Assembly (NCBI GenBank): GCA_036397855.1
Contig: DASWID010000024.1
Coordinates: forward strand, 1-57,355
Direction: 5' to 3'
Length of the DNA stretch: 57,355 nucleotides
Origin: Thermodesulfobacteriota bacterium
GTDB lineage: Bacteria > Desulfobacterota_D > UBA1144 > Nemesobacterales > CSP1-2
Positions within the stretch are counted from its first letter, which is position 1. Each line of letters begins with the position of its first letter. The position numbers were made by a program, and so were the translations under genes. Below the pieces are notes generated by a model that was not told the DNA's origin, searched no databases, and saw nothing but the letters and a program-made list of their open reading frames with translations. Positions 1 to 57,355 of the stretch are shown one piece after another.

Positions 1-1
1 C

Positions 2-121
2 CGCTTTCTACTTAACATGCTTCAGAAGTGGATGGGGCACGCCAAAATGGAAACAACGGCTATCTATGCCAATGCCGTCGGGGCTCAACAACATGATATT
101 GCCGCCCGTATGTGGCGTTGA
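2..121 (+). CDS. tyrosine recombinase/integrase, C-terminal end only
   Basis: The window opens inside a gene whose last 39 codons end in TGA. The translated tail contains WMGHAKMETT followed by AIYANAVG. This is the end of a phage or integron-type tyrosine recombinase: the GH is the conserved late histidine and the Y of AIYANA is the nucleophile that attacks DNA. The rest of the catalytic domain lies upstream of the window. It sits just before a toxin/antitoxin-like pair in a stretch richer in GC than the following DNA, which suggests the edge of an integrated element. No attachment site could be identified. Family assignment is firm for so short a piece; whether the full gene is intact cannot be judged. 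Confidence 0.75.
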   Translation, partial: RFLLNMLQKWMGHAKMETTAIYANAVGAQQHDIAARMWR

Positions 122-295
122 CGCTGACATGAATCCGAAAATCCTGATCAGATCAAAATCCACAGCTAGGAAAAGGACAGGGGAGTGCGGCAGTCAGGGC
201 AACAAACACCCCCGCCTGTTTATTGTTGATTTTCGGGTCAATGTGGTTTACTCTTGAAATTATGATAATTTACTCATATAATGGAGATATAGGGA
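122..295. other. spacer between recombinase end and toxin-like gene
   Basis: No convincing gene is seen. Base composition falls from GC-rich to AT-rich towards the toxin-like gene, and TATGATAAT-like sequence near 261-270 could serve as a -10 element, which is unproven. Confidence 0.3.
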
Positions 296-580
296 TTGGT
301 TGATGCACAACCTCGGCCCATTGAATGGTTGGGAGATTCACTCGAACGGGTGAGGGATTTCCCTGTAGAGGTGAGAAAAGATGTTGGTTCCGCGGTTTAT
401 GATGTGCAAATGGGCGTGACCCCTCCGGCTGCAAGACATTTTAAAGGCGTGGGAAGCGGGGTTTATGTTCTTCACGCCTTTCAGAAGAAAGCGCCGAAAG
501 GCATTAAAACCGCAAAACACGACGTTAACTTGACTAAACGCCCCTATAAAGAGGCGCTGGAAAAGGAGAAACAGAAATGA
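296..580 (+). CDS. HigB/RelE-type toxin-like protein, internally deleted
   Basis: The 94-residue product begins with a TTG codon and carries both ends of the phage-derived Gp49/HigB-like toxin family: PRPIEWLGDS near the start and GVYVLHAFQKKAPKG near the end. In members I know, about 20-25 residues lie between the KGxG segment and VYVLHAFQKK, containing a strand with a conserved YR that forms part of the RNase surface. Here KGVGSG runs straight into VYVLHAF, so the middle is missing without loss of frame. The stop overlaps the start of the next gene (ATGA), the usual toxin-first HigBA arrangement. Inference: the toxin is probably inactive while its antitoxin is kept. Assignment as a family relic is good; the claim of lost activity needs a test. 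Confidence 0.7.
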   Translation: MVDAQPRPIEWLGDSLERVRDFPVEVRKDVGSAVYDVQMGVTPPAARHFKGVGSGVYVLHAFQKKAPKGIKTAKHDVNLTKRPYKEALEKEKQK

Positions 581-927
581 GCAGAAAGAAAATAGATATT
601 GTCAAAGTCCACAGTACCGAACATGCACATTTCGCCGAAAATGTGTTCGCCGATCTCGGCCTGGATGATGCAGATGAATTGTTGACCCGTGCCAAGCTGG
701 GCCATACAATCCGCATGATTTTGAAAAAGAAGGGTTTGAAACAGCGCGCCATTGCCGACCTGCTCAAAATCGACCAGGCGGAAGTATCGAAGCTGATGAA
801 CGGCAAGTATCACCTGTTTTCGGAGGGGCGGCTGTTTGGTTTTCTGAACAAGCTCGACCGGAAAGTGACGGTGCAGATTTCCACACTGAAAAAAGACGAT
901 AACCCGCAGGAAGTCGTTTTTGCCTGA
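577..927 (+). CDS. HigA-type antitoxin, XRE family regulator
   Basis: This 116-residue protein has a helix-turn-helix of the Cro/C1 (XRE) class at about residues 45-80; LKQRAIADLLKIDQAEVSKL is the recognition region. The N-terminal part (FAENVFADLGLDDADEL) matches the segment common in HigA-like antitoxins. Such antitoxins bind and neutralise the toxin encoded just upstream and repress the operon promoter. The start overlaps the toxin-like stop by four bases, so translation is probably coupled. No palindromic operator was recognised in front of the pair. Composition is richer in GC than most of the window, in keeping with transfer. Since the partner looks broken, it may now act as a lone repressor or simply be decaying. 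Confidence 0.8.
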   Translation: MSRKKIDIVKVHSTEHAHFAENVFADLGLDDADELLTRAKLGHTIRMILKKKGLKQRAIADLLKIDQAEVSKLMNGKYHLFSEGRLFGFLNKLDRKVTVQISTLKKDDNPQEVVFA

Positions 928-1251
928 TATGTACACGGTGCGTGGTGGATCGTTCCACACTACATCGTGCCTTGAAGCGGTACTACACCATATAACGCCT
1001 GTATTTTATTCGTTCCCCATGCTTTTTCAAACGACACAGCAACAGCGGTCTTTCTGGATGCGGTTCTAACGCCGCCGTCATCCTTTGCAATGATGAATTT
1101 TCCCCTGGTTTCGGCATTCCATCGCGAAAACAAAATTCTATGCAAACCCTGACGATACCGGCGTGTGGACGAACGCATGAAAGATCGCAGTGGTTGCGGT
1201 CTGAGATTAAAAAGGAGTGAGACCGATGAAAAAATACTAAGTTTAAAATAC
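928..1251. other. gene-free stretch after the antitoxin
   Basis: Composition is still relatively GC-rich up to about 1200, and then turns AT-rich. Open frames on the minus strand here look like no family I recognise and have no ribosome binding site. Probably decayed flank of the mobile segment. Confidence 0.4.
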
Positions 1252-1472
1252 TAAAGGCAACCCTTTGTTTACAATGTAATATTACCGATTGACTTCCTTT
1301 CGGCCACCGGTCTGAAATTCATCCCAACATCTTTTTCAAATTCATAATGACTTCATCAGAACCGCGATCCTTTCATCGTGTTTCTAGTTAATAATGCGAC
1401 TTTCTTAGGTTGCTTACTGTCGGCTGGGTATAAATATAAAGTTTGGCCCCAAAACGGGTTGCATCCCCTTTA
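1252..1472 (+). mobile_element. TIR-bearing repeat, copy 1 (MITE-like)
   Basis: The left end contains TAAAGGCAACCCTTT and the right end CGGGTTGCATCCCCTTTA, which are imperfect inverted repeats of each other. The interior matches copies at 2671, 5449 and 6860, with shared blocks such as CATCGTGTTTCTAGTTAATA, CGACTTTCTTAGGTTG and ACTGTCGGCTGGGTATAAA. No open frame is carried. It ends about 136 bases before bioB and points the same way. Size and termini suggest a miniature inverted-repeat element mobilised by a transposase encoded elsewhere. Confidence 0.65.
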
Positions 1473-1608
1473 CTTATGAGGCGTTGGAGTTTTGATTTTA
1501 TGATCGAAGTTTTTTTAATTATTGAGAGATGTAAAAACGGCTGTCTCTAAGTTAACATATATGCGTTAAAGAAATTTAAGTGGGAGTGTTACTGCAGGTG
1601 GAGGAAAA

Positions 1609-2598
1609 ATGAGCGGAGAAATAATACAGTTTGTAAGGAAAAAACTACTGGACAACAAAGAGCCTATAACTTTTGATGAGGCTTACGGACTAGCTCTTCT
1701 TGGCGAGGAGCACCTACTTGACCTGGTCAGTCTTTCTTATAAGGTTATGGGGGAATATAAGGAAAAAGCTATCCATTTGTGTGCCATTATAAGTGCAAAA
1801 ACGGGGAATTGTCCTGAGGACTGCGCTTTTTGTGCCCAATCCATTCACAGTGAGGCACCAATGTCTGTTTCCTCAATTATCGATCCCTCTCTTATACTCA
1901 AGTCAGCAAAAGAGGCCGAAAAGTCTGGAGCCACTGAGTTTTGTATTGTAACAAGTGGTAAGGGACCGGACAAAAAAACCTTTAGAAAGGTTATCGATGC
2001 TGTCGATCTAATCCACCGCTATACCAATCTTAGTATCGGATGTTCCCTTGGGATATTAACAGAAGAACAAGCAACACTTCTTTCGAAAGCAGGAGTAAAC
2101 CGCTATAATCATAATCTTGAAACATCGCGAAGCTTCTTTCCTCATATTTGTACTACTCACAGCTATGAAGAACGTGTTAAGACTGCAACTTTGGTGAAGG
2201 AAAAAGGAATGGAGCTATGTTGCGGGGGGATCCTGGGCATGGGAGAATCACGTGAACAAAGAGTTGAGCTTGCCTTTGAACTTCGAGATCTCGATCCTGC
2301 TTTAGTGCCTATAAACTTTCTTAATCCACGTCCTGGAACTGCTTTAGCTACGAAGTCTCCACTCACACCGATCGAAGCGATAAAAAGTATAGCCCTATTT
2401 AGGCTTATCCTTCCGCAAAGTATTCTAATATGTGCAGGAGGAAGAGAGGTTGTCCTTAGAGAACTTCAGCCTTTGGCTTTGCTTGCCGGTGCCAACGGCC
2501 TGATAACGGGGAATTATCTTACAACACAAGGACGTTCAACCGAAGAAGACTTGCAGATGCTTAGGGATTTAAATATGCCTACGGTGAAACTTAACTGA
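1609..2598 (+). CDS. bioB: biotin synthase
   Basis: BioB converts dethiobiotin to biotin by radical SAM chemistry, inserting sulfur taken from its own iron-sulfur cluster. The 329-residue length is normal. The radical SAM cluster motif is complete (C68, C72 and C75 in GNCPEDCAFCAQS), and downstream cysteines (IGCSLG, ELCCGG) and the late PRPGT segment fit the [2Fe-2S] site. The ATG is preceded by a clear GGAGG ribosome binding site (GTGGAGGAAAA). No other bio genes are adjacent, so it stands alone, flanked by two copies of the TIR-bearing repeat; the upstream copy may supply its promoter (inference). A hairpin terminator follows the stop directly. No BirA-type operator was seen. Confidence 0.97.
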   Translation: MSGEIIQFVRKKLLDNKEPITFDEAYGLALLGEEHLLDLVSLSYKVMGEYKEKAIHLCAIISAKTGNCPEDCAFCAQSIHSEAPMSVSSIIDPSLILKSAKEAEKSGATEFCIVTSGKGPDKKTFRKVIDAVDLIHRYTNLSIGCSLGILTEEQATLLSKAGVNRYNHNLETSRSFFPHICTTHSYEERVKTATLVKEKGMELCCGGILGMGESREQRVELAFELRDLDPALVPINFLNPRPGTALATKSPLTPIEAIKSIALFRLILPQSILICAGGREVVLRELQPLALLAGANGLITGNYLTTQGRSTEEDLQMLRDLNMPTVKLN

Positions 2599-2654
2599 AA
2601 AATAGGTGGAAGATCGGGAGCGAATGGGTTTCTCTGTCTCGGCCTCCTATTTTA
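2599..2654 (+). terminator. putative rho-independent terminator of bioB
   Basis: Arms AAAATAGGTGG (2599-2609) and CCTCCTATTTT (2643-2653) pair with a single mismatch and the second arm ends in a T run. The loop is long (33 bases), so efficiency is uncertain. Confidence 0.55.
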
Positions 2655-2670
2655 TTAGAAGATTCATAAA

Positions 2671-2898
2671 TTAAAGGGGATGCAACCCTTTAATTAGAAT
2701 TTAATTTCCCCCGTTGGAGGCCCCTTCGGCCTTTAATATACTGTTTGTACTACGATCTTTTCAATTCCAGAATTAATTCATCGGAACTGCAGAACAATTT
2801 TTTCACTTTGTTTCTCGTTAATAGTTCTGCTTTCTGAGGTTGATTATTATCGGTCGGGCATATATATAAGATTTAGCACCAAAAAGGGTTGCCTTTAA
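2671..2898 (+). mobile_element. TIR-bearing repeat, copy 2 (MITE-like)
   Basis: The left terminus AAAGGGGATGCAACCCTTT is the exact reverse complement of the idealised right end; the right terminus here (AAAAAGGGTTGCCTTTAAGG) has drifted. The core shares CAGAATTAATTCATCGGAAC with copy 3 and TTTCTCGTTAATA with copies 1 and 4. It lies between bioB and the phosphodiesterase-like gene, ending about 78 bases before the latter. Confidence 0.65.
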
Positions 2899-2975
2899 GG
2901 TGTAAATGACAGTGTAACCCCTCTACTCTTGAATTATTTGTATTTTGTATGAGACTTAGATATCGGGGTTAAGCT

Positions 2976-4199
2976 TTGAATAAAATGCTTGTGTGTTTTA
3001 TCGACGGATTTGATTTTAACAGGATAAACCCGGAAACAACCCCTTTTCTAGCAATATCCCTAAAAAAATATCCCTTTGCGAGAATTTCTGCTAATCCATG
3101 TACGGATCACTTACCCACATTACTGACCGGAAAACATCCTCACGAGCATGAGATATTTGATGTAATTCTTAGCAATAATAAAAAGAAAAATAATTTGTTA
3201 ATAAAATTTTTTCAGCTTTTGCCAGATCTTGTAACGACATCACTTCAATGTTTTTTGTATTTAATATCAGCTTCTTTTGATCTGCCTACGATACCTCCTG
3301 ATAGAAGAGAGCTATTCCAGATCATGAGAACTAAGACCTATAAACAAAAAAATAAATATGATAACTTAGTTAAAATTGGCAATTCTGAAACGATTTTTAA
3401 TATTGTCGGAAAAGAGCAATGCCGTTATTTATTCACACATTCTACTGACTTAAACCAAAAAATTCTCCCAAAGATTGGGAGAGGAGATTACACTCTTGAG
3501 TTAGTAGAAGTCTACAGTGTTGATATTGCTCAGATGTGGAATATGGATAAGGCTTCTAAGATCAACAGTTATTACAAAGAAATTGATCTTTTTATAAATA
3601 ACTTACATAAGAAGTGTCTTGGTAATGGTACTAAATTGATTTTAATATCAGATCATGGTTACGACAAGGTTGTTGGAACTATAGATATTTTGAGTTATAT
3701 GAGAGACTTAAATATTCGCGAAGATGAATTTACTTACTTTGTGCAATTTCCAATGGCGAGATTCTGGTTCAATGATAATATCACAAGGATTAAAGCATCG
3801 GAATTTTTTCATGGCATTAATAATATGAAATCCTTTGCTTGGCAGGAATTAAAAGAATTCGATCTCGTTTTACAAGATTCCCGATATGGTGAAATATTCT
3901 GCATGGCAAAACGCGGTTATATTTTTTTCCCGAATGACTTTGTTCAACCGATGGCAGATCTTTTTTTAGGATTAGTTGATAAAGAACAGAGGCCTCGGCT
4001 GTTCGACTCAAGACATAAAGGTAGCCACACATTTCTTAGAGAGTTTGATTCATCAAGAGGTTTTCTCATAATATTTGACGATAAATATAAGGCCTTAAAT
4101 TCAAACATTAAAATGGTGGATGTTGCACCATCCTTGCTAAAAATTCTAGGCTATAGAATTCCTGACAGCATGAATGGCAAACCAGCATTTAATATCTGA
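2976..4199 (+). CDS. alkaline-phosphatase-superfamily phosphodiesterase-like protein
   Basis: The 407-residue product resembles nucleotide pyrophosphatase/phosphodiesterases, which cleave phosphodiesters with a threonine nucleophile and two metals. Visible are the first metal aspartate (FIDGFD, near residue 10), the nucleophile block LPTLLTGKHPHEHE (about 47-60), the ISDHGYD metal pair (about 225-231) and a late GSHTF histidine. The usual DxxxH site reads DIAQM, so that histidine has become methionine. No signal peptide is seen. A paralogue of the same length is at 24304. Start chosen is TTG, nine bases upstream of an in-frame ATG, since GGGG lies at workable spacing. Substrate unknown; a role with the glycan locus 10 kb away is only suggested by the paralogue. 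Confidence 0.7.
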   Translation: MNKMLVCFIDGFDFNRINPETTPFLAISLKKYPFARISANPCTDHLPTLLTGKHPHEHEIFDVILSNNKKKNNLLIKFFQLLPDLVTTSLQCFLYLISASFDLPTIPPDRRELFQIMRTKTYKQKNKYDNLVKIGNSETIFNIVGKEQCRYLFTHSTDLNQKILPKIGRGDYTLELVEVYSVDIAQMWNMDKASKINSYYKEIDLFINNLHKKCLGNGTKLILISDHGYDKVVGTIDILSYMRDLNIREDEFTYFVQFPMARFWFNDNITRIKASEFFHGINNMKSFAWQELKEFDLVLQDSRYGEIFCMAKRGYIFFPNDFVQPMADLFLGLVDKEQRPRLFDSRHKGSHTFLREFDSSRGFLIIFDDKYKALNSNIKMVDVAPSLLKILGYRIPDSMNGKPAFNI

Positions 4200-4840
4200 T
4201 TTTGGGTCTTGACTAGTTGCGCGGTATCAAAGAAGCTAAGATGCCAGAAATCAGTTCGGGGTCACGCATGCATATTGACTTATAACGTGCAGAGTGGCGG
4301 AAACTGAGCTCTGGTGTTAGCCCCAAAAAGAAAAATTGATTGTGTCATTCGATGCTAGGCCGTTACTCAAACCCATATATGCACACAATCTTATTCGTGA
4401 CCAATGTTATGTCACAATAAATTCAATAAATTAGGAAATCGATTTTATGAGAATTTCTGTTTTAGAGTCTGGAAAAACAAATTAAGGAACTGGCCGATGA
4501 AATATGAGGTAGCAGATATGTCGTTTTAAACCTTCTTCATAGCAACGCCCCTCAGGATTGAATATCCGGGTGACTTTATGGCATAACGAGCAGAGAGGAA
4601 GAAACGATATGGATAGGGACGGACGATTCTACTTTCGGAAATGTATATACCAGTCTAGATGGGGAGATGAATAAAGCTAGGAGGTTAAATAGGCTTGTCG
4701 GGGAGATTAGGTCTCAATTCAGGGCTTTAACCTTTCTTATTTTCAGTTCAGACATTATTCCTTAATATTCTGTAATTCATAAGAAACATGCTTGAAGAGC
4801 TAATCTATCATGACCATATTAATATTCAGGAGTAAAAGCC
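4200..4840. other. 641-base gap, no gene recognised
   Basis: Both strands are broken by frequent stops and no RNA gene is evident. A segment near 4505-4545 (GATATGTCGTTTTAAACCTTC) loosely resembles 5153-5185, so a further weak repeat may exist. Confidence 0.35.
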
Positions 4841-5125
4841 ATGAGAAAGTTCTTATTATTAATGTTTCTTGTTCTCTTATTCGCAGTGCCCGCGATGGGG
4901 CGCGATACTCATCGTTTCAATCGTCACTTCAACCCTTATTATCAACACCACTACTATCCCCGTTATCGCTACTATCAGTACCCCCCTTCTTTCTATTTTA
5001 ATTATGCAGTGCCCTATCCTTATATTTACCAATACCCCTATATATATCCCACATATCCCTATATCTATCCCTATCCATACTACACTCCATATCCGTACTT
5101 CAACTTCGGCATCATAATTAGATAA
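4841..5125 (+). CDS. small secreted tyrosine/proline-rich protein
   Basis: The 94-residue product starts with a classical signal peptide (MRKFLLLMFLVLLFAVPAMG, cleavage likely after AMG). The remainder is dominated by tyrosine, proline and histidine: about the last 60 residues are runs such as YRYYQYPPS and PYIYPYPYYTPYPY. I do not recognise a family. Such composition is known from export-targeted structural or surface-coating peptides, and tyrosines could cross-link or bind metals, but no function can be assigned. The ATG has a good ribosome binding site (AGGAGT, seven bases away), which favours a real gene in spite of the low-complexity sequence. Two overlapping frames also stay open here because of the repetitive codons; the signal peptide and ribosome site select this one. 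Confidence 0.65.
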   Translation: MRKFLLLMFLVLLFAVPAMGRDTHRFNRHFNPYYQHHYYPRYRYYQYPPSFYFNYAVPYPYIYQYPYIYPTYPYIYPYPYYTPYPYFNFGIIIR

Positions 5126-5448
5126 TTTCTGCTGTCAGGACTGGAAATAGGAAATATGTAACCGCGTTTTAACCTTCATCTACTTGTAGTTTGACGAGTC
5201 TCTTTTGTTAAATACTGAGACGGGATGCGATCAATTTTACGCGTCTTACTTCAATTTTGTTATTACTGAACGAAATATCCTTGGGGTGGGATCTTTAGGT
5301 GTCTTGCTCAAAGGTATTTTAATCACTTCCAGTTAGCAGCCCTTTAAAACCCAATTAGGTGTTACATAGATTTTCAATCTGATGAACGAAAGTAATGGTA
5401 AGATGCAGCTCCGTTCATTGTTTTTTTCTTTAACGCCCCTAAAATAAA

Positions 5449-5678
5449 TTAAAGGGCAACCCTCTGTATTTAGAATTTGATTTCCCCTTTGGGCATCCTT
5501 GCGACCGGTAATGTAATATGCGCATTACCATCTTTTCAATTTCAGAATTAATTCATCGGAACTGCACTGCAATCCCTTCACTGTGTTTTTCATTAATAAT
5601 TGGACTTTCTAGGGTTGATTACTGTCGGCTGGGTATATGTATAAAGTTTAGCGCGAAAAAGGTTTGCGTTCCCTTTAA
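5449..5678 (+). mobile_element. TIR-bearing repeat, copy 3 (MITE-like)
   Basis: Left end TTAAAGGGCAACCC, right end GGTTTGCGTTCCCTTTAA. The interior is closest to copy 2 on the left side (TAGAATTTGATTTCCCC, CAGAATTAATTCATCGGAAC) and to copy 1 on the right (ACTGTCGGCTGGGTATA). It ends about 114 bases upstream of cdd. Confidence 0.65.
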
Positions 5679-5792
5679 TCCTTATACGTTTCTTATCAAA
5701 TGAGCAGAATCAATTTGGATGTCCCTTAATGTTTACTGAGTAATTATTATGCTATATTATGAGACTTATATATAATCGATTGGGTCAGAACC

Positions 5793-6221
5793 TTGGAGAT
5801 TTCTAAAGACCTTTCGTCGGATGAACGGACTAAACTTCTACAGGTAGCCCGTGAAGCTTTAAAGAACGCGTATGCTCCGTATTCAGAGCTTCGAGTAGGT
5901 GCGGCGGTTTTAACTGAAAAGGAGAATATATTCTCTGGGTGTAACATCGAGAACGCTTCATATGGCCTCACTATCTGCGCTGAGCGCACGGCAATCTTTT
6001 CTGCTGTTGCAAAAGAAGGCGGAGATAACATGAAGATCCGAGCGATTTGTGTTGTGAACGATAAAGATAGTACCTGTTCCCCCTGCGGCGCATGCAGACA
6101 GGTAATCTACGAGTTTGGGCCAAATGCGATTGTTATCTTTAGAGGCCGTGATGGGCTGGTAAGCGCGCATGCTACTGAGCTTTTGCCGGATGGCTTCGTT
6201 TCTTACCATCGATCAAATTGA
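5793..6221 (+). CDS. cdd: cytidine deaminase
   Basis: Cdd deaminates cytidine and deoxycytidine to uridine compounds in pyrimidine salvage. The 142-residue size fits the short homotetrameric type. The zinc site is complete: C62-A-E64 (the glutamate is the proton shuttle) and PCGAC with C98 and C101. The substrate-binding NIENASYG block is at 51-58. The start is a TTG; no strong ribosome binding site precedes it. The sequence TATGAGACTTA at about 5757 recurs upstream of the phosphodiesterase-like gene (2949), also after a copy of the TIR repeat, which hints at shared promoter sequence. It stands alone, not with deoA/udp or era. Confidence 0.93.
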   Translation: MEISKDLSSDERTKLLQVAREALKNAYAPYSELRVGAAVLTEKENIFSGCNIENASYGLTICAERTAIFSAVAKEGGDNMKIRAICVVNDKDSTCSPCGACRQVIYEFGPNAIVIFRGRDGLVSAHATELLPDGFVSYHRSN

Positions 6222-6366
6222 TAGAAATTAATACGAACAACAGGCACTAATTACAGGTTATCAAGACGACAAAATTATATATTTAATTGGTGTGTGTCAC
6301 CAGTTATTTAAAAATATAAAACGAGACTCTGATTGAATTTGGAAGAGTCGGGAGGAAATTGTTGTG

Positions 6367-6681
6367 ATGATAGCAAGATGGCAGATACGGGCGAGATTCG
6401 GACATAAAGAGGCGGCTTTGGATTCCATGAAAAGATGGATTAAAGAAGTCGGGTCCCAAATAGGCTGGACTCCGGATAGGGTCAGAGTAATTACCGGTTC
6501 TATAGGAGCGTATGAATCGACTATTGAGACCGAGATAATGATCGAGGATTTAAAAGAGCTCGATGATGCCTGGAGCAAATTAGCGAAACTTTCTCCGCAC
6601 AAAAAATGGGGACAGGAGTTCGAAAAGCTGATTGTTTCTGGAACGGCACGCTGGGAGATATTCAGGGTAGTATCCGATTAA
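6367..6681 (+). CDS. conserved small protein, dimeric alpha/beta-barrel type
   Basis: A protein of about 104 residues that resembles a family of short conserved bacterial proteins with a ferredoxin-like, NIPSNAP-type dimeric alpha/beta-barrel look: an N-terminal strand (IARWQIRARFGHK), a central GWTPDRVRVITGSIGA stretch and the end GTARWEIFRVV. Function unknown; related folds bind small ligands or catalyse simple monooxygenase steps, but no catalytic residue can be pointed to. The ATG at 6367 was preferred to the GTG one codon earlier; both are served by GGGAGGAA at 6349-6356. It is a single gene, with the next copy of the repeat following within 180 bases. Confidence 0.7.
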   Translation: MIARWQIRARFGHKEAALDSMKRWIKEVGSQIGWTPDRVRVITGSIGAYESTIETEIMIEDLKELDDAWSKLAKLSPHKKWGQEFEKLIVSGTARWEIFRVVSD

Positions 6682-6859
6682 TTATATCTTTCGTCCGGAC
6701 TATACGATGCCTGTTATGTATGTTTCATAAAGGATTGAATAACACCACTTTGACCGTATGCCTTACAGTGGAAAGTTATTCTTCCAGCGAATGGAAGAGT
6801 ATTTTAGAAAACATGCATTGGCATGCTCCCCCTTATTATTTACCTCTGCAGTGCCTCGG

Positions 6860-7035
6860 TTAAATAGCAGGGAAAAGTCGGTTTGTGGTCCAGAACGCGA
6901 TCATAAAATCATATGAACGTAAGAATGATTCTATCGCGAGATTCAATGGTTTCATTGTGTTTCTCGATAATATTCGGACTTTCTGAGGTAGTGTACTGTG
7001 GATATATGAGGTTTGCTGCGGCTTCCCCTTTATAT
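6860..7035 (+). mobile_element. degenerate copy 4 of the TIR-bearing repeat
   Basis: The right half is clear (TTTCATTGTGTTTCTCGATA, CGGACTTTCTGAGGT, GTTTGCTGCGGCTTCCCCTTTA); the left end is barely recognisable. Shorter than the other copies because of internal losses. Confidence 0.5.
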
Positions 7036-7387
7036 TAAAGGAGAAAAGAAACAACACAGGAACCCGCTGTTTCGTTCACTAATTATTATGAATCTTCTAT
7101 CTTTTGGCTATGTCACGTTACCTAAGAATCCGGTTTTCAAGAGCTTATGACCAATTAGTTGACCGCGGAGTATCATGAGAGAAGATATTATTAAACTTGT
7201 TATGTATATAATAAATCGTTTATGATATATGGGTCTAATCGATTCAACACAAACCTTTGTAGTAAACGGTTATGGTGTTGTTGGGCATGGTGTGGGGTTC
7301 AAAATTGGACACCGACAAAAGATTTGATTCCTGACAAACCTGAAGGCTGTTACAATGTGCCGGTGTGAATAGGAAAAATCGAAAACT
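7036..7387. other. 352-base leader region without a gene
   Basis: AT-rich sequence with no open frame of interest. Candidate -10 sequences (TATATAAT near 7204) are present, but no convincing -35 partner was found. Confidence 0.3.
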
Positions 7388-8074
7388 ATGATGGGTTTTC
7401 ATTTAATAACATTTCTAATAGTTCTACAGCTACCTTCTACTTTTTCCAATTCTTCACAAAAAGAAATTGATAACGTGTCAACTGCTTGCTCAAATCCATC
7501 TGATTGTAAAATATATCTGGCTCAAAATAATTCCACCGAATCATCAGTGGATATGCGTGAAGCGAAACCAATAGAGGAGGTCTCGGAAAAGTTAGAGTCT
7601 GTTTCGAATCCACTTGGGAAGGCTTCGGAATCCATTGAATCGATTTCAAAGCCTATAGAATCATTATCGAAACCCCTTGAGTCAGTTTCGGAACCTCTGA
7701 GCTCAGTCTCGAAGCCGCTTGGCTCTGTTTCAAAGCCAGTCGATTCGTACCTCCAACCAGTTGATTCACTTAACAACTCTCAGGAATCCGAATCAGAAAT
7801 TGAAGAAGGAAAAGAAGAATTGGGAGGCTTGGGGGTTAAGTCTGTTCAGGGTGAAAAAGGGGAAATGGTAAAAGAACCATCGGCAGTTGAAGAAAAGTAT
7901 AATTCGTCAGATTCCGAGGAGAGTCTTGAAGAACTGTTTAAAGGAAGTGAGAACGTTGATGTAATAGAACAGCATTACGATAGGATAAAGGGCACAGGGG
8001 GGACTTATTGCAAGTGGACGGATGAGAATGGAATGATTCACATTGAATCTGGCGAGAAGTGTACAAGGGAATAG
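7388..8074 (+). CDS. secreted protein with serine-proline heptad repeats
   Basis: The 228-residue product has a hydrophobic N-terminus (MGFHLITFLIVLQLPSTFS) typical of a signal peptide. Residues about 65-125 form around nine tandem seven-residue units of the pattern [L/I/V]-x-S-[V/I/L]-S-[K/E/N]-P, for example IESISKP, LESVSEP, LGSVSKP. An acidic segment follows, and the C-terminus ends with a cysteine-bracketed CKWTDENGMIHIESGEKC, similar to the short DUF4124-type motif (KWxDExGxxH). The repeat arm might be an extended spacer or a glycosylated region (serine-rich); this is inference. No homologue is recognised for the whole protein, and no operon partner is visible. ATG at 7388 or the next ATG at 7391 could be the start. 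Confidence 0.65.
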   Translation: MMGFHLITFLIVLQLPSTFSNSSQKEIDNVSTACSNPSDCKIYLAQNNSTESSVDMREAKPIEEVSEKLESVSNPLGKASESIESISKPIESLSKPLESVSEPLSSVSKPLGSVSKPVDSYLQPVDSLNNSQESESEIEEGKEELGGLGVKSVQGEKGEMVKEPSAVEEKYNSSDSEESLEELFKGSENVDVIEQHYDRIKGTGGTYCKWTDENGMIHIESGEKCTRE

Positions 8075-8252
8075 AAAAGATAATAAGTCTCAGGCATTAA
8101 CATTTGATATGACGTTTAACGCGTTATAAGACTTATCTATTGCGGGACTGATCAGGATTCGACAACAAGGTGCGCTCTCGATCATTACAACAAAGGGAAA
8201 CGAAAGAGAAAAGTCGATACTTGGATGATTGTGGAAGTTCTGGGCTAAAATT

Positions 8253-8585
8253 TTAGTCTATCGTTTTCCCAACGCCTTCTCTCAAGAGTGGCTCGAGTTC
8301 ACCCCTCTCGTCCATCTCCATACATATATCGCAGCCGCCTATGAATTTCCCGTTTATAAACAGTTGCGGTATGGTGGGCCAGTCAGAGTAATCTTTTATG
8401 CCCTGCCTTATCTCCGGGTCGGCAAGAACATCTACAGTTTCAAAGGGTACGTCATAAGAGTTGATTATCTGTACCACTCGGGCTGAAAAGCCGCACTGGG
8501 GAACTTCCTTTGTACCCTTCATATAGAGTATTACTTTATTCTGGTCAATCTGTGATTGAATTTTTTTCATAATATCTTCAGACAT
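8253..8585 (-). CDS. grxD: monothiol (CGFS) glutaredoxin
   Basis: Grx4-type monothiol glutaredoxins bind glutathione and a bridging [2Fe-2S] cluster and pass clusters to target proteins. The 110-residue protein has the signature CGFS with C31, the GSH-binding TIPQLFINGKFIGGCD block at about 71-86, and the KGTKEVPQ lead-in to the active site. It is encoded four bases after a BolA-family gene on the same strand; BolA and CGFS glutaredoxins form heterocomplexes in cluster transfer and iron regulation, so the pair is a natural operon. Single-domain bacterial type. TTTTTTACTCC upstream in the complementary reading gives AGGAGTAAAAAA as ribosome binding site. Confidence 0.95.
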   Translation of the reverse strand: MSEDIMKKIQSQIDQNKVILYMKGTKEVPQCGFSARVVQIINSYDVPFETVDVLADPEIRQGIKDYSDWPTIPQLFINGKFIGGCDICMEMDERGELEPLLREGVGKTID

Positions 8586-8589
8586 TTTT

Positions 8590-8835
8590 TTACTCCTTAT
8601 TTTGTTTTCTTTCCCACTGTTGAGGTGTGTAGGTTTTCAGAGAAAGGGCGTGTATTTGTTCTTTCATTGCATCACCGAGGGCGTTATAGACTATCTGATG
8701 TTGCTCGATCAGGCTCTTACCCTCAAAATCCCGAGAAACAACAATGGCTTCGAAATGAGTACCATCACCCTGAACAGCTACGGTAGAACTGGGTAGCCCC
8801 TTTTCTATCAAGACCTTTATTTCTTCTGGGTCCAT
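8590..8835 (-). CDS. BolA/IbaG family protein
   Basis: An 81-residue member of the BolA family. Recognisable parts are the THFEAIVVSRDFEGKSLIEQHQIVY core, with the histidines that coordinate a shared iron-sulfur cluster with a CGFS glutaredoxin, and the ending IHALSLKTYTPQQW common to IbaG-like members. It is the first gene of a two-gene unit with the CGFS glutaredoxin, four bases apart, on the minus strand, and diverges from the penicillin-acylase-type gene over 82 bases. Its likely role is iron-sulfur handling or envelope and acid-stress response as in other BolA/IbaG proteins; which subgroup it belongs to was not decided. Confidence 0.92.
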   Translation of the reverse strand: MDPEEIKVLIEKGLPSSTVAVQGDGTHFEAIVVSRDFEGKSLIEQHQIVYNALGDAMKEQIHALSLKTYTPQQWERKQNKE

Positions 8836-8917
8836 CAGGTTTATTATATAATCTTTAAATCTCCTTTCAAGTAAAGGATAGCAACCCGATGCTTGAAATT
8901 TTGGACTTATAATAGAA

Positions 8918-11302
8918 ATGCGGAAATTAAAATGGCCAGTTTTGGTGATAGTCGTATTGACTGCTTCTGTTGTTATCTCTATTTATTCCATAGTTAGAAA
9001 GACTCGGCCGACTCTCGAAGGCTCGCTAGTAGTTGCAGGCCTTGCTTCCCCTGTAAAGGTCGTTAGGGATATTCACGCAATTCCACACATATTTGCTGAA
9101 AATTCCCGCGATCTGTTTTTTGCTCAGGGTTTTGTGACGGCGCAGGACCGACTCTGGCAGATGGATCTAACCAGAAGGATTGCTCTTGGAAGGCTATCTG
9201 AGATACTTGGTGAGCAAACCGTAGAAATGGATTATTTCTTAAGGGCATTAGAAATAGGTGAGCTGGCAAAAAAAATCTATGGCTACCTGGATAATGAGAC
9301 AAAATCTGAACTTTTAGCTTTTGCAGATGGGGTAAACGGTTTTATAGATTCGGGGAAGAAACCAATCGAATCATTAATCTTAAGGTACAAAATCGAGCCA
9401 TGGAATCCGACTGATAGTATATCGATCCATCTGCTTTCCGCCCTTGATCTTTCTATTAATATGGATGAAGAGATATTTATGTATCAGGCTCTTAAGGTGC
9501 TAGGGGAGGAGAAGGCAAAGGGTCTCTTCAATGGTCTTCAGGAAAAGGCATTCAGGGGTATGCAAAACATGAAGAAAGGCATGAAGATAGATTCTGATTT
9601 TATGAATGGATACAGAATTTCCAAGCAGAGATTTGGGCTTTTCAGCGGACGTGGGGCCAGCAACGGCTGGGTTGTAGACGGTACCAAATCGGAGAGCGGA
9701 AAGCCCATGCTTGCCAACGATCCCCACTTAAGAATACAGATTCCTTCAGTCTGGTACGAAGTTCATCTAAAAGCACCGGGAATTAATGTTATAGGAGCCA
9801 CATTTCCAGGTACGCCCTATGTAATAATTGGGCATAACGAGAAGGTAGCATGGGGATTTACTGATTCAATGGCCGATAGAGTAGATCTATTTATAGAAAA
9901 GCTCAACCCTGATGACACTACCAAGTATTGGTTTGAGGATCATTGGGAAGATATAAAAACAAAGAAGCCTGAGATAAGGGTTAAAAAAAATTCTGGTTAT
10001 AAAACTCTTGCGAAAGAGATAAATTACACCAGGCATGGTCCGATCATAAACCCTTTTAGGGAAGGACTCGAAGATATTCTTTCTATGAAATGGAGCGCCG
10101 GTGAGGTTATGGATCGGACACTCATCGGGCTTTCAAAGTTGAACAGGTCTAGAAATGTGGGGGAAATAATTTCAGGAGGTAAATATGGAAAGATCTACAC
10201 CGAAAACATGATATTTGCCGATGTGGATGGTAATATCGGTTATCAACTCATCGGTGGGATTCCTATCAGACTAAAAGGAAGCGGTAAGTTTCCCGTTCCA
10301 GGCTGGTCCGGGGAATACGAGTGGAGGGGTTTTATTCCGGATGAAGCTCTTCCATATTCACTCAACCCATCTTCACATTTCGTAGTTACTGCAAACAACA
10401 AGTTAATAGGAGATGATTATCTATATCTAATTTCAAACTCGTATGCCTCACCCTATCGCGGTCAAAGGATAATTGCCCTACTCAATGAAAAAGATAGACT
10501 GTCAATTAAGGATTTCGCAAAGATGCAGGCTGACGTGTACTCTCTACCAGCCAGGTTATTTGTCCAGAGCATAAGGGGAGTAGAAACTAATGATCCTGAC
10601 GTTAAATGGGCATTAGACGAACTTTCAAATTGGGATTTTGACGTAACCAGCAAGAGTATAACTGCCCTATTATATGAAGTGACGAGGTTTTATCTTCTGA
10701 GAAATACGTTTGAAGATGAATTAGGAGAAATTTTTCCAAGATTTCTGGACAACTTGGAATTTAATCATAAATTTGTGGATGGTGTCGTTGCGGATCCCGG
10801 TGCAGTATGGTGGGACAACGTGGGTTCTGAAGAGATAGAAACAAGAGAAGATATTGTCTTAAAGAGTATAAACGATGCCCTCGGGGATATTAAAGGAAAA
10901 CTCGGAGAGAAAGGGGTAAATTGGGCATGGGGTGCTATCCACAAATACAAGTTCGAACATCCTCTAGGGAAGGTTAGGATTCTGAATCATATATTCGACC
11001 CAAAGCCCATGCCGGCCGGAGGGGATAGGGATACAATCAACAATTCCTCCTTCAGTTATGAAAGTCCATTTGGAGTAAATTGGATTTCCTCCTATAGGGT
11101 GATTGTGGATTTATCAGAAATGGGTAAAGCCATTTCAATGAACTCAACCGGGCAATCGGGTGATCCTCTGAGCAAGTTCTATGCTGACAATATTAGAAAA
11201 TGGGCACGCGTGGAGTATAAGACTTTGTTTTTTGACAAGGAGAGTATTGAGAGAAACAATTGGAAGCAACTTTGGTTGGTGCCTCAATCAAGCATAAACT
11301 AG
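8918..11302 (+). CDS. penicillin acylase family Ntn-hydrolase
   Basis: A 794-residue precursor of the penicillin G acylase/acyl-homoserine-lactone acylase family. These cleave themselves to expose an N-terminal serine and then hydrolyse amides, including AHL quorum signals and beta-lactam side chains. The N-terminal segment LVIVVLTASVVISIYSIV is a signal anchor. The alpha part has AQGFVTAQDRLWQMDLTRR. The beta chain should start at about S248 in GASNGWVVDG, followed by NDPHLRIQIPSVWYE and GHNEKVAWGFTDS. Late GGDRDTINN and the FSYESPFG region fit the family. Substrate cannot be read from sequence. TATAAT sits only four bases before the ATG and no ribosome binding site is clear, so translation may be leaderless (inference). 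Confidence 0.9.
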   Translation: MRKLKWPVLVIVVLTASVVISIYSIVRKTRPTLEGSLVVAGLASPVKVVRDIHAIPHIFAENSRDLFFAQGFVTAQDRLWQMDLTRRIALGRLSEILGEQTVEMDYFLRALEIGELAKKIYGYLDNETKSELLAFADGVNGFIDSGKKPIESLILRYKIEPWNPTDSISIHLLSALDLSINMDEEIFMYQALKVLGEEKAKGLFNGLQEKAFRGMQNMKKGMKIDSDFMNGYRISKQRFGLFSGRGASNGWVVDGTKSESGKPMLANDPHLRIQIPSVWYEVHLKAPGINVIGATFPGTPYVIIGHNEKVAWGFTDSMADRVDLFIEKLNPDDTTKYWFEDHWEDIKTKKPEIRVKKNSGYKTLAKEINYTRHGPIINPFREGLEDILSMKWSAGEVMDRTLIGLSKLNRSRNVGEIISGGKYGKIYTENMIFADVDGNIGYQLIGGIPIRLKGSGKFPVPGWSGEYEWRGFIPDEALPYSLNPSSHFVVTANNKLIGDDYLYLISNSYASPYRGQRIIALLNEKDRLSIKDFAKMQADVYSLPARLFVQSIRGVETNDPDVKWALDELSNWDFDVTSKSITALLYEVTRFYLLRNTFEDELGEIFPRFLDNLEFNHKFVDGVVADPGAVWWDNVGSEEIETREDIVLKSINDALGDIKGKLGEKGVNWAWGAIHKYKFEHPLGKVRILNHIFDPKPMPAGGDRDTINNSSFSYESPFGVNWISSYRVIVDLSEMGKAISMNSTGQSGDPLSKFYADNIRKWARVEYKTLFFDKESIERNNWKQLWLVPQSSIN

Positions 11303-11342
11303 CTTTAAATTTGATTAAATTGCAATTTAGTTTAATTTTTAA
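11303..11342 (+). terminator. AT-rich hairpin after the acylase gene
   Basis: AAATTTGATTAAATTG and CAATTTAGTTTAATTT pair except for an internal 4x4 mismatch and end in a run of T. A weak candidate terminator. Confidence 0.35.
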
Positions 11343-11370
11343 TTAATACTTGGAATAATCGGAGGTAAAG

Positions 11371-11607
11371 ATGATGGCTGCGAGCTCATATGTACTGATA
11401 AATTTGTCTGGGCCACAGACAAAAAATGCGGTTAACAAGATTAAGAGGATAAAGGGTGTGAAGTCTGCTCACATCATCGCGGGTCCTTATGATCTTGTAG
11501 CTTTTGTGGAAGGTAAGACTGAGAAGGAAATCGGTGATCTTGTGATATCAAAGATTAGAAAGACGCAAGGTGTTACAAATACGGTGACATGCTTTGTAGT
11601 GGCTTAG
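11371..11607 (+). CDS. Lrp/AsnC-type ligand-binding (RAM) domain protein
   Basis: The 78 residues correspond to the stand-alone C-terminal domain of Lrp/AsnC regulators: YVLINLSGPQTKNAVNKIKRIKGVKSAHIIAGPYDLVAFVEG is the beta-alpha-beta half, ending with TQGVTNTVTCFVVA. There is no helix-turn-helix, so it is not a DNA-binding regulator by itself. Such single-domain proteins assemble into dimers or decamers and bind amino acids or effectors, sometimes modulating full-length Lrp proteins. A strong GGAGG ribosome site precedes two consecutive ATG codons (11371 and 11374). Neighbours give no clear functional hint. Confidence 0.88.
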   Translation: MMAASSYVLINLSGPQTKNAVNKIKRIKGVKSAHIIAGPYDLVAFVEGKTEKEIGDLVISKIRKTQGVTNTVTCFVVA

Positions 11608-11669
11608 TAATAATTGGTGTTATTAAAATAGTTTTGTAAAAATATCCTGAAGGCTGTAGAATTTGATTT

Positions 11670-11879
11670 ATGAGCTTAAAGGCCATAATCATTGTGCTGA
11701 TTCTTATTGGTATAATTTATTTTGGTGTTTCCAGGCTAATGGACAGTCTCAATGATGTACAGGATGTTTCGACTTCATATTTAAGAGAAACCATAGGCGC
11801 CAAAAAGAAGGCTAGGGACGTAGTTGAAAAGAGCAGGGAGCAGGTACAAAAAAGGGAGCAAATGGTAGACCACGAGTAG
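11670..11879 (+). CDS. small single-span membrane protein
   Basis: A 69-residue product with one N-terminal transmembrane helix (AIIIVLILIGIIYFGVSRLMDSL) and a charged, probably alpha-helical tail rich in K, R, E and Q (KKKARDVVEKSREQVQKREQ). No family recognised. No strong ribosome site. The arrangement after the AsnC-type gene, 62 bases away on the same strand, could be co-transcription. Coding status rests on the coherent membrane-plus-helix composition. Confidence 0.5.
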   Translation: MSLKAIIIVLILIGIIYFGVSRLMDSLNDVQDVSTSYLRETIGAKKKARDVVEKSREQVQKREQMVDHE

Positions 11880-12084
11880 GAATTACTAGGATTAGAGACT
11901 GTATTTTGCACGCTGAGTATTTGAAAGTTTGGATCTTATCAGAACATACCTTTTTAATTTCTAATTATATTGATGAAAATTTCTTGGATTTTAAAATTTC
12001 TCACCCTTGTTTTATCTTTGCTGAAATACGGTAATCGGTTGTCTATTGTTAATCACCCAATAAAGCTAAAAATGGCGAGAGTAA

Positions 12085-12540
12085 ATGAAGGTTAAGGAAA
12101 TTATGACGACTCCTGTTATAGTGGGTAATGAGGAGAATACATTAGAAGAAATCGCTCACATAATACTGGATAATAAAATAGGTTGTGTCCCGATTGTTGG
12201 AAAGGATGGAAAGATGGTAGGGATAATAACGGAGACTGATTTTATGGTAAAAGAACGCTGTGTTCCTTTTTCCAGGTTCAATGCTCCTCAGTTATTTGGT
12301 AAGTGGATGCCTGAAGAAGGTGTCGAGCAAGCTTATAAAACCGCAAGGGAATTGGTGGCGAAAGATATCATGAGCAAGCGTGTTGTGAGTGTTACCGAAG
12401 AGGATGGGGTTGATGAAGTAATAAAAAAAATGCTCAAGCATGATTACAATCACATACCGGTAATGCGCGACGGGGTCCCTGTCGGAATTGTGACAAGGCA
12501 TGATATTTTGAAGATGACGTTGGATAAAGAGCTAGTCTAA
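12085..12540 (+). CDS. CBS-domain pair protein
   Basis: A 151-residue protein made only of two CBS motifs, at about residues 5-55 (IMTTPVIVGNEENTLEEIA to VGIITETDF) and 92-148 (IMSKRVVSVTEEDGVDEVI to VGIVTRHDI). The pair forms a Bateman module that binds adenosine nucleotides and senses energy state. An insert between the motifs (KERCVPFSRFNAPQLFGKW) is typical of members that are found alone. No partner enzyme domain is attached, so the regulated target is unknown. A short purine-rich GCGAGAG sequence precedes the ATG as possible ribosome binding site. Confidence 0.9.
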   Translation: MKVKEIMTTPVIVGNEENTLEEIAHIILDNKIGCVPIVGKDGKMVGIITETDFMVKERCVPFSRFNAPQLFGKWMPEEGVEQAYKTARELVAKDIMSKRVVSVTEEDGVDEVIKKMLKHDYNHIPVMRDGVPVGIVTRHDILKMTLDKELV

Positions 12541-12576
12541 CTTCTGTGCGGTATATAATTCTTTTTACTATTGACC

Positions 12577-12957
12577 ATGGCAAAGTTCGGGGTTCGACCT
12601 GAAAAGGAAGACAGGCTTTATGAGCGAATGAAAGAGTTAGGCATCAGCGAAGAAGACATCAAAGAGACTTTCATCCGTTCCGGTGGTCCTGGCGGACAGA
12701 GTGTGAACAAGACCGCAACGTGCGTGCAGATTAAACACATTCCTACCGGAATCGTTGTAAAATCACAACAGGGGCGCTCGCAGGCTTTAAACAGATTTTT
12801 GGCAAGGCGTCTGCTCGTTTCTAGAATTGAAAAAAGTCTGCTTGGAAAGGAGTCACTTGAGCACAAAAGGATCGAAAAGATCCGGAAACAAAAACAAAGA
12901 CGAAAGAGAAGAACTGAGAAGAGGCTTAAAAAGAGTTTTACGACTAAACTGGTTTGA
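12577..12957 (+). CDS. GGQ-domain peptide chain release factor-like protein
   Basis: The 126-residue product contains the class-1 release factor catalytic motif GGPGGQSVNKT at about residues 36-46. The GGQ loop hydrolyses peptidyl-tRNA on the ribosome. The codon-recognition domains of RF1/RF2 are absent and the C-terminus is a basic helix (KIRKQKQRRKRRTEKRLKKS), the arrangement of ArfB/YaeJ and related ribosome-rescue hydrolases, which anchor this tail in the mRNA channel of stalled ribosomes. The start is taken as ATG at 12577; a TTG two codons earlier is also possible. It follows the CBS gene by 36 bases. Rescue function is inferred from architecture. Confidence 0.85.
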   Translation: MAKFGVRPEKEDRLYERMKELGISEEDIKETFIRSGGPGGQSVNKTATCVQIKHIPTGIVVKSQQGRSQALNRFLARRLLVSRIEKSLLGKESLEHKRIEKIRKQKQRRKRRTEKRLKKSFTTKLV

Positions 12958-13215
12958 TTGCGTCGCCAAACAAACCAACCCAAAGGGAAATTTAAAAGGA
13001 AGGCAAGTAAAAGCCTTCAGAGGTGAGGTTTGGCAATTAACAAAAAAGAGTAAGGGCGAGTTAAACTTAAGCTATGCTTGAAGGAAAAGGGGCTTTTTTA
13101 TCAAGGAAATATGTGGTCAGAGAGGAAAGTTTCGTGTTGACATGAGCTTATCTCTGCTGGATAATCCATAAACAAAGGTTTATCCATAAAATGCTATAAA
13201 ACCTGTTTTGGATTC
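12958..13215. other. spacer with a small hairpin
   Basis: GAAGGC (12999-13004) and GCCTTC (13013-13018) form a six-base stem without a T run. Otherwise no gene or RNA was recognised before the methyltransferase. Confidence 0.3.
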
Positions 13216-13986
13216 ATGGAAAAACTCGACGGTAAACTTGCGGAGATTCGTGATTACTGGAATGATTACATAACCGACATCAGGTTAGCTAAATCCCCAG
13301 TTGGCACAAAGGAATTTTTTGATGAGCTGGACACCTACCGCTTCGGGCGGTCGGGGTATCTACTACCTATTGTCGAAGCGAGAAATCTAAAAGGGAAACG
13401 CTTGTTGGATATAGGATGCGGGGTCGCACTTGAACTTGTCCAGTTTGCAAAAGCGGGGGCTATTGTTACAGGCATCGATCTTTGCGCCAGACCCATTGAG
13501 CTGGCAAAAAAAAATTTCGCTCATAATGGGGTTGATGGGAACCTCCTTGTGATGAATGGGGAGGGTCTGCAATTCGAAGATAACAGTTTTGATTACGTTT
13601 ATTCAAGAATGCCGTTACAATACACAGAAAGCCCCGATAAAATGGTGGCTGAATTATACCGAGTGCTCCGGAAGGGAGGCGTGGCAACGCTAATTGTTTT
13701 CAACCGGTATTCCTGGCTAAACCTAGCAGCAAAGCTGTCGGGTGAAAACCTTTTGCACCAGCGTGCGCCGGTATTCAATCTCTACTCTGCAAAAGAATTT
13801 GGCAAGCTTCTGAGTTGCTTTAAAGAGCTGGCTATCACTACTGAAAGGCTACCAACGAAGACTACAGGGTATCCTGGGTTTTTTGTTTCCATGTACAATC
13901 ATTTATTTGTTCCTGCTGTCAAATTGGTACCAGAGACTATGTTAAAATCAATTGGCGCTCATATTGTCGCTAGGGCAGTTAAGTAA
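13216..13986 (+). CDS. class I SAM methyltransferase (type A, copy 1)
   Basis: A 256-residue Rossmann-fold methyltransferase. Motif I is LLDIGCGVALE (about residues 61-71), followed by the GID acidic end of strand two, the MNGEGLQFEDNSFDYVYS motif II/III and the ELYRVLRKGGVATLIV strand. A close paralogue is encoded at 16968, and both end in SIGAHxxARAxK, so they form a private subfamily of this locus. Substrate unknown; position at the beginning of a glycosyltransferase-rich region suggests a sugar or lipid-linked sugar, or a polyprenyl head group. TATAAAAC lies 20 bases before the ATG and no clear ribosome site is seen. The length, including an N-terminal helix (LAEIRDYWNDYITDIR) before the core, is normal. 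Confidence 0.85.
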   Translation: MEKLDGKLAEIRDYWNDYITDIRLAKSPVGTKEFFDELDTYRFGRSGYLLPIVEARNLKGKRLLDIGCGVALELVQFAKAGAIVTGIDLCARPIELAKKNFAHNGVDGNLLVMNGEGLQFEDNSFDYVYSRMPLQYTESPDKMVAELYRVLRKGGVATLIVFNRYSWLNLAAKLSGENLLHQRAPVFNLYSAKEFGKLLSCFKELAITTERLPTKTTGYPGFFVSMYNHLFVPAVKLVPETMLKSIGAHIVARAVK

Positions 13987-14515
13987 ATTCGTCTAATCAT
14001 GGACATATGACCGGCATTTGGAGGGCGATCAATAGTCGATTAGTGCGGTGACCTATACGTTTGAGGTGCCTTTTGGTCGGCTTAGCCTATGATAAGTACC
14101 TAAAGATATTCAAAAACATCTATCATATTTCCCAATCTCTTTTCCATAGCATTAAAAGAATAGAAGGTTCTCTTTCTAACTGAATTTTCCGTCGGTTAAT
14201 GTTATCCGAGATGAATCCTAAAATCACACTCTCTAATCTTTTCCATGGCTAACCAAAGAGGTGTAAGGAAAATTCCGTATTCGGGGTTAAGCTAAAAAAC
14301 TTTGCCCATGCTGGTCATGTTGAAGTTGATATTTTTGTATAAAGTATAAATTATATTCTAGTTCCGGTTTTATTCGTTAAAAGGATTCCTACTATTGCTT
14401 CAATTTCATCTATACTTTGAGTGGATGTTATAATATTTGACTTTCTTTATAAAAACTCATCATATTTGTTTGGCCTATTTAGGTTTAATTTGATCAGCAA
14501 AAGTCTGGGGGGCCT
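13987..14515. other. gap with a probable glycosyltransferase scrap
   Basis: No intact gene. At about 14275-14345 two frames together read PYSG and LKNFAHAGHVEVDIF, reminiscent of the N-terminal beta-strand and xxGHxVD motif of GT4 enzymes (compare LKALSRLGHSVDLLTY in the gene at 15567). It looks like a frameshifted relic, with low certainty. Confidence 0.3.
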
Positions 14516-15538
14516 TTGAATCAGATACCAAATATAGCTGAACATCGTGACAGTCTCCAAAGTATAGATCTGTCTATCGTAATTCCCGTTTTTAATGAAG
14601 CGGAGAATCTTGGACTCCTTTGTTCTCAACTTAAGCTTGTGCTGGAAAGGTTAGACAAGACGTATGAGGTAATATTGATTGATGATGGTAGCACAGATTC
14701 AAGCTTCGAGATAATGCATAAATTGAGTAAAAGTGACGCTCGGTTAAGGGTTATAAGATTCCGTCGAAACTTTGGTCAATCGGCGGCGTTTTCGGCGGGT
14801 TTCGACTACGCAAGTGGGAATGTAATTGTGACCATGGATGCGGACTTGCAGAACGACCCAGCAGACATTCCAAATTTACTGAGGAAATTGGAAGACGGAT
14901 ATGACGTGGTTAGCGGTTGGAGAATCAATCGAAGGGATGGATATCTCACCAGACAATTACCCTCCTGGATAGCAAATTTCATAATATCCACTATTACCGA
15001 GGTTAAGTTGCATGACTATGGATGTTCTTTGAAAGCATACAGACGAGAGGTGGCGAAAAATATTAAATTGTATGGTGAAATGCATCGATTTATCCCCGCG
15101 CTTGCCAGCTGGATGGGTATTAGAGTAGGCGAAATTCCAGTAAACCATGCGCCAAGGAAATCTGGTAAATCAAAATACGGCATTACGCGTGCTGTCAGGG
15201 TTCTCCTGGATCTCGTGACTGTGAAATTCTTGTTGGGTTATTCTACGAGACCTATACAAATATTTGGTTTATTGGGTGGAATATGCTTTTTATTGGGTGT
15301 GATTATAGGAACTTATCTTTCAATTTTAAAGATCTTTTTTGGTCATCCGCTAAGGGACAGACCACTCCTTCTTCTATCCATATTGCTTTTTATTTTCGGT
15401 GTGCAACTTATAACCATGGGTTTACTTGGTGAACTTGTTGTAAGAAATTATTATGAGTCACAAAACAAGCCTACCTATATGGTTAAAGAGATTTTGGGGA
15501 TTATAGAGAATAAAAAAAGAAAAGAAGGGAAAACTTGA
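14516..15538 (+). CDS. GT2 polyprenyl-phosphate glycosyltransferase
   Basis: A 340-residue enzyme of the DPM1/ArnC-like class, which moves a sugar from a nucleotide donor to polyprenyl phosphate. The GT-A domain has SIVIPVFNEAENL (about 20-32), the IDDGSTD donor motif (about 56-62), RNFGQSAAFSAG and the metal-binding DADLQNDP (about 105-112). Two C-terminal transmembrane helices (IFGLLGGICFLLGVIIGTYL and LLLLSILLFIFGVQLITMGL) anchor it in the inner membrane. Start is a TTG with a GGGGGG-rich ribosome site just upstream. A GT4 gene follows after 28 bases. The lipid-linked sugar probably serves the GT39 enzyme at 26886, which uses such donors (inference). Confidence 0.93.
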   Translation: MNQIPNIAEHRDSLQSIDLSIVIPVFNEAENLGLLCSQLKLVLERLDKTYEVILIDDGSTDSSFEIMHKLSKSDARLRVIRFRRNFGQSAAFSAGFDYASGNVIVTMDADLQNDPADIPNLLRKLEDGYDVVSGWRINRRDGYLTRQLPSWIANFIISTITEVKLHDYGCSLKAYRREVAKNIKLYGEMHRFIPALASWMGIRVGEIPVNHAPRKSGKSKYGITRAVRVLLDLVTVKFLLGYSTRPIQIFGLLGGICFLLGVIIGTYLSILKIFFGHPLRDRPLLLLSILLFIFGVQLITMGLLGELVVRNYYESQNKPTYMVKEILGIIENKKRKEGKT

Positions 15539-15566
15539 CCAGGTTTTTTGCAATTGATAATGAGTC

Positions 15567-16748
15567 ATGAAAATCTTGATGATCGCACCGGAGCCTTTCT
15601 TCGAACCTCGGGGGACCCCTTTTTCAATCTTAGGGAGATTGAAAGCCTTATCACGGCTGGGACATAGTGTTGATCTCTTAACTTATCATGTCGGGGATGA
15701 CGTCGTAATAGAGGGGATAAGGATTTTGCGGACTCCGCAATTGAGATTTATCAGAGAAGTGCCTATAGGCCCGTCTTATAGAAAAGTTCTGCTTGATATA
15801 TTGCTGGTCGTAAATGCATTTATAATGCTGGTTAAGGAAAGATATGATTTGGTGCATACTCACGAGGAGGCTTCCATCTTTGGGACGGTTCTCGCCAAAG
15901 TTTTCGGGATTCGTCACCTTTATGATTTTCATTCTTCAATTCCTCAAGTAATGAGAAATTTTGTATCTCGTCAATTTCTCTTACTTATACCTGCCCTTGA
16001 ATGGATCGAAAGATTGGTAGTTAATGCGAGCGATGGTGTTATCGCGATTTCACCAGCCTTGCGCGATTATGTGAGAACAATTAATAAAAGTGTTCCAATA
16101 ATGGTTATCGAAAATATAATAGAGGCTCTGGATCAAGAGTCGATTACTGCTGAAAAAATTAGTGAATTCGAAAACACATATTCCCAGTTTAACGGTAAAA
16201 AGATTGTTCTGTATACCGGAACATTTGAGCCCTATCAGGGGTTGGAACTACTTATCTCTTGCGCCGAGCGGGTTCTTCAGCATAGAAAAGACGTAATATT
16301 CGCATTAGTCGGAGGGAAAAAACATCAGATTGATAAATTGCGTGAAATTGTCGTAGGGCTTGGAATTTCTTCACATTTTTACTTCACGGGTATACGTCCA
16401 CCTGCAGAAATGCCCCTTTTCATGAATATTGCTCAAACATTAGTGTCTCCAAGGCTTAATGGTAACAACACGCCTTTAAAAATTTATAGCTATCTGCAGT
16501 CCGGGAAGCCAATCGTTGCCACAAACATTACCGCACACAACCAGATATTGAACGATGACATTGCCATTCTTGTTGACCCTGATCCGGATTCGATGGCGCA
16601 GGCGATACTTTCGGTTTTAGATGATTCTTCGCTTGCGACAAAATTAGGTGCGCGGGCTAGACTTTATTTTAAGAGTCGCTGTAGCTTTCGGGAATATATA
16701 GATAAAACTGAAGAAATACTCGATATGGTTTATGAGCGGCGTTCATAA
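15567..16748 (+). CDS. GT4-family glycosyltransferase
   Basis: A 393-residue GT-B glycosyltransferase using a nucleotide-sugar donor. The acceptor domain opens with MKILMIAPEPFFEPRGTP and GHSVDLLTYHVGDD. The donor domain shows VLYTGTFEPYQGLELLI (about 213-229), the GIRPPAEMPLFM segment and the SPRLNGNNTPLKIYSYLQSGKP region, which contains the retaining-type sugar nucleotide site (usual spacing preserved, with NNTPLK replacing the common GxPxxxxE surroundings). It follows the GT2 gene by 28 bases and is probably co-transcribed. The linkage formed is unknown. Two other GT4-like scraps nearby suggest the locus once had more such enzymes. Confidence 0.92.
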   Translation: MKILMIAPEPFFEPRGTPFSILGRLKALSRLGHSVDLLTYHVGDDVVIEGIRILRTPQLRFIREVPIGPSYRKVLLDILLVVNAFIMLVKERYDLVHTHEEASIFGTVLAKVFGIRHLYDFHSSIPQVMRNFVSRQFLLLIPALEWIERLVVNASDGVIAISPALRDYVRTINKSVPIMVIENIIEALDQESITAEKISEFENTYSQFNGKKIVLYTGTFEPYQGLELLISCAERVLQHRKDVIFALVGGKKHQIDKLREIVVGLGISSHFYFTGIRPPAEMPLFMNIAQTLVSPRLNGNNTPLKIYSYLQSGKPIVATNITAHNQILNDDIAILVDPDPDSMAQAILSVLDDSSLATKLGARARLYFKSRCSFREYIDKTEEILDMVYERRS

Positions 16749-16849
16749 AGCATTTTTAATGATTGTTATAGCACATGTTGTTTTAATTGGGATAATATTT
16801 TGACCTAGATGAATAAACATTCATATGAATTGGTGCAGAGTTTAATACT

Positions 16850-16948
16850 ATGAATAATGGTTTTTCACTTAAGAATTCTTCAGAGAGAGTCATATTTGAA
16901 CCAAACTCTAAGTCGGTGATTGAAGCAATCCAAGGAGTACTAAAATAA
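16850..16948 (+). pseudogene. 32-codon orphan, tail of a lost glycosyltransferase
   Basis: The short frame ends with RVIFEPNSKSVIEAIQGVLK. The pattern xxFEPNxxxxxxxAI is the usual end of the GT4 donor domain, where the C-terminal helix is preceded by a glutamate-proline-asparagine turn. The piece starts at an ATG with no ribosome binding site and lies directly before a methyltransferase gene. Most likely a remnant rather than an active peptide gene. Confidence 0.35.
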
Positions 16949-16967
16949 GAATATACACGATGTTAAT

Positions 16968-17669
16968 GTGGCAAGAAGCGAATTGGGCACTAGAGAGTTC
17001 TTTGCTGAACTGGAGCTATGTCATTTTGAAAAGCTTGATTATTTACCGAGGGTTGTTAATTATAGCGCTTATTATGATATGACGTTATTGGAGGTGGGGT
17101 GCGGACTTGGGTTTGATTTAGGGCGTTTTGCCAGTGGTGGCGCATTTGTTACTGGAATTGATATAAGTGAAAAAACTATTGAGTTAGCGAGAAGGAATTT
17201 CAAAATTCATGGTATCGACGGTGGACTGTCACCAATGAATGGAGAGAATCTGCAATTCAGCAATTGCAGTTTAGATGTAGTGTATTCCCATGGAGTGCTA
17301 AGCTATACCAATGATGCGAAACAAATGATTAATGAAGTTCACCGAGTGTTCAAGCCCGGTGGCGAGGCAATCTTAATGATGCATCATCGAAATTCATGGC
17401 TTTTCTATCTTGCGGACTTATTCGGTTTTAAGTTAGAATGTGAGAATGCACCGGTTTTTAAGACTTATTCGATTGGGGAGATTAAGAAGATGCTGGTAAA
17501 TTTTTCTTTTGTAGAGACTCTCACCGCACGATTTCCTGTTAAGACGCGAGTACATAAAGGCATTATGGGAAGAGTGTATAATTATTTATTTGTGCTTGTG
17601 TTCAAACTCCTTCCAAAGTCAATGGTAAATTCAATCGGAGCGCATCTCATGGCACGGGCTAATAAGTAG
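16968..17669 (+). CDS. class I SAM methyltransferase (type A, copy 2)
   Basis: A 233-residue methyltransferase closely related to the one at 13216: motif I LLEVGCGLGFD, FVTGIDISEKT, PMNGENLQF and the end SIGAHLMARANK. The start used is a GTG. Upstream of it, the same frame continues to match the paralogue (NIHDVN against YITDIR) for about eight codons to a TAA at 16946-16948, so the N-terminal helix has been lost or replaced, with the break next to a glycosyltransferase scrap. It may start at an upstream non-canonical codon or be N-terminally shortened. Two bases separate its stop from the GlpD-like gene, so the two are co-translated units. Substrate unknown. Confidence 0.8.
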   Translation: MARSELGTREFFAELELCHFEKLDYLPRVVNYSAYYDMTLLEVGCGLGFDLGRFASGGAFVTGIDISEKTIELARRNFKIHGIDGGLSPMNGENLQFSNCSLDVVYSHGVLSYTNDAKQMINEVHRVFKPGGEAILMMHHRNSWLFYLADLFGFKLECENAPVFKTYSIGEIKKMLVNFSFVETLTARFPVKTRVHKGIMGRVYNYLFVLVFKLLPKSMVNSIGAHLMARANK

Positions 17670-17671
17670 AT

Positions 17672-19351
17672 ATGAAAAGGAATTTAATCAAATTGGCTTC
17701 AAATGAATACGATCTGCTTGTGATCGGAGGTGGTATTTATGGTTCCTGTGTCGCATGGGACGCTTCTTTAAGAGGCCTTTCAGTTGCTCTGGTGGAGAAA
17801 GGAGATTTTGGCCACGCAACCTCGTTTAACACACTTAGAATAATCCATGGCGGGTTTCGTTATCTACAATCCTTAGCTGTTTTGAAGGCACGTCAATCAT
17901 TCTATGAGCAGATGGTTTTCATGAGAATCGCACCCCATCTGCTTCATCCTCTTCCAGTGCTTGTCCCAGCCTACAGACACCTGATGCAGGGGAAAGAAGC
18001 ACTTTCATTTGCGTTAAAGATTTACGATAAATTAGTTTGCAGAGCTTCTCACGAAGAATATCAACCAAGAATACCTAGGGGTCGAACCGTGACGAGAGAA
18101 GAATGTCTCGAAGCTTTCCCTGATATTGAAACGAAGGGCCTTACCGGTGGTATCATTTTTTACGATTGCCAGATTCCTAACTCGGAGCGACTGATTATTT
18201 CAATTGTAAAATCTGCTGTGGAATATGGGGCCGATTTTGCAAATTACGTTGAGGTTCAGGGCTTTTTAAAAACTAAAAGTCGGATAGAGGGTGTAAAGGT
18301 AAAGGACCTAATTACGGGGGATGAATTTACAGTTCGGGCAAGGTTTATTGTAAATACGGCCGGACCCTGGCTCCAAAGAATTTTGGGACTTCTCGAAAGG
18401 AAGGATTTTCAAAATAATTGTCGGTGGCTTTCAAAGGCCTTCAATTTAGTTGTAAAGCGCAAATTTCACAATGATTTCGGACTAGGGATTTATTGCCAAG
18501 CCCAAAACCATAAGACTTCACAATTATTGGGCAAAAGATCACGTTATTTATTCATCACACCGTGGAATAATTATTCCTTGATTGGTACTGAGCATCTACC
18601 ATTTGAAGATAATCCGGATAACTTATCCATTACTGAAGATGAGATGACAAACTTTCTCAGGGAGATCAATGAAGCCTGTCCGCAGGCATCATTGGGATTA
18701 GAGGATGTGCGCTTTGTATATAAGGGATGCCTTCCCACTATTCCAACAAACAGAGGTTCGTTACATCTTGCCTCGAAATACCGGATATACGACCATGGAA
18801 GGGACCAGGGTTTAGAAAGGTTTCTATCGGTAAGTGGAGTAAAATTTACGGAAGCAAGACACGTTGCGGAGAAAGTGGTAGACCTTGTTTTCAGTAAGTT
18901 AAATAAGAAACCGCTAAGATCTCGTACATCGGTAACCCCTGTCTATGGCGGCAAGCTCCAGTGGTTTAACGAATTCTTAAAACAAGAGACTAGTCGTAAT
19001 CTCTATAAATTAGATACTATTGATATTGAAAGACTTATCTCAAATTATGGTTCAGCATATACCGAAGTACTCAAATATCTTGAGAATGGTGAGGAATCGG
19101 AATCACTACATTCCAGTGATTTAATTCGGAAGTCCGAGATTTTACATGCGATTCACGAAGAGATGGCTCAAAAGCTAGGCGATTTTGTTTTTCGTCGTAC
19201 TGATTTGGATATTGGCGACCAAATTAATTGTGAAGATATAACGACATGTGCCAAAATAATGGCTCAAGAGTTAAATTGGAGTAGCGGTAAAATCAAAGAA
19301 GAGGTAGGTGAAGTAACAACTGTATTGTCTTCATTAAACTTGAATGGATAA
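17672..19351 (+). CDS. GlpD-like FAD-dependent dehydrogenase (intact copy)
   Basis: A 559-residue flavoprotein of the glycerol-3-phosphate dehydrogenase/DAO family. The FAD-binding Rossmann motif VIGGGIYGSCVAWDA is at about 17-31, followed by ALVEKGDFGHATSF and IHGGFRYLQSL, which align with GlpD. The C-terminal DAO_C-like helical domain is present (EILHAIHEEMAQKLGDFVFRRTDL). GlpD oxidises sn-glycerol 3-phosphate to dihydroxyacetone phosphate at the membrane and passes electrons to quinone. No glpF or glpK is nearby; instead the gene sits among glycan enzymes, so it may act on a related polyol phosphate or supply a precursor (inference). Its stop overlaps the next gene by eight bases. A broken paralogue is at 22019. 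Confidence 0.87.
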   Translation: MKRNLIKLASNEYDLLVIGGGIYGSCVAWDASLRGLSVALVEKGDFGHATSFNTLRIIHGGFRYLQSLAVLKARQSFYEQMVFMRIAPHLLHPLPVLVPAYRHLMQGKEALSFALKIYDKLVCRASHEEYQPRIPRGRTVTREECLEAFPDIETKGLTGGIIFYDCQIPNSERLIISIVKSAVEYGADFANYVEVQGFLKTKSRIEGVKVKDLITGDEFTVRARFIVNTAGPWLQRILGLLERKDFQNNCRWLSKAFNLVVKRKFHNDFGLGIYCQAQNHKTSQLLGKRSRYLFITPWNNYSLIGTEHLPFEDNPDNLSITEDEMTNFLREINEACPQASLGLEDVRFVYKGCLPTIPTNRGSLHLASKYRIYDHGRDQGLERFLSVSGVKFTEARHVAEKVVDLVFSKLNKKPLRSRTSVTPVYGGKLQWFNEFLKQETSRNLYKLDTIDIERLISNYGSAYTEVLKYLENGEESESLHSSDLIRKSEILHAIHEEMAQKLGDFVFRRTDLDIGDQINCEDITTCAKIMAQELNWSSGKIKEEVGEVTTVLSSLNLNG

Positions 19352-20162
19352 ACCCCAAATATATCAACAGAAGGAATATGCTAAAGGATATGACGACGAT
19401 AGATATGGTGGAGAATTTGGCCAATATTTACACGATTTGGATCTTAACACATTCTTGTCTTTAATGGATTTGTCTTACATAAATGTTCTCGATGTAGGAG
19501 CCGGCACAGGAAAAATTTCAATTCCTCTTGCTGTACAATCTCGGCATGTTGTTGCAGTTGACTCATCAGAGGAAATGATCAAAATTCTAAGCATGAAGGC
19601 AAAAAAAGGTGATGTCCAATTAGAAACCATCATTTGCGATGCCCACCGCCTTTGTTTTGATGATAAAGCATTTGATTGCGCTGTTTCTTCACGTTTATCG
19701 ATGCATTTAGACGATTGGAGAAAAGCAATCTCAGAGCTTTGTAGGATTTCCGCAGTCGCTACAATAATAGATTTTCCGCCATGCTTAAGTTTTGCTGGTT
19801 TGAGTTCAGTCCTAAGAAATATAAAGTGCTTTTTTATTCCAACTATTCAAACTTACAAGACTTTCTATATAAAAGACGTGGTTGATCAATTTCATAAACA
19901 TGATTTTGGGATCGAAGTTTCTTTTTTAGCAATGGGATGGATACGATGCGTACTTATCTTGATTTCTATGATTCCTATCTCCATTGCTGGGCTTGGAATA
20001 AGAGAGGGTTCCCTCATTCTGTTGTTAAGATCATTTGGCACCATTGATGAAGAAGGATTAGCATTTTCGCTATTGGTCTTTGCCGTAAGTGTTGTTTTGG
20101 TGGGGCTGATCGGGAGCTTGATAGGAGGAAAGAATTTATTTCGATCAAAATTTAGCCGATAG
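19344..20162 (+). CDS. fusion of a methyltransferase N-terminus to a membrane-protein tail
   Basis: The first ~188 residues match the SAM methyltransferase at 23509 (LDVGAGTGKISIPL motif I; DRYGGEFGQYLHDL). After HKHDF, at about 19905-19910, the sequence switches to SFLAMGWIRCVLI and continues as the C-terminal ~80 residues of the LPG-synthase-like protein at 25592 (SFFAMGWIRCAVV). In the second copy these two are separate genes with a phosphodiesterase gene in between. The simplest reading is a deletion that removed the phosphodiesterase gene and most of the membrane protein and joined the remains in frame. The methyltransferase part lacks its C-terminal region; activity is doubtful. The start overlaps the GlpD-like stop. 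Confidence 0.8.
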   Translation: MDKPQIYQQKEYAKGYDDDRYGGEFGQYLHDLDLNTFLSLMDLSYINVLDVGAGTGKISIPLAVQSRHVVAVDSSEEMIKILSMKAKKGDVQLETIICDAHRLCFDDKAFDCAVSSRLSMHLDDWRKAISELCRISAVATIIDFPPCLSFAGLSSVLRNIKCFFIPTIQTYKTFYIKDVVDQFHKHDFGIEVSFLAMGWIRCVLILISMIPISIAGLGIREGSLILLLRSFGTIDEEGLAFSLLVFAVSVVLVGLIGSLIGGKNLFRSKFSR

Positions 20163-20209
20163 TTTTTAAAACTTGGTTTTAGCCCAACAGTGGAATGTGA
20201 GGTTATGAT

Positions 20210-21991
20210 ATGTCAGCTATCTACGGATTAGTTGGTGAAGTAGATAAAGTTCTGTTGAGTTCAATGGGGGATCGACTACTACATCGAGGTAGGATTAGGT
20301 CTGAATGCGCACCTAAACATGATGTCATGTTAGGAGAGTATATCGGCGGAGATGATGAGACTCCGCTAGTCAATGAAAGAATTACATTGGTTGCGGATGC
20401 GGAGATATATAATGTTGATGAACTAAGGGAAAGATTAGTGTCTCGTGGTCGTAAGTTTGAAACCGAAAGAGATGAAGAAGTAGTACTACATGGCTATTTA
20501 GAATTCGGACCGACTATATTCAGGTACATTAATGGTGATTTTGCAATTGCACTCTGGGATTCTGATCGCTCACTATTATTATTAGCAAGAGACGCAGTTG
20601 GTTCTAAACCTCTATATTTCTGGCATGGAAAAGGACGCTTCGCTTTTTCATCAGAATATAAGGGCTTGCTAGCGCTACCAGATATTCCTGCTTTGGTAGA
20701 TCTCAATGTCTTGCAATACTTACAAAATTCAAAATACATTCCACATAATCGGGCGCTAATCAAAAATATCTGTTCTGTTCCTTCTGGACATTATCTTGAA
20801 TTTATCGAAGGAAACTATAGAAAGAGCCGTTACTGGGATCTCGGTGTTAACGTAAAGAACTTATCTATTAATGAACATGCTCGAATACTACGCGATAATT
20901 TTTTAAATGCTGTTAAGAGAAGAGTTTTTGATTTGTCTAGTGTTGGTGTTCTACTAAGCGGAGGCATAGATTCTTCATCAATTGCTTCAGCTATACGTTA
21001 TGTACGGCCTGAAATTCCTCTGCACACCTTTACCTGCGGGTATGGATCAAAAGATCCAGAAGTCTTAACGTCCGAAATTCTTGCAGGGGCAGTACAGTCG
21101 TCCCACCATTCTCTGATGGCAGATCCCGAAGATATACCAAGACTCTTGCCTCATATTGTATGGCACCTTGAAGATCCAATTGGTAGTAGTGAGAATCTAT
21201 TGACCTTTAAGGCATCTATGTATGCCGCCAAACATGTTGATGTTGTTTGCAATGGTTTTGGAGCTGACAGTCTTTTCGGAGGAATGCCTAGGTACAAAAT
21301 CATCAAGTTGATTCAGTGGTTCCCTTGGCTGAGAACTCCTTTGGAAGAATTTTACAACTATACTCAATATAGCTCGATTCCTTCTAGCATGATTGGTCGG
21401 GCCTTAAAAATTGCTTATTATCGAGGTTCGGATTCGTCTCCACCTTCAATAAATGGATTATCTACACCCTTGTCAGTTGAGCAACTACCGAAAGCTAAGC
21501 ACGAATTATTGAACCACGTTTTAATAGAGGTGGTAAAAAATGATCTGTCTAAAGCCTTTCCTAAGGCGGATAGGTTGTGTGTAGCACATGGATTGAGAAT
21601 TCGACACCCATTTACGGATCTTAATTTAATAGAACATGCCTTTACGATTTCAGATCGTTATAAGATTCGTTATTGGCGAGAAAAGCATATATTGCGAGAG
21701 GCTTTGAAGGATTTATTACCCAAAGAGGTACTAAATCGACCAAAATTCCCCCAGGCCATGAAAAGCGATCTCCTCCTAAGCGATGTACTAGAGGAATTAT
21801 CCTGTCAAGTTCTTTCACCCGAATCAGTGCGATCTCGTGGTTTTTTCAGTATCTATGATATTGAGCGGATGAGAAAGCGTTTTTCAAATAAACCATACAC
21901 CAAAGAACAATCGATGCGGCTGTGGACTGCGATTATGACAGAGCTTTGGGCGCAAGTTTTTTTAGATCATAGAGGAGAACCGATCAATTAA
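20210..21991 (+). CDS. asparagine synthetase-like amide ligase lacking the catalytic cysteine
   Basis: The 593-residue protein has the two-domain AsnB layout: an N-terminal class-II glutamine amidotransferase-like domain (about 1-200, with LLHRG, AEIYN and RDAVGSKPLYF) and a C-terminal ATP-pyrophosphatase domain with SGGIDSSS at about 248-255. Family members begin M-C-G, and the cysteine is the glutaminase nucleophile after Met removal. Here the start is MSAIYG, so it is absent, and HRGPD reads HRGRI. The ligase motif is intact. Such proteins may use free ammonia, another amine or an internal nucleophile, as in beta-lactam synthetase. In glycan clusters AsnB homologues amidate sugar acids. 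Forty-seven bases separate it from the fusion gene. Confidence 0.85.
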   Translation: MSAIYGLVGEVDKVLLSSMGDRLLHRGRIRSECAPKHDVMLGEYIGGDDETPLVNERITLVADAEIYNVDELRERLVSRGRKFETERDEEVVLHGYLEFGPTIFRYINGDFAIALWDSDRSLLLLARDAVGSKPLYFWHGKGRFAFSSEYKGLLALPDIPALVDLNVLQYLQNSKYIPHNRALIKNICSVPSGHYLEFIEGNYRKSRYWDLGVNVKNLSINEHARILRDNFLNAVKRRVFDLSSVGVLLSGGIDSSSIASAIRYVRPEIPLHTFTCGYGSKDPEVLTSEILAGAVQSSHHSLMADPEDIPRLLPHIVWHLEDPIGSSENLLTFKASMYAAKHVDVVCNGFGADSLFGGMPRYKIIKLIQWFPWLRTPLEEFYNYTQYSSIPSSMIGRALKIAYYRGSDSSPPSINGLSTPLSVEQLPKAKHELLNHVLIEVVKNDLSKAFPKADRLCVAHGLRIRHPFTDLNLIEHAFTISDRYKIRYWREKHILREALKDLLPKEVLNRPKFPQAMKSDLLLSDVLEELSCQVLSPESVRSRGFFSIYDIERMRKRFSNKPYTKEQSMRLWTAIMTELWAQVFLDHRGEPIN

Positions 21992-22018
21992 TTAAGGTTT
22001 TACGAATAATAGGGAAGT

Positions 22019-23516
22019 TGGCGGGTTTCGCTATCTACAATCATTAGATATTCTGAAGTTACGTCAATCATTCAGGGAACAGATGGTTTTAATGAAAATT
22101 GCAGCACATCTTGTTCATCCTCTTCCAGTTTTTATCCCAGCCTATGGACATTTTATACACGGAAAAGAGATACTTTCGCTAGGATTTAAGGTGCATGATC
22201 ATCTAGTTTGCGGAGTTCCGCATGATGACGATGAACCGAAAATACCTCGGGGTGGTACTGTGTCGAGAGAAGAATGTCTCCAAACTTTTCCTGATATAGA
22301 GAGAAAACGTCTTAGTGGTGGTATCATTTCTTACGATTGCCAGCTTTCCGATTCGGAGCGGTTTATTATTTCGCTTGCCCAATCGGCTGCCAAACAAGGC
22401 GCCGATGTGGCGAATAATCTCGAGGTAATAGGTTTTATAAAAAATAAAAATCGTATTCGGGGTGCAAGGATAAAGGACATCCTTACCGGAGACGAATTTG
22501 ATTTTCGAGCAAGTTTTGTTGTCAGTACATGCGGACCCTGGCTTCAAAGTATTCTGGGACTTATTGAACAATCTCCGGAGAAGCGTTACGGGTTTTCAAA
22601 GGCCTTCGACTTAGTCGTGAAGCACAAATTTCTCAACGATATCGCAATAGGTATTCGTACCCAGATCAAGAACTATAAGACTTCAGAATTGTTGGGTAGA
22701 AGATCACGCTATCTATGTATTACTCCTTGGAAGAATTATTCCTTGATCGGGACTGAGCATCTGCCATTTGAAGATAATCCGGATAATTTATCCATTCCTG
22801 AACATGAGATTACAAACTTTCTAAGGAAGATCAGTGAAGCCTATCCGCAGGCATCGTTGGGATTAGAGGATGTACGCTTTGTGTATTAGGGATGCCTTCC
22901 AACTATTGCCGCCAAAAGAGGTTCGTTACATCTTGCCTCGAAATTCTGTATATACTACCATGGAAGGGACAAGGGTTTAGAAAGATTTCTATCGGTAAGT
23001 GGCGTAAAATTTACCGAAGCAAGACACGTTGCGGAGTAAGTTGTCGATCTTGTTTTTGCTAAGTTAAATAGGAAATTACCAAATTCTCATTCCTCAGCGA
23101 CCGCGGTATACGGGGGAGACATGGAGTGTTTCAATGATTGTATTTTGGGTGAGATTCGTAGGAAGATCTTTGGATCAAGTCCGATCGACGTGCAGAGACT
23201 TATCTCAAGCTATGGCTCCATTTATGCTGATGTTCTTGAGGGCATTGATAAACCGAGACAGTTGGGCTTTGAAAATACCAGTGAATTATTAAAGAAGGCA
23301 AAAATTTTGCATGCAATTCGTGAAGAGATGGCTCATAATCTAAGCGATGTCCTATTTCGCCGCACTGAGTTGGGTATTGACGGCCAAATTAATTGTAAAG
23401 ATATAATGACACGTGCCGAAATAATGGCGCAAGAGTTAAATTGGAGTAGCGGTAAAATCAAAGAACAGGTAGGAGAAGTAACAACAGTATTATCTTCATT
23501 AACTTTGAATGGATAA
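22019..23516 (+). pseudogene. decayed second copy of the GlpD-like gene
   Basis: The sequence follows the intact GlpD-like gene from GGFRYLQSL to the end, but roughly the first 55 codons, including the FAD-binding GGGIYGS motif, are missing. Two in-frame stops are visible: AAG of the intact copy has become TAG at 22887-22889 (VRFVY then stop), and AAA has become TAA at 23036-23038. The last third is still open (from about 23039) and ends with the same LSSL-LNG tail overlapping the next methyltransferase start by eight bases. The 5' break lies just after the AsnB-like gene, marking the junction of the old duplication. Nucleotide similarity to copy 1 remains high. Confidence 0.88.
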
Positions 23517-24237
23517 GCCCGATATATATCAGCAAGAGGATTACGCTCAAGATTATGACGAAGACAGATACGGTGGAGCATTTGGTCAATACTTACACGA
23601 TTTGGAGCTTAATACATTCTTGTCTTTAATAGATTTGTCTTACATAAATGTTCTCGATGTAGGAGCCGGCACAGGAAAACTTTCAATTCCTCTTACTATA
23701 CAATCCCGTCATGTCGTTGCAGTTGACTCTTCAGAAGAAATGATCAAAATTCTAAGAATCAAGGCGAAAAAACGTGATGTTGAATTAAAAACCATTATTT
23801 GCGATGCTAATCGCCTTTGCTTCAATGAAAAAGCGTTTGATTGCGTTGTTTCTTCACGTTTATTGATGCATTTAAAAGATTGGAGAGAAGCGATCGCAGA
23901 GCTTTGTAGAATTTCCAGGGGTGCTGCAATAATAGATTTCCCCCCATGCTTAAGCTTTGCTGGTTTGGGTTCGCTCTTAAGAAAGTTAAAACGCTTTCTT
24001 ATTCCAGATACTCAAACTTACAAGGCTTTTATTATAAGAGACGTGATTGATGAGTTTCATAAACATGATTTTGAACTGGTTGTCATAGAAAGACAATTTT
24101 TTCTACCGTATGCCTTTCACCGGTGGCTTAACCTACCCTGGCTTTCTGCTAAGATCGAGAAATTGTTTATGAGATTTGGTCTTGTGAAGCTGATTGGAGC
24201 ACCCGTTATACTGAAAGCAATAAGGAAAAATAAATAA
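23509..24237 (+). CDS. class I SAM methyltransferase (type B, intact)
   Basis: A 242-residue Rossmann methyltransferase with motif I VLDVGAGTGKLSI (about 46-58), HVVAVDSSEEM as the acidic strand-two end, and FDCVVSSRLLMHLKDW as motif IV region. Its C-terminal segment (ERQFFLPYAFHRWLNLPW) is what the copy at 19344 has lost. It begins with an ATG overlapping the remains of the GlpD-like gene and is followed 66 bases on by the phosphodiesterase-like gene. The substrate is unknown; related UbiE/COQ5-shaped proteins in glycan loci methylate sugars or lipid carriers. That the GlpD, methyltransferase, phosphodiesterase and membrane protein genes were duplicated together suggests they act in one pathway. 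Confidence 0.87.
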   Translation: MDKPDIYQQEDYAQDYDEDRYGGAFGQYLHDLELNTFLSLIDLSYINVLDVGAGTGKLSIPLTIQSRHVVAVDSSEEMIKILRIKAKKRDVELKTIICDANRLCFNEKAFDCVVSSRLLMHLKDWREAIAELCRISRGAAIIDFPPCLSFAGLGSLLRKLKRFLIPDTQTYKAFIIRDVIDEFHKHDFELVVIERQFFLPYAFHRWLNLPWLSAKIEKLFMRFGLVKLIGAPVILKAIRKNK

Positions 24238-24303
24238 GGAAATTGGATACGATGGAGATGCAGTTTTCGAAAAGGAAGAGAGCGGAAGAACTGTGGAGAT
24301 TTT

Positions 24304-25533
24304 ATGAGTAATAAATTATTCGATCGATTTATGATATGTCACATAAGTGCTCTTGATTCTAGGAGAATCAATAAAAAGCATACCCCTTTCTTGGCGGATT
24401 CGTTCAATGGATATCCGTCGGTGACAATAGAGACGATTCCTGAGGTTGACTTGGATCCAACCATTATGACTGGCGTATATCCACATACGCATAAAATGTG
24501 GCAGGTCCGCTTAAAGGATGCGTCGGGGCCTGGCTTCGGGCCGACATTAACAGACGGGGTACCTGAAGTATTAACGTCCACATTTCAATGCCTCGTCCAC
24601 CTTTTCACCGGTTCATTTGATTTGGCTGGTGTTCCCAGTTGGCGGCGTAGGCGATTTGAAATAAGTAAAACAAGGTTCATGAAGAGGAGTGTAAGGGGGT
24701 TTCTGAGGCTAAATGGAATAGACACATATCTTAATGTAGTTGGTGAGAAAGACTGCAGCTTTATATATAATGAGAGGTTCGATGAATTATTTTCGGTATT
24801 GACAAGTCTTTCTCCTTTGAAGCACAAGCTCCAATTAGTGCAGATACATTCCTTAGACACCTTGCAACATTGGAATTTGGATAATCCGAATTACATTCAG
24901 ACTTCCTATGGGGAGATTGATCGCTTTGTCAAAGAGCTTCATAATCAGTGCAGGAAGAATGGTATCACTCTTATGGTCTTATCCGATCATGGTCAGGAAC
25001 CCGTTAAACGTAGCATTAATATACTCAAATTATTGAGAAAAATGGGGATACCTAAGCATGAGTATACCTATTATATCGAGGCTCCTAAGGCGAGGTTCTG
25101 GTTTCATTCGGATCGTGCTCGTGAGACTATTCTTGAGAAGCTCTCGTCTATACAGAATTCTACGCTTTTATCATATCGGGACCTCCATAAATATAATGTC
25201 AGATTCGAGGAGGAGAGTTTTGGCGAATACTATCTCATTGCAGAGCCCGGTTATATCTATTTCCCAAATGATTTTTACCATCCCTTGGCAAATATATTTT
25301 TAGGAGTTACAGACAGGCAACAACGAAGCCGTCTCTCTAGCCCGCAATATCGTGGCTACCATGGTTACCTGCCACATAATGAGTCTGAAAAAGGGTTCAT
25401 GATTCTTTTGGATGACTGTTATAAAGCCTCGAAAAAAGCGGTGAAGATTATAGATGTCGCGCCAACTGTGTTACGGTTGCTGGGATACGAAAAGCCGGAT
25501 TATATGATAGGTAATTGTGTGTTTTATATTTAA
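24304..25533 (+). CDS. alkaline-phosphatase-superfamily phosphodiesterase-like protein, paralogue
   Basis: The 409-residue protein is a clear paralogue of the one at 2976 (shared AKARFWF/MARFWF, GYIFFPNDF/GYIYFPNDF, PxANIFLG). The nucleophile block is DPTIMTGVYPHTHK, then SLDTLQHWN with an intact DxxxH, LSDHGQE and YHGYLP. The first metal aspartate is not kept: CFIDGFD of the paralogue reads CHISALD here. So this copy lost one ligand while the other copy lost the histidine of DxxxH. Enzymes of this superfamily cleave or transfer phosphodiesters; a partly altered metal site suggests a changed reaction or a binding role. It sits between methyltransferase and LPG-synthase-like genes, spacing 66 and 58 bases. 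Confidence 0.75.
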   Translation: MSNKLFDRFMICHISALDSRRINKKHTPFLADSFNGYPSVTIETIPEVDLDPTIMTGVYPHTHKMWQVRLKDASGPGFGPTLTDGVPEVLTSTFQCLVHLFTGSFDLAGVPSWRRRRFEISKTRFMKRSVRGFLRLNGIDTYLNVVGEKDCSFIYNERFDELFSVLTSLSPLKHKLQLVQIHSLDTLQHWNLDNPNYIQTSYGEIDRFVKELHNQCRKNGITLMVLSDHGQEPVKRSINILKLLRKMGIPKHEYTYYIEAPKARFWFHSDRARETILEKLSSIQNSTLLSYRDLHKYNVRFEEESFGEYYLIAEPGYIYFPNDFYHPLANIFLGVTDRQQRSRLSSPQYRGYHGYLPHNESEKGFMILLDDCYKASKKAVKIIDVAPTVLRLLGYEKPDYMIGNCVFYI

Positions 25534-25591
25534 CTTCACCAGTCTAGATCTTGCTCATTCTTCCGTCGTAGAAGGACTATAATTTATCTAT

Positions 25592-26566
25592 ATGGCTTTA
25601 AGTGGAATGATAAGAAAAAGGATATTGTGGACTGGACTTAGGGCATTTATTGCTTTTGGCATCCTCTATTATCTTTTTAGAAAAGTTCCTATTTCTCATG
25701 TCATAGGCACCCTTGCCAGCGCGAATTCAAACTACCTTTTTTCGTCTCTGCTAGTAACAATTCTGATAAGCCTGCTTGTTTCATACCGTTTGAAGTTTTT
25801 AGCAGAAAATCAGGGTATCCCAGTAACTACTTTACAAGCGTTCGAGATTAATACGGCGGCATTATTCTATAGACTATTTTTGCCAGGGGGTAATATAGCC
25901 GCAGGAGTCATTCGCTTTTATAAATTGTCATCACCGAATAGGAAAATGACGGAAGCCTTAGCCGCGCTCGCTTTCGATCGGATAATTGCAACAATCGCCC
26001 TGTGTATCGTGGGTATAAGCTTCTGGTTCATTCATTTTCCTTCTAATTCGGGCTATATTGCTCTGGGCATGAGTTTTGTTTTGACGGGATTGATCCTGGT
26101 AAATTTCGTTGTGTTTTTTGACAGAAGTTCAATTTTATTGAAAAAACTGTCGGAATTATTGGACCTAACTTTACTTTCGTCGGCTATATCGAGGCTTGTG
26201 ACCATAATAAATTGTTTTAGGAGATTATCTTCAAATTCTATTGCCTTTATATTAACGCTATCTTTAACTTCACAGGTTCTCGGAGTAGTCGTTTACTATC
26301 TGTTGGCATTAGCGTTGAATATTGAGATTTCATTCTTTGCAATGGGCTGGATAAGGTGTGCGGTAGTTTTGATCACAATGATACCAATATCAATATCTGG
26401 GCTGGGAGTAAGAGAAGGGTCGCTGCTCCTGCTATTAAAGCCCTATGGTGTAGATAATGATGAATCCCTGGCTTTCTCGTTTCTAATATTTATCATAACA
26501 GTTGTGATGATAGGGGTAATTGGTGGACTACTAGAAGGTTTAAGATTTCTTCTAAAGGATGTTTGA
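25592..26566 (+). CDS. LPG-synthase-type transmembrane protein (UPF0104/AglD family)
   Basis: A 324-residue polytopic protein with about eight hydrophobic helices, matching the flippase-like domain seen in lysylphosphatidylglycerol synthase, AglD and related proteins of cell-envelope loci. Landmarks are FLPGGNIAAGVIRFYKL (about 96-112), a conserved motif of this family, and the late MIPISISGLGVREGSL. It lacks the soluble aminoacyl-transfer domain of MprF, so it is the membrane part alone; proposed roles are moving or presenting lipid-linked sugars. TATAAT stands nine bases before the start codon. The last ~80 residues are duplicated in the fusion gene at 19344, showing that a second copy once lay there. 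Confidence 0.85.
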   Translation: MALSGMIRKRILWTGLRAFIAFGILYYLFRKVPISHVIGTLASANSNYLFSSLLVTILISLLVSYRLKFLAENQGIPVTTLQAFEINTAALFYRLFLPGGNIAAGVIRFYKLSSPNRKMTEALAALAFDRIIATIALCIVGISFWFIHFPSNSGYIALGMSFVLTGLILVNFVVFFDRSSILLKKLSELLDLTLLSSAISRLVTIINCFRRLSSNSIAFILTLSLTSQVLGVVVYYLLALALNIEISFFAMGWIRCAVVLITMIPISISGLGVREGSLLLLLKPYGVDNDESLAFSFLIFIITVVMIGVIGGLLEGLRFLLKDV

Positions 26567-26885
26567 TTTTCCTAGAAATTATTTTAGATTGAGAAGATGT
26601 AAGCATGGATGCTTTTATGTTCTGTTAATAGAATTAGTCCTATAATAAAATATCGCGTTCGTTCGCTGCCATGAGGATCATACATATTATTAGTCGTATC
26701 AGCGCTGACTAACTTTCCTTAGATGGCACATAGATATTTTGTGTTAATTCGCTTCGCATCAAAGGGTTCTATAAAAAGCATATCATCTTTTCCATATCCG
26801 AGTGGAGATTATATGTTAATTAACCAATATCAGGAATCCTCTATAGGTTCCTCAGGCCTTTTGGGGAATTAGCCAATTAAATACT
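26567..26885. other. gap with a glycosyltransferase N-terminal relic
   Basis: At 26671-26712 an ATG frame reads MRIIHIISRISAD then stop, the typical first strand of a GT4 enzyme (usual continuation GG followed by E). Near 26840 the frame SIGSSGLLGN resembles a GT4 donor-site turn. Nothing intact. A deletion remnant is the simplest view. Confidence 0.35.
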
Positions 26886-28382
26886 ATGGGGAAATTAAAT
26901 ATTGATGTAAATCTGATTCACTGGTTATTGCTAAACCTGATCATAATGCTGGGTGCTTTTTTAAGATTCTATGATTTGGGAGGCGAGAGTTACTGGTATG
27001 ACGAAATAATAATGCTGCGCGTGGCCCAAGATAATATCTGTACAATTGTCGAAGGTGGTCGCCCTCCTATATATATAATTCTGGCTCATTTCTGGATTAA
27101 GCTCTTTGGGACTGAAGAGGTTGCAACGAGGTCACTATCAGCGATATTGGGTGTGGCATCTATTCCTCTAATTTATTTGCTAGGTAAGGAGTTGTTCGAC
27201 AGGAAAGTGGGTTTGATCGCCGCTTTTCTCATGGCGATATCGCAGTTCCAGATATATTATTCCCAAGATTTCAGGTATTACAGTCTTTTCGTACTAATGA
27301 CTCTTTTTTCGTTTTTATTCTTTATACTCGCTTTAAGAGTAAGATCGGTTACTTATTTCGTATGTTATGTGATTTCAAGCATTTTGATGTTCTACACACA
27401 TACCTTCGGTGTATTTATCATTGTGGCACAAGCTATTTATTTTATTTTAAAATCCAGGAATTACGGGCAATTGGTGGCACTATGGTTTTTGAGCCAAGTT
27501 TTAATACTCTTAGCCTTACTGCCTCGCATTATAAATTACCTATTTAAGGTAAACACTGGCAACATTGGCCCCAGATGGTTGCCAGATCCGCCGTATTGGA
27601 CTCCTTTGATCACCTTGCAAAATTATGTTGGTGCCGGACTCGATTATCCTAGCTGGCAGACCCTTACGATAGGATTTTTGTTTTTCTTTTTCGGGATTTT
27701 GTTATTTGCTTTATGGAAGGGAAAGGATCGATGGGTCGAGTCGGTTGGAAGGCTCTCAAGAGATATAAGCGATCTTTCAACCAAACGCGACGAGTTACTG
27801 TTAATTGGTTTGTGGTTGTTGGTGCCGATATTATTGCCGTTTATATTATCGAAGATTTTACGTCCAATGTATCATTATCGATATACTATAGCTGCATCAC
27901 CCGCACTGTATTTGTTCTTAGCTTTAGCCATTGCGAAATTTCGAAAGGTTATTCCTGAATTGATTTCGGTAGGCCTCATTTTAATCGTTATTGCGCCCGG
28001 ATTGCATGAATTTTATGTTGCACCGGTTAGGGAGCAATGGCGTGAAGCGGCAAAATATGTAGAGGATAATTCGACAATTGATGATGTAATAATATTTGCT
28101 GATGCCGGGAAAGACCAGAATCGTGCTACTTTTAATTGGTATTATAGGGGGGCTCTGTCAGAATGTGGCATTAACAAGCACCTAAAGGACTATGCAGCTA
28201 TCGATAAGGAGTTTGTGAAATGTATGAAAGACACTGGCCGGTTTTGGTTTGTGGTACGAGAGGTGCCAAGCCCGGCCCACTATTTGACTGAATTCTTCTT
28301 AAGCAACACGAAAAGAAACCTAAAGCTGATAAGGGAACGAAGGTTTACGAAAATTACAGTCTACTTATTTCAGATGATGTGA
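26886..28382 (+). CDS. GT39-type membrane glycosyltransferase
   Basis: The 498-residue protein belongs to the dolichyl-phosphate-mannose-protein mannosyltransferase/ArnT-like clan, which transfers a sugar from a polyprenyl phosphate to an acceptor on the outer face of the membrane. The first luminal loop has FYDLGGESYWYDE, where the acidic residue of the DE pair is catalytic in the clan, followed by RPPIYIILAHFWIKLFGTEEVATRSLSA, a family hallmark. About eleven hydrophobic segments follow, then a soluble tail of about 110 residues. The GT2 enzyme at 14516 could make its lipid-linked donor. Acceptor unknown (lipid, glycan or protein). Confidence 0.9.
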   Translation: MGKLNIDVNLIHWLLLNLIIMLGAFLRFYDLGGESYWYDEIIMLRVAQDNICTIVEGGRPPIYIILAHFWIKLFGTEEVATRSLSAILGVASIPLIYLLGKELFDRKVGLIAAFLMAISQFQIYYSQDFRYYSLFVLMTLFSFLFFILALRVRSVTYFVCYVISSILMFYTHTFGVFIIVAQAIYFILKSRNYGQLVALWFLSQVLILLALLPRIINYLFKVNTGNIGPRWLPDPPYWTPLITLQNYVGAGLDYPSWQTLTIGFLFFFFGILLFALWKGKDRWVESVGRLSRDISDLSTKRDELLLIGLWLLVPILLPFILSKILRPMYHYRYTIAASPALYLFLALAIAKFRKVIPELISVGLILIVIAPGLHEFYVAPVREQWREAAKYVEDNSTIDDVIIFADAGKDQNRATFNWYYRGALSECGINKHLKDYAAIDKEFVKCMKDTGRFWFVVREVPSPAHYLTEFFLSNTKRNLKLIRERRFTKITVYLFQMM

Positions 28383-28658
28383 ATGTCGTTGCTCATCTGT
28401 CGTGTAAAGTGTTGAATCTTTGTTACTGCGATTTGGTTATTTTCTTAAGTTATTAATTGAAATTATTGAGTCTCAATTCTATCCCTATATTTTTCTTATG
28501 AAGCGCAAGGTCTGAAAGATACCGGTTTATTTTTTTTAAGGACCCATTACCTATGTAAAATATGGATAGATTATATTATTATTACTATTAGGCGCGAACC
28601 TTAAGAATCAGATAGCTCGCTAAAAAACTTCGAATATTAGATGTCGGGGGAATGGATT

Positions 28659-28895
28659 ATGCGAAATGATGTTAATTTAATTTTAGATATTTCCGTATTC
28701 TTGTCGATTTTATATTTCCTATCGACGGTGAAAGCATTTTCTTATATTGATCCTGGAAGTGGAAGTTATATTTTGCAAATAGTAATCGCAAGTGTTTTAG
28801 GAATCTTAACTTTGATTAAGATTTATTGGTCAAAGCTGAAGGCATTCTTTGTCAGTTTTTTGAGCAATAAGCAGGATAATGAATCCACGAAATGA
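28659..28895 (+). CDS. small membrane protein with YIDPGSGSY motif
   Basis: A product of about 78 residues with a signal-like N-terminus, the sequence FSYIDPGSGSYILQIVIAS and one further helix (VLGILTLIKIYW) ending in a basic LKAFF tail. I recognise this as a short conserved protein type with the YIDPGxGS motif that recurs in bacterial surface-polysaccharide regions; function unknown. The ATG at 28659 is preferred over one six codons earlier because GGGGGAA is spaced eight bases from it. Its end overlaps the start of the following methyltransferase gene by 17 bases, so the two are translated together, and a sulfatase-like gene follows. Confidence 0.7.
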   Translation: MRNDVNLILDISVFLSILYFLSTVKAFSYIDPGSGSYILQIVIASVLGILTLIKIYWSKLKAFFVSFLSNKQDNESTK

Positions 28896-30288
28896 TAATT
28901 TTTTAAATCAGATGCCTTCACCTGGTTCTTTTCGAGATAGAAGCGGTTTTGTCTTTCTTCGTGATTATCAGATATATAGGCAAGTCAATAAAGATTACGC
29001 CGACAATTATGAGGCATTTATGGGCTCCGGGCTGTATAATGAGCTTGTTAAAAAACGTTCTTTAATTGAGCATGAAGAGGTGTCCATTGGTTATGCTCTC
29101 TCGGATGATGCCTATAAGATTATAAAACCACGTTTGATACCTTTTATTTCTTATCCTTACGAATGGTGTTTCAGTCAATACAAAGGCGCGGCACTTTTGA
29201 CTTTAGACATTCAAAGAACCGCATTTGATTACGGTATGTCCCTTAAGGATGCAAGCGCATACAACATTCAATTTATTGATTGTGAACCTGTGCTAATTGA
29301 TACGCTTTCTTTCGAAAAATATAAGGAGGGTGAACCCTGGATTGCCTATAGACAGTTCTGTCAGCATTTTCTCGGCCCCCTCGCGCTTATTTGCTACAAG
29401 GACGTTCGCCTCAGCCAATTGATGAAAGTGTTTATCGATGGTTTCCCACTCGATCTTGTAAGTAGTCTCCTTCCTTTCAGAACAAAGACGAAGTTTTCTC
29501 TAATTTCTCATATACATCTTCACTCAAAGGCTCAGAAGATGTTTTCCGATAAAGGGTTTAATGATAAAAAAAGAACGATTAGCAGGATTGGCATTATTAG
29601 CATAATAGATAGCCTAAAATCAGCGGTTCAAAGTCTGACCTGGGATCCTGAAAAAACAGTGTGGTCGGACTATTATGATAAGACGAATTACACGGAGCGG
29701 GGCTTTGCACACAAGAGAGAAATTGTCTCGATGTATTTAGATGAATTAAGAGAGGCGAAGAGTTTATGGGATTTTGGTTCAAATGTTGGAGAATTTTCAC
29801 GGATAGCTGCGAGGAAGGGATTGCAGACGATCTCCTTTGATGCTGATCCTCAAGTGGTTGAGGAGAATTATCTTAAAGCAACCAGGGAAGGTGAAAAAAA
29901 TCTTCTCCCTCTTTTATGTGATTTAACAAATCCGAGTCCTGATATAGGTTGGGAAAATAAAGAACGTTCATCACTTTTAAAAAGGGGACCCGCTGACACT
30001 GTCCTGGCATTGGCGGTGATACACCATCTCGCCATAGCTAATAACGTACCGTTGTCTAATCTGGCAAAATTTTTCAGTAGCATTTGCAAAGCTTTAATTA
30101 TTGAGTTTATACCAAAGTCCGACACAAGGGTTCAAAAACTTCTTTCAACTAGGCAGGATATTTTTAAAGACTACAATCAGGAATGTTTTGAATATGAATT
30201 CAAAAACTATTTTTCGGTCCTTGATTCTGTGCTTGTAAAGGATTCAGAAAGATCGATTTATTTGATGAGGAAACTCAAGCCTTTGTAA
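28879..30288 (+). CDS. NoeA-like SAM methyltransferase, large type
   Basis: A 469-residue protein with an N-terminal region of about 250 residues (SLKDASAYNIQFIDCEPVLIDTLSFE, AYRQFCQHFLGPLAL) followed by a Rossmann methyltransferase domain (SLWDFGSNVGEFSRIAARKG, motif I, about 293-312; LALAVIHHLAI, motif IV). This layout resembles NoeA-type nodulation methyltransferase-like proteins, in which the N-terminal part has the look of a kinase-derived fold (the DASAYN and FIDCEP segments suggest this). Substrate unknown. It lies between the YIDPGSGSY small protein and a sulfatase-like membrane enzyme; such a trio of genes appears to be a module (from memory). Confidence 0.78.
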   Translation: MNPRNDNFLNQMPSPGSFRDRSGFVFLRDYQIYRQVNKDYADNYEAFMGSGLYNELVKKRSLIEHEEVSIGYALSDDAYKIIKPRLIPFISYPYEWCFSQYKGAALLTLDIQRTAFDYGMSLKDASAYNIQFIDCEPVLIDTLSFEKYKEGEPWIAYRQFCQHFLGPLALICYKDVRLSQLMKVFIDGFPLDLVSSLLPFRTKTKFSLISHIHLHSKAQKMFSDKGFNDKKRTISRIGIISIIDSLKSAVQSLTWDPEKTVWSDYYDKTNYTERGFAHKREIVSMYLDELREAKSLWDFGSNVGEFSRIAARKGLQTISFDADPQVVEENYLKATREGEKNLLPLLCDLTNPSPDIGWENKERSSLLKRGPADTVLALAVIHHLAIANNVPLSNLAKFFSSICKALIIEFIPKSDTRVQKLLSTRQDIFKDYNQECFEYEFKNYFSVLDSVLVKDSERSIYLMRKLKPL

Positions 30289-30377
30289 AATATGAGCTGG
30301 GAGTGTTGCTTGTAGCAGCGGGAATTTGTGTCGATATGTCTATCACTTTTATATTGAAATAAGCGAGGATTGGAATC

Positions 30378-32525
30378 TTGTTTACTTCAATCCCAAGTTT
30401 CCACATTGATCGATATAAAATACTTCGGGCATTACTTGTCTCCAGTTGTTTTATTCTGTTTTTATGTTTTTTCACACCTCTTGATATATTTTTTAATAAT
30501 ACTAAAGAATTTGATTACCTATTCAATGAGATTTATTTATACTTACTAATAGTATCCGTATCCTTAATCGCACTTCTAACCCTAATCCTTATCTTAATTC
30601 CTAAGCCCGTATTTGAAAGAGTACTGAGTCTGTCTCTCGTTATCATAATTTTGCTTTGGGTACAGGGAAACGTTTTTTATAAAGACTACGGTCCATTGGA
30701 TGGAGGTAAAATAAATTGGGATAAATGGGCGACTTGGGGTTATTTTGAGGCTAGCCTCTGGTCGATAATGATCATATTGACGATTATCTTTTTGCCTTGT
30801 ATAAAAAAAATTATAAATAAAATCTGCATTGTCATAATACTAACTTTGATTTCCACTTTTGCGATCAAGTATTTTGAATACTCCCCTTTAGATAAGAGGG
30901 AAGTCATTTTTGATGAGTCAATTAAATTCGACTTTTCTTCGGATAAGAATATTATTTTGATCCTTCTTGATGAGGTGCAATCGGATGTTTTTGATGAGAT
31001 CATATCCGAAAGTCCATACTTTAAGGAAAAATTTAGTGGATTCGTTTATTACCCGGATACGGTTGCTGGTTTCCCATTTACTGAAACGTCTGTACCAAAC
31101 ATATTGACCGGTACATACTATGATAACTCAGTCCCATTCCGCGAGTATATAGAAAAAGCTTATCTCGGAAATTCAATTCCAAAGGTATTAAAGGAAAAGG
31201 ATTTTCAGGTTGACTTAATTCCGACCTTTTACGATGACACTCTTCTTAAGAGTCACACCATTGCTTCTAACCTTACTAAAAAAGGTCAGATTACAAATTT
31301 TAGTCAAGGTCTGAGCAATAGTCTTCATTTAATCGATATTGCACTTTTCCGCAATGCGCCTCAGTTATTAAAAAGGCATGTAATTAACGATAATAAATGG
31401 TTTCTAACGGAACTGTTGCCAAGTGATAAATCTAAATTAAGCCATTTAAACTGGTGGTCTGGGGACAAGAATTTCTATGGTGAAATTTCTAATATCAATA
31501 GTTCCGTGAGGGTGCCCGTGTTCAAGTTCTTTCATCTCAAAGGATGCCATGCACCATATAATTTAAACGCGCGGGGAGAGTATGTACCTTCCACAGACAC
31601 CCGTGAAACTTATAAGAACTTTTTAGTATTTAATCTTAAAAGACTGGTTTCATTCTTGGATGAATTAAAATCAAAAGGAATATATGATCGGTCTTTAATT
31701 TATATCTTTGGTGACCACGGTGCAGGCAGGTATGAGGAGCTAAAAATCAATACTGAACTGATAGAAAATCATGGATATATTAATAGAACTACTATACCAC
31801 ACAAAATCAAGGCGAGAGCAATTCCCCTCTTCATGACTAAAACTTTTTCTTCTACCGGAGAATTAAAAATTTCAAGTGAGCCGGTATCTCTTGCCGAGAT
31901 ACCCCAAATGGTTTTTAAAGATCTTAATATTAAGCTAGATCATGCAGGTGGGGGATTTTTAAACGATGGATCTGCCACGCAACATACTCGTAAGTATTTT
32001 TTCTGGAATCACCCATATACTGATCCTCTATATGAGTATAGTATTAAAGAGGATGGATGGTTAGACACTTCATGGAGTGGCCCCAATAGAGTTTATACGA
32101 AAAATGGTTCGTATGAAAAGGATTTTTCCGCTATATTTGAGAAAAGCAATTCAAACAATTATAGGATAGAATCTTCTGGACCATTAGAGAACTACGAATT
32201 CGAATCGTCGGGAAGAGGGAGTTATTCGATCAAAATTAAAAAGGCTAATCGAAGATCAAACTATTTTTTGAGTCTTATACTTGATAATAATATTGAATTA
32301 GACGATCTTGAAATTAACGTTTATGTTGACAAGAGGATAATAAAGAAGATAAAGATAAAGAAAAATTCCCATATCTCTGAAACTTCAATTTTCGGCGTGC
32401 ACATTCCCAGGACATATTTATTGAAAGGAGATTTAAATATAAATATCTCGTACAGCGGAGATGCCTCTTCAAGTATCGTTAACCCTTTCGAGGCTATACA
32501 TCTATTTAAGCTTAAGAAGACTTAG
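30378..32525 (+). CDS. membrane-bound sulfatase-like (AP superfamily) enzyme
   Basis: The 715-residue protein has four N-terminal hydrophobic helices (about 15-170), then a periplasmic domain of the alkaline phosphatase superfamily like those of lipid-phosphate or LTA-synthase-type transferases. Metal and nucleophile residues are in ILILLDEVQSD (about 194-204), FPFTETSVPNILTG (nucleophile region, about 233-246), LKGCHAPYN and FGDHGAGRYEE (about 443-453). A beta-rich tail follows (SYSIKIKKANRRSNY). LTA synthase relatives transfer phospho-groups such as phosphoglycerol or phosphoethanolamine to glycans, or hydrolyse sulfate esters; which applies is not decided. TTG start with GAGG ten bases upstream. 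Confidence 0.85.
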   Translation: MFTSIPSFHIDRYKILRALLVSSCFILFLCFFTPLDIFFNNTKEFDYLFNEIYLYLLIVSVSLIALLTLILILIPKPVFERVLSLSLVIIILLWVQGNVFYKDYGPLDGGKINWDKWATWGYFEASLWSIMIILTIIFLPCIKKIINKICIVIILTLISTFAIKYFEYSPLDKREVIFDESIKFDFSSDKNIILILLDEVQSDVFDEIISESPYFKEKFSGFVYYPDTVAGFPFTETSVPNILTGTYYDNSVPFREYIEKAYLGNSIPKVLKEKDFQVDLIPTFYDDTLLKSHTIASNLTKKGQITNFSQGLSNSLHLIDIALFRNAPQLLKRHVINDNKWFLTELLPSDKSKLSHLNWWSGDKNFYGEISNINSSVRVPVFKFFHLKGCHAPYNLNARGEYVPSTDTRETYKNFLVFNLKRLVSFLDELKSKGIYDRSLIYIFGDHGAGRYEELKINTELIENHGYINRTTIPHKIKARAIPLFMTKTFSSTGELKISSEPVSLAEIPQMVFKDLNIKLDHAGGGFLNDGSATQHTRKYFFWNHPYTDPLYEYSIKEDGWLDTSWSGPNRVYTKNGSYEKDFSAIFEKSNSNNYRIESSGPLENYEFESSGRGSYSIKIKKANRRSNYFLSLILDNNIELDDLEINVYVDKRIIKKIKIKKNSHISETSIFGVHIPRTYLLKGDLNINISYSGDASSSIVNPFEAIHLFKLKKT

Positions 32526-32619
32526 GTTTGATCATGGCTTGTTTGTGGTTTTTTAATGTTTTCCCTATTAAAGTAAAAGTTTTCCAAGCCCGTATCAATA
32601 GAGGTCATTTTTATATCCG

Positions 32620-33681
32620 GTGAAACACTCTTATATCTTTCTCCGAAATCTTGAAGCGTCTGAATACTTTGAAGTATTTCTTGTCTCGGCGGTATCTTCA
32701 ATCCTCATTATACGTCTTTTTTTAAGACTTACCGGGTATCCTCAGATCGGAAATAGTAACCTCCACATCGCTCATATGCTTTGGGGCGGTCTATTAATGT
32801 TAATTTCTATAATGATCCTTCTTTTTTTTCTGAGCAAGAGAATCGAGTGGTGGGCAGCGCTATTTGGCGGGATTGGATTTGGTACATTCATTGATGAAGT
32901 TGGAAAATTTGTAACCCAGGATAATGACTACTTCTTTCAGCCGGCCGTTGCCATCATGTACGTCATATTCATAATCATTTATATGGGGGTTCATACAATT
33001 CAAACCGGTTGGGTTTATACAAAAAAGGAATACCTCGTTAACGCAGTAGACAGTCTGAAAGAACTAGCTTTAAGGGATCTCGATGAGGAAGAAAAGCGGA
33101 AAACTATCGGTTATTTAAACAGGAGTAATCCATTGGACCCTCTCGTGATTTCGACAAAAAACTTGTTAGTGAATACCAAGGCTGCAACAGCTCCAAGGCC
33201 TGGAATGTATGCTCGTTCAATTTCTTATCTAAATCAACTCTATCTCAGGGTTATTGAAAAGCGTGCTTTCACTTTGACGGTCATTATCGTTTTTTTACTG
33301 AACCTGGTCGTTAGCACGTCCGTTGTCATTTTTTATATTTTTTTCCTGGGATTAGGCTGGCAGAGGATTTTAAATCTATCAATTTTTAGTCATATAGAAA
33401 ATAGATTCTATAACATTTCGTTCGTAGATGGGGCTGAGATTCTATCATCCCTGGCATCAGGGATTTTTGTTTTTATCGGGATATACTATCTGCGGAAATC
33501 AAGGCTTAAGGCCTATCAGATGTTTGAAAGGTCGATTTTGATATCAATTTTCCTGACTCAGGTTTTTATTTTCTATAAAGAACAGTTTGCTGCCTTAATC
33601 GGGCTTTCAATAAATATTCTCTTTTTCGTGGTGATAAAATTTATGATCGAAAGGGAGAAATTGGGAACTAAAATTGTTTAG
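32620..33681 (+). CDS. conserved polytopic membrane protein
   Basis: A 353-residue integral membrane protein with about eight helices. The segment NLHIAHMLWGGLLMLISIMILLFFLS and the motif FGGIGFGTFIDEVGKFVTQDNDYFFQPA match a widespread but uncharacterised family of bacterial membrane proteins. A central soluble stretch of about 90 residues (NAVDSLKELALRDLDEEEKRK) lies between the two membrane halves. Function unknown; charged residues inside helices (DEVGKF) are unusual and might matter for transport or catalysis. Start is GTG; ribosome site weak. It follows the sulfatase-like gene by 94 bases and marks the downstream edge of the envelope locus. Confidence 0.75.
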   Translation: MKHSYIFLRNLEASEYFEVFLVSAVSSILIIRLFLRLTGYPQIGNSNLHIAHMLWGGLLMLISIMILLFFLSKRIEWWAALFGGIGFGTFIDEVGKFVTQDNDYFFQPAVAIMYVIFIIIYMGVHTIQTGWVYTKKEYLVNAVDSLKELALRDLDEEEKRKTIGYLNRSNPLDPLVISTKNLLVNTKAATAPRPGMYARSISYLNQLYLRVIEKRAFTLTVIIVFLLNLVVSTSVVIFYIFFLGLGWQRILNLSIFSHIENRFYNISFVDGAEILSSLASGIFVFIGIYYLRKSRLKAYQMFERSILISIFLTQVFIFYKEQFAALIGLSINILFFVVIKFMIEREKLGTKIV

Positions 33682-33721
33682 TATTTAAATACAAGCTTGG
33701 GTTGATCATAGCGATATTAGG

Positions 33722-33799
33722 TGGCAGCCCCTACGGGATTTGAACCCGTGTTTCTGCCTTGAGAGGGCAATGTCCTAGACCAGGCTAGACGAAGGGGCC
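33722..33799 (-). tRNA. tRNA-Glu (CTC)
   Basis: The reverse complement starts GGCCCCT and ends AGGGGCTG followed by an encoded CCA; the seven acceptor pairs hold with one G-T pair at the top. The anticodon loop CTCTCAA has anticodon CTC, which reads GAG. The T arm GTTCAAATC is standard. Total 78 bases. Confidence 0.95.
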
Positions 33800-34003
33800 G
33801 TGAAGCTACTAAAATTTGTTAACTGATCAAAATAATGTATAACATGAAATACAATAATCAAGCAAGCATGCGAGTGTCTCACTCTTTTCGTTCTGGATGC
33901 TTAAAAAAAATTAAGTTCGAGCTGGTTCCACGGGCCCTATTTTAGGTGATGAATTTACGGGTAGCTGTCGCAGACTACTTTTCTCGTATAGATCCACGCA
34001 TTC

Positions 34004-34080
34004 TGTCATGCCCGAGGATTTTTGTCGGGTATCCACTGATAAAGAATATGGATTCCCTATTAAGGCGTTAGGGAATGACA
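34004..34080. repeat. TGTCATGCCCGA-type double-hairpin repeat
   Basis: The element begins TGTCATGCCCGA and ends TAGGGAATGACA. It holds CCCGA/TCGGG and a perfect TTCCCTA/TAGGGAA stem around TTAAGGCGT. This matches the widely seen intergenic palindromes of the form TGTCATTCCCG...CGGGAATGACA found in deltaproteobacterial and similar genomes. It lies between tRNA-Glu and the 3' end of argH; it may help to end transcription from the argH side. Confidence 0.6.
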
Positions 34081-34136
34081 CAAATGACACAGGGAGTCTA
34101 ATAACGATCGGGGACATACTTGTCCCGCTTTAACTC

Positions 34137-35519
34137 TTACCACTTAGAAATCTCTTTTTTATTTTCCTTGATCATATTTAAGACATTTTGTTTGGATGTT
34201 CCGCCCAGTGATTTTCTGCTTGCTACCGAGCCCTCTAGATTAAGGAGTTGGAGTAGTTCTTCTTCGATTTTGTTTGAGAATCTTTTCAGCTCGGAGATAG
34301 AGAGTTCAAAAATCTCCTTGCCCTTCTCTTCGGCATACCTGACTATTTCTCCAGTTATCTCATGGGCTTGCCTAAACGGTACCCCCTTTCTGGCTAGGTA
34401 GTCTGCCAGATCTGTTGCAAGAGTGTGCCCTCCCGTGACTGCTTTATTCATATTGTCAGGCTTGAATTTAATATTTCTCATCATCTCTATCATGATTTCA
34501 AGGCAAGATTTAACTGTGTTGACTGTGTTAAACATCGGTTCTTTATCTTCCTGCATGTCTCTATTGTAAGAGAGTGGAAGGCCCTTCATCAACGTGAGGA
34601 CTGCAATAAGGTATCCATATACCCTACCGGTCTTTCCCCTGATCAGCTCTGCAATATCGGGATTTTTTTTCTGAGGCATAATGCTCGAGCCGGTAGTAAA
34701 TTCGTCCCCGAGGTCGATGAAGTCGAATTCCTTGGTAGACCATAGAACAAGTTCCTCCGAGATTCTACTCATGTGCATCATAAGCGAAGACGAGGTTGAA
34801 ATGAATTCAATTATGAAGTCTCTATCACTGACACTGTCGATGCTGTTTCTAGTTATTTCTGGAAATCCAAGGAGCTTAGCCACATAGTGTCTGTCAATTG
34901 GAAAGGATGTTCCAGCGCCCGCACCCACACCGAGAGGCATCACATTTACCCTTTTGCGGCAGTCAATGAGACGACTCCTTTCCCGTCTTAGCATCTCAAA
35001 GTAGGCGAGCAAGTGATGTGAGAGTAATACGGGTTGCGCCCTTTGAAGATGTGTGTAAAGTGGCATGATTACGTCCGGATGTTTTGAAGCCAGGTTCAGT
35101 AAAGTTGTAGAAAGTCTTTTGATCAGATTGAGGATTTCATCTATTTCACCCCTTAAATAAAGGCGCATGTCTAGAGCGATCTGGTCATTCCTGCTTCTTG
35201 CCGTGTGAAGTTTACCGCCAACTTCGCCTATTTTATCAATAAGGCGTTTCTCGATGTTGAGGTGTATGTCTTCGTATTCCCCCCTGAACGGAAATGTGCC
35301 TGTTTCTATTTCCCTTTGAATTTCCTTTAATCCCTTTACTATCCTGTCAGATTCTATTTTTTGAATAATGCCTGTCTTACCAAGCATCTTAGCATGCGCT
35401 ATGCTACCCTCAATATCCTCTCTAAAAAGTATCTTATCTACGTCAATGGAAGCGGAGAATTTCTCAGCTAACTCATGTGTGCTCTTGTTAAATCGGCCCT
35501 GCCATGGTTTCTTAATCAA
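34137..35519 (-). CDS. argH: argininosuccinate lyase
   Basis: ArgH splits argininosuccinate into arginine and fumarate, the last step of arginine synthesis, as a homotetramer in the cytoplasm. The 460-residue length is typical. The family signature GSSIMPQKKNPD is at about residues 281-292, with the serine of the mobile catalytic loop. Also visible are HTARSRNDQIALD (about 101-113), YTHLQRAQPVLLSHHL (about 155-170) and the N-terminal PWQGRFNKSTHE. No other arg gene is in the window. On the minus strand, downstream of the symporter gene by about 280 bases; downstream of argH lies a palindromic repeat. Confidence 0.98.
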   Translation of the reverse strand: MIKKPWQGRFNKSTHELAEKFSASIDVDKILFREDIEGSIAHAKMLGKTGIIQKIESDRIVKGLKEIQREIETGTFPFRGEYEDIHLNIEKRLIDKIGEVGGKLHTARSRNDQIALDMRLYLRGEIDEILNLIKRLSTTLLNLASKHPDVIMPLYTHLQRAQPVLLSHHLLAYFEMLRRERSRLIDCRKRVNVMPLGVGAGAGTSFPIDRHYVAKLLGFPEITRNSIDSVSDRDFIIEFISTSSSLMMHMSRISEELVLWSTKEFDFIDLGDEFTTGSSIMPQKKNPDIAELIRGKTGRVYGYLIAVLTLMKGLPLSYNRDMQEDKEPMFNTVNTVKSCLEIMIEMMRNIKFKPDNMNKAVTGGHTLATDLADYLARKGVPFRQAHEITGEIVRYAEEKGKEIFELSISELKRFSNKIEEELLQLLNLEGSVASRKSLGGTSKQNVLNMIKENKKEISKW

Positions 35520-35799
35520 ATTCGACTCCTCGATTCTGAGCTTTCAATATGTATCGGGATGTTAGGATAAACAAACAAACCCCATTCATCAATAAATTTC
35601 TGTGCTTATTGATTTTACCTAGCCCGGCTCAATCCTTTCTTCAGTGCCATAAATAAGCCCAACAATAAGTGTAAGTAGTCCTCCAAGTTGCTCTGTTATT
35701 ACTAGCTGATCGGTTAGAGAATAAACAAATTCTTTTAGGTCAAGAGGAACTCAAGATTATTTTTTAACATACAACCTAATGGAATGGAAGAACTATTTG
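35520..35799. other. spacer with an orphan minus-strand frame
   Basis: On the minus strand, about 35619-35750, a start-less open frame ends LGGLLTLIVGLIYGTEERIEPG. It has a hydrophobic helix but no start codon and no ribosome site, so it is probably the tail of a lost gene. No RNA gene seen. Confidence 0.3.
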
Positions 35800-37047
35800 T
35801 CACGTGAGCTCTAGCGAAACCTTTTCATCTGCAATTTCTTTTGTCTCGAATCGGTCTAATACTGCGGCTCCCACGCAGTCTCCCCATACATTGATCGTGG
35901 TCCTGAAACGATCCAGTAGCCAATCTATGGATAATATCAGTCCTATACCCTCAAGCGGTAATCCCACGGCCTGAAGGACCAGCACCATAGTGACGAGACC
36001 AGCCTCGGGTATGCCAGCTGCTCCAATAGAAGCGAGCGAAGCAGTAATAAAAACCACGATCAGCTTATCCAGGCCGAGATGGATGCCGTAGCTCTGGGCT
36101 ATGAATATTGCGGCAACAGCCTCGTATAGAGCGGTACCATCCATATTTATAGTCGCCCCAAGTGGTAATACGAATCGACAAACCTTTGGTGACACCTTGG
36201 CTTCGTCTATTGCTCCTGCCATTGTGAGTGGTAGTGTCGCTGAAGAAGAGGCAGTCGCAAATGCAGTTAAAAGGGCTTTACTCAGGCTTGATAAATAATC
36301 TATTGGATTCCTTCTTGACAGAACATAAAGAATCAATGGGAGAACAACAAAACCATGGATAAATAATCCGAGAAGAACGCACCCTACATATTTGCCGAGC
36401 TGCAGAGCGAGATTCATGACCTCGCTCCCACCCCCTGCCAATCCTAACCTGTTCGCTATGAGTCCAAATACACCTATCGGGGTGAAAATTAGTAGCCAGT
36501 GAACTATCTTCATTACAGCTCTATCGATTAAGCTAAAAATTTCTATAATCAATTTGTTTTCTTTTCCGAGTGTCGCAAAGGCTACGCCGAACAGGATAGA
36601 GGCTATAATCAGTGGAAGTATTTGAAATTTCGCTGCGGACTCAAAAAGGTTTGGAGATATCAAATCCTTAAGTAGGTCGACAAACGTGATCCCTTCTTTT
36701 CCTCTAATTATCTCCGGGATTGCACCTTTAAAGACGCCGCTTCCTAGACCGGGCTGTATAATGGTGACAATGAGAATTCCTATGAAGACGGCTATAGCTG
36801 TTGTAGTGAGATAGTAAATTAGCGTTTTTATACCCAGTGAGCCAATGTTTCCAGCTTTCATTATACTCAGCGTTATTGAAACAATTATTAAAGGAAGAAC
36901 GATCATTTTTAATGCGTTTAGAAAGATTGCGCCGAGAAATCCCGAGTTTACACCTAATTCAGGGAAGAGTGAACCTACAAATACTCCGAGAAATGCACCA
37001 ATCAGTATGCCAATTATGTGATTGTAATGTCTAAGAAGTCTTTTCAT
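35800..37047 (-). CDS. dicarboxylate/amino acid:cation symporter (DAACS family)
   Basis: A 415-residue transporter of the GltP/DctA/GltT family that imports glutamate, aspartate or C4-dicarboxylates with protons or sodium. The fold's signature parts are visible: the serine-rich hairpin TAFATASSSATLPL (about 272-285) and the unwound helix LPLGATINMDGTALYEA (about 304-320) that bind substrate and cation, then GIPEAGLVTMVLVLQAVGLP (hairpin 2). N-terminal GAFLGVFVGSLFPE is usual. Eight helices plus two re-entrant loops are expected in the inner membrane. Ion choice and substrate cannot be settled. No dctB/dctD regulators nearby. Confidence 0.93.
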   Translation of the reverse strand: MKRLLRHYNHIIGILIGAFLGVFVGSLFPELGVNSGFLGAIFLNALKMIVLPLIIVSITLSIMKAGNIGSLGIKTLIYYLTTTAIAVFIGILIVTIIQPGLGSGVFKGAIPEIIRGKEGITFVDLLKDLISPNLFESAAKFQILPLIIASILFGVAFATLGKENKLIIEIFSLIDRAVMKIVHWLLIFTPIGVFGLIANRLGLAGGGSEVMNLALQLGKYVGCVLLGLFIHGFVVLPLILYVLSRRNPIDYLSSLSKALLTAFATASSSATLPLTMAGAIDEAKVSPKVCRFVLPLGATINMDGTALYEAVAAIFIAQSYGIHLGLDKLIVVFITASLASIGAAGIPEAGLVTMVLVLQAVGLPLEGIGLILSIDWLLDRFRTTINVWGDCVGAAVLDRFETKEIADEKVSLELT

Positions 37048-37604
37048 TCCTAAAAAATTTTCTACTACGTATGCTTAAGTTTCGATCTACTAAATTTTTT
37101 TCAGTTTTTTTATTAACGAAAAGTCCGTTTAACTGACAAATTTCCTATAGCTTGCTACAGGCCTTCCGGTGCGAGCACTTCGCTAACCTGTACTGGCCGT
37201 TCGACTTTTCTCAGCGCTCCTCGCAATTGTAGATGTTATTTATTTCGTTGACAAGCTTCTTTGCAATTTCATTAATATTTCTATTTTTATTAAACATTTT
37301 CGGAATTGAAGGGTTTTGATTGGTCTTCCAAAAATTGCGTTAAGAAAATCAAAAGCGAAGACGTCCAAAAAATTTACGGGTTGCGGTTGAATTAAATTTT
37401 TTAGTCGGAGTGTATGATTTTTAGCAAATTTTTGGGTAGCCTTGATTTTTGCTTCTTTGTATCAAGACAAAGAAGTCAGAAAAAAGGGTGAGATATAGGA
37501 AGAAATTGCTTTTAAAGGTTACGTCGTCGAAATATCTAACATCTACAGCAATGACTGAAGGGACTGTTTGTTTATTTGCTGATGCCATGCAGCTTGGTCC
37601 AGGG
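37048..37604. other. 557-base gap with short repeats
   Basis: No gene recognised. Contains TAGCTTGCTACAGG (from about 37148), which matches the complement of sequence at about 39708, a short dispersed palindrome. Also GCGAGCACTTCGC-type small hairpins near 37171. The rest is AT-rich. Confidence 0.45.
37452..37475. repeat. perfect 9-bp hairpin, CTTCTTTGT/ACAAAGAAG
   Basis: CTTCTTTGT and ACAAAGAAG surround ATCAAG. The sequence is reminiscent of the dispersed TTGCTTCTTTGTxTCAAGACAAAGAAG hairpin seen in several bacterial groups. It lies 130 bases beyond the stop of the lipoprotein gene on the minus strand; no T run. Confidence 0.6.
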
Positions 37605-38345
37605 TTATTCATTAGATTTCTTTTCATCGGCGACAAGACTCAAAGACATTGTTAGCCCGTTGAAATTATATTCGGTCTTCTCGAGCGTCTCGTTATTGTC
37701 TCGAAAAGAAAATGTCATCTTCAGATCAAATTGATCATTTTCTTTAGCCATATCACTTTTTTTAAGGTTATACAGGTACGTCAACGTTTCAGTCTGATCG
37801 GTTGTTTCATCTTTATAAGGTTCTCCCAATACCGAAATGATATATCTCTTCTTGGGTATCTCATCCGAATTGCTTCCCTTAAACTCTGTACCGGCAGTAC
37901 GAGTGGATTTGCTTATCTCAGATTTTCCCATAGATCCTAACATCTTAATGAGCAGGGGTTTGGATAGGTTTTTGAGAAAACGTTCTGGGAATGTCATCTC
38001 AACTAGTTTGTCATCACGCAAATAAAATAGCATAGGGATGTCATAATTGACCTTGTCAGTATCCTCATCTAAATACTGTTTTTCGAGTACATAAACCCAA
38101 TTCTCCCCGTTTTCGGTTTGTTCGGTGGATAGGGGATCATTTTTCATAAGCCATATGATGTCGTCGGAAAGGAGAACTGGATTCTTGAAAACAAATTTTA
38201 GACCATTTTGGTCGTTTAGCTCAAAATTATTTTCAAAATCATTTAGCTGTCTCTTTACCTGTAAGAGCCTAAGATAAACGCATCCAGTCGATGAGACAAT
38301 GAATAATATAAATATAATCGAAATTCTCTTATCTATTAATTTCAT
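37605..38345 (-). CDS. lipoprotein of unknown function
   Basis: The 246-residue product starts with a lipoprotein signal: MKLIDKRISIIFILFIVSSTGC, with the cysteine at position 22 in lipobox SSTGC. The mature part has mixed charged strands and helices without cysteines (FELNDQNGLKFVFKNPVLLSDD, FYLRDDKLVEMTFPERFL, GEPYKDETTDQTETLTYLYNL), possibly a beta-rich membrane-attached domain. No family recognised. The protein would be anchored to the inner leaflet of the outer membrane or the outer face of the inner membrane. On the minus strand it follows purC by 85 bases, so co-transcription is possible; function does not follow from that. Confidence 0.75.
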   Translation of the reverse strand: MKLIDKRISIIFILFIVSSTGCVYLRLLQVKRQLNDFENNFELNDQNGLKFVFKNPVLLSDDIIWLMKNDPLSTEQTENGENWVYVLEKQYLDEDTDKVNYDIPMLFYLRDDKLVEMTFPERFLKNLSKPLLIKMLGSMGKSEISKSTRTAGTEFKGSNSDEIPKKRYIISVLGEPYKDETTDQTETLTYLYNLKKSDMAKENDQFDLKMTFSFRDNNETLEKTEYNFNGLTMSLSLVADEKKSNE

Positions 38346-38430
38346 TTATTCATTTAAGAGGCCCTGATTTTTTGACGTAACATTAAAGATTATGTCTTAA
38401 AACATTAATTAACATTATTAATATATTCTT

Positions 38431-39324
38431 TTAGCTAATAATCTTTTGTAAAGCTTCTAGATATTTTTCTCTTGTTTTTTCAACGATCTCCGGCGGAAGA
38501 ACAGGGGCAGGGGGTTTTTTATTCCATCCTATGGAGTTTAGATAGTCCCGCACAAACTGTTTATCGAAGCTCTTCTGAGGCCTCCCGGGAGAGTATTCGT
38601 CTTTTGGCCAAAATCTGGAAGAGTCCGGAGTCAGTATTTCATCTATTAGAATGACATCTCCGCTTATCTCCTCTATGCCAAATTCAAACTTTGTATCCGC
38701 GATAATTATCCCTTTTTCTTCTGCCAGTTTGTTGCCAAACTCGTAAAGAGTTATGCTGATCTCCTTCAAATAATCGGCTAAATCTTTTCCGATCATTCCT
38801 GCCATCCTCTCGAATGTGATGTTTTCATCATGCTGTCCTCCCTCCGCCTTGGTAGCCGGCGTAAAAATAGGCCTGCCCAGTTTTGAAGATTCGACGAGGC
38901 CCGAGTCTAAAACAATCCCACAGACTGAGCCATTTTGTAGATAATCCTTCCATCCCGAACCGGATAGATAACCGCGCACAACACACTCTACTGGAAGTGG
39001 TTTAGCTTTTTTAACCAACATGCTCCTTCCCTCAACGGACTTTCTATGTTTATGAATGACTTTCGGGAAATCCTCGACACTTGTGGATAAAAGGTGATTT
39101 TGGATGATGTTAGTTGTTTTATCAAACCAGTATTTGGAGATTTGAGTTAGGATCTTACCCTTGTCGGGTATTCCGTTGGGCAGCACAACGTCAAATGCGG
39201 AGATTCGATCGGTAGCAACAATAAGGAGTTTGTCTCCAAAGTCGTATATATCCCTTACTTTACCCCTTTTGGCTGGGGCAATTTCCTTAAACTCTGTTGT
39301 AAGTATTGCTCCGGTATATTTCAT
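38431..39324 (-). CDS. purC: SAICAR synthetase
   Basis: PurC joins aspartate to CAIR with ATP in step eight of purine synthesis. The length of 297 residues is that of the longer (yeast ADE1-like) group rather than the ~237-residue E. coli type. Visible are [27 protein letters not shown] (N-terminal ATP-binding part, about 19-45), [18 protein letters not shown] (about 107-124), [17 protein letters not shown] (about 156-172) and the [13 protein letters not shown] aspartate-containing motif (about 227-239). No other pur gene is adjacent. A 614-base stretch with repeats and tRNA-Val separates it from thrS. Confidence 0.97.
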
Positions 39325-39527
39325 CGTTGAGGGCTTTGCTTTAAATGAATTTTGAACGTCGAATGATGCTAAAGTAATCTAAAGGATATCTTTAGTCTTA
39401 ACAATACCGGATAAAATATCTTAAGAATCCACTACTTAAGTGTTCGGCTTCCTTGAGATATGTATTTTATCTAAGTAAAATTAAGCCAAGCTGCAGGGTA
39501 TGGGTACATAAACGAACAGTCTCTTCA

Positions 39528-39672
39528 GTCATTGCGATGAGCCCTGATCCTGAGTTTATCGAAGGATCGAAGGAGACGAAGCAATCTAAAACGGGAAAGA
39601 AAGTATGAGATTGCTTCAATTTCGGAGTTTATCCTGAGTACATCGAAGGACAAATTTCGCGATGACGGCACG
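39528..39672. repeat. GTCATTGCGA-type composite inverted repeat
   Basis: Left half GTCATTGCGATGAG...GAAGCAATCT and right half GAGATTGCTTC...CGCGATGAC are inverted relative to each other. Each half contains a copy of TCCTGAGTxxATCGAAGGA. This is the common GTCATTGCGAGxxxGAAGCAATC intergenic repeat of many bacterial genomes. A CCTTCGACGATGCTCAGGAC variant also occurs at 50128-50148. Confidence 0.7.
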
Positions 39673-39746
39673 ACGGTCGGTTTGGTGTCAATGACAGTGG
39701 AAACCTTGTAGCAAGCTACAGTGACTTCACGAGTTAAATCGGGCAT

Positions 39747-39821
39747 GAGCGCGTAGCTCAGGGGGAGAGCGCTTGCTTGACGCGCAAGAGGTCGCAGGTT
39801 CAAATCCTGCCGCGCTCACCA
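39747..39821 (+). tRNA. tRNA-Val (GAC)
   Basis: Acceptor arms GAGCGCG and CGCGCTC pair completely, followed by A and an encoded CCA. The anticodon stem CTTGC/GCAAG encloses TTGACGC, giving anticodon GAC for GTC/GTT valine codons. T arm GGTTCAAATCC. The final A of CCA is also the first base of the heptanucleotide repeat. Confidence 0.96.
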
Positions 39822-39932
39822 TGCACGATGCATGATACAAGATGCACGATGCACGATACATGATGCATGATACAAGATGCACGATTCATGATAAAAATCT
39901 TTTTTTTATCGTGTATCCTGGATCCTGCATCC
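39821..39932 (+). repeat. heptanucleotide tandem and inverted repeat, copy 1
   Basis: Ten head-to-tail seven-base units of pattern AT[G/A/T]CA[C/T/A]G (ATGCACG, ATGCATG, ATACAAG and variants) run from the tRNA-Val end to 39890. After an A/T-rich turn (39891-39907), three or more units in the opposite sense follow (ATCGTGT, ATCCTGG, ATCCTGC), so the whole can fold into a long imperfect hairpin. It ends seven bases before the thrS start. Confidence 0.8.
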
Positions 39933-39938
39933 TTTTGA

Positions 39939-41879
39939 ATGGACATGAGTGAGTTAAGAGTAACACTCCCGGATGGAGAGGCTAAGGCCTTTCCGAAAGG
40001 GATAACTGTAGGAGAAATATTCAAGTCTCTTGGAATCGGAGATAGCGTGATAGGTGCGAAGGTAAATGGCAAGCTGGTTGATTTTTGGTTTAATCTAGAA
40101 CGCGATTCAACGGTAGAGCCGGTGAAGATTGATTCTCCGAATGGACTTGATCTTATAAGACATACGGCTGCGCATGTCATGGCAGAGGCTGTGCAGGATC
40201 TCTTCCCCGAGGCAAAGGTAACAATAGGACCTGTCATTGAAAATGGTTTTTATTATGATTTCGATTATAAGAGGGGGTTTACTCCAGAGGATCTAGAAAA
40301 GATTGAATTGAGGATGAAGGAGATTGCAGAAGAGAAGAAGCCCCTGATCAAAAAGACGGTGTCTAGGAATGAGGCCTTGAGGATCTTTAGCGAAGACGGA
40401 GAGCATTATAAGATTGAAATATTAAACGAGTTGCCTCCCGATGAGAAAATCAGCATTTACGAGCAAGGTAATTGGTATGATCTATGTCGGGGTCCACACG
40501 CTCCCTCCACGGAGCATGTGAAGGTCTTTAAACTCTTGAGCGTAGCCGGGGCTTACTGGCGCGGTGATGAAAAAAACCAAATGCTTCAGAGGATATATGG
40601 AACGGCATTCTCAAAAGAGAGGGATCTTAAGGATTATTTAGAGAAAATTGAAGAGGCGAAAAAGCGAGATCACAGGAAACTTGGAAAGGAGTTGGATCTG
40701 TTCAGTATACAAGATGATATAGGTCCTGGGCTGGTTCTCTGGCATCCAAATGGGGCGAGGATCAGGCGCGTTATCGAGGATCTCTGGAGGGCTGAGCATG
40801 AGCGCTTTGGTTATGAGATATTATTTACACCCCATGTAGCCAGACTCGACCTGTGGGAAAAAAGTGGACACCTGGAATTTTATAAGGAGTTTATGTATTC
40901 ACCCATGGAGGTAGAAAATTCGGAATATCAGATAAAACCCATGACTTGCCCGTTTCATATTATGATTTATAAATCTGGGGTCAGGAGCTATAGAGACCTC
41001 CCCCTACGATGGGCCGAGATTGGCACGGTATATAGATATGAACGCTCTGGAGTCTTGCATGGGCTTTTAAGGGTCAGGGGCTTTTCTCAGGATGATGCAC
41101 ACATATTTTGCACGCCCGAGCAGATAGAGGATGAGGTCTTGGGAGTTCTCAATCTAATTATGTCATTCCTCAAAACTTTTGGTTTTGATGACTTTAAGGT
41201 TTTTCTTTCCACCCGTCCGGATAAGTTTGTCGGGAGCGAGCATAATTGGGACAGAGCTATATTGGCTCTTAAGAATGCACTTGAAAGGAAAGGGCTAGAG
41301 TATGAGTTGGACGAGGGAGGGGGCGCTTTTTACGGACCAAAGATTGACATAAAGATAAAGGACGTTATCGATAGGTCTTGGCAGTGCTCTACGGTTCAGG
41401 TAGATTTTAACCTGCCTGAAAGATTTAATATGAATTTTATAGGGGTTGACAATACGCGACATTCGCCGATAATGATTCACCGTGCCATATTGGGCTCGTT
41501 CGAAAGATTTTTCGGGATACTTGTAGAACATTATGGTGGCGCTTTTCCTTTATGGTTGAGCCCTATTCAGGTAAGGGTGGCGACAGTAGGGGAGGAGCAG
41601 ACTCCATATGCCGAGAGTATATATGATACATTGCGCGAGCGTAGGATCCGGGTTGATAGGGACTTTAGGAATGAAAAGCTTGGTTTGAAGGTTAGGGAAG
41701 CGCAACTCATGAAAATTCCCTACCTGTTGGTGATTGGAAAAAATGAAGTTGAAAGCACGACATTGACGCCTAGGAAGAGGGGAGGGGAAAATCTATCTTC
41801 GATGAGTTTGGAAGCCTTTTTAGAGTTAATCGCTAAAGAAAATGACCCGCACCGTTGGAGGGAGGTAGAGCAAAAATAG
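39939..41879 (+). CDS. thrS: threonyl-tRNA synthetase
   Basis: ThrRS charges tRNA-Thr and edits mischarged serine. The 646 residues contain the N-terminal TGS domain (about 3-65), the editing domain with the HTAAHVMAEAVQ zinc-site helix (about 70-82; the partner HxxxC region is represented by YDLCRGPHAPST), and the class II catalytic core with MTCPFHIMIYKSGVRSYRDLPLRWAEIGTVYRYE (motif 2 region, about 332-365) and the anticodon-binding domain at the end. Start ATG at 39939, or ATG two codons later; there is no clear ribosome site, as the heptanucleotide repeat runs to within seven bases. First gene of the thrS-infC-rpmI-rplT operon. Confidence 0.98.
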   Translation: MDMSELRVTLPDGEAKAFPKGITVGEIFKSLGIGDSVIGAKVNGKLVDFWFNLERDSTVEPVKIDSPNGLDLIRHTAAHVMAEAVQDLFPEAKVTIGPVIENGFYYDFDYKRGFTPEDLEKIELRMKEIAEEKKPLIKKTVSRNEALRIFSEDGEHYKIEILNELPPDEKISIYEQGNWYDLCRGPHAPSTEHVKVFKLLSVAGAYWRGDEKNQMLQRIYGTAFSKERDLKDYLEKIEEAKKRDHRKLGKELDLFSIQDDIGPGLVLWHPNGARIRRVIEDLWRAEHERFGYEILFTPHVARLDLWEKSGHLEFYKEFMYSPMEVENSEYQIKPMTCPFHIMIYKSGVRSYRDLPLRWAEIGTVYRYERSGVLHGLLRVRGFSQDDAHIFCTPEQIEDEVLGVLNLIMSFLKTFGFDDFKVFLSTRPDKFVGSEHNWDRAILALKNALERKGLEYELDEGGGAFYGPKIDIKIKDVIDRSWQCSTVQVDFNLPERFNMNFIGVDNTRHSPIMIHRAILGSFERFFGILVEHYGGAFPLWLSPIQVRVATVGEEQTPYAESIYDTLRERRIRVDRDFRNEKLGLKVREAQLMKIPYLLVIGKNEVESTTLTPRKRGGENLSSMSLEAFLELIAKENDPHRWREVEQK

Positions 41880-42418
41880 CAAGGGAACCTGAGATTCGGG
41901 TAAATCAAAGGATTAGAGCTAGAGAGGTCAGGGTCATCTCATCAGAAGGTAAACAGTTAGGTGTGTTACCAATTCATGAGGCATTGCTGAAAGCTCAGGA
42001 GGAGGGTGTAGACCTAGTGGAAGTTGCTGCAAATGCGAATCCGCCTGTTTGCAGGTTAATGGATTTTGGCAAATACAAATATGAGCTAAAAAAGCAGGCC
42101 AGCGCTAAGAAGCAAAAGGCCCATCCTCTGAAGGAGGTTAAATTTCGGCCTCATATTGGTAAGCACGACCTCGATGTAAAGATAAATCGCATATGTGAAT
42201 TTTTGGAAGAGGGGAACAAAACGAAAATCAGGATATTTTTCAGGGGTAGAGAGATTGTACATCCAGAAATCGGCAAAGAGCTTGCCGACAGGATTCTTGA
42301 GCGTGTATCTTCTATGGGAGCAATAGATTATCCTCCTAGGCTTGAGGGCAAGAGCCTTATTATGGTTCTGTCTCCAAAGAAGAAACCAAAAGCAGGAAAG
42401 GACAATGGCAAAAATTAA
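41876..42418 (+). CDS. infC: translation initiation factor IF-3, ATA start
   Basis: IF-3 binds the 30S subunit, checks start codons and prevents early subunit joining. The protein (about 180 residues) has IAREPEIRVNQRIRAREVRVI at the N-terminus, VDLVEVAANANPPVCRLMDFGKYKYE at the linker and the C-domain PHIGKHDLDVKINRI. No ATG, GTG or TTG gives the usual N-terminus; the only upstream in-frame start is a TTG seven codons earlier with no ribosome site. GGAGGT at 41861-41866 is correctly placed for the ATA at 41876. Near-cognate starts are a known feature of infC autoregulation. The ATA overlaps the thrS stop (ATAG). Confidence 0.9.
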   Translation: MAREPEIRVNQRIRAREVRVISSEGKQLGVLPIHEALLKAQEEGVDLVEVAANANPPVCRLMDFGKYKYELKKQASAKKQKAHPLKEVKFRPHIGKHDLDVKINRICEFLEEGNKTKIRIFFRGREIVHPEIGKELADRILERVSSMGAIDYPPRLEGKSLIMVLSPKKKPKAGKDNGKN

Positions 42419-42608
42419 AGTAAAGACAAATAAGGGAGCCGCAAAAAGGTTTAAGGTTACCGCCAGCGGCAAGGTAATGAGAAATCGCAGCGGAAAAAGT
42501 CATCTTAACGTTAAGAAGAGCAGAAAACGAAAAAGGAGGTTAATCTCTCCAGATTATATTGAAGGGGTTGCGGCAAAGAGGATAAAGAAAATAATACCTT
42601 ATCTCTAG
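42405..42608 (+). CDS. rpmI: 50S ribosomal protein L35
   Basis: L35 is a small basic 50S protein. The 67 residues MAKIKVKTNKGAAKRF through KRIKKIIPYL match the family over the whole length. The ATG lies inside the end of infC (overlap of 14 bases), with AGGAAAGGA as ribosome site, so the gene is translated in a coupled way. Middle gene of the classical infC-rpmI-rplT block; in other bacteria L20 represses this operon by binding its leader. Confidence 0.96.
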   Translation: MAKIKVKTNKGAAKRFKVTASGKVMRNRSGKSHLNVKKSRKRKRRLISPDYIEGVAAKRIKKIIPYL

Positions 42609-42610
42609 CT

Positions 42611-42706
42611 ACACGATCCACGATGCATGATGCAAGATTCACGATGCGGAAAAAAATAGGTTTTTATCATGGATCATGTATCGTGCATCCTGCATCTTGT
42701 ATTGAG
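42611..42706 (+). repeat. heptanucleotide tandem and inverted repeat, copy 2
   Basis: Four complete seven-base units (ATCCACG, ATGCATG, ATGCAAG, ATTCACG), preceded by a partial ACACG, are followed by a turn (GAAAAAAATAGGTTTTT) and five opposite units (ATCATGG, ATCATGT, ATCGTGC, ATCCTGC, ATCTTGT). The unit arms pair imperfectly to form a long hairpin between rpmI and rplT. Same family as 39821. Confidence 0.8.
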
Positions 42707-42729
42707 ATAAGGCTGAAGGAGAAGGAGTA

Positions 42730-43083
42730 ATGAGAGTTAAACGATCAGTTGCTTCCAGGAAGAGAAGAAAGAAGATTTTGAAGCTCGCAAAGGGTTATTG
42801 GGGGAATAGGGGGACAAATTTAAGAAACGCGAAAGAGACCCTGCTCCGTGCACTGGCGTACTCATATAGAGACAGGCGTCGGAGGAAGAGGGATTTTAGA
42901 AGGCTATGGATTTTGAGAATAAACGCTGCGTCGAGGCCATTTGGCATTTCATATAGCACGCTAGTCGGTGGATTATCTAAGGCTGGTATCGAGATAGACA
43001 GAAAAAACCTGGCCGACCTGGCTGTGAGGGATCCAGAGGGTTTTAAAGCAGTTGTAGATATAGCTAAGTCGAATCTTAATTAA
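42730..43083 (+). CDS. rplT: 50S ribosomal protein L20
   Basis: L20 is an early-assembly protein of the large subunit and the autogenous repressor of the infC-rpmI-rplT operon in well-studied bacteria. The 117 residues [52 protein letters not shown] and the C-terminal globular part are canonical. A strong ribosome binding site GAAGGAGAAGGAG precedes the ATG. The gene is separated from rpmI by the folded heptanucleotide repeat, which is unusual, since these two genes are mostly close neighbours. It ends the operon before a repeat-filled intergenic stretch. Confidence 0.97.
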
Positions 43084-43096
43084 ATTCTCTCCACAC

Positions 43097-43160
43097 GGGT
43101 AGCTCACCAGTCTTGCTGGTGGGATGATCGATTGTCACGAGCAAGACTCGTGACCTACCC
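43097..43160 (+). repeat. 64-nt closed two-hairpin element, copy 1
   Basis: The outer arms GGGTAG and CTACCC pair. Inside are two hairpins: CACCAG/CTGGTG with loop TCTTG, and GTCACGAG/CTCGTGAC with loop CAAGA. The two five-base loops are exactly complementary. The same 64-base layout recurs at 57235. A partial copy (GGGTAGCTCACCAGC) is at about 43217. Confidence 0.75.
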
Positions 43161-43267
43161 AAGGATATTATCGGTCAATTTAAACGGGAACGCACCAGTC
43201 CCTGTTCCCCCCACACGGGTAGCTCACCAGCTGGCGGGTTATTGTGCGCATCTTGAACACGCTCAAA
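43161..43267. other. spacer shared with 57160-57234
   Basis: ATCGGTCAATTTAAACGG and a CCCCCCACACGGGTAG segment match the region before the second copy of the two-hairpin element. GCGCATCTTGAACA at 43239-43252 also recurs in inverted form at 50261-50279. Confidence 0.6.
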
Positions 43268-43347
43268 TTTCGGGACAAGAATTTCCCGACTATCCATAAT
43301 AAATGATATTGTCATGAATCACGATAGGCGGGGTTTTCGTACCCCGC
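43268..43347 (+). repeat. double-hairpin repeat (GGGAC/GCGGGG type), copy 1
   Basis: Begins TTCGGGACAAGAATTTCCCG, continues ACTATCCATAATAAATGATA and ends in the hairpin GCGGGGT-TTTCGT-ACCCCGC. Copy 2 follows at 43405, an inverted copy lies at 50181 and a cut-off copy at 57303. Confidence 0.75.
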
Positions 43348-43404
43348 ATGGAGAAAACATTTCGGACGGGATCCTTAAGGTTTCCGCTACATTTACTTCA
43401 AATT

Positions 43405-43482
43405 GCGGGACAAGAATGTCCCGACTATCCATAATAAATAACATTGTCATCAATTACGATAGGCGGGGTTTTCCTACCCCGC
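43405..43482 (+). repeat. double-hairpin repeat, copy 2
   Basis: CGGGACA/TGTCCCG around AGAA, the linker CTATCCATAATAAATAACAT, then GCGGGGT/ACCCCGC around TTTTCC-type loop. It ends six bases before the stop codon of the minus-strand glycosylase gene, so it could form that gene's 3' end. Confidence 0.75.
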
Positions 43483-43488
43483 AGGAAT

Positions 43489-44142
43489 CTACACTGTATG
43501 CGGATCGTATTCCAGAGGGCAACCTTTGCACAGGGCTTTTCTTTTGCAGTGTTCTTTTCCCACCCTTACCAAAAGTGCATGGTACTCGTTAAAGACCTGT
43601 ATATCTTCGGGAAGTGAATCCATCAATAAATCTTGCATTTCTTGATATGAGATCTCTTTCGGAATCATGCTGTGCCTCGAAAGGATTCTGTAAGTATATG
43701 CATCTATCACAAATACCGGTTTCTTTAGCGCGTAGAGTAATATGCTATCTGCTGTTTCAGGCCCAATACCCTTTATCCTTAAAAGCTTTTCTCGGAGTTC
43801 ATGTGTATCCTCATCGAACATCTTATCCAGGTCCCCGTTGTAGGTTTTCTTAACATAACTGATAAAGGCTTTGATCTTAATCGCTTTTTGATTGAAATAC
43901 CCGGACGGGCGGATCAGGTTTGCGAGTTTCTTAGTCGGTATTGAATCCAGCTTCTCAACGGATAGTAAACCCCTTGATTTCAGATTTTCAAAAGCCTTTT
44001 CCACATTTTTCCATGAGGTGTTTTGTGTGAGTATTGCACCTAAGATACATTCAAGTTCGGATTCTGCTGGCCACCAGTTTTGAGGTCCGTAGCGATTGTA
44101 AAGTGAGTTATAAAACTCCTTGATCCTATTAGATACATTCAT
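43489..44142 (-). CDS. endonuclease III/MagIII-like DNA glycosylase
   Basis: A HhH-GPD superfamily enzyme of about 217 residues (ATG at 44142; a TTG 30 codons earlier would add unrelated sequence). The helix-hairpin-helix is LLRIKGIGPETADSILLYA, followed by the catalytic aspartate of VIDAYTYRIL. The lysine of Nth (GVGRKTA) is replaced by glutamate (GIGPETA), as in MagIII-type 3-methyladenine glycosylases, which are not lyases. The C-terminal cluster has only three cysteines (HCKRKALCKGCPLEYDP), so the [4Fe-4S] cluster is probably absent or altered. Role: removal of alkylated bases in base excision repair (inference). Convergent with rplT across repeats. Confidence 0.82.
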   Translation of the reverse strand: MNVSNRIKEFYNSLYNRYGPQNWWPAESELECILGAILTQNTSWKNVEKAFENLKSRGLLSVEKLDSIPTKKLANLIRPSGYFNQKAIKIKAFISYVKKTYNGDLDKMFDEDTHELREKLLRIKGIGPETADSILLYALKKPVFVIDAYTYRILSRHSMIPKEISYQEMQDLLMDSLPEDIQVFNEYHALLVRVGKEHCKRKALCKGCPLEYDPHTV

Positions 44143-44340
44143 TTTTTTAAATTGTAAGAAGCAAGAGTGAATCAGAGTATTTGAAGTTGAATCCAAATCA
44201 CCTATTGATATCTTGATATAAAGTTTAGGCAATATAAATTCTTTTTCAATGGATTTACCCGAAATTATTAGTAATTTTCATCAATATTGATAATAGCATA
44301 ATTAAAAGAACGGGTACAAATATTTGTCGATATTTGTTTG

Positions 44341-44382
44341 TTGACAATTCTGTTTTCTGCTGTTAACTGATTATTGTATAAT
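44341..44382 (+). promoter_or_regulatory. possible promoter of the gcv operon
   Basis: TTGACA at 44341-44346 is a perfect -35 hexamer; the best -10 at normal spacing is poor. TATAAT overlaps the gcvT start codon (44377-44382). No glycine riboswitch structure precedes the gene. Confidence 0.25.
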
Positions 44383-45487
44383 GCAACAAACAGAGCTTTA
44401 TCGATTACATGAACACTTTGGTGCAAAGTTTATTGAATTTGCCGGTTGGGAGATGCCAGTTGAGTATTCAGGAAGCAGAAAAGAGACCATTGCAGTAAGG
44501 ACGTCCGCCGGATTATTTGATGTTAGCCATATGGGTGAAATCGAAATTATTGGAAGGGACTCGGCATCTTTCTGTCAGTGGATGACAACAAACGATATCA
44601 GCAAACTGAAGAATTTTCAGGCTCAATATACCATGCTCTGCAATCATGAAGGTGGCGTGATCGATGATGTGATTATCTATAAATATTCTGATGATTATTT
44701 TCTCATGTGTGTGAATGCGGTAAACACTGCAAAGGATTTTGAATGGATTGGAAGCGTAGAACGAGAATTCAAGGTGGAGGTCTTGAACAAGAGCTTTGAG
44801 TACTCTCAACTGGCTCTTCAAGGTCCCCAATCCCAGAATATAATATTTGATGCATTTGGAGTCAATTTCTGTAATCTAAAAAGATTCTATTTCCTGCAAA
44901 CAAGTTGGAATGATATCGATCTAATGATCGCGAGAACAGGGTATACCGGTGAAGATGGATTTGAAATCTTTATTCCATGGGGAGATGCCACCGAAGTCTG
45001 GGAGGCGATTCTAGATACAAGCAGTGAATATAATATTGTACCCAGTGGTCTAAGCGCGAGAGATATCCTTCGAATTGAAATGGCTTATCCGCTTTATGGT
45101 CATGAGATTAACGAGGATATAAACCCAATCGAATCGGGTCTGAGCAGATATGTGAGAATTGATAAGGGCGATTTTATTGGTAGAAGAGCTCTAGTGCGGG
45201 TTTTAGAGGCTGGGCCTGAAAAAAAATTAATAGGATTTGAGATGATCGACCGCGGCATACCTAGGCAAGGTTACCCGGTATTGAGTGGTGAGGCTGAGTT
45301 GGGTAGTGTTACGAGTGGAACTTTATCCCCAAGTCTTGAGAAGTCCATTGGAATGGCACTGTTGAGCACCAATGCAGTGGTTGGAGAAAACCTTGATATA
45401 GAGATTCGTGGAACAAGAAGAAAATCAAGAATTGTTTCAACCCCTTTTTACACGAACAAACCTATTAAGAAGGAGAAGAAGCTATGA
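44381..45487 (+). CDS. gcvT: glycine cleavage system T protein (aminomethyltransferase)
   Basis: The T protein takes the aminomethyl group from lipoyl-H protein and passes it to tetrahydrofolate, releasing ammonia. The 368 residues have the family opening YRLHEHFGAKFIEFAGWEMPVEYSG, the LFDVSHMGEIEIIG segment (about 46-59), and the folate/active-site block EDGFEIFIPWGDATEVW (about 190-206), with ARDILRIEMAYPLYGHEI containing the conserved acid region. The start ATG is inside a TATAAT sequence and no ribosome site is apparent. The stop overlaps gcvH (ATGA). First gene of gcvT-gcvH-gcvP. Confidence 0.97.
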   Translation: MQQTELYRLHEHFGAKFIEFAGWEMPVEYSGSRKETIAVRTSAGLFDVSHMGEIEIIGRDSASFCQWMTTNDISKLKNFQAQYTMLCNHEGGVIDDVIIYKYSDDYFLMCVNAVNTAKDFEWIGSVEREFKVEVLNKSFEYSQLALQGPQSQNIIFDAFGVNFCNLKRFYFLQTSWNDIDLMIARTGYTGEDGFEIFIPWGDATEVWEAILDTSSEYNIVPSGLSARDILRIEMAYPLYGHEINEDINPIESGLSRYVRIDKGDFIGRRALVRVLEAGPEKKLIGFEMIDRGIPRQGYPVLSGEAELGSVTSGTLSPSLEKSIGMALLSTNAVVGENLDIEIRGTRRKSRIVSTPFYTNKPIKKEKKL

Positions 45488-45879
45488 TTGACATTCCAGA
45501 GGAATTGAAATACACAGATGAGCATGAGTGGGCTAAGATTGAGGACGACTTAGTAGTTATAGGTATAACTGATTATGCACAGGATGCTCTCGGTGAAATC
45601 GTTTATATAGAACTGCCTAGCGAGGGTGATGAAATTACAAAGGGAGATTCGTTTGGTGGCGTTGAATCGACAAAGTCTGTTTCTGACCTTTATGCTCCGG
45701 TCAGTGGTGAGGTTATTGAGGTCAATGAATCTCTGCTTGATTCACCGGAAACCATAAATGAAGATCCGTACGGAGACGGCTGGCTGATAAAGGTGAAGAT
45801 ACACGACTCTGATGAATTCGATGACCTTATGGATAACGAACAATATTCCGAATTTATTGAAAAGGAAACACACAAATAG
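45484..45879 (+). CDS. gcvH: glycine cleavage system H protein
   Basis: The H protein carries the aminomethyl group on lipoyllysine between P, T and L proteins. The 131-residue product has the lipoylation loop SFGGVESTKSVSDLYAPVSG, with the modified lysine at K64. The rest follows the barrel-sandwich fold (YTDEHEWAKIEDDLVVIGITDYAQDALGEIVYIELPSEGDEI). Translationally coupled to gcvT through ATGA; AGGAGAAG forms its ribosome site inside the end of gcvT. gcvP follows after 127 bases. No lipoate synthase or lpd gene is nearby. Confidence 0.97.
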   Translation: MIDIPEELKYTDEHEWAKIEDDLVVIGITDYAQDALGEIVYIELPSEGDEITKGDSFGGVESTKSVSDLYAPVSGEVIEVNESLLDSPETINEDPYGDGWLIKVKIHDSDEFDDLMDNEQYSEFIEKETHK

Positions 45880-46006
45880 GTAATGAGTGTGTCTAAAAAA
45901 TCTTCGTATTCTTTAGGCTAATAATATGAAAACGCTCCGAATAAAATAAGTTTGGTTATTGTTTTATCCGCGATAGATTTATTCAAGCGGCTCAGCGTTA
46001 TTATCG

Positions 46007-48964
46007 ATGAAATATAAGCAAGATGACTTGGCCTATCTTAAGAACGATTCTCCACCGACAGAGTTGGATTCCCATGATTGCTTTTCAAGGAGGCATATCG
46101 GTCCGGACGAGCGAGAGTTACAGGAAATGCTCACGGTTTTGGGAGTAACCTCTTTGGACCAACTGATGGACGAGACGATCCCAATCTCGATCCGTCTAAA
46201 AAATCCTTTGGATTTAACTCCCCCATCAACTGAGCACCTCTACTTGGAAGGGTTGAGGAAGGTAGCTTTAAAGAATAAGGTTTTTAAGTCATTCATCGGA
46301 TTGGGCTATTACGATTGCATAACACCGGGCGTGATTCAGAGGAATATCCTAGAAAATCCCGGTTGGTATACTCAATACACTCCATATCAGGCGGAGATAT
46401 CACAGGGCCGTCTCGAGGCGTTAATTAATTTCCAGACCATGGTAATAGACTTAACGGCGATGGAAATTGCTAATGCCTCCCTCCTTGATGAAGGAACCGC
46501 TGCCGCTGAAGCCATGACGATGCTTTTCAGGATTAGGGAAGCAGGTGAAGTGAGAGGAGGGGCAAATGTGTTCTTTGTTTCGGAACAATGTTTCCCCCAG
46601 ACTATAGACATATTAAGAACCAGGGCTGAGCCTTTAGGGATAAGACTGATTATAGGTGACCACGTGAACTTCGAGTTTGAAGACAGAGCATTCGGAGCCT
46701 TGTTACAATACCCTAACGCAGATGGAGAAATCCTGGATTATTCCAATTTCATTCGCTGCGCCCATGATTCAGGGTCAATGGTCGCTATTGCTGCCGATCT
46801 GCTGTCACTTACACTCGTCAAACCACCAGGAGATATGTGTGCCGATGTTGTTGTAGGATCGACTCAGAGGTTTGGTGTACCTTTGGGCTACGGCGGGCCT
46901 CACGCAGCTTATTTTGCCACCAGGGATAAATATAAACGACAGATCCCTGGCAGAATAATTGGTGCGTCGATCGATAGGCATGGGAATACGGCTTTTAGGA
47001 TGGCGCTGCAAACCCGAGAGCAGCATATAAGAAGGGAAAAGGCCACTTCCAATATTTGTACTGCTCAATCACTCCCTGCAATAATGTCAGGCATGTACGC
47101 CGTTTATCACGGACCAGACGGCTTGAGATCAATTGCAAAAAGGATTCAAAGATTAACAAGGATTCTGGAATTCGAATTAAATAAACTTGGTTACGCTCAG
47201 GCCAATAAATATTATTTCGACACCTTGAAAGTCGACCTTGGTGAATCCTCAAACCGTGTTCGAAAAAAGATCGAGTCACTCGCCAGAAAGGCTCAGATGA
47301 ATTTTAGGTACATAAGCACCAGGTTTATCGGCATATCATTAGACGAAACGGTTAGTCTTGAGGATATAAGGCGGATAGTCAATATATTCGCTAACGCTAG
47401 GGGACCGGAATATCAAGGTTTAGCAGGTATAGGACCTGATGATTCAGGTGAAGTTCTCTATCCTGGTGAATTAACACGGAAGAGCGATTTTTTAACCCAT
47501 CCGGTTTTTAACAGTTACCATTCTGAGACCAAGATGCTCAGATTTATAAAGACTCTGGAGAGTCGAGATCTTTCTCTGACGACATCGATGATACCGCTTG
47601 GGTCCTGTACCATGAAGCTCAACGCAACTGCAGAAATGATACCGATTAGCTGGCCAGAGTTCTCAAGATTGCATCCATTCGTTCCTTTAGACCAGGCCGA
47701 GGGATACGCTGAGATAATTAACGAGCTAGAGAGGTTTTTAAGTGAAATAACGGGACTTCCCGCTGTGTCACTACAGCCTAATTCCGGCGCACAGGGAGAG
47801 TATACTGGTCTCATGGTTATTCGAGCCTATTATCAGGATATAGGCGAGGGGCATCGTAATATCGTCTTAGTACCAGCCTCAGCGCATGGTACTAACCCCG
47901 CCAGTGCGGTTCTTTCAGGCATGAATGTAGTGGTTGTTTCTTGCGATGGAGAGGGCAATATTGATTTTGGGGACTTAAAGAATAAGGCATCCGAACATAG
48001 GGATAACCTGGCCGCTATCATGATCACATATCCGTCAACGCATGGAGTCTTCGAAGAAAGCGTCAGGGACATTTGCTCATTAGTCCACGATAACGGTGGA
48101 CAGGTATATATGGATGGCGCAAACATGAACGCACAGGTGGGACTTACAAGTCCTTCAACAATAGGGGCTGATATCTGTCATTTAAATTTACATAAGACTT
48201 TCAGCATTCCGCACGGAGGTGGAGGGCCTGGAATGGGCCCAATATGCGCAGCCGAGCATTTATCGCCATATCTTCCGGGCCACCCGCTGATACCTGTTGG
48301 GGGTAGGAAATCAATCACTGCAGTAGCTTCCGCCCCTTGGGGGAGTGGAAGTATTCTTCTGATATCTTACGGATACATTAAGATGCTTGGCTCTAAGGGT
48401 GTTACAGACGCGTCCAAGTTTGCGATCTTGAATGCAAATTATCTTAAGTCCAGATTGGAAAGATATTACAGGGTCTTATATGATGGGGCTCATGGAAGGG
48501 TAGCACATGAATTCATATTGGATTTACGACCGTTGAAAATTAGCTTTGGTATTGAAGTCGAAGATGTGGCTAAGAGGTTGATAGATTATGGTTTCCATGC
48601 GCCTACCATATCGTGGCCTGTTCCCGGGACGATGATGATTGAACCGACTGAAAGTGAGGGGAAAGGTGAACTGGATCGCTTTTGTGATGCCCTTATTTCA
48701 ATCTATCAGGAGGCTAAGGAGATATCTGTCGGAATTGCTGACTCTAAGGATAATGTATTAAAGAACTCACCTCATACAGCCGAAGAAGCACTCTCGGATA
48801 AATGGAGCCACCCCTATACCAGAGAGAAGGCTGTCTACCCCCTTCCCTATGTAAAAATCAATAAATTCTGGCCGCCGGTTGGAAGGATTAATAATCCTTA
48901 CGGGGACAAGAATCTTGTATGTACATGCCCGCCAATCGATGCCTACGCTAAAAAGGGTAGTTAA
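46007..48964 (+). CDS. gcvP: glycine dehydrogenase (decarboxylating), single-chain P protein
   Basis: GcvP decarboxylates glycine using PLP and hands the aminomethyl group to H protein. The 985-residue size is the one-polypeptide form, not the split GcvPA/GcvPB type. The N-terminal [17 protein letters not shown] is usual; the PLP lysine is about K730 in [21 protein letters not shown], and the glycine-rich stretch following is intact. [14 protein letters not shown] is the second-half landmark (about 532-545). The stop TAA at 48962-48964 lies in TTAA shared with the stop of the convergent isomerase gene. L protein not in window. Confidence 0.97.
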
Positions 48965-49932
48965 ATCCTCAGATCAATGTAAGCCGAACTTTTTATTTCA
49001 TCTATCCATGCACTTAGTTCTTGCTCTGCTTTTTCTCGATACAGCTTTTCCTTAATTTCTTCTCTATAGTCGTCAAGATTGCCCTCGTTCGTTTTCTTGT
49101 CCAGAACCTTTACGATATGATAGCCTGCTGGAGACTCGACTGGCCCTGCAATCTGTCCAACAGGAGTCGAATAAGCAGCATTTTCAAGGGATTCGACGAG
49201 GTCTCCCCTCCGGAAGTATCCAAGTTCACCACCTTTAACGGAAGATATCGTGTCGTTAGAATACTCTCCTGCCAATTTTCCAAAGTCTTCTCCTGACTTG
49301 GCTAGTTTTGCAACCTCTTCTGCTCGTTGTTTTGCCTGTTCTTCTCCACCCGCTGCCTCTGGAGTTATTAAGATGTGGGCTACTTTAACCTCATCTATCT
49401 TTTCATCACTTCCATAGTTCGTTTTATAGTATTCTTCAATCTCATCTTCCGTTACCGCTAATTGCCCCTGGAGTTTAGACCCAATCACCTTCTGGCTTAG
49501 TATCTGTAGCCTCCACTGTTCCCTGAACTGTTCTGGTGTAAGGTTTTCCTTAGCCAATACCTCCTTCATTTGATCATCGCTCAGGTTGAATTTGCCTATT
49601 ACGCTCTTGATGGCGTTATCGACTTCACTTTCTGAAACCCTTATTCCTAGCTGCTCCGCTTGTTGTTCTAGTAGCTTTTGCTCTATCATCTGATCTAATA
49701 TAGTTTTTTCTTGTTGAGGGGTAATTTTTGTGTTCTGATTCGGGAGCTTTTCCTCAAATTCGGAAAGTGTAATCACGTCATCGTTTACAACTGCTATAAC
49801 TCCATCTATTACGTCTCTGGCGGAAGATATATTTACAAAGGTCAAGAATAAGAGTATAAAGATACCGACGTATAAAGATGAAAATGCAATTTTTTTCACT
49901 TTTTGTGCTCTCCGGAAACTAATATATACCAT
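48961..49932 (-). CDS. SurA/parvulin-type peptidyl-prolyl isomerase
   Basis: The 323-residue precursor has a signal sequence or anchor ([20 protein letters not shown]), a SurA N-terminal-like helical domain ([18 protein letters not shown], about 41-58, then [16 protein letters not shown]) and one parvulin domain ([34 protein letters not shown] and [11 protein letters not shown], about 180-290). SurA-like proteins chaperone outer-membrane proteins in the periplasm; E. coli SurA has two parvulin domains, this protein only one, as in PrsA/CBF2-like forms. It lies downstream of mfd on the same strand, a recurring neighbourhood, but a ~350-base repeat region separates them. Confidence 0.92.
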
Positions 49933-50282
49933 AGAAATATACTATATTCTGCTTAAAATAAATTACTAGATCAAAAAAATTTAAATTGGTTGCCTGAACA
50001 CTAACCTCCATTTAAGATAACATGATACCTTAGAATGGTCTGCTGATAAATAATTCTGGTTACAAATCATTATGGTTTCCAAACCAAATGTTTAATCGAT
50101 GCGGGGTTGGAAAACCCCGCCTATCTTCCTTCGACGATGCTCAGGACAGGTCAGGTCCGCATTCCAAATGCTTTATCCATTCGGGGTTGGAAAACCCCGC
50201 CTATCGTAATTGACGACAATATTTATTATGGATAGTCGGGACATTCATGTCCCGAAATTTGAACATGTTGAAGATGCGCCTA
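49933..50282. repeat. repeat-filled gap: inverted copies of the double-hairpin repeat
   Basis: A partial unit (GCGGGGTTGGAAAACCCCGC, 50101-50120, then CTATC), the CCTTCGACGATGCTCAGGAC segment (50128-50147), and a full inverted unit at 50181-50255 (hairpin CGGGGT..ACCCCG, linker ATTTATTATGGATAG, hairpin CGGGACA/TGTCCCG). The trailing GAACATGTTGAAGATGCGCC repeats 43239-43262 in reverse. No gene. Confidence 0.75.
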
Positions 50283-53200
50283 TTATAAATCAGGGTAACT
50301 TCTCCGGTTTTGCCTCTTTTCAGCATTCATAACGGCGATCAATTCCGTCAGTCTCTTCTTAATTTCTATAAATTGGTTTCCATCGCTACTGATAATCCTC
50401 AACCTGCCGGCTGGCTTAAACCTACTGAGCAGAGGAGATTTTTCACGAAAGTCAATTATTGTATCACCGGGTTTTATCTCCATTTTGCCAATTTGCAGTT
50501 CTTTCATTAATATCTTCAATTCTACTATGTTCAGTAGATTCAAGCTGGGCTCTGGGATTTTCCCAAATCTGTCTCTTAGTTCCTCCTTTATTGAATATAA
50601 TTCATCTTCTGATGAGACTGTTGATAGTTTTTTGTAAAATAACAATCTCTCAGTAGGGTCTTCAATATAATCATCGGGAATAAAGGCTGAGAAATTAAAC
50701 TTGATTTCGGGTTCATATTCCAAAGGTGTTTCTTCCATTTTTAATTTCCTGATCGATTCATCGAGCATCTCAAGATATAGCTCGAGGCCTACGTCGGCGA
50801 TATGGCCCGATTGTTCTGTGCCAAAGATATTTCCGGCACCTCTTATCTCAAGGTCTGACAGAGCAAGTCTATATCCTGAGCCGAGTTCATTGAGTTCGGT
50901 AATTGCCTTGAGGCGTCTCCTGGATTCTGGGGTGAGTGAACCTGTGCTTGGGATCAGAAAATAGGCGAAAGCCTTCTTGTCTGACCTGCCCACCCTTCCC
51001 CTTAGTTGATACAGGTCTGCGAGTCCAAATTTGTGGGAATTATTTATGATCATTGTGTTGGCTCTTTGTATGTCAAGTCCGGATTCAACAATCGCTGTAG
51101 TTACCAGTACATCTATTTCGCCATGAGAAAACTTATCGATACTATCTTCAAGTTGTTTCTCGTGCATCCTTCCATGAGTGACCTCGATTCTAGCCTCCGG
51201 TACAATATTCTTTAATTCTTCGGCAAGATTGAAGATATCCTCTATCCTGTTATGGATAAAGAATATCGAGCCTCCCCGATCGATTTCTTTTAAGATTGCT
51301 TTTCTTATTAAGTTTCGGCTGAATCGAAGTACATATGTCTCGATGGCCTGCCTTCCTTCTGGGGGGGTGTTTATAAGGCTTATGTCCCTGATTCCGGCCA
51401 GCGATAGTTGAAGTGTGCGTGGAATCGGGGTAGCACTCAGCGATAATACGTCTATGCCCTTCTTAATTTTCCTCAGTCTCTCCTTTTGAGAGACTCCAAA
51501 CTTGTGTTCTTCGTCGATTATTAATAGCCCTAGGTCCTTGAATTGAATTTTATTTCCTAGGAGTTTATGGGTTCCGATGATCAAATCGATGTTACCGTCC
51601 TTAAGCCTCTTTAGGATTAATTTTTCCTCCCTTTGAGACTTAAATCTTGATAGCGTCTCTATTATTAAGGGATATTGTTTTAGACGCTCAACTGACGTCA
51701 GATAATGCTGGTAAGCCAGGAGGGTCGTCGGCACAAGGAAGGCAACCTGCTTTCCGTCCATTACCGCCTTGAAGGCAGCTCTTATAGCTACCTCTGTTTT
51801 TCCAAAACCAACATCGCCGCAAATCAGTCTGTCCATCGGCGTTTGCGACTCCATGTCACTCATCACGTCTTCTATAGCGGAGTCCTGGTCTATTGTTTCT
51901 TCGTACGGGAATTCGAACTCGAACTGCTTAAATAGCTTGTCTCTTTTCGAAAACTGAAAACCGCTCTCTGCTTTTCTGACAGCGTAGAGCTCTAGGAGCT
52001 CCTTTGCTATGTTCTCAACCGCTTTTTTAACCCTCCTTATCACCCTTTTCCAGTTTTGATGGCCGAGTTTGTCGATTCGTGGATTCTTTCTCTCACCTAT
52101 GTACCTTTGAACGAGCTTAAGTTTATCTACGGGCACATAGATCTTATCACCTCCTTGGTATTCGCATTGCAGAAAGTCGCCTTCCATGTTGCCGAATCTT
52201 AATCTCTTAAGGCTCCTGTAGATACCGATCCCGAAATCCACATGCACAATGAAATCGCCGGGTTTAAGCTCACTGAATGATGTTAAGAAGGCCGAAGGTA
52301 TGTTCTTTATCTTTCGAGGGCGTATTCTTTTGCTATCCTCGAATATATCTTTTTCTCCGATGATCATTTGATTAGCCGCGGGGAATATAAATCCAGAAGA
52401 AAGGTGGCCAATATGCGTCTCAAAGTTGCTTATCGACCGCCCTCCGAGCGCTTCAATTATCATTTCTCTGCTTACATCGTTGCTAACGATGATATGTGCC
52501 GAGCAGCCCATCTTTTCTGCTTCCAATATCTTATTGGCAAGTGGTTCAAATGGAGAATCGAGATCGTTTTTTTTCTTAATGTTAATAGGTTCAGTATATA
52601 GATTAATGCCATCTGTTTCTTCCTCATTCAGCCATAAGTCTTCGACTTGAATTGTTTGAAATCTTGAGATTTCCTCTCTAAGGCTCTCATTTGTGAGATA
52701 GAGCTCGTCTATGTCCGGTAGAATGTTGTTATTGCCTGGATTTCTGTTGATTCTGAATAATGAGTCAGCATATGAACCAAGGGACTTAAATATGTCATCA
52801 GCCGGATCTAAAATGATCAGCGTTTCTGGGAGAAGGTAGTCAAAGACTGTTCCAAGATTAGGGTAGAATGATGGTAATAGCATGTTGATGCGGGGCAGCC
52901 TTTTACCTCCCTCTATGTCATTTATCAGCGAGATCTTAGTGGAGGCTGGTATCTCATGATCTTTGGCTTTCTTTTTTACATAGCATATCGATCGGCTTAT
53001 AGCCTCCTTGCTCAGAATTAGTTCGCTTGCCGGTAAAATTATGGCACTTTCAGTTTTTTCTATGAGCTTCTGGTCAGACGTTCCGAAATATCTGATAGAG
53101 CTTATTTCATCTCCAAGGAGTTCTAGCCTTATCGGATTGGGGGTTGCGGGCGAAAAAACGTCAATTATCGATCCTCTTGTGCTTATTTCTCCGTCGTTCT

Positions 53201-53729
53201 GCACGAACTCTGTCTGTACATAACCCATCTCCACAAGCCTGGCAATAAATTCATATCTTGACACATTATCCCCAGTTTTTATGGATATGACGGAGTCATC
53301 GAATACGTTCATCGGAATCACCCTCTCGAGAACAGCGGGCGCCTCGGCTATGAGTACTTTATTCACTCTCGCAAGGTATAACCATTCTAAACGAGCCGAA
53401 GTTTCCTTGGAGACCGATGAGAAGATCGATTCGTTTAACTCTAATTCCCTTTTTTCGAGGAGTGGCGGTTTTTGTCCACTAAAACATGAGATTTCTCCCT
53501 GTGCCTCGACTGATCTTTTAACTGAATCGGTTATGTAGAAAACGGGCCGATTGAGTAATTGAGCTATTGCCGAAATCAGATAGGACCGCGATGAACCGGT
53601 AAGCCCGGTCAGGGTGATCCGGCGGGGACCCTCTTCAATTTTATCAATAATCTCTTTAAAGATTTCGGAATGTCTTAAGTTGTCGAATAAATTTTTTATT
53701 TCAGTTCTTTGTATCGAATTCACAACCAA
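50283..53729 (-). CDS. mfd: transcription-repair coupling factor
   Basis: Mfd displaces RNA polymerase stalled at DNA damage and recruits UvrA. The 1148 residues hold the UvrB-like N-terminal modules, whose ATP site is degenerate (GLTGSSRSY, about 41-49), the RNA-polymerase-interacting domain (KPGDFIVHVDFGIGIYRSL, about 485-505), the RecG-like translocase with Walker A CGDVGFGKTEVA (about 640), DEEH of motif II (LLIIDEEHKFG) and motif VI (QLRGRVGRS), and the TRCF C-terminal domain. Length is normal. It lies 15 bases after leuB on the minus strand and may share its transcript. Near-identity of all helicase motifs supports activity. Confidence 0.98.
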   Translation of the reverse strand: MVVNSIQRTEIKNLFDNLRHSEIFKEIIDKIEEGPRRITLTGLTGSSRSYLISAIAQLLNRPVFYITDSVKRSVEAQGEISCFSGQKPPLLEKRELELNESIFSSVSKETSARLEWLYLARVNKVLIAEAPAVLERVIPMNVFDDSVISIKTGDNVSRYEFIARLVEMGYVQTEFVQNDGEISTRGSIIDVFSPATPNPIRLELLGDEISSIRYFGTSDQKLIEKTESAIILPASELILSKEAISRSICYVKKKAKDHEIPASTKISLINDIEGGKRLPRINMLLPSFYPNLGTVFDYLLPETLIILDPADDIFKSLGSYADSLFRINRNPGNNNILPDIDELYLTNESLREEISRFQTIQVEDLWLNEEETDGINLYTEPINIKKKNDLDSPFEPLANKILEAEKMGCSAHIIVSNDVSREMIIEALGGRSISNFETHIGHLSSGFIFPAANQMIIGEKDIFEDSKRIRPRKIKNIPSAFLTSFSELKPGDFIVHVDFGIGIYRSLKRLRFGNMEGDFLQCEYQGGDKIYVPVDKLKLVQRYIGERKNPRIDKLGHQNWKRVIRRVKKAVENIAKELLELYAVRKAESGFQFSKRDKLFKQFEFEFPYEETIDQDSAIEDVMSDMESQTPMDRLICGDVGFGKTEVAIRAAFKAVMDGKQVAFLVPTTLLAYQHYLTSVERLKQYPLIIETLSRFKSQREEKLILKRLKDGNIDLIIGTHKLLGNKIQFKDLGLLIIDEEHKFGVSQKERLRKIKKGIDVLSLSATPIPRTLQLSLAGIRDISLINTPPEGRQAIETYVLRFSRNLIRKAILKEIDRGGSIFFIHNRIEDIFNLAEELKNIVPEARIEVTHGRMHEKQLEDSIDKFSHGEIDVLVTTAIVESGLDIQRANTMIINNSHKFGLADLYQLRGRVGRSDKKAFAYFLIPSTGSLTPESRRRLKAITELNELGSGYRLALSDLEIRGAGNIFGTEQSGHIADVGLELYLEMLDESIRKLKMEETPLEYEPEIKFNFSAFIPDDYIEDPTERLLFYKKLSTVSSEDELYSIKEELRDRFGKIPEPSLNLLNIVELKILMKELQIGKMEIKPGDTIIDFREKSPLLSRFKPAGRLRIISSDGNQFIEIKKRLTELIAVMNAEKRQNRRSYPDL

Positions 53730-53744
53730 TAAGTTTAATTAAGA

Positions 53745-54827
53745 CTACTGTAATTTATAGATTTCCTCCAATATTATGTTTCCCATCTCCCTGCATCCTA
53801 CCTTCGTAGTGCCATCCTCGAAGATATCCGCTGTTCTGTAACCCCTCTGAAGAACGGTTTTGATGGCTTCTTCTACATCGTCTGCCGCCTTATCCAGATT
53901 GAGTGAATACCTCAATAGCATTGCCAGGGACAAGACCGATGCTATAGGGTTTGCAATATCTTTCCCAGCAATATCTGGCGCGCTCCCGTGCGCTGGTTCA
54001 TAAATTGCCCCAGTAGCTCCGATACTTGCTGATGGGAGCATCCCTAACGAACCTGTAAGCTGTGCGGCTTCGTCACTGATGATATCGCCAAACATGTTAT
54101 CCGCAAGAATCACATCAAAGCTCTTCGGTCTACGGATTAGCTGCATGGCTGCATTATCGACGTAAAGATGCTCGAGTTCAATTTCTGGAAACTCGGCAGA
54201 TCCGATCCTTGATACGCATTTTCTCCAGAGCTCCATTACCTCGAGCACATTGGCCTTATCGACAGATGTGACCTTTTTTCTCCTCTTGGTAGCGATCTGA
54301 AATGCTATTCTAGCGACCCTTTCAATCTCGGATGTGGTGTAAAGGAGCGTATTTACCCCTTTCTCGCCCCCGTTTTGGAGCTTTTCGATTCCCCGTGGGG
54401 TCCCAAAATAAATGCCGCCCGTAAGCTCCCTTATCACCATGATATCAACGCCATCGATAACCTCTTTTTTCAGGGTAGAAGCGTCAATAAGTGAATCATA
54501 AACGACTGCGGGTCTTAAATTTGCGTAAGCATCGAGCTCTTTCCTTAACGCAAGGAGTCCCCTTTCGGGCCTAATACCGTATTCAAGCTGGTCCCACTTT
54601 GGACCGCCGACCGCCCCCAGAAGCACCGCATCCGATGACTTAGCCTTGTTTAGAACCTCCTGGGTAATGGGAACGCCACAGGCATCTATGGAGCTTCCAC
54701 CAAATAATGCCTTCTCGACATCGAACTGAATATCATATTTATCCCCGATTCCTTTTAGAATCTCGAGGCTGACGTCACTAACCTCTACTCCGATCCCGTC
54801 CCCGGGCAGAACCAGTATTTTAGGCAC
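53745..54827 (-). CDS. leuB: 3-isopropylmalate dehydrogenase
   Basis: LeuB oxidises and decarboxylates 3-isopropylmalate with NAD in leucine synthesis. The 360-residue protein has the N-terminal ILVLPGDGIGVEVSDVSLEIL, the substrate-binding RPERGLLALRKELDAYANLRP (about 86-106), VRELTGGIYFG-like (about 136-145) and the family signature NMFGDIISDEAAQLTGSLGMLPSAS (about 237-261), plus the NAD-binding AHGSAPDIAGKDIANP. No leuC/leuD/leuA nearby. Upstream region carries GGAGCTCG as weak ribosome site. First gene of an apparent leuB-mfd transcript. Confidence 0.98.
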   Translation of the reverse strand: MPKILVLPGDGIGVEVSDVSLEILKGIGDKYDIQFDVEKALFGGSSIDACGVPITQEVLNKAKSSDAVLLGAVGGPKWDQLEYGIRPERGLLALRKELDAYANLRPAVVYDSLIDASTLKKEVIDGVDIMVIRELTGGIYFGTPRGIEKLQNGGEKGVNTLLYTTSEIERVARIAFQIATKRRKKVTSVDKANVLEVMELWRKCVSRIGSAEFPEIELEHLYVDNAAMQLIRRPKSFDVILADNMFGDIISDEAAQLTGSLGMLPSASIGATGAIYEPAHGSAPDIAGKDIANPIASVLSLAMLLRYSLNLDKAADDVEEAIKTVLQRGYRTADIFEDGTTKVGCREMGNIILEEIYKLQ

Positions 54828-55080
54828 ATTCGAGCTCCTTTTAGGTGTGATTACAGTAACTTGGTATTCTACCTGAAGTTGAAATTTTTAAGGAATTTTT
54901 CATAATTAGAAGTAACAGGTCTTAGTAGGATGAAAAGGGTATAATAAAACGATCGCTGAGATATTAATTACGATAATTGCCATAAATGCTAAAGGTGCTT
55001 TTTTAATTTACTGGATAATTACAAAGAAGGACAAGAATTTAATTGTATTTTATTTTTGGTGTTTCCTTTGGGTCTGAATA
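54828..55080. other. divergent promoter region, leuB and TPR gene
   Basis: 253 bases between two divergently transcribed genes. AT-rich, with no attenuator or leader peptide for leuB recognised and no further gene. Confidence 0.3.
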
Positions 55081-56988
55081 ATGGACAAGAAAAAGAGGAA
55101 AGCAAAAAGTCTCACAAAGCAGCAATCACGAGATGCAGATGTAATTCAAAAGGACAAAAAAGAAGGCGTAATCGCAGGACTTTTTCATAACAAATTCCTA
55201 GTTGCACTTTTTCTCTTCATATTTTCTCTGGCGGTTTTTATTCCCACTCTAAGTAGTGATTTTGTCTGGGATGACGAGAGTATTTTAAATAATATTTATT
55301 CTTATGATACTTCTAAAATAGAATCACATTTACTTAGCCCCACTCAAATTCATTATCGGCCAATATTGGTTTCGTCATTTACGATTGATCACAAAATCTG
55401 GAAGGACTCCGCCTTTGGTTTTCATTTAAGTAACCTGGTCATGCATTCCATTGTTACAGTGTTATTTTATTTCTTTGCTCTTTTTGTACTTGGCGAATTT
55501 AGAATAGATAGAAGGGAAAGCGTGGCTATTCTCTCATCGATTTTGTTTGCTGCCTTTCCGATGCATGTTGAAGCAGTATCGTTTGTTGCTGGTAGGTCCG
55601 ATTTATTATGCTGTATATTTTTTTTGCTTGCCTTTGTATTCCATATACTCTCGTTCAGGAAACTATGGTTTTTAGTTTTCACCGCTTTTTGTTTTGCTCT
55701 TTCACTACTTTCTAAAGAGGTTGCGATTGTTTTTCCAATCGTAGTAATAAGTTATGACATATTTATTCGAAGGATTGCAATTCGCACTAACCTGCTGAGA
55801 TATTTTGTCTATGCCTTCTTATTTTTTGTCTATATCTATATACGAACTGATACCTTTAAGAATATGATCGCGGACTTCTCATTACTAGGTAGCATAAATG
55901 CCTATGGTAGAGAACTTTCCAATAGTCTAGCCAATGTTAGCCTGTTCCAAATTTCTGACGGGCAACCTGATGTAAATTTTCTTCAGACCGTTTTTTTTAA
56001 AATAAAAATTGCTTTATTTTCATATATATTTTATATAAAGAAGCTTGTTTTTCCCTTTGACTTAAATCCCTTCATAACAAATGTCCCAAAAGAGGGAATA
56101 TATCTATTTGGTTCTATAATCTTATTATTGCTGCTATGCATTATGACCATAGTTTCCGTAAAGAAAAGAGAGGGTATAACCGCATTTGGTATTTCTTGGA
56201 TCTTGATTACGCTTGTGCCTCCGATTCTTGTTGCTGTGTTTAGAATAGCCGCAGCACCTTACGCTGAGAGGTTTTTATACATACCCTCTATCGGATTTTG
56301 CCTATTGCTTGGCTATTGGATTTTTGAATTCGGCAGAAAAATAAAATACGAAAAGCTAGCATGGGCAGTTGGTATTCTTATAGGTATTTCGTTTCTAATA
56401 ACAACTATACATGGTCAAAGCATATGGAAGAATAACCTGAACCTGTGGGCAACGGCATCACAAAAATCTCCCTTTGCAGCCGATCCGCACATAAACCTCG
56501 GGCATGCCCTAAGGCAAGAGGGAATGGTACAAGAGGCAATTCAGGAATATTTAAAGGTTTTTGATCCAAGGGTTAGAGTTTCAAATGAGAGATTGGCTTA
56601 TGCAGCAAATAACCTTGGAGTTGCGTATATCAAAATAGGCGAATTCGATGACGCAGAGGAGTGGTTTCGTAAATCGTACAATCTACATAGAAAATCTGAA
56701 AGATATTATTATTATCATATGGGGTATCTCAATTTTTTGAGAGGAGAACGTGAATTAAAGAGGAATAGATATTCCGTTGAATATTATGAGGAAGCTGAGC
56801 GATACCTGAATAAACTATTTGAGAATTACAAAACTGATGGAAAAGCACAAGTTCTTTTTGCAAACGTTTATATTCGTCTTGGTAATAAGGCAAAAGCTGC
56901 TGAACTTGCCCGGAAGGCGCTTCAAATGAGACTTGATCCTCGATTGAAGAATCAAGCACAGGCTATAATACGACGTACCACTAATTAG
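55081..56988 (+). CDS. TMTC-like membrane protein with TPR repeats
   Basis: The 635-residue protein has a basic N-terminus, about ten transmembrane helices and a C-terminal TPR region (about 460-630: ADPHINLGHALRQEGMVQEAIQEYLKV, AANNLGVAYIKIGEFDDAEEWFRKSYNLHRKS, FANVYIRLGNKAKAAELARKAL). The first loop VWDDESILNN and the following HYRPILVSSFTIDHKIWKDSAFGFHLSNLVMH, AFPMHVEAVSFVAGRSDLL and SLLSKEVAIVFP are hallmarks of the TMTC/GT-C glycosyltransferase class that O-mannosylates proteins in animals; bacterial members are uncharacterised. The D-D/E pair in the first loop is the presumed catalytic site. Whether it uses polyprenyl-phosphate sugars from the GT2 enzyme at 14516 is open. Start ATG, no clear ribosome site. 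Confidence 0.88.
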   Translation: MDKKKRKAKSLTKQQSRDADVIQKDKKEGVIAGLFHNKFLVALFLFIFSLAVFIPTLSSDFVWDDESILNNIYSYDTSKIESHLLSPTQIHYRPILVSSFTIDHKIWKDSAFGFHLSNLVMHSIVTVLFYFFALFVLGEFRIDRRESVAILSSILFAAFPMHVEAVSFVAGRSDLLCCIFFLLAFVFHILSFRKLWFLVFTAFCFALSLLSKEVAIVFPIVVISYDIFIRRIAIRTNLLRYFVYAFLFFVYIYIRTDTFKNMIADFSLLGSINAYGRELSNSLANVSLFQISDGQPDVNFLQTVFFKIKIALFSYIFYIKKLVFPFDLNPFITNVPKEGIYLFGSIILLLLLCIMTIVSVKKREGITAFGISWILITLVPPILVAVFRIAAAPYAERFLYIPSIGFCLLLGYWIFEFGRKIKYEKLAWAVGILIGISFLITTIHGQSIWKNNLNLWATASQKSPFAADPHINLGHALRQEGMVQEAIQEYLKVFDPRVRVSNERLAYAANNLGVAYIKIGEFDDAEEWFRKSYNLHRKSERYYYYHMGYLNFLRGERELKRNRYSVEYYEEAERYLNKLFENYKTDGKAQVLFANVYIRLGNKAKAAELARKALQMRLDPRLKNQAQAIIRRTTN

Positions 56989-57076
56989 ATGATTATATTT
57001 ATCCAGCCGGTTTAATCCTTATAATTTGAATAAATCTAATTTCAATAAATCGATTATAAACTTATATTAATCCAGC

Positions 57077-57127
57077 GCCCGTTCCCCGAACGGGCATCAA
57101 TATGTGGACCGATATGGGAATCGGTCC
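57077..57127. repeat. two 8-bp hairpins at the start of a hairpin array
   Basis: GCCCGTTC/GAACGGGC around CCC (57077-57095) and GGACCGAT/ATCGGTCC around ATGGGA (57106-57127). Both are perfect. They stand about 90 bases downstream of the TPR gene and precede the spacer and two-hairpin element found at 43097. Confidence 0.7.
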
Positions 57128-57234
57128 CTACATTCTCGTAGGATTGGCAAAAATATATTGTCGGTCAATTTAAACGGTAGCCCACGAATCCATACCCCCC
57201 ACATCATTAGCCCACCAGTTCCTGTCCCCCCCAC

Positions 57235-57298
57235 GGGTAGCCCACCAGTCTTGCTGGTGGGACGATCCACTGTCACGAGCAAGACTCGTGACCTACCC
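57235..57298 (+). repeat. 64-nt closed two-hairpin element, copy 2
   Basis: Outer arms GGGTAG/CTACCC; inner hairpins CCCACCAG/CTGGTGGG with loop TCTTG, and GTCACGAG/CTCGTGAC with loop CAAGA. Same length (64 bases) and loops as copy 1 at 43097; changes between the two inner stems are few. Confidence 0.75.
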
Positions 57299-57302
57299 TT
57301 CA

Positions 57303-57355
57303 ATCGGGACAAAAAAGTCCCGACTATCGATAATAAATATTGTCATCAATTACGA
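57303..57355 (+). repeat. double-hairpin repeat, cut by the window end
   Basis: ATCGGGACAAAAAAGTCCCG, then ACTATCGATAATAAATATTG and the start of CATCAATTACGA. Matches 43268-43325; the GCGGGG hairpin would follow outside the window. Confidence 0.7.

Follow-up and report, generated by a model that had tools for sequence, protein, structure and literature searches.

The window analysed here, a contig stretch of 57,355 nucleotides, contains four short related repeats, each placed just 5' of a gene. Such an arrangement raises the question of whether these sequences are leaders that regulate the genes downstream or traces of mobile elements, and, if the latter, which element gave rise to them. Our comparisons suggest, with a probability of about 0.9, that the repeats are old non-autonomous deletion derivatives of a Y1 tyrosine transposase element with hairpin ends (TIR-flanked), which were copied and subsequently decayed.

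Four co-oriented repeats with uneven ends

The four repeats of the preliminary description were recovered by a profile search, all on the plus strand and co-oriented, with E-values (3e-57 to 8e-31) that follow partly by construction, because the profile was built from those same copies. The profile rests on five copies, the four in the window and a fifth on contig C69 that was picked up by plain similarity. Independent support comes from copies outside the model, on contigs C175 (6.8e-32), C23 (4.6e-24) and C128 (9.9e-24), and from the homology of the repeat to a transposon in another genome. The features of the window copies are the following.

1250..1473, plus strand: copy c1 (profile), 5' of bioB (ATG at 1609)
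2669..2898, plus strand: copy c2 (profile), between bioB and a Phosphodiest-domain gene (2976)
2673..2844, minus strand: transposase remnant in c2, a DNA match to the 3' end of the transposase gene (67%, E 1e-19)
5447..5678, plus strand: copy c3 (profile), 5' of cdd (5793)
5637..5676, minus strand: leader remnant in c3, the transposase leader and start (GCTAAACTTTATACAT...), which includes the outward TATAAA noted in the preliminary description
6858..7033, plus strand: copy c4 (profile, 103 bits), 5' of a hypothetical gene (7388-8074)

Each window copy does precede a gene on its own strand, as had been noted. The terminal inverted repeats, whose best form is AAAGGGGAYGCAACCCTTT, are also real, but they are uneven, and in the window no copy has both ends undamaged. 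The left end of c1 is degenerate (TAAAGGCAACCCTTT, 1252-1266) and its right end lies at 1453-1471. Copy c2 has a perfect left terminal repeat (2673-2691, AAAGGGGATGCAACCCTTT) and a degenerate right end (around 2883-2898), while c3 has a degenerate left end and a well-preserved right one (5658-5676). Copy c4 is the most decayed, having lost its left end and about 9 nt near the internal junction described below.

Each terminal repeat is by itself a hairpin (AAAGGG, 7 nt, CCCTTT), with no GTAG foot outside the stem. Near-matches to this hairpin are few in the host genome: eight with at most one mismatch, and 13 with at most one mismatch to a looser pattern. Inspection of the flanks by eye revealed no consistent target duplication; this absence is predicted for a Y1 element, although decay would give the same picture.

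An old family dispersed over the genome

A search of the genome and its relatives with a consensus of the repeat, proposed in the preliminary description, returned further copies in the former and parent elements in the latter. The host assembly (3.1 Mb, 195 contigs, 95.65% complete) and Candidatus Dadabacteria bacterium CSP1-2 (G003 below) are members of one family. The five-copy profile detects no fewer than eight strong copies in the host genome, plus a weak one on C17 (4e-8), whose DNA similarity to the parent is not significant. Full copies span about 225-235 bp, and partial 3'-end matches occur on C43 and C90. Two other matches were discarded: a weak one on C12, which is the 5' remnant of a full gene, and one in another genome (L021, G056), which on inspection was judged a chance match to unrelated coding sequence.

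Pairwise identity among the copies is mostly 55-77%, with lower values for C17 and in some pairs involving C128 or c4, so the copies are old. They are scattered over six contigs at unrelated sites, and their flanks are dissimilar except for one pair near a duplicated gene. A DUF5131-like gene, 91% identical between the two contigs, is found near the copies on C23 and C175, but the homology ends short of the element and the distances differ, which points, with some doubt, to separate insertions.

It is this dispersal that argues for insertion, because no empty site was found and the relatives belong to other genera, with flanks that do not align. Upstream of bioB in the nearest relative (G004, a different genus), alignment to the flanks was no better than that of shuffled sequences. 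Part of the cdd region recurs on C68 (window 5725-5996 and 6307-6718 against L141 422-693 and 854-1265, 85-89% identity), where a truncated cdd is accompanied by an apparent remnant of the repeat's right end. This remnant led us to reject C68 as an empty site and suggests that the duplication is probably later than the insertion.

Intact parents in related genomes

In relatives of the same family, matches to the profile were confined to the repeat's left part and lay next to a Y1 transposase gene or what remains of such a gene. Read in reverse, this left part is the end of the gene: the G003 protein ends in ...EPQKIKLIRRNIEKGLPCGSDEFIKRLERIAGRILQYRPQGRPREKIED, with the hairpin directly after. 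A transposase gene flanked by the same terminal repeats, which the preliminary description had suggested looking for, is present and intact in three related genomes, within elements of 734-739 bp that carry the repeat's own ends, AAAGGGGACGCAACCCTTT, in inverted orientation.

G003, contig C48, 15971-16709: intact parent, 739 bp, inverted AAAGGGGACGC(A/T)ACCCTTT ends
G005, contig C104, 26592-27328: intact parent, 737 bp, inverted AAAGGGGACGC(A/T)ACCCTTT ends
G020, contig C78, 8389-9122: intact parent, 734 bp, inverted AAAGGGGACGC(A/T)ACCCTTT ends

The first of these lies on contig LDXN01000048 of Candidatus Dadabacteria bacterium CSP1-2, which NCBI places in the class Candidatus Dadabacteria. 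The parent transposase has the Pfam domain Y1_Tnp (PF01797, 56 bits for a cutoff of 23), and both the HUH motif (NHVH) and the catalytic tyrosine (YVERNP) are readable in the protein P0001. Its score against the NCBIfam model REP_Tyr_transpos (NF047646) is 64.8 bits, under the cutoff of 80, so it is RAYT-like rather than a RAYT proper. A search by sequence among solved structures gave no match to the transposase.

Several copies of the repeat match the G003 transposase at the protein level: C128 (51% over 53 aa, E 2e-11), C175 (52%, E 1e-4) and C23 (E 3e-4). The host genome has 17 Y1_Tnp matches, none of which is an intact gene of the parental type, and truncated 5' remnants of that type occur at C12 and C160. 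Since the assembly is fragmented and 95.65% complete, an intact parental gene could be absent from the assembly only. Short forms of other sizes, bounded by the same ends, occur in the relatives: 61 and 130 bp in G020 and 67 bp in G003.

Other Y1 transposase genes in the host genome and its relatives (L086, L088, L090, L092, L102, L103 and L104) have inverted ends of different types, many with GGGGTC, near or overlapping the gene, and look like further TIRtrons (see below).

A junction shared by the copies

Read on the minus strand, a copy consists of the 5' hairpin, the leader and first codons of the Y1 transposase gene, its last 50 or so codons and the 3' hairpin. Placed on the G003 element, c1 and c3 each form two collinear blocks between which about 515 bp of the gene are absent. 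In c1 the blocks, antisense to the transposon, are 1296-1411 (64%, E 8e-9) and 1436-1471 (84%, E 5e-6); in c3 they are 5481-5630 (69%, E 4e-21) and 5637-5676 (85%, E 7e-8). The remnant at 2673..2844 of c2 corresponds to decayed C-terminal codons (from about 174 to the stop) followed by the 3' hairpin; it is antisense to the flanking genes and has its counterparts in the longer blocks of c1 and c3. In tblastn searches with P0001, c3 was 42-44% identical to the transposase, with E 3e-5 in one search and 9.5e-4 in another (window 5531-5632). Even in c4, a block at 6944-6989 matches the 3' part of the transposase gene (67%, E 0.001). The copies c2, c5 (on C69) and C128 have the layout of c1 and c3 with weaker leader blocks, especially in C128.

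All nine copies align to the G003 element once codons 4-176 or thereabouts are removed, and they have a common junction, ATGCCCGACC/GATAATAATCAACC or decayed forms of it. The leader stretch of c3 also resembles the remnants on C12 and C160 of the same genome, and these run on into the gene at the junction, which is therefore the derived state. The family thus combines the retention of both ends, the internal loss of a gene, multiple copies and a single junction, with c4 and C17 as weak members. The preliminary description had taken the repeats for MITE-like mobile elements that encode no protein. They are indeed dispersed and non-coding, in the sense that no working protein remains, but they are not parentless: the parent is a Y1 transposase element, of which the antisense strand retains a decayed fragment that had been missed.

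These observations suggest a scenario in which a deletion removed about 515 bp, roughly codons 3 to 173 and about three quarters of the gene, from an intact element of about 735 bp made of a hairpin, a transposase gene of some 226 codons and an inverted hairpin. The product would be an element of about 230 bp keeping both ends, the leader and start of the gene and its last 50 codons or so. This one shortened form may then have spread to no fewer than eight or nine sites; the presumed agent is a full-length transposase that acted on the hairpin ends in trans. Such mobilization would fit the single-strand transposition of HUH/Y1 enzymes, which leaves no target duplication. The copies would have decayed after spreading. 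One deletion with copying afterwards is the simplest account of the common junction, although separate deletions at similar places are a slight possibility for the weakest copies, because most copies are only 55-77% alike. The elements are probably inert at present, and their presence can be explained without any function.

Orientation relative to neighbouring genes

The position of the repeats relative to genes holds beyond the window, since all nine copies precede a gene in the repeat's direction (on C17, an ABC-type open frame running off the contig, judged by eye). The sites on C69 and C17 lie between divergent genes and are uninformative. The other seven agree in orientation, and a two-sided sign test gives about 0.016 for them if they are treated as independent. 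This is suggestive of a real pattern, although the sample is small.

The pattern may reflect strand-biased insertion or survival instead of regulation. The sign of the GC skew agrees with the orientation of the copies in eight of nine cases. Targeting of the lagging-strand template is a property of IS608 and ISDra2 (PMC6006769), which makes a bias linked to the replication fork a plausible non-regulatory cause. A tentative reading, of low probability, is that insertion or survival was directed by strand, such that the dead transposase always ends up antisense to the next gene, either through entry into lagging-strand templates, which would tie orientation to the replication fork, or through retention of the elements within the leaders of the genes that follow them.

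A less likely possibility, compatible with an origin as deletion derivatives, is that the elements were later retained for driving or terminating the transcription of their neighbours. The uniform placement of the nine copies and the single orientation of the seven co-directional sites are what one would expect of such exaptation. Yet all copies are decaying, and lagging-strand insertion would give an identical bias, given the agreement with GC skew. Nor does the right part of the repeat have a promoter-like site at a spacing of 16-18 nt. The outward promoter proposed in the preliminary description was rejected on these grounds: the letters TTGATT, 19 nt and TATAAA do exist, but a promoter scan at 16-18 nt spacing found no site there, and the region as a whole contains no excess of sites over chance (25 against 20.1 expected, s.d. 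4.4). The promoter-like letters are instead leftovers of the transposase gene. TTGATT is AATCAA read in antisense, at the point where the C-terminal codon remnant begins, and TATAAA is the antisense of TTTATA in the gene leader just before the ATG.

Leader RNAs and DDE-type MITEs

It is very improbable that the repeat is a conserved regulatory RNA leader, such as a riboswitch or an attenuator common to several operons. The position of every copy 5' of a gene in its direction would suit a leader, and the ends could form hairpins in RNA. However, the distance to the start codon ranges from about 60 to about 460 nt, the interior derives from a transposase, the folding of c2 as RNA is ordinary (z = -1.8), and the repeat has no Rfam match (a scan of the window gave a single, chance-level match, outside the repeat). 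The preliminary description had named this outcome as the alternative to a mobile element. Among the bioB loci fetched from relatives, whose homologues are 56-86% identical, none has the repeat upstream, not even the nearest at 86%, and the repeat is therefore not a conserved leader; a search for cdd in seven relatives gave no match.

A MITE derived from a DDE transposon (e.g., of the IS630 type) with an unrelated interior would have the same size, inverted ends, dispersed copies and lack of a working gene, but it is equally improbable in view of the collinearity of both interior and ends with a Y1 transposase element, and of flanks in which no consistent target duplication was seen by eye.

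Relation to known elements

The preliminary description knew of no named family with such ends. The literature answers this point, since the repeat can be described as an internally deleted Y1 element of the TIRtron/TIRYT kind. In the part of their paper drawn on here, Di Nocera et al. (2013; PMC3733652) gave the name TIRtrons or TIRYTs (TIR-associated tyrosine transposases) to TIR-flanked relatives of REP transposases, in which a Y1 transposase gene is closely bracketed by inverted repeats, some of them self-complementary, and for which some genomes contain moderately abundant TIR families as well as TIR dimers. The elements of G003, G005 and G020 have this organization, with the gene between terminal inverted repeats that are not GTAG REPs. 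The TIR motif here (GGGGACGC) agrees at seven of eight positions but differs by one letter from GGGGWSAS, which the same part of that paper gives as common to some TIRtrons, not all. In contrast to the TIRtrons described there, the short form keeps about 150 nt of C-terminal gene remnant together with the leader. That part of the account (PMC3733652) makes no mention of Dadabacteria, and our literature search found no named element for them.

Other known systems show partial likeness. In Haloquadratum, IS605-type elements have given rise to terminal-only derivatives, in some of which C-terminal remnants persist; these and the PATEs are transposase-free Y1-type derivatives that arose by core deletion and leave no target duplication (PMC3119063). 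PATEs are archaeal and lack terminal inverted repeats, having palindromes near their ends (PMC3119063), whereas the ends of our repeat are inverted repeats of one another. REP/RAYT systems and REPINs also associate a Y1 transposase with inverted hairpins and with dispersed, short, two-hairpin non-autonomous units (PMC2817692, PMC3116915). The present repeat, by contrast, has no GTAG-tagged hairpin at the high copy number of REPs, with only 8 to 13 close hairpin matches in the genome. Since the repeat matches TIRtrons and terminal-only IS605-type derivatives, and intact parents exist in relatives, it is of a kind already known and opens no new class of element. The result is that a repeat that looked like an orphan can now be assigned a parent and a named kind, with its ends and its junction defined, and that TIR-flanked Y1 elements are seen to yield short non-autonomous forms (61, 67, 130 and about 230 bp) in a group of bacteria that has received little study. 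This should be useful for annotation and for testing strand bias in the insertion of single-strand transposases.

Other repeats and genes in the window

A different repeat, containing GGGTAGCYCACCAGTCTTGCTGGTGGG, lies at 43091-43160 and 57229-57298 of the window, together with 43263-43488, 50065-50279 and 57155-57355. It looks like a true GTAG-tagged REP, and its hairpin is also found next to genes for REP-type tyrosine transposases at G000:C130 (194 aa; 122 bits with the NCBIfam model REP_Tyr_transpos) and C88. Short runs of a CATGATGCACGATGCA-like repeat, in both orientations, were found at 39817-39887 and 42612-42702, with a similar run on C86. Two stretches of about 1 kb (18426-19409 and 22591-23574), which are about 84% identical, are probably duplicated genes. 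At the start of the window, the apparent tail of a phage-type integrase (1-120) precedes a probable toxin-antitoxin pair (296-580 and 577-927), composed of a Gp49-like protein just below the Pfam cutoff and an HTH_37 protein.

Follow-up and report, generated by a model that had tools for sequence, protein, structure and literature searches.

The window, by which we mean the whole analysed stretch of 57,355 nucleotides from a Thermodesulfobacteriota genome, probably records the tandem duplication of a glycan-cluster block, followed by a long period of selection and by recent reciprocal loss in the two halves. The block is thought to build a sugar polymer. According to this history, the duplication took place in this lineage and would have covered the glpD-like and methyltransferase genes and, probably, those of the phosphodiesterase and the flippase-like membrane protein. 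Purifying selection would have acted on both copies during most of the period that followed, until different genes were lost, comparatively recently, in each half: copy 2 would have lost the 5' end of glpD and gained two nonsense mutations, and copy 1 would have undergone a deletion of about 2.2 kb, reaching from the later part of the methyltransferase into that of the membrane protein and leaving an in-frame and probably dead fusion. The outcome would be the present arrangement with one open version per gene, in which the surviving open genes still have the order glpD-MT-PDE-MEM and asnB sits between glpD and MT (Table 1). Tandem duplication with complementary loss had been proposed in an earlier note on this DNA, and its description of the halves agrees with the open reading frames and domains found here: an intact GlpD-like gene and a methyltransferase fused to the membrane-protein tail in copy 1, a GlpD-like pseudogene with 5' loss and two stops followed by open methyltransferase, phosphodiesterase and membrane-protein genes in copy 2, and an AsnB-like gene between them. 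A different gene set is thus kept in each half.

Table 1. Features of the duplicated locus, in window coordinates.
Feature	Coordinates	Strand	Evidence or remarks
Methyltransferase directly upstream of copy 1, outside the repeat	16968..17669	+	ORF, domain search
Copy 1, intact GlpD-like FAD oxidoreductase, 559 aa	17672..19351	+	open frame; DAO 4.8e-40, DAO_C 7.7e-20
Copy 1, methyltransferase (MT1), first 189 codons, in-frame fusion with downstream part	19344..19910	+	78% aa to MT2
Copy 1, flippase-like (LPG_synthase_TM) membrane-protein tail, last ~83 codons, end of fusion ORF	19911..20162	+	repeat match, domain match
AsnB-like amidotransferase between the halves, single copy in region	20210..21991	+	TIGR01536 303.3 bits, cut-off 267.1
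Copy 2, GlpD-like pseudogene	22019..23516	+	~58 N-terminal codons missing; TAG 22887; TAA 23037; no frameshift
Copy 2, open methyltransferase gene (MT2), 242 aa	23509..24237	+	ORF, domain search
Copy 2, type I phosphodiesterase/pyrophosphatase-like protein (PDE), 409 aa	24304..25533	+	no counterpart in copy 1
Copy 2, whole flippase-like membrane protein (MEM), 324 aa	25592..26566	+	TIGR00374 65.7 bits, cut-off 43.2

Comparison of the halves at the sequence level, which the same note had suggested, returned collinear repeats. Searching the window against itself with blastn matched the glpD-like and methyltransferase DNA at 17848-19908 to 22019-24073 (2062 columns, 78.7% identity, E 0) and the tail of the membrane-protein gene at 19918-20028 to 26328-26438 (111 bases, 71%, E 2e-8), and with these E values neither match is due to chance. 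Both halves therefore carry glpD-MT and the membrane-protein tail in the same order and on the same strand, as two collinear blocks of the kind expected under TDRL/SNAP. The lesions differ by copy and have left visible remnants, the glpD pseudogene in copy 2 and the truncated MT-tail fusion in copy 1. Between the copies, glpD/MT is offset by 4165-4171 bp and the membrane-protein tail by 6410 bp; the difference of about 2245 bp corresponds to the size of the deletion in copy 1, which we infer together with a single duplication event; the phosphodiesterase would then also have been present in copy 1 formerly. Base composition is even throughout the region, and no repeats able to drive the duplication were listed or obvious in the sequence at the junctions.

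The GlpD-like protein of copy 1 shares 65% of amino acids with the copy-2 pseudogene, which can be aligned from codon 59 or 60 of copy 1 through to the end with one in-frame 6-bp gap and zero frameshifts. The FAD-binding GGGIYG stretch is gone with the missing N-terminal codons, and the nonsense codons are a TAG at 22887-22889 and a TAA at 23037-23039. In the phylogeny the two are sisters with 100/100 support (end branches 0.15 and 0.33, stem 0.71), and a search of the window's own genome at E 0.001 gave no GlpD-like match beyond these two. The protein scores above the domain cut-offs of PF01266 (DAO, 138.6 bits) and PF16901 (DAO_C, 71.5 bits) and below the curated equivalog cut-offs of NF033461 (223.5 vs 840) and NF008899 (221.8 vs 360). 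By sequence comparison it has DAO + DAO_C, GxGxxG and HGGxRYL in common with the GlpD/alpha-glycerophosphate oxidase family (PDB 3da1, 2rgh, 2qcu), but differs from it in that the arginine of GLRPL/GVRPL is missing in the three members that were aligned and that the NCBIfam cut-offs for G3P dehydrogenase/oxidase are missed. Near relatives of the protein often adjoin glycan genes. For annotators, glpD-like genes in glycan clusters are best treated as a separate subfamily.

The event had also been called old, which holds for the duplication (NG86 dS of 0.66 between the glpD copies) but not for the decay: under a clock, the duplication is old and the decay young. In the clock codon model the glpD copies have omega values of 0.30 and 0.41, a non-significant difference (p 0.13), so that copy 1 seems to be roughly as relaxed as copy 2. 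It should be noted that the clock test of selection presumes that the two branches do not differ in time or rate; under it, omega=1 is rejected for copy-2 glpD (LR 32.7, p 1e-8), also in codons 60-285 and 400-480 alone (LR 23.8, p 1e-6). Without the clock, omega=1 for copy 2 costs only 1.8 lnL, and the branch omegas are uninformative because saturation of the outgroups prevents the copies from being told apart. Simulations (400 runs a point) gave two or fewer stops at a frequency of 0.07 with 0.08 and of 0.015 with 0.10 neutral substitutions per site, compared with about 0.32 per site (0.95 per codon / 3) on the copy-2 branch. These results bear on the very improbable alternative that copy-2 glpD was born dead, with a duplication end point at codon 59, no start at any time and plain decay ever since. 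The homology does end cleanly 27 bp past the asnB stop codon, as such an origin would have it; however, just two stops and no frameshift have accumulated in about 1.5 kb, and constant neutrality is rejected under the clock outside the most similar stretches as well, although the clock-free test is powerless here.

A more serious challenge, possible if doubtful, is that two events are superimposed: the tail beside MT1 would be what is left of an older paralogue, and the later duplication would have covered glpD-MT only. The fusion would then mark a duplication end point instead of a deletion scar, and neither a whole methyltransferase nor a phosphodiesterase would ever have been part of copy 1. 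The tail is indeed near-saturated at synonymous sites (pS 0.80, against 0.30 in MT and 0.44 in glpD; scan p 0.0004), and among codons for identical residues 29/42 differ synonymously in the tail versus 118/459 elsewhere. In addition, the intact membrane protein clusters with its orthologue from another genus (G002) and not with the copy-1 tail, with weak support (91/88 and 86/87), and two membrane-protein gene copies are found in the relative G021. On the other hand, a sister relation between the tail and the intact membrane protein is not rejected by the AU test (p 0.144), and the closest BLAST match of the tail is the intact window copy (61-62% aa to residues 243-316 of the protein encoded at 25592-26566, with 46-51% for the G021 and G002 proteins). 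The glpD stretch 18870-19110 is likewise diverged (18/33 codons, in bins picked after viewing the profile), which points to conversion elsewhere, and the MT1 omega of 0.47 suggests constraint during part of its time. The synonymous mosaic thus reflects either sequence exchange between the copies or a tail that is an older paralogue. Uneven synonymous divergence of this kind counts against one event without later exchange, and the tail tree weakly favours an older split, counting against a single duplication.

In the fusion ORF (19344-20162, 272 aa), residues 48-135 match Methyltransf_25 and residues 187-257 match the C-terminal part of LPG_synthase_TM. Having an open frame of 272 codons with no stop and a methyltransferase domain, it could be read as a working membrane-anchored methyltransferase under selection, the more so as omega=1 is rejected for MT1 in the clock codon model (LR 5.6, p 0.018). 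We nevertheless consider this highly improbable: MT1, cut after 189 codons, lacks the C-terminal region present in six other aligned sequences and conserved in the family, and the last two strands (188-195 and 233-239) of the predicted MT2 model (mean pLDDT 63.8); it evolves faster than MT2 by point estimate (omega 0.47 vs 0.19; not significant, p 0.22); and the constraint may predate the fusion. Judging from the alignment and the predicted model, the fused methyltransferase is probably dead, and the 272-aa 'methyltransferase' that annotators would meet here is probably a scar. That the whole arrangement is an assembly artefact, with two strains or two loci wrongly joined, is hardly credible. 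The genome does consist of 195 contigs with 2.6% contamination, but base composition does not change over the region, flanking MT0 and PDE-MEM-PMT neighbours occur in G021 too, both junctions lie well within the 57-kb contig, and a 21% difference between copies exceeds the usual variation among strains of one species.

The earlier note further held that exactly one functional version of each gene remains. By ORF status this is correct for the linked genes; it does not extend to the genome, where methyltransferase-like and AsnB-like genes are also present elsewhere and 2976-4199 encodes a distant paralogue of the PDE (35% aa). No second or remnant asnB was detected behind copy 2 in 26561-26890 (best tblastn E 1.5), and among the 57 genomes of the class the best other match to asnB had 35% aa identity. 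A compositionally foreign origin of asnB was considered and rejected, as the G+C content at 20-22 kb (0.39-0.41) resembles the surroundings. Because the surviving order glpD-MT-PDE-MEM was kept, the locus could still return to a clean block, at the cost of asnB only, if the halves recombined to the right of the second stop: judged from the anatomy, a crossover at 18875-19908 of copy 1 with its counterpart in copy 2 would produce open glpD-MT-PDE-MEM and remove only asnB, the glpD pseudogene and the fusion. Since collapse would cost asnB alone, asnB is what can hold the arrangement apart, and we infer such a role for it. The reciprocal losses themselves were considered as the lock and rejected on the same anatomy. 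Whether asnB stops the collapse is a testable question raised by the locus.

From the window's genus, only the window's own genome was compared, and the pre-duplication gene order is not preserved in any relative examined. In G021, which belongs to the same order, the stretch read has GT4-MT0-PDE-MEM-PMT without glpD or asnB, and the window's flanking MT0 and PDE-MEM-PMT adjoin each other there. The PDE shares 52% aa with that of G021 and 45% with that of G002. In some other phyla (L017, L021, L028), the gene ahead of the glpD-like gene is a homologue of the methyltransferase directly upstream of copy 1. The two membrane-protein gene copies of G021 are 65% identical to each other and at most 44% to the window's intact copy over the full length, so their duplication is probably independent of that in the window; a shared event is disfavoured by these identities, though the short tail tree is compatible with either order. 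In G021, too, MT0 and PDE are present in one copy only. A literature search on this gene set found no paper.

What is seen at the locus agrees with duplication and reciprocal loss (TDRL/SNAP), a known evolutionary process, of which it is an unusually readable case; a single sequence seldom shows how bacterial gene blocks go through duplication and return from it. A stronger proposition is that we see an operon-scale reciprocal-loss intermediate, legible in the sequence, whose copies diverged by ~20% under selection and partial exchange before the losses, whose collapse is blocked by the lone asnB alone, and whose counterpart in G021 arose independently. We put this forward tentatively and think it unlikely to hold in full; if true, with the G021 duplication independent, it would describe a recurrent evolutionary route for this glycan cluster. 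Complementary loss between copies is also the theme of duplication-degeneration-complementation, but there subfunctions of one gene are lost, whereas at the window locus whole genes of a multi-gene block are concerned. Duplication followed by complementary gene loss is likewise shared with TDRL as applied to mitochondrial gene order (e.g. PMC3283314); the present case differs in that it concerns a bacterial chromosome and that, among the survivors, only asnB, present once, can have moved. A further comparison is with SNAP (Brandis and Hughes 2020; PMC7055797), in which, as here, the two copies of a duplication have different genes inactivated and remnants can be seen. In SNAP the losses themselves block segregation and reorder genes in bacteria. 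Its authors place a natural isolate with one inactivated copy in principle in the single-inactivation class, and their abstract calls for further bioinformatic tests (PMC7055797); a locus with loss remnants on both sides represents a further stage than that. The duplications treated in that paper span tens of kilobases and more (PMC7055797), whereas the unit here would be about 6.4 kb and its copies co-existed long before decay. From its anatomy, the window locus also stands apart from the double-inactivated (locked) class, in which the losses themselves rule out going back to one intact copy: at this locus the surviving left gene is in the left copy and the surviving right genes are in the right copy, so that a collapse would give back the block with asnB as its only loss.

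Comparison of the window with itself, that is, of contig C24 (57,355 bases) from a 3.1-Mb genome in 195 contigs (95.7% complete, 2.6% contamination), revealed two pairs of repeats, 17848-19908 with 22019-24073 (78.7% identity over 2062 columns) and 19918-20028 with 26328-26438 (71% identity), with strand and order conserved between the halves. The copy-2 pseudogene of the GlpD-like oxidoreductase lacks approximately 58 initial codons, including the site of the FAD-binding GGGIYG, and carries TAG at 22887, TAA at 23037 and one 6-base gap; no frameshift was found relative to copy 1. The repeats, the open reading frames (ORFs) and these lesions bear out the tandem duplication with different losses in each half proposed in the earlier note.

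Genes of the duplicated region and of a probable duplication in a relative (MT2, copy-2 methyltransferase)
Feature	Position	Place	Description
GlpD-like gene	17672-19351	copy 1	open frame
Fusion ORF, 272 codons	19344-20162	copy 1	189 SAM methyltransferase codons, continuing in frame into a flippase-like membrane-protein tail (final 83 codons)
AsnB-like gene		between the halves	single in the region
GlpD-like pseudogene	22019-23516	copy 2	
MT2, then phosphodiesterase-like gene, then whole membrane-protein gene		copy 2, 3' of the pseudogene	
Probable duplication locus of relative G021	1-5894	L098 (G021:C116)	contig starts inside GT4a

The two glpD copies differ from each other by dS 0.66 and dN 0.21 (NG86, 497 codons). 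In a tree of 23 proteins, comprising both copies and 21 outgroups that we selected from the best loci, excluding the broken L031 as well as L014, whose gene is that of L011, the copies are sisters with 100/100 support, with end branches of 0.15 (copy 1) and 0.33 (copy 2) and a common stem of 0.71. Copy-2 GlpD is just mildly more eroded than copy 1, since it deviates in 13 and copy 1 in 8 of the 77 columns with the same residue in 90% or more of the outgroups (4 common to both), and in 3 versus 1 of the 37 columns identical in all 21. A clock codon model, which allots the two copy branches equal time, was run with four outgroups and gave an omega of 0.30 for copy 1 and 0.41 for copy 2, a non-significant difference (p 0.13). 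Forcing copy 2 to neutrality cost 16.4 lnL (LR 32.7), or 11.9 lnL once the most similar stretches were set aside (305 codons left). With the clock released, saturation of the outgroups deprived the neutrality test of power. When neutral change was simulated on the intact copy (400 runs per point), the mean number of stops was 5.6 at 0.08 substitutions per site and 6.9 at 0.10; fractions of 0.07 and 0.015 of the runs, respectively, showed at most two. As the copy-2 branch measures approximately 0.32 per site (0.95 per codon), the neutral phase occupies, by stop count, at most about one-quarter to one-third of it. If the clock holds, the rejected neutrality and the short neutral phase therefore make the decay far younger than the duplication. 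The event had been called old in the earlier note, which fits the duplication (dS 0.66) and not the decay, young under the clock (LR 32.7; two stops); the interpretation as duplication with reciprocal loss is partly supported.

Both copies carry the unusual residues R80Q, G383R, T394E and P518I, each at a position conserved in 90% or more of the 21 outgroups, so a shift in GlpD function may have preceded the duplication.

The 189 methyltransferase codons of the fusion retain the region matched by Pfam methyltransferase models. The six other aligned methyltransferases (MT2 and five homologues from other genomes) have a conserved C-terminal part (consensus FFLPMVLHR ... GL ... GSPVIL). The fusion was represented in this alignment by its 189 codons, and the residues beyond them match the membrane protein instead. 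Strands 188-195 and 233-239, predicted in an AlphaFold2 model of MT2 of modest confidence (mean pLDDT 63.8, pTM 0.66), are absent from the fusion. Omega of its methyltransferase part was 0.47 versus 0.19 for MT2 (clock codon model; difference not significant, p 0.22), and neutrality was rejected (p 0.018). We read the fusion as a scar, its sequence having been under selection before the break.

Whether the block was duplicated once can be considered from the synonymous sites. Among 767 codons aligned between the copies, a degenerate residue is kept in 501, with synonymous differences in 147. Counted in successive stretches, all of them delimited after inspection of the identity profile, these differences number 22/74, 21/54, 19/101, 18/33, 8/53, 17/81 and 13/63, followed by 29/42 for the tail of the membrane protein. 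A scan without preset bins again found the tail extreme (21/30, p 0.0004), and the methyltransferase contained a single stretch with unusually few differences (1/30, p 0.036); restricted to glpD, the signal was marginal (p 0.04 high, 0.098 low). These patterns suggest either sequence exchange between the copies over parts of glpD and the methyltransferase, or a tail older than the remainder. In trees of the tail region the intact membrane protein groups with that of relative G002 (91/88 with eight rows, 86/87 with six), and its constrained placement beside the copy-1 tail was not rejected (AU p 0.144).

A phosphodiesterase search of 57 genomes of the class, our own included, gave four matches: the genome itself, G021 (52% amino acid identity), G002 (45%) and, weakly, G009. 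The window holds a second phosphodiesterase-like gene (2976-4199, TTG start), 35% identical to 24304-25533 and adjoined by an ORF (1609-2598) that we take to be BioB-like. GlpD from copy 1 matched 7 of 60 genomes, namely its own, G001 and G002 (same family, full length) and four with weak partial matches. The order in G002 is PDE-MEM-MT-GT4-glpD (PDE, phosphodiesterase; MEM, membrane protein; MT, methyltransferase), and in G021 GT4a-MEMa-GT4b-MT0-PDE-MEMb-PMT, neither glpD nor asnB being present in the stretch read. GT4a and GT4b share 73% and MEMa and MEMb 74% DNA identity, and MT0 and PDE separate GT4b from MEMb but are absent between GT4a and MEMa; G021 thus appears to bear a second tandem duplication of genes of this glycan cluster, probably independent of that in the window. 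The pre-duplication order of the window's block was seen in no relative examined, all of other genera. The flippase-like gene of Bacterium HR37 (L011, G002:C19) is split over overlapping frames 6278-6844 and 6790-7224, reflecting a frameshift, a pseudogene or a sequence error. The glpD-like genes of L031 (1646-3485, Hydrocoleum) and L091 (5074-6715), each matched in two pieces, are possible further pseudogenes.

Among the best 80 of 290 confirmed glpD-like loci from bacterial and archaeal genomes, classed as near, middle or far by bit-score limits that we set at 300 and 240, the locus includes a GT4 homologue in 15/27, 2/15 and 2/38, and an AsnB homologue in 8/27, 2/15 and 0/38, respectively (Fisher near versus far, 7e-6 and 4e-4, at median locus lengths of 12.2 and 15.4 kb). 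The nearest relatives, which span several phyla including archaea of Methanoperedens, thus often lie within glycan clusters. The copy-1 protein scores below the NCBIfam cut-offs for glycerol-3-phosphate dehydrogenase and oxidase, and three aligned members lack the arginine of GLRPL or GVRPL in solved relatives, which presumably binds the substrate phosphate. Judged from sequence, the putative oxidoreductase may, with AsnB and the methyltransferase, decorate a lipid-linked glycan, and the flippase-like protein and phosphodiesterase may handle its carrier.

Elsewhere in the window, methyltransferase paralogues at 13216-13986 and 16968-17669 (44% at the amino acid level) flank two glycosyltransferase genes and may reflect a further, earlier duplication within the cluster. 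A dispersed repeat (43240-43490, also 50084-50279 and 57155-57355) occurs in both orientations, its 251-base query having 46 matches in the genome, itself counted; a second family (1328-1472, 2666-2895, 5444-5677; 73-78% identical) gave 10 for a 241-base query, likewise counted. ORFs at 7388-8074 (228 aa) and 4841-5125 (94 aa) encode, respectively, a run of short serine-/proline-rich repeats (SKPLESV-like) and a protein very abundant in tyrosine and proline, whose start resembles a signal peptide.

The locus would have arisen by tandem duplication of the block, long co-existence of the copies with partial sequence exchange, and then reciprocal loss. The left copy's left gene and the right copy's right genes survive, and the order of survivors is therefore unchanged. 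A crossover right of the second stop (copy-1 18875-19908) would regain a clean glpD-MT-PDE-MEM, losing asnB alone; should something keep the halves separate, asnB would be the candidate, together with the 21% divergence, which would hinder recombination. A limited survey of titles and abstract openings on gene order and on duplications followed by loss, covering few subscription journals, found no account of this locus. Up to the reciprocal losses it resembles the tandem duplication-random loss (TDRL) and SNAP models. In SNAP, essential genes lost from different copies form a lock that prevents segregation (PMC7055797), whereas the lock so described is absent here. The window locus is a clear case of the already known process of duplication and reciprocal loss.
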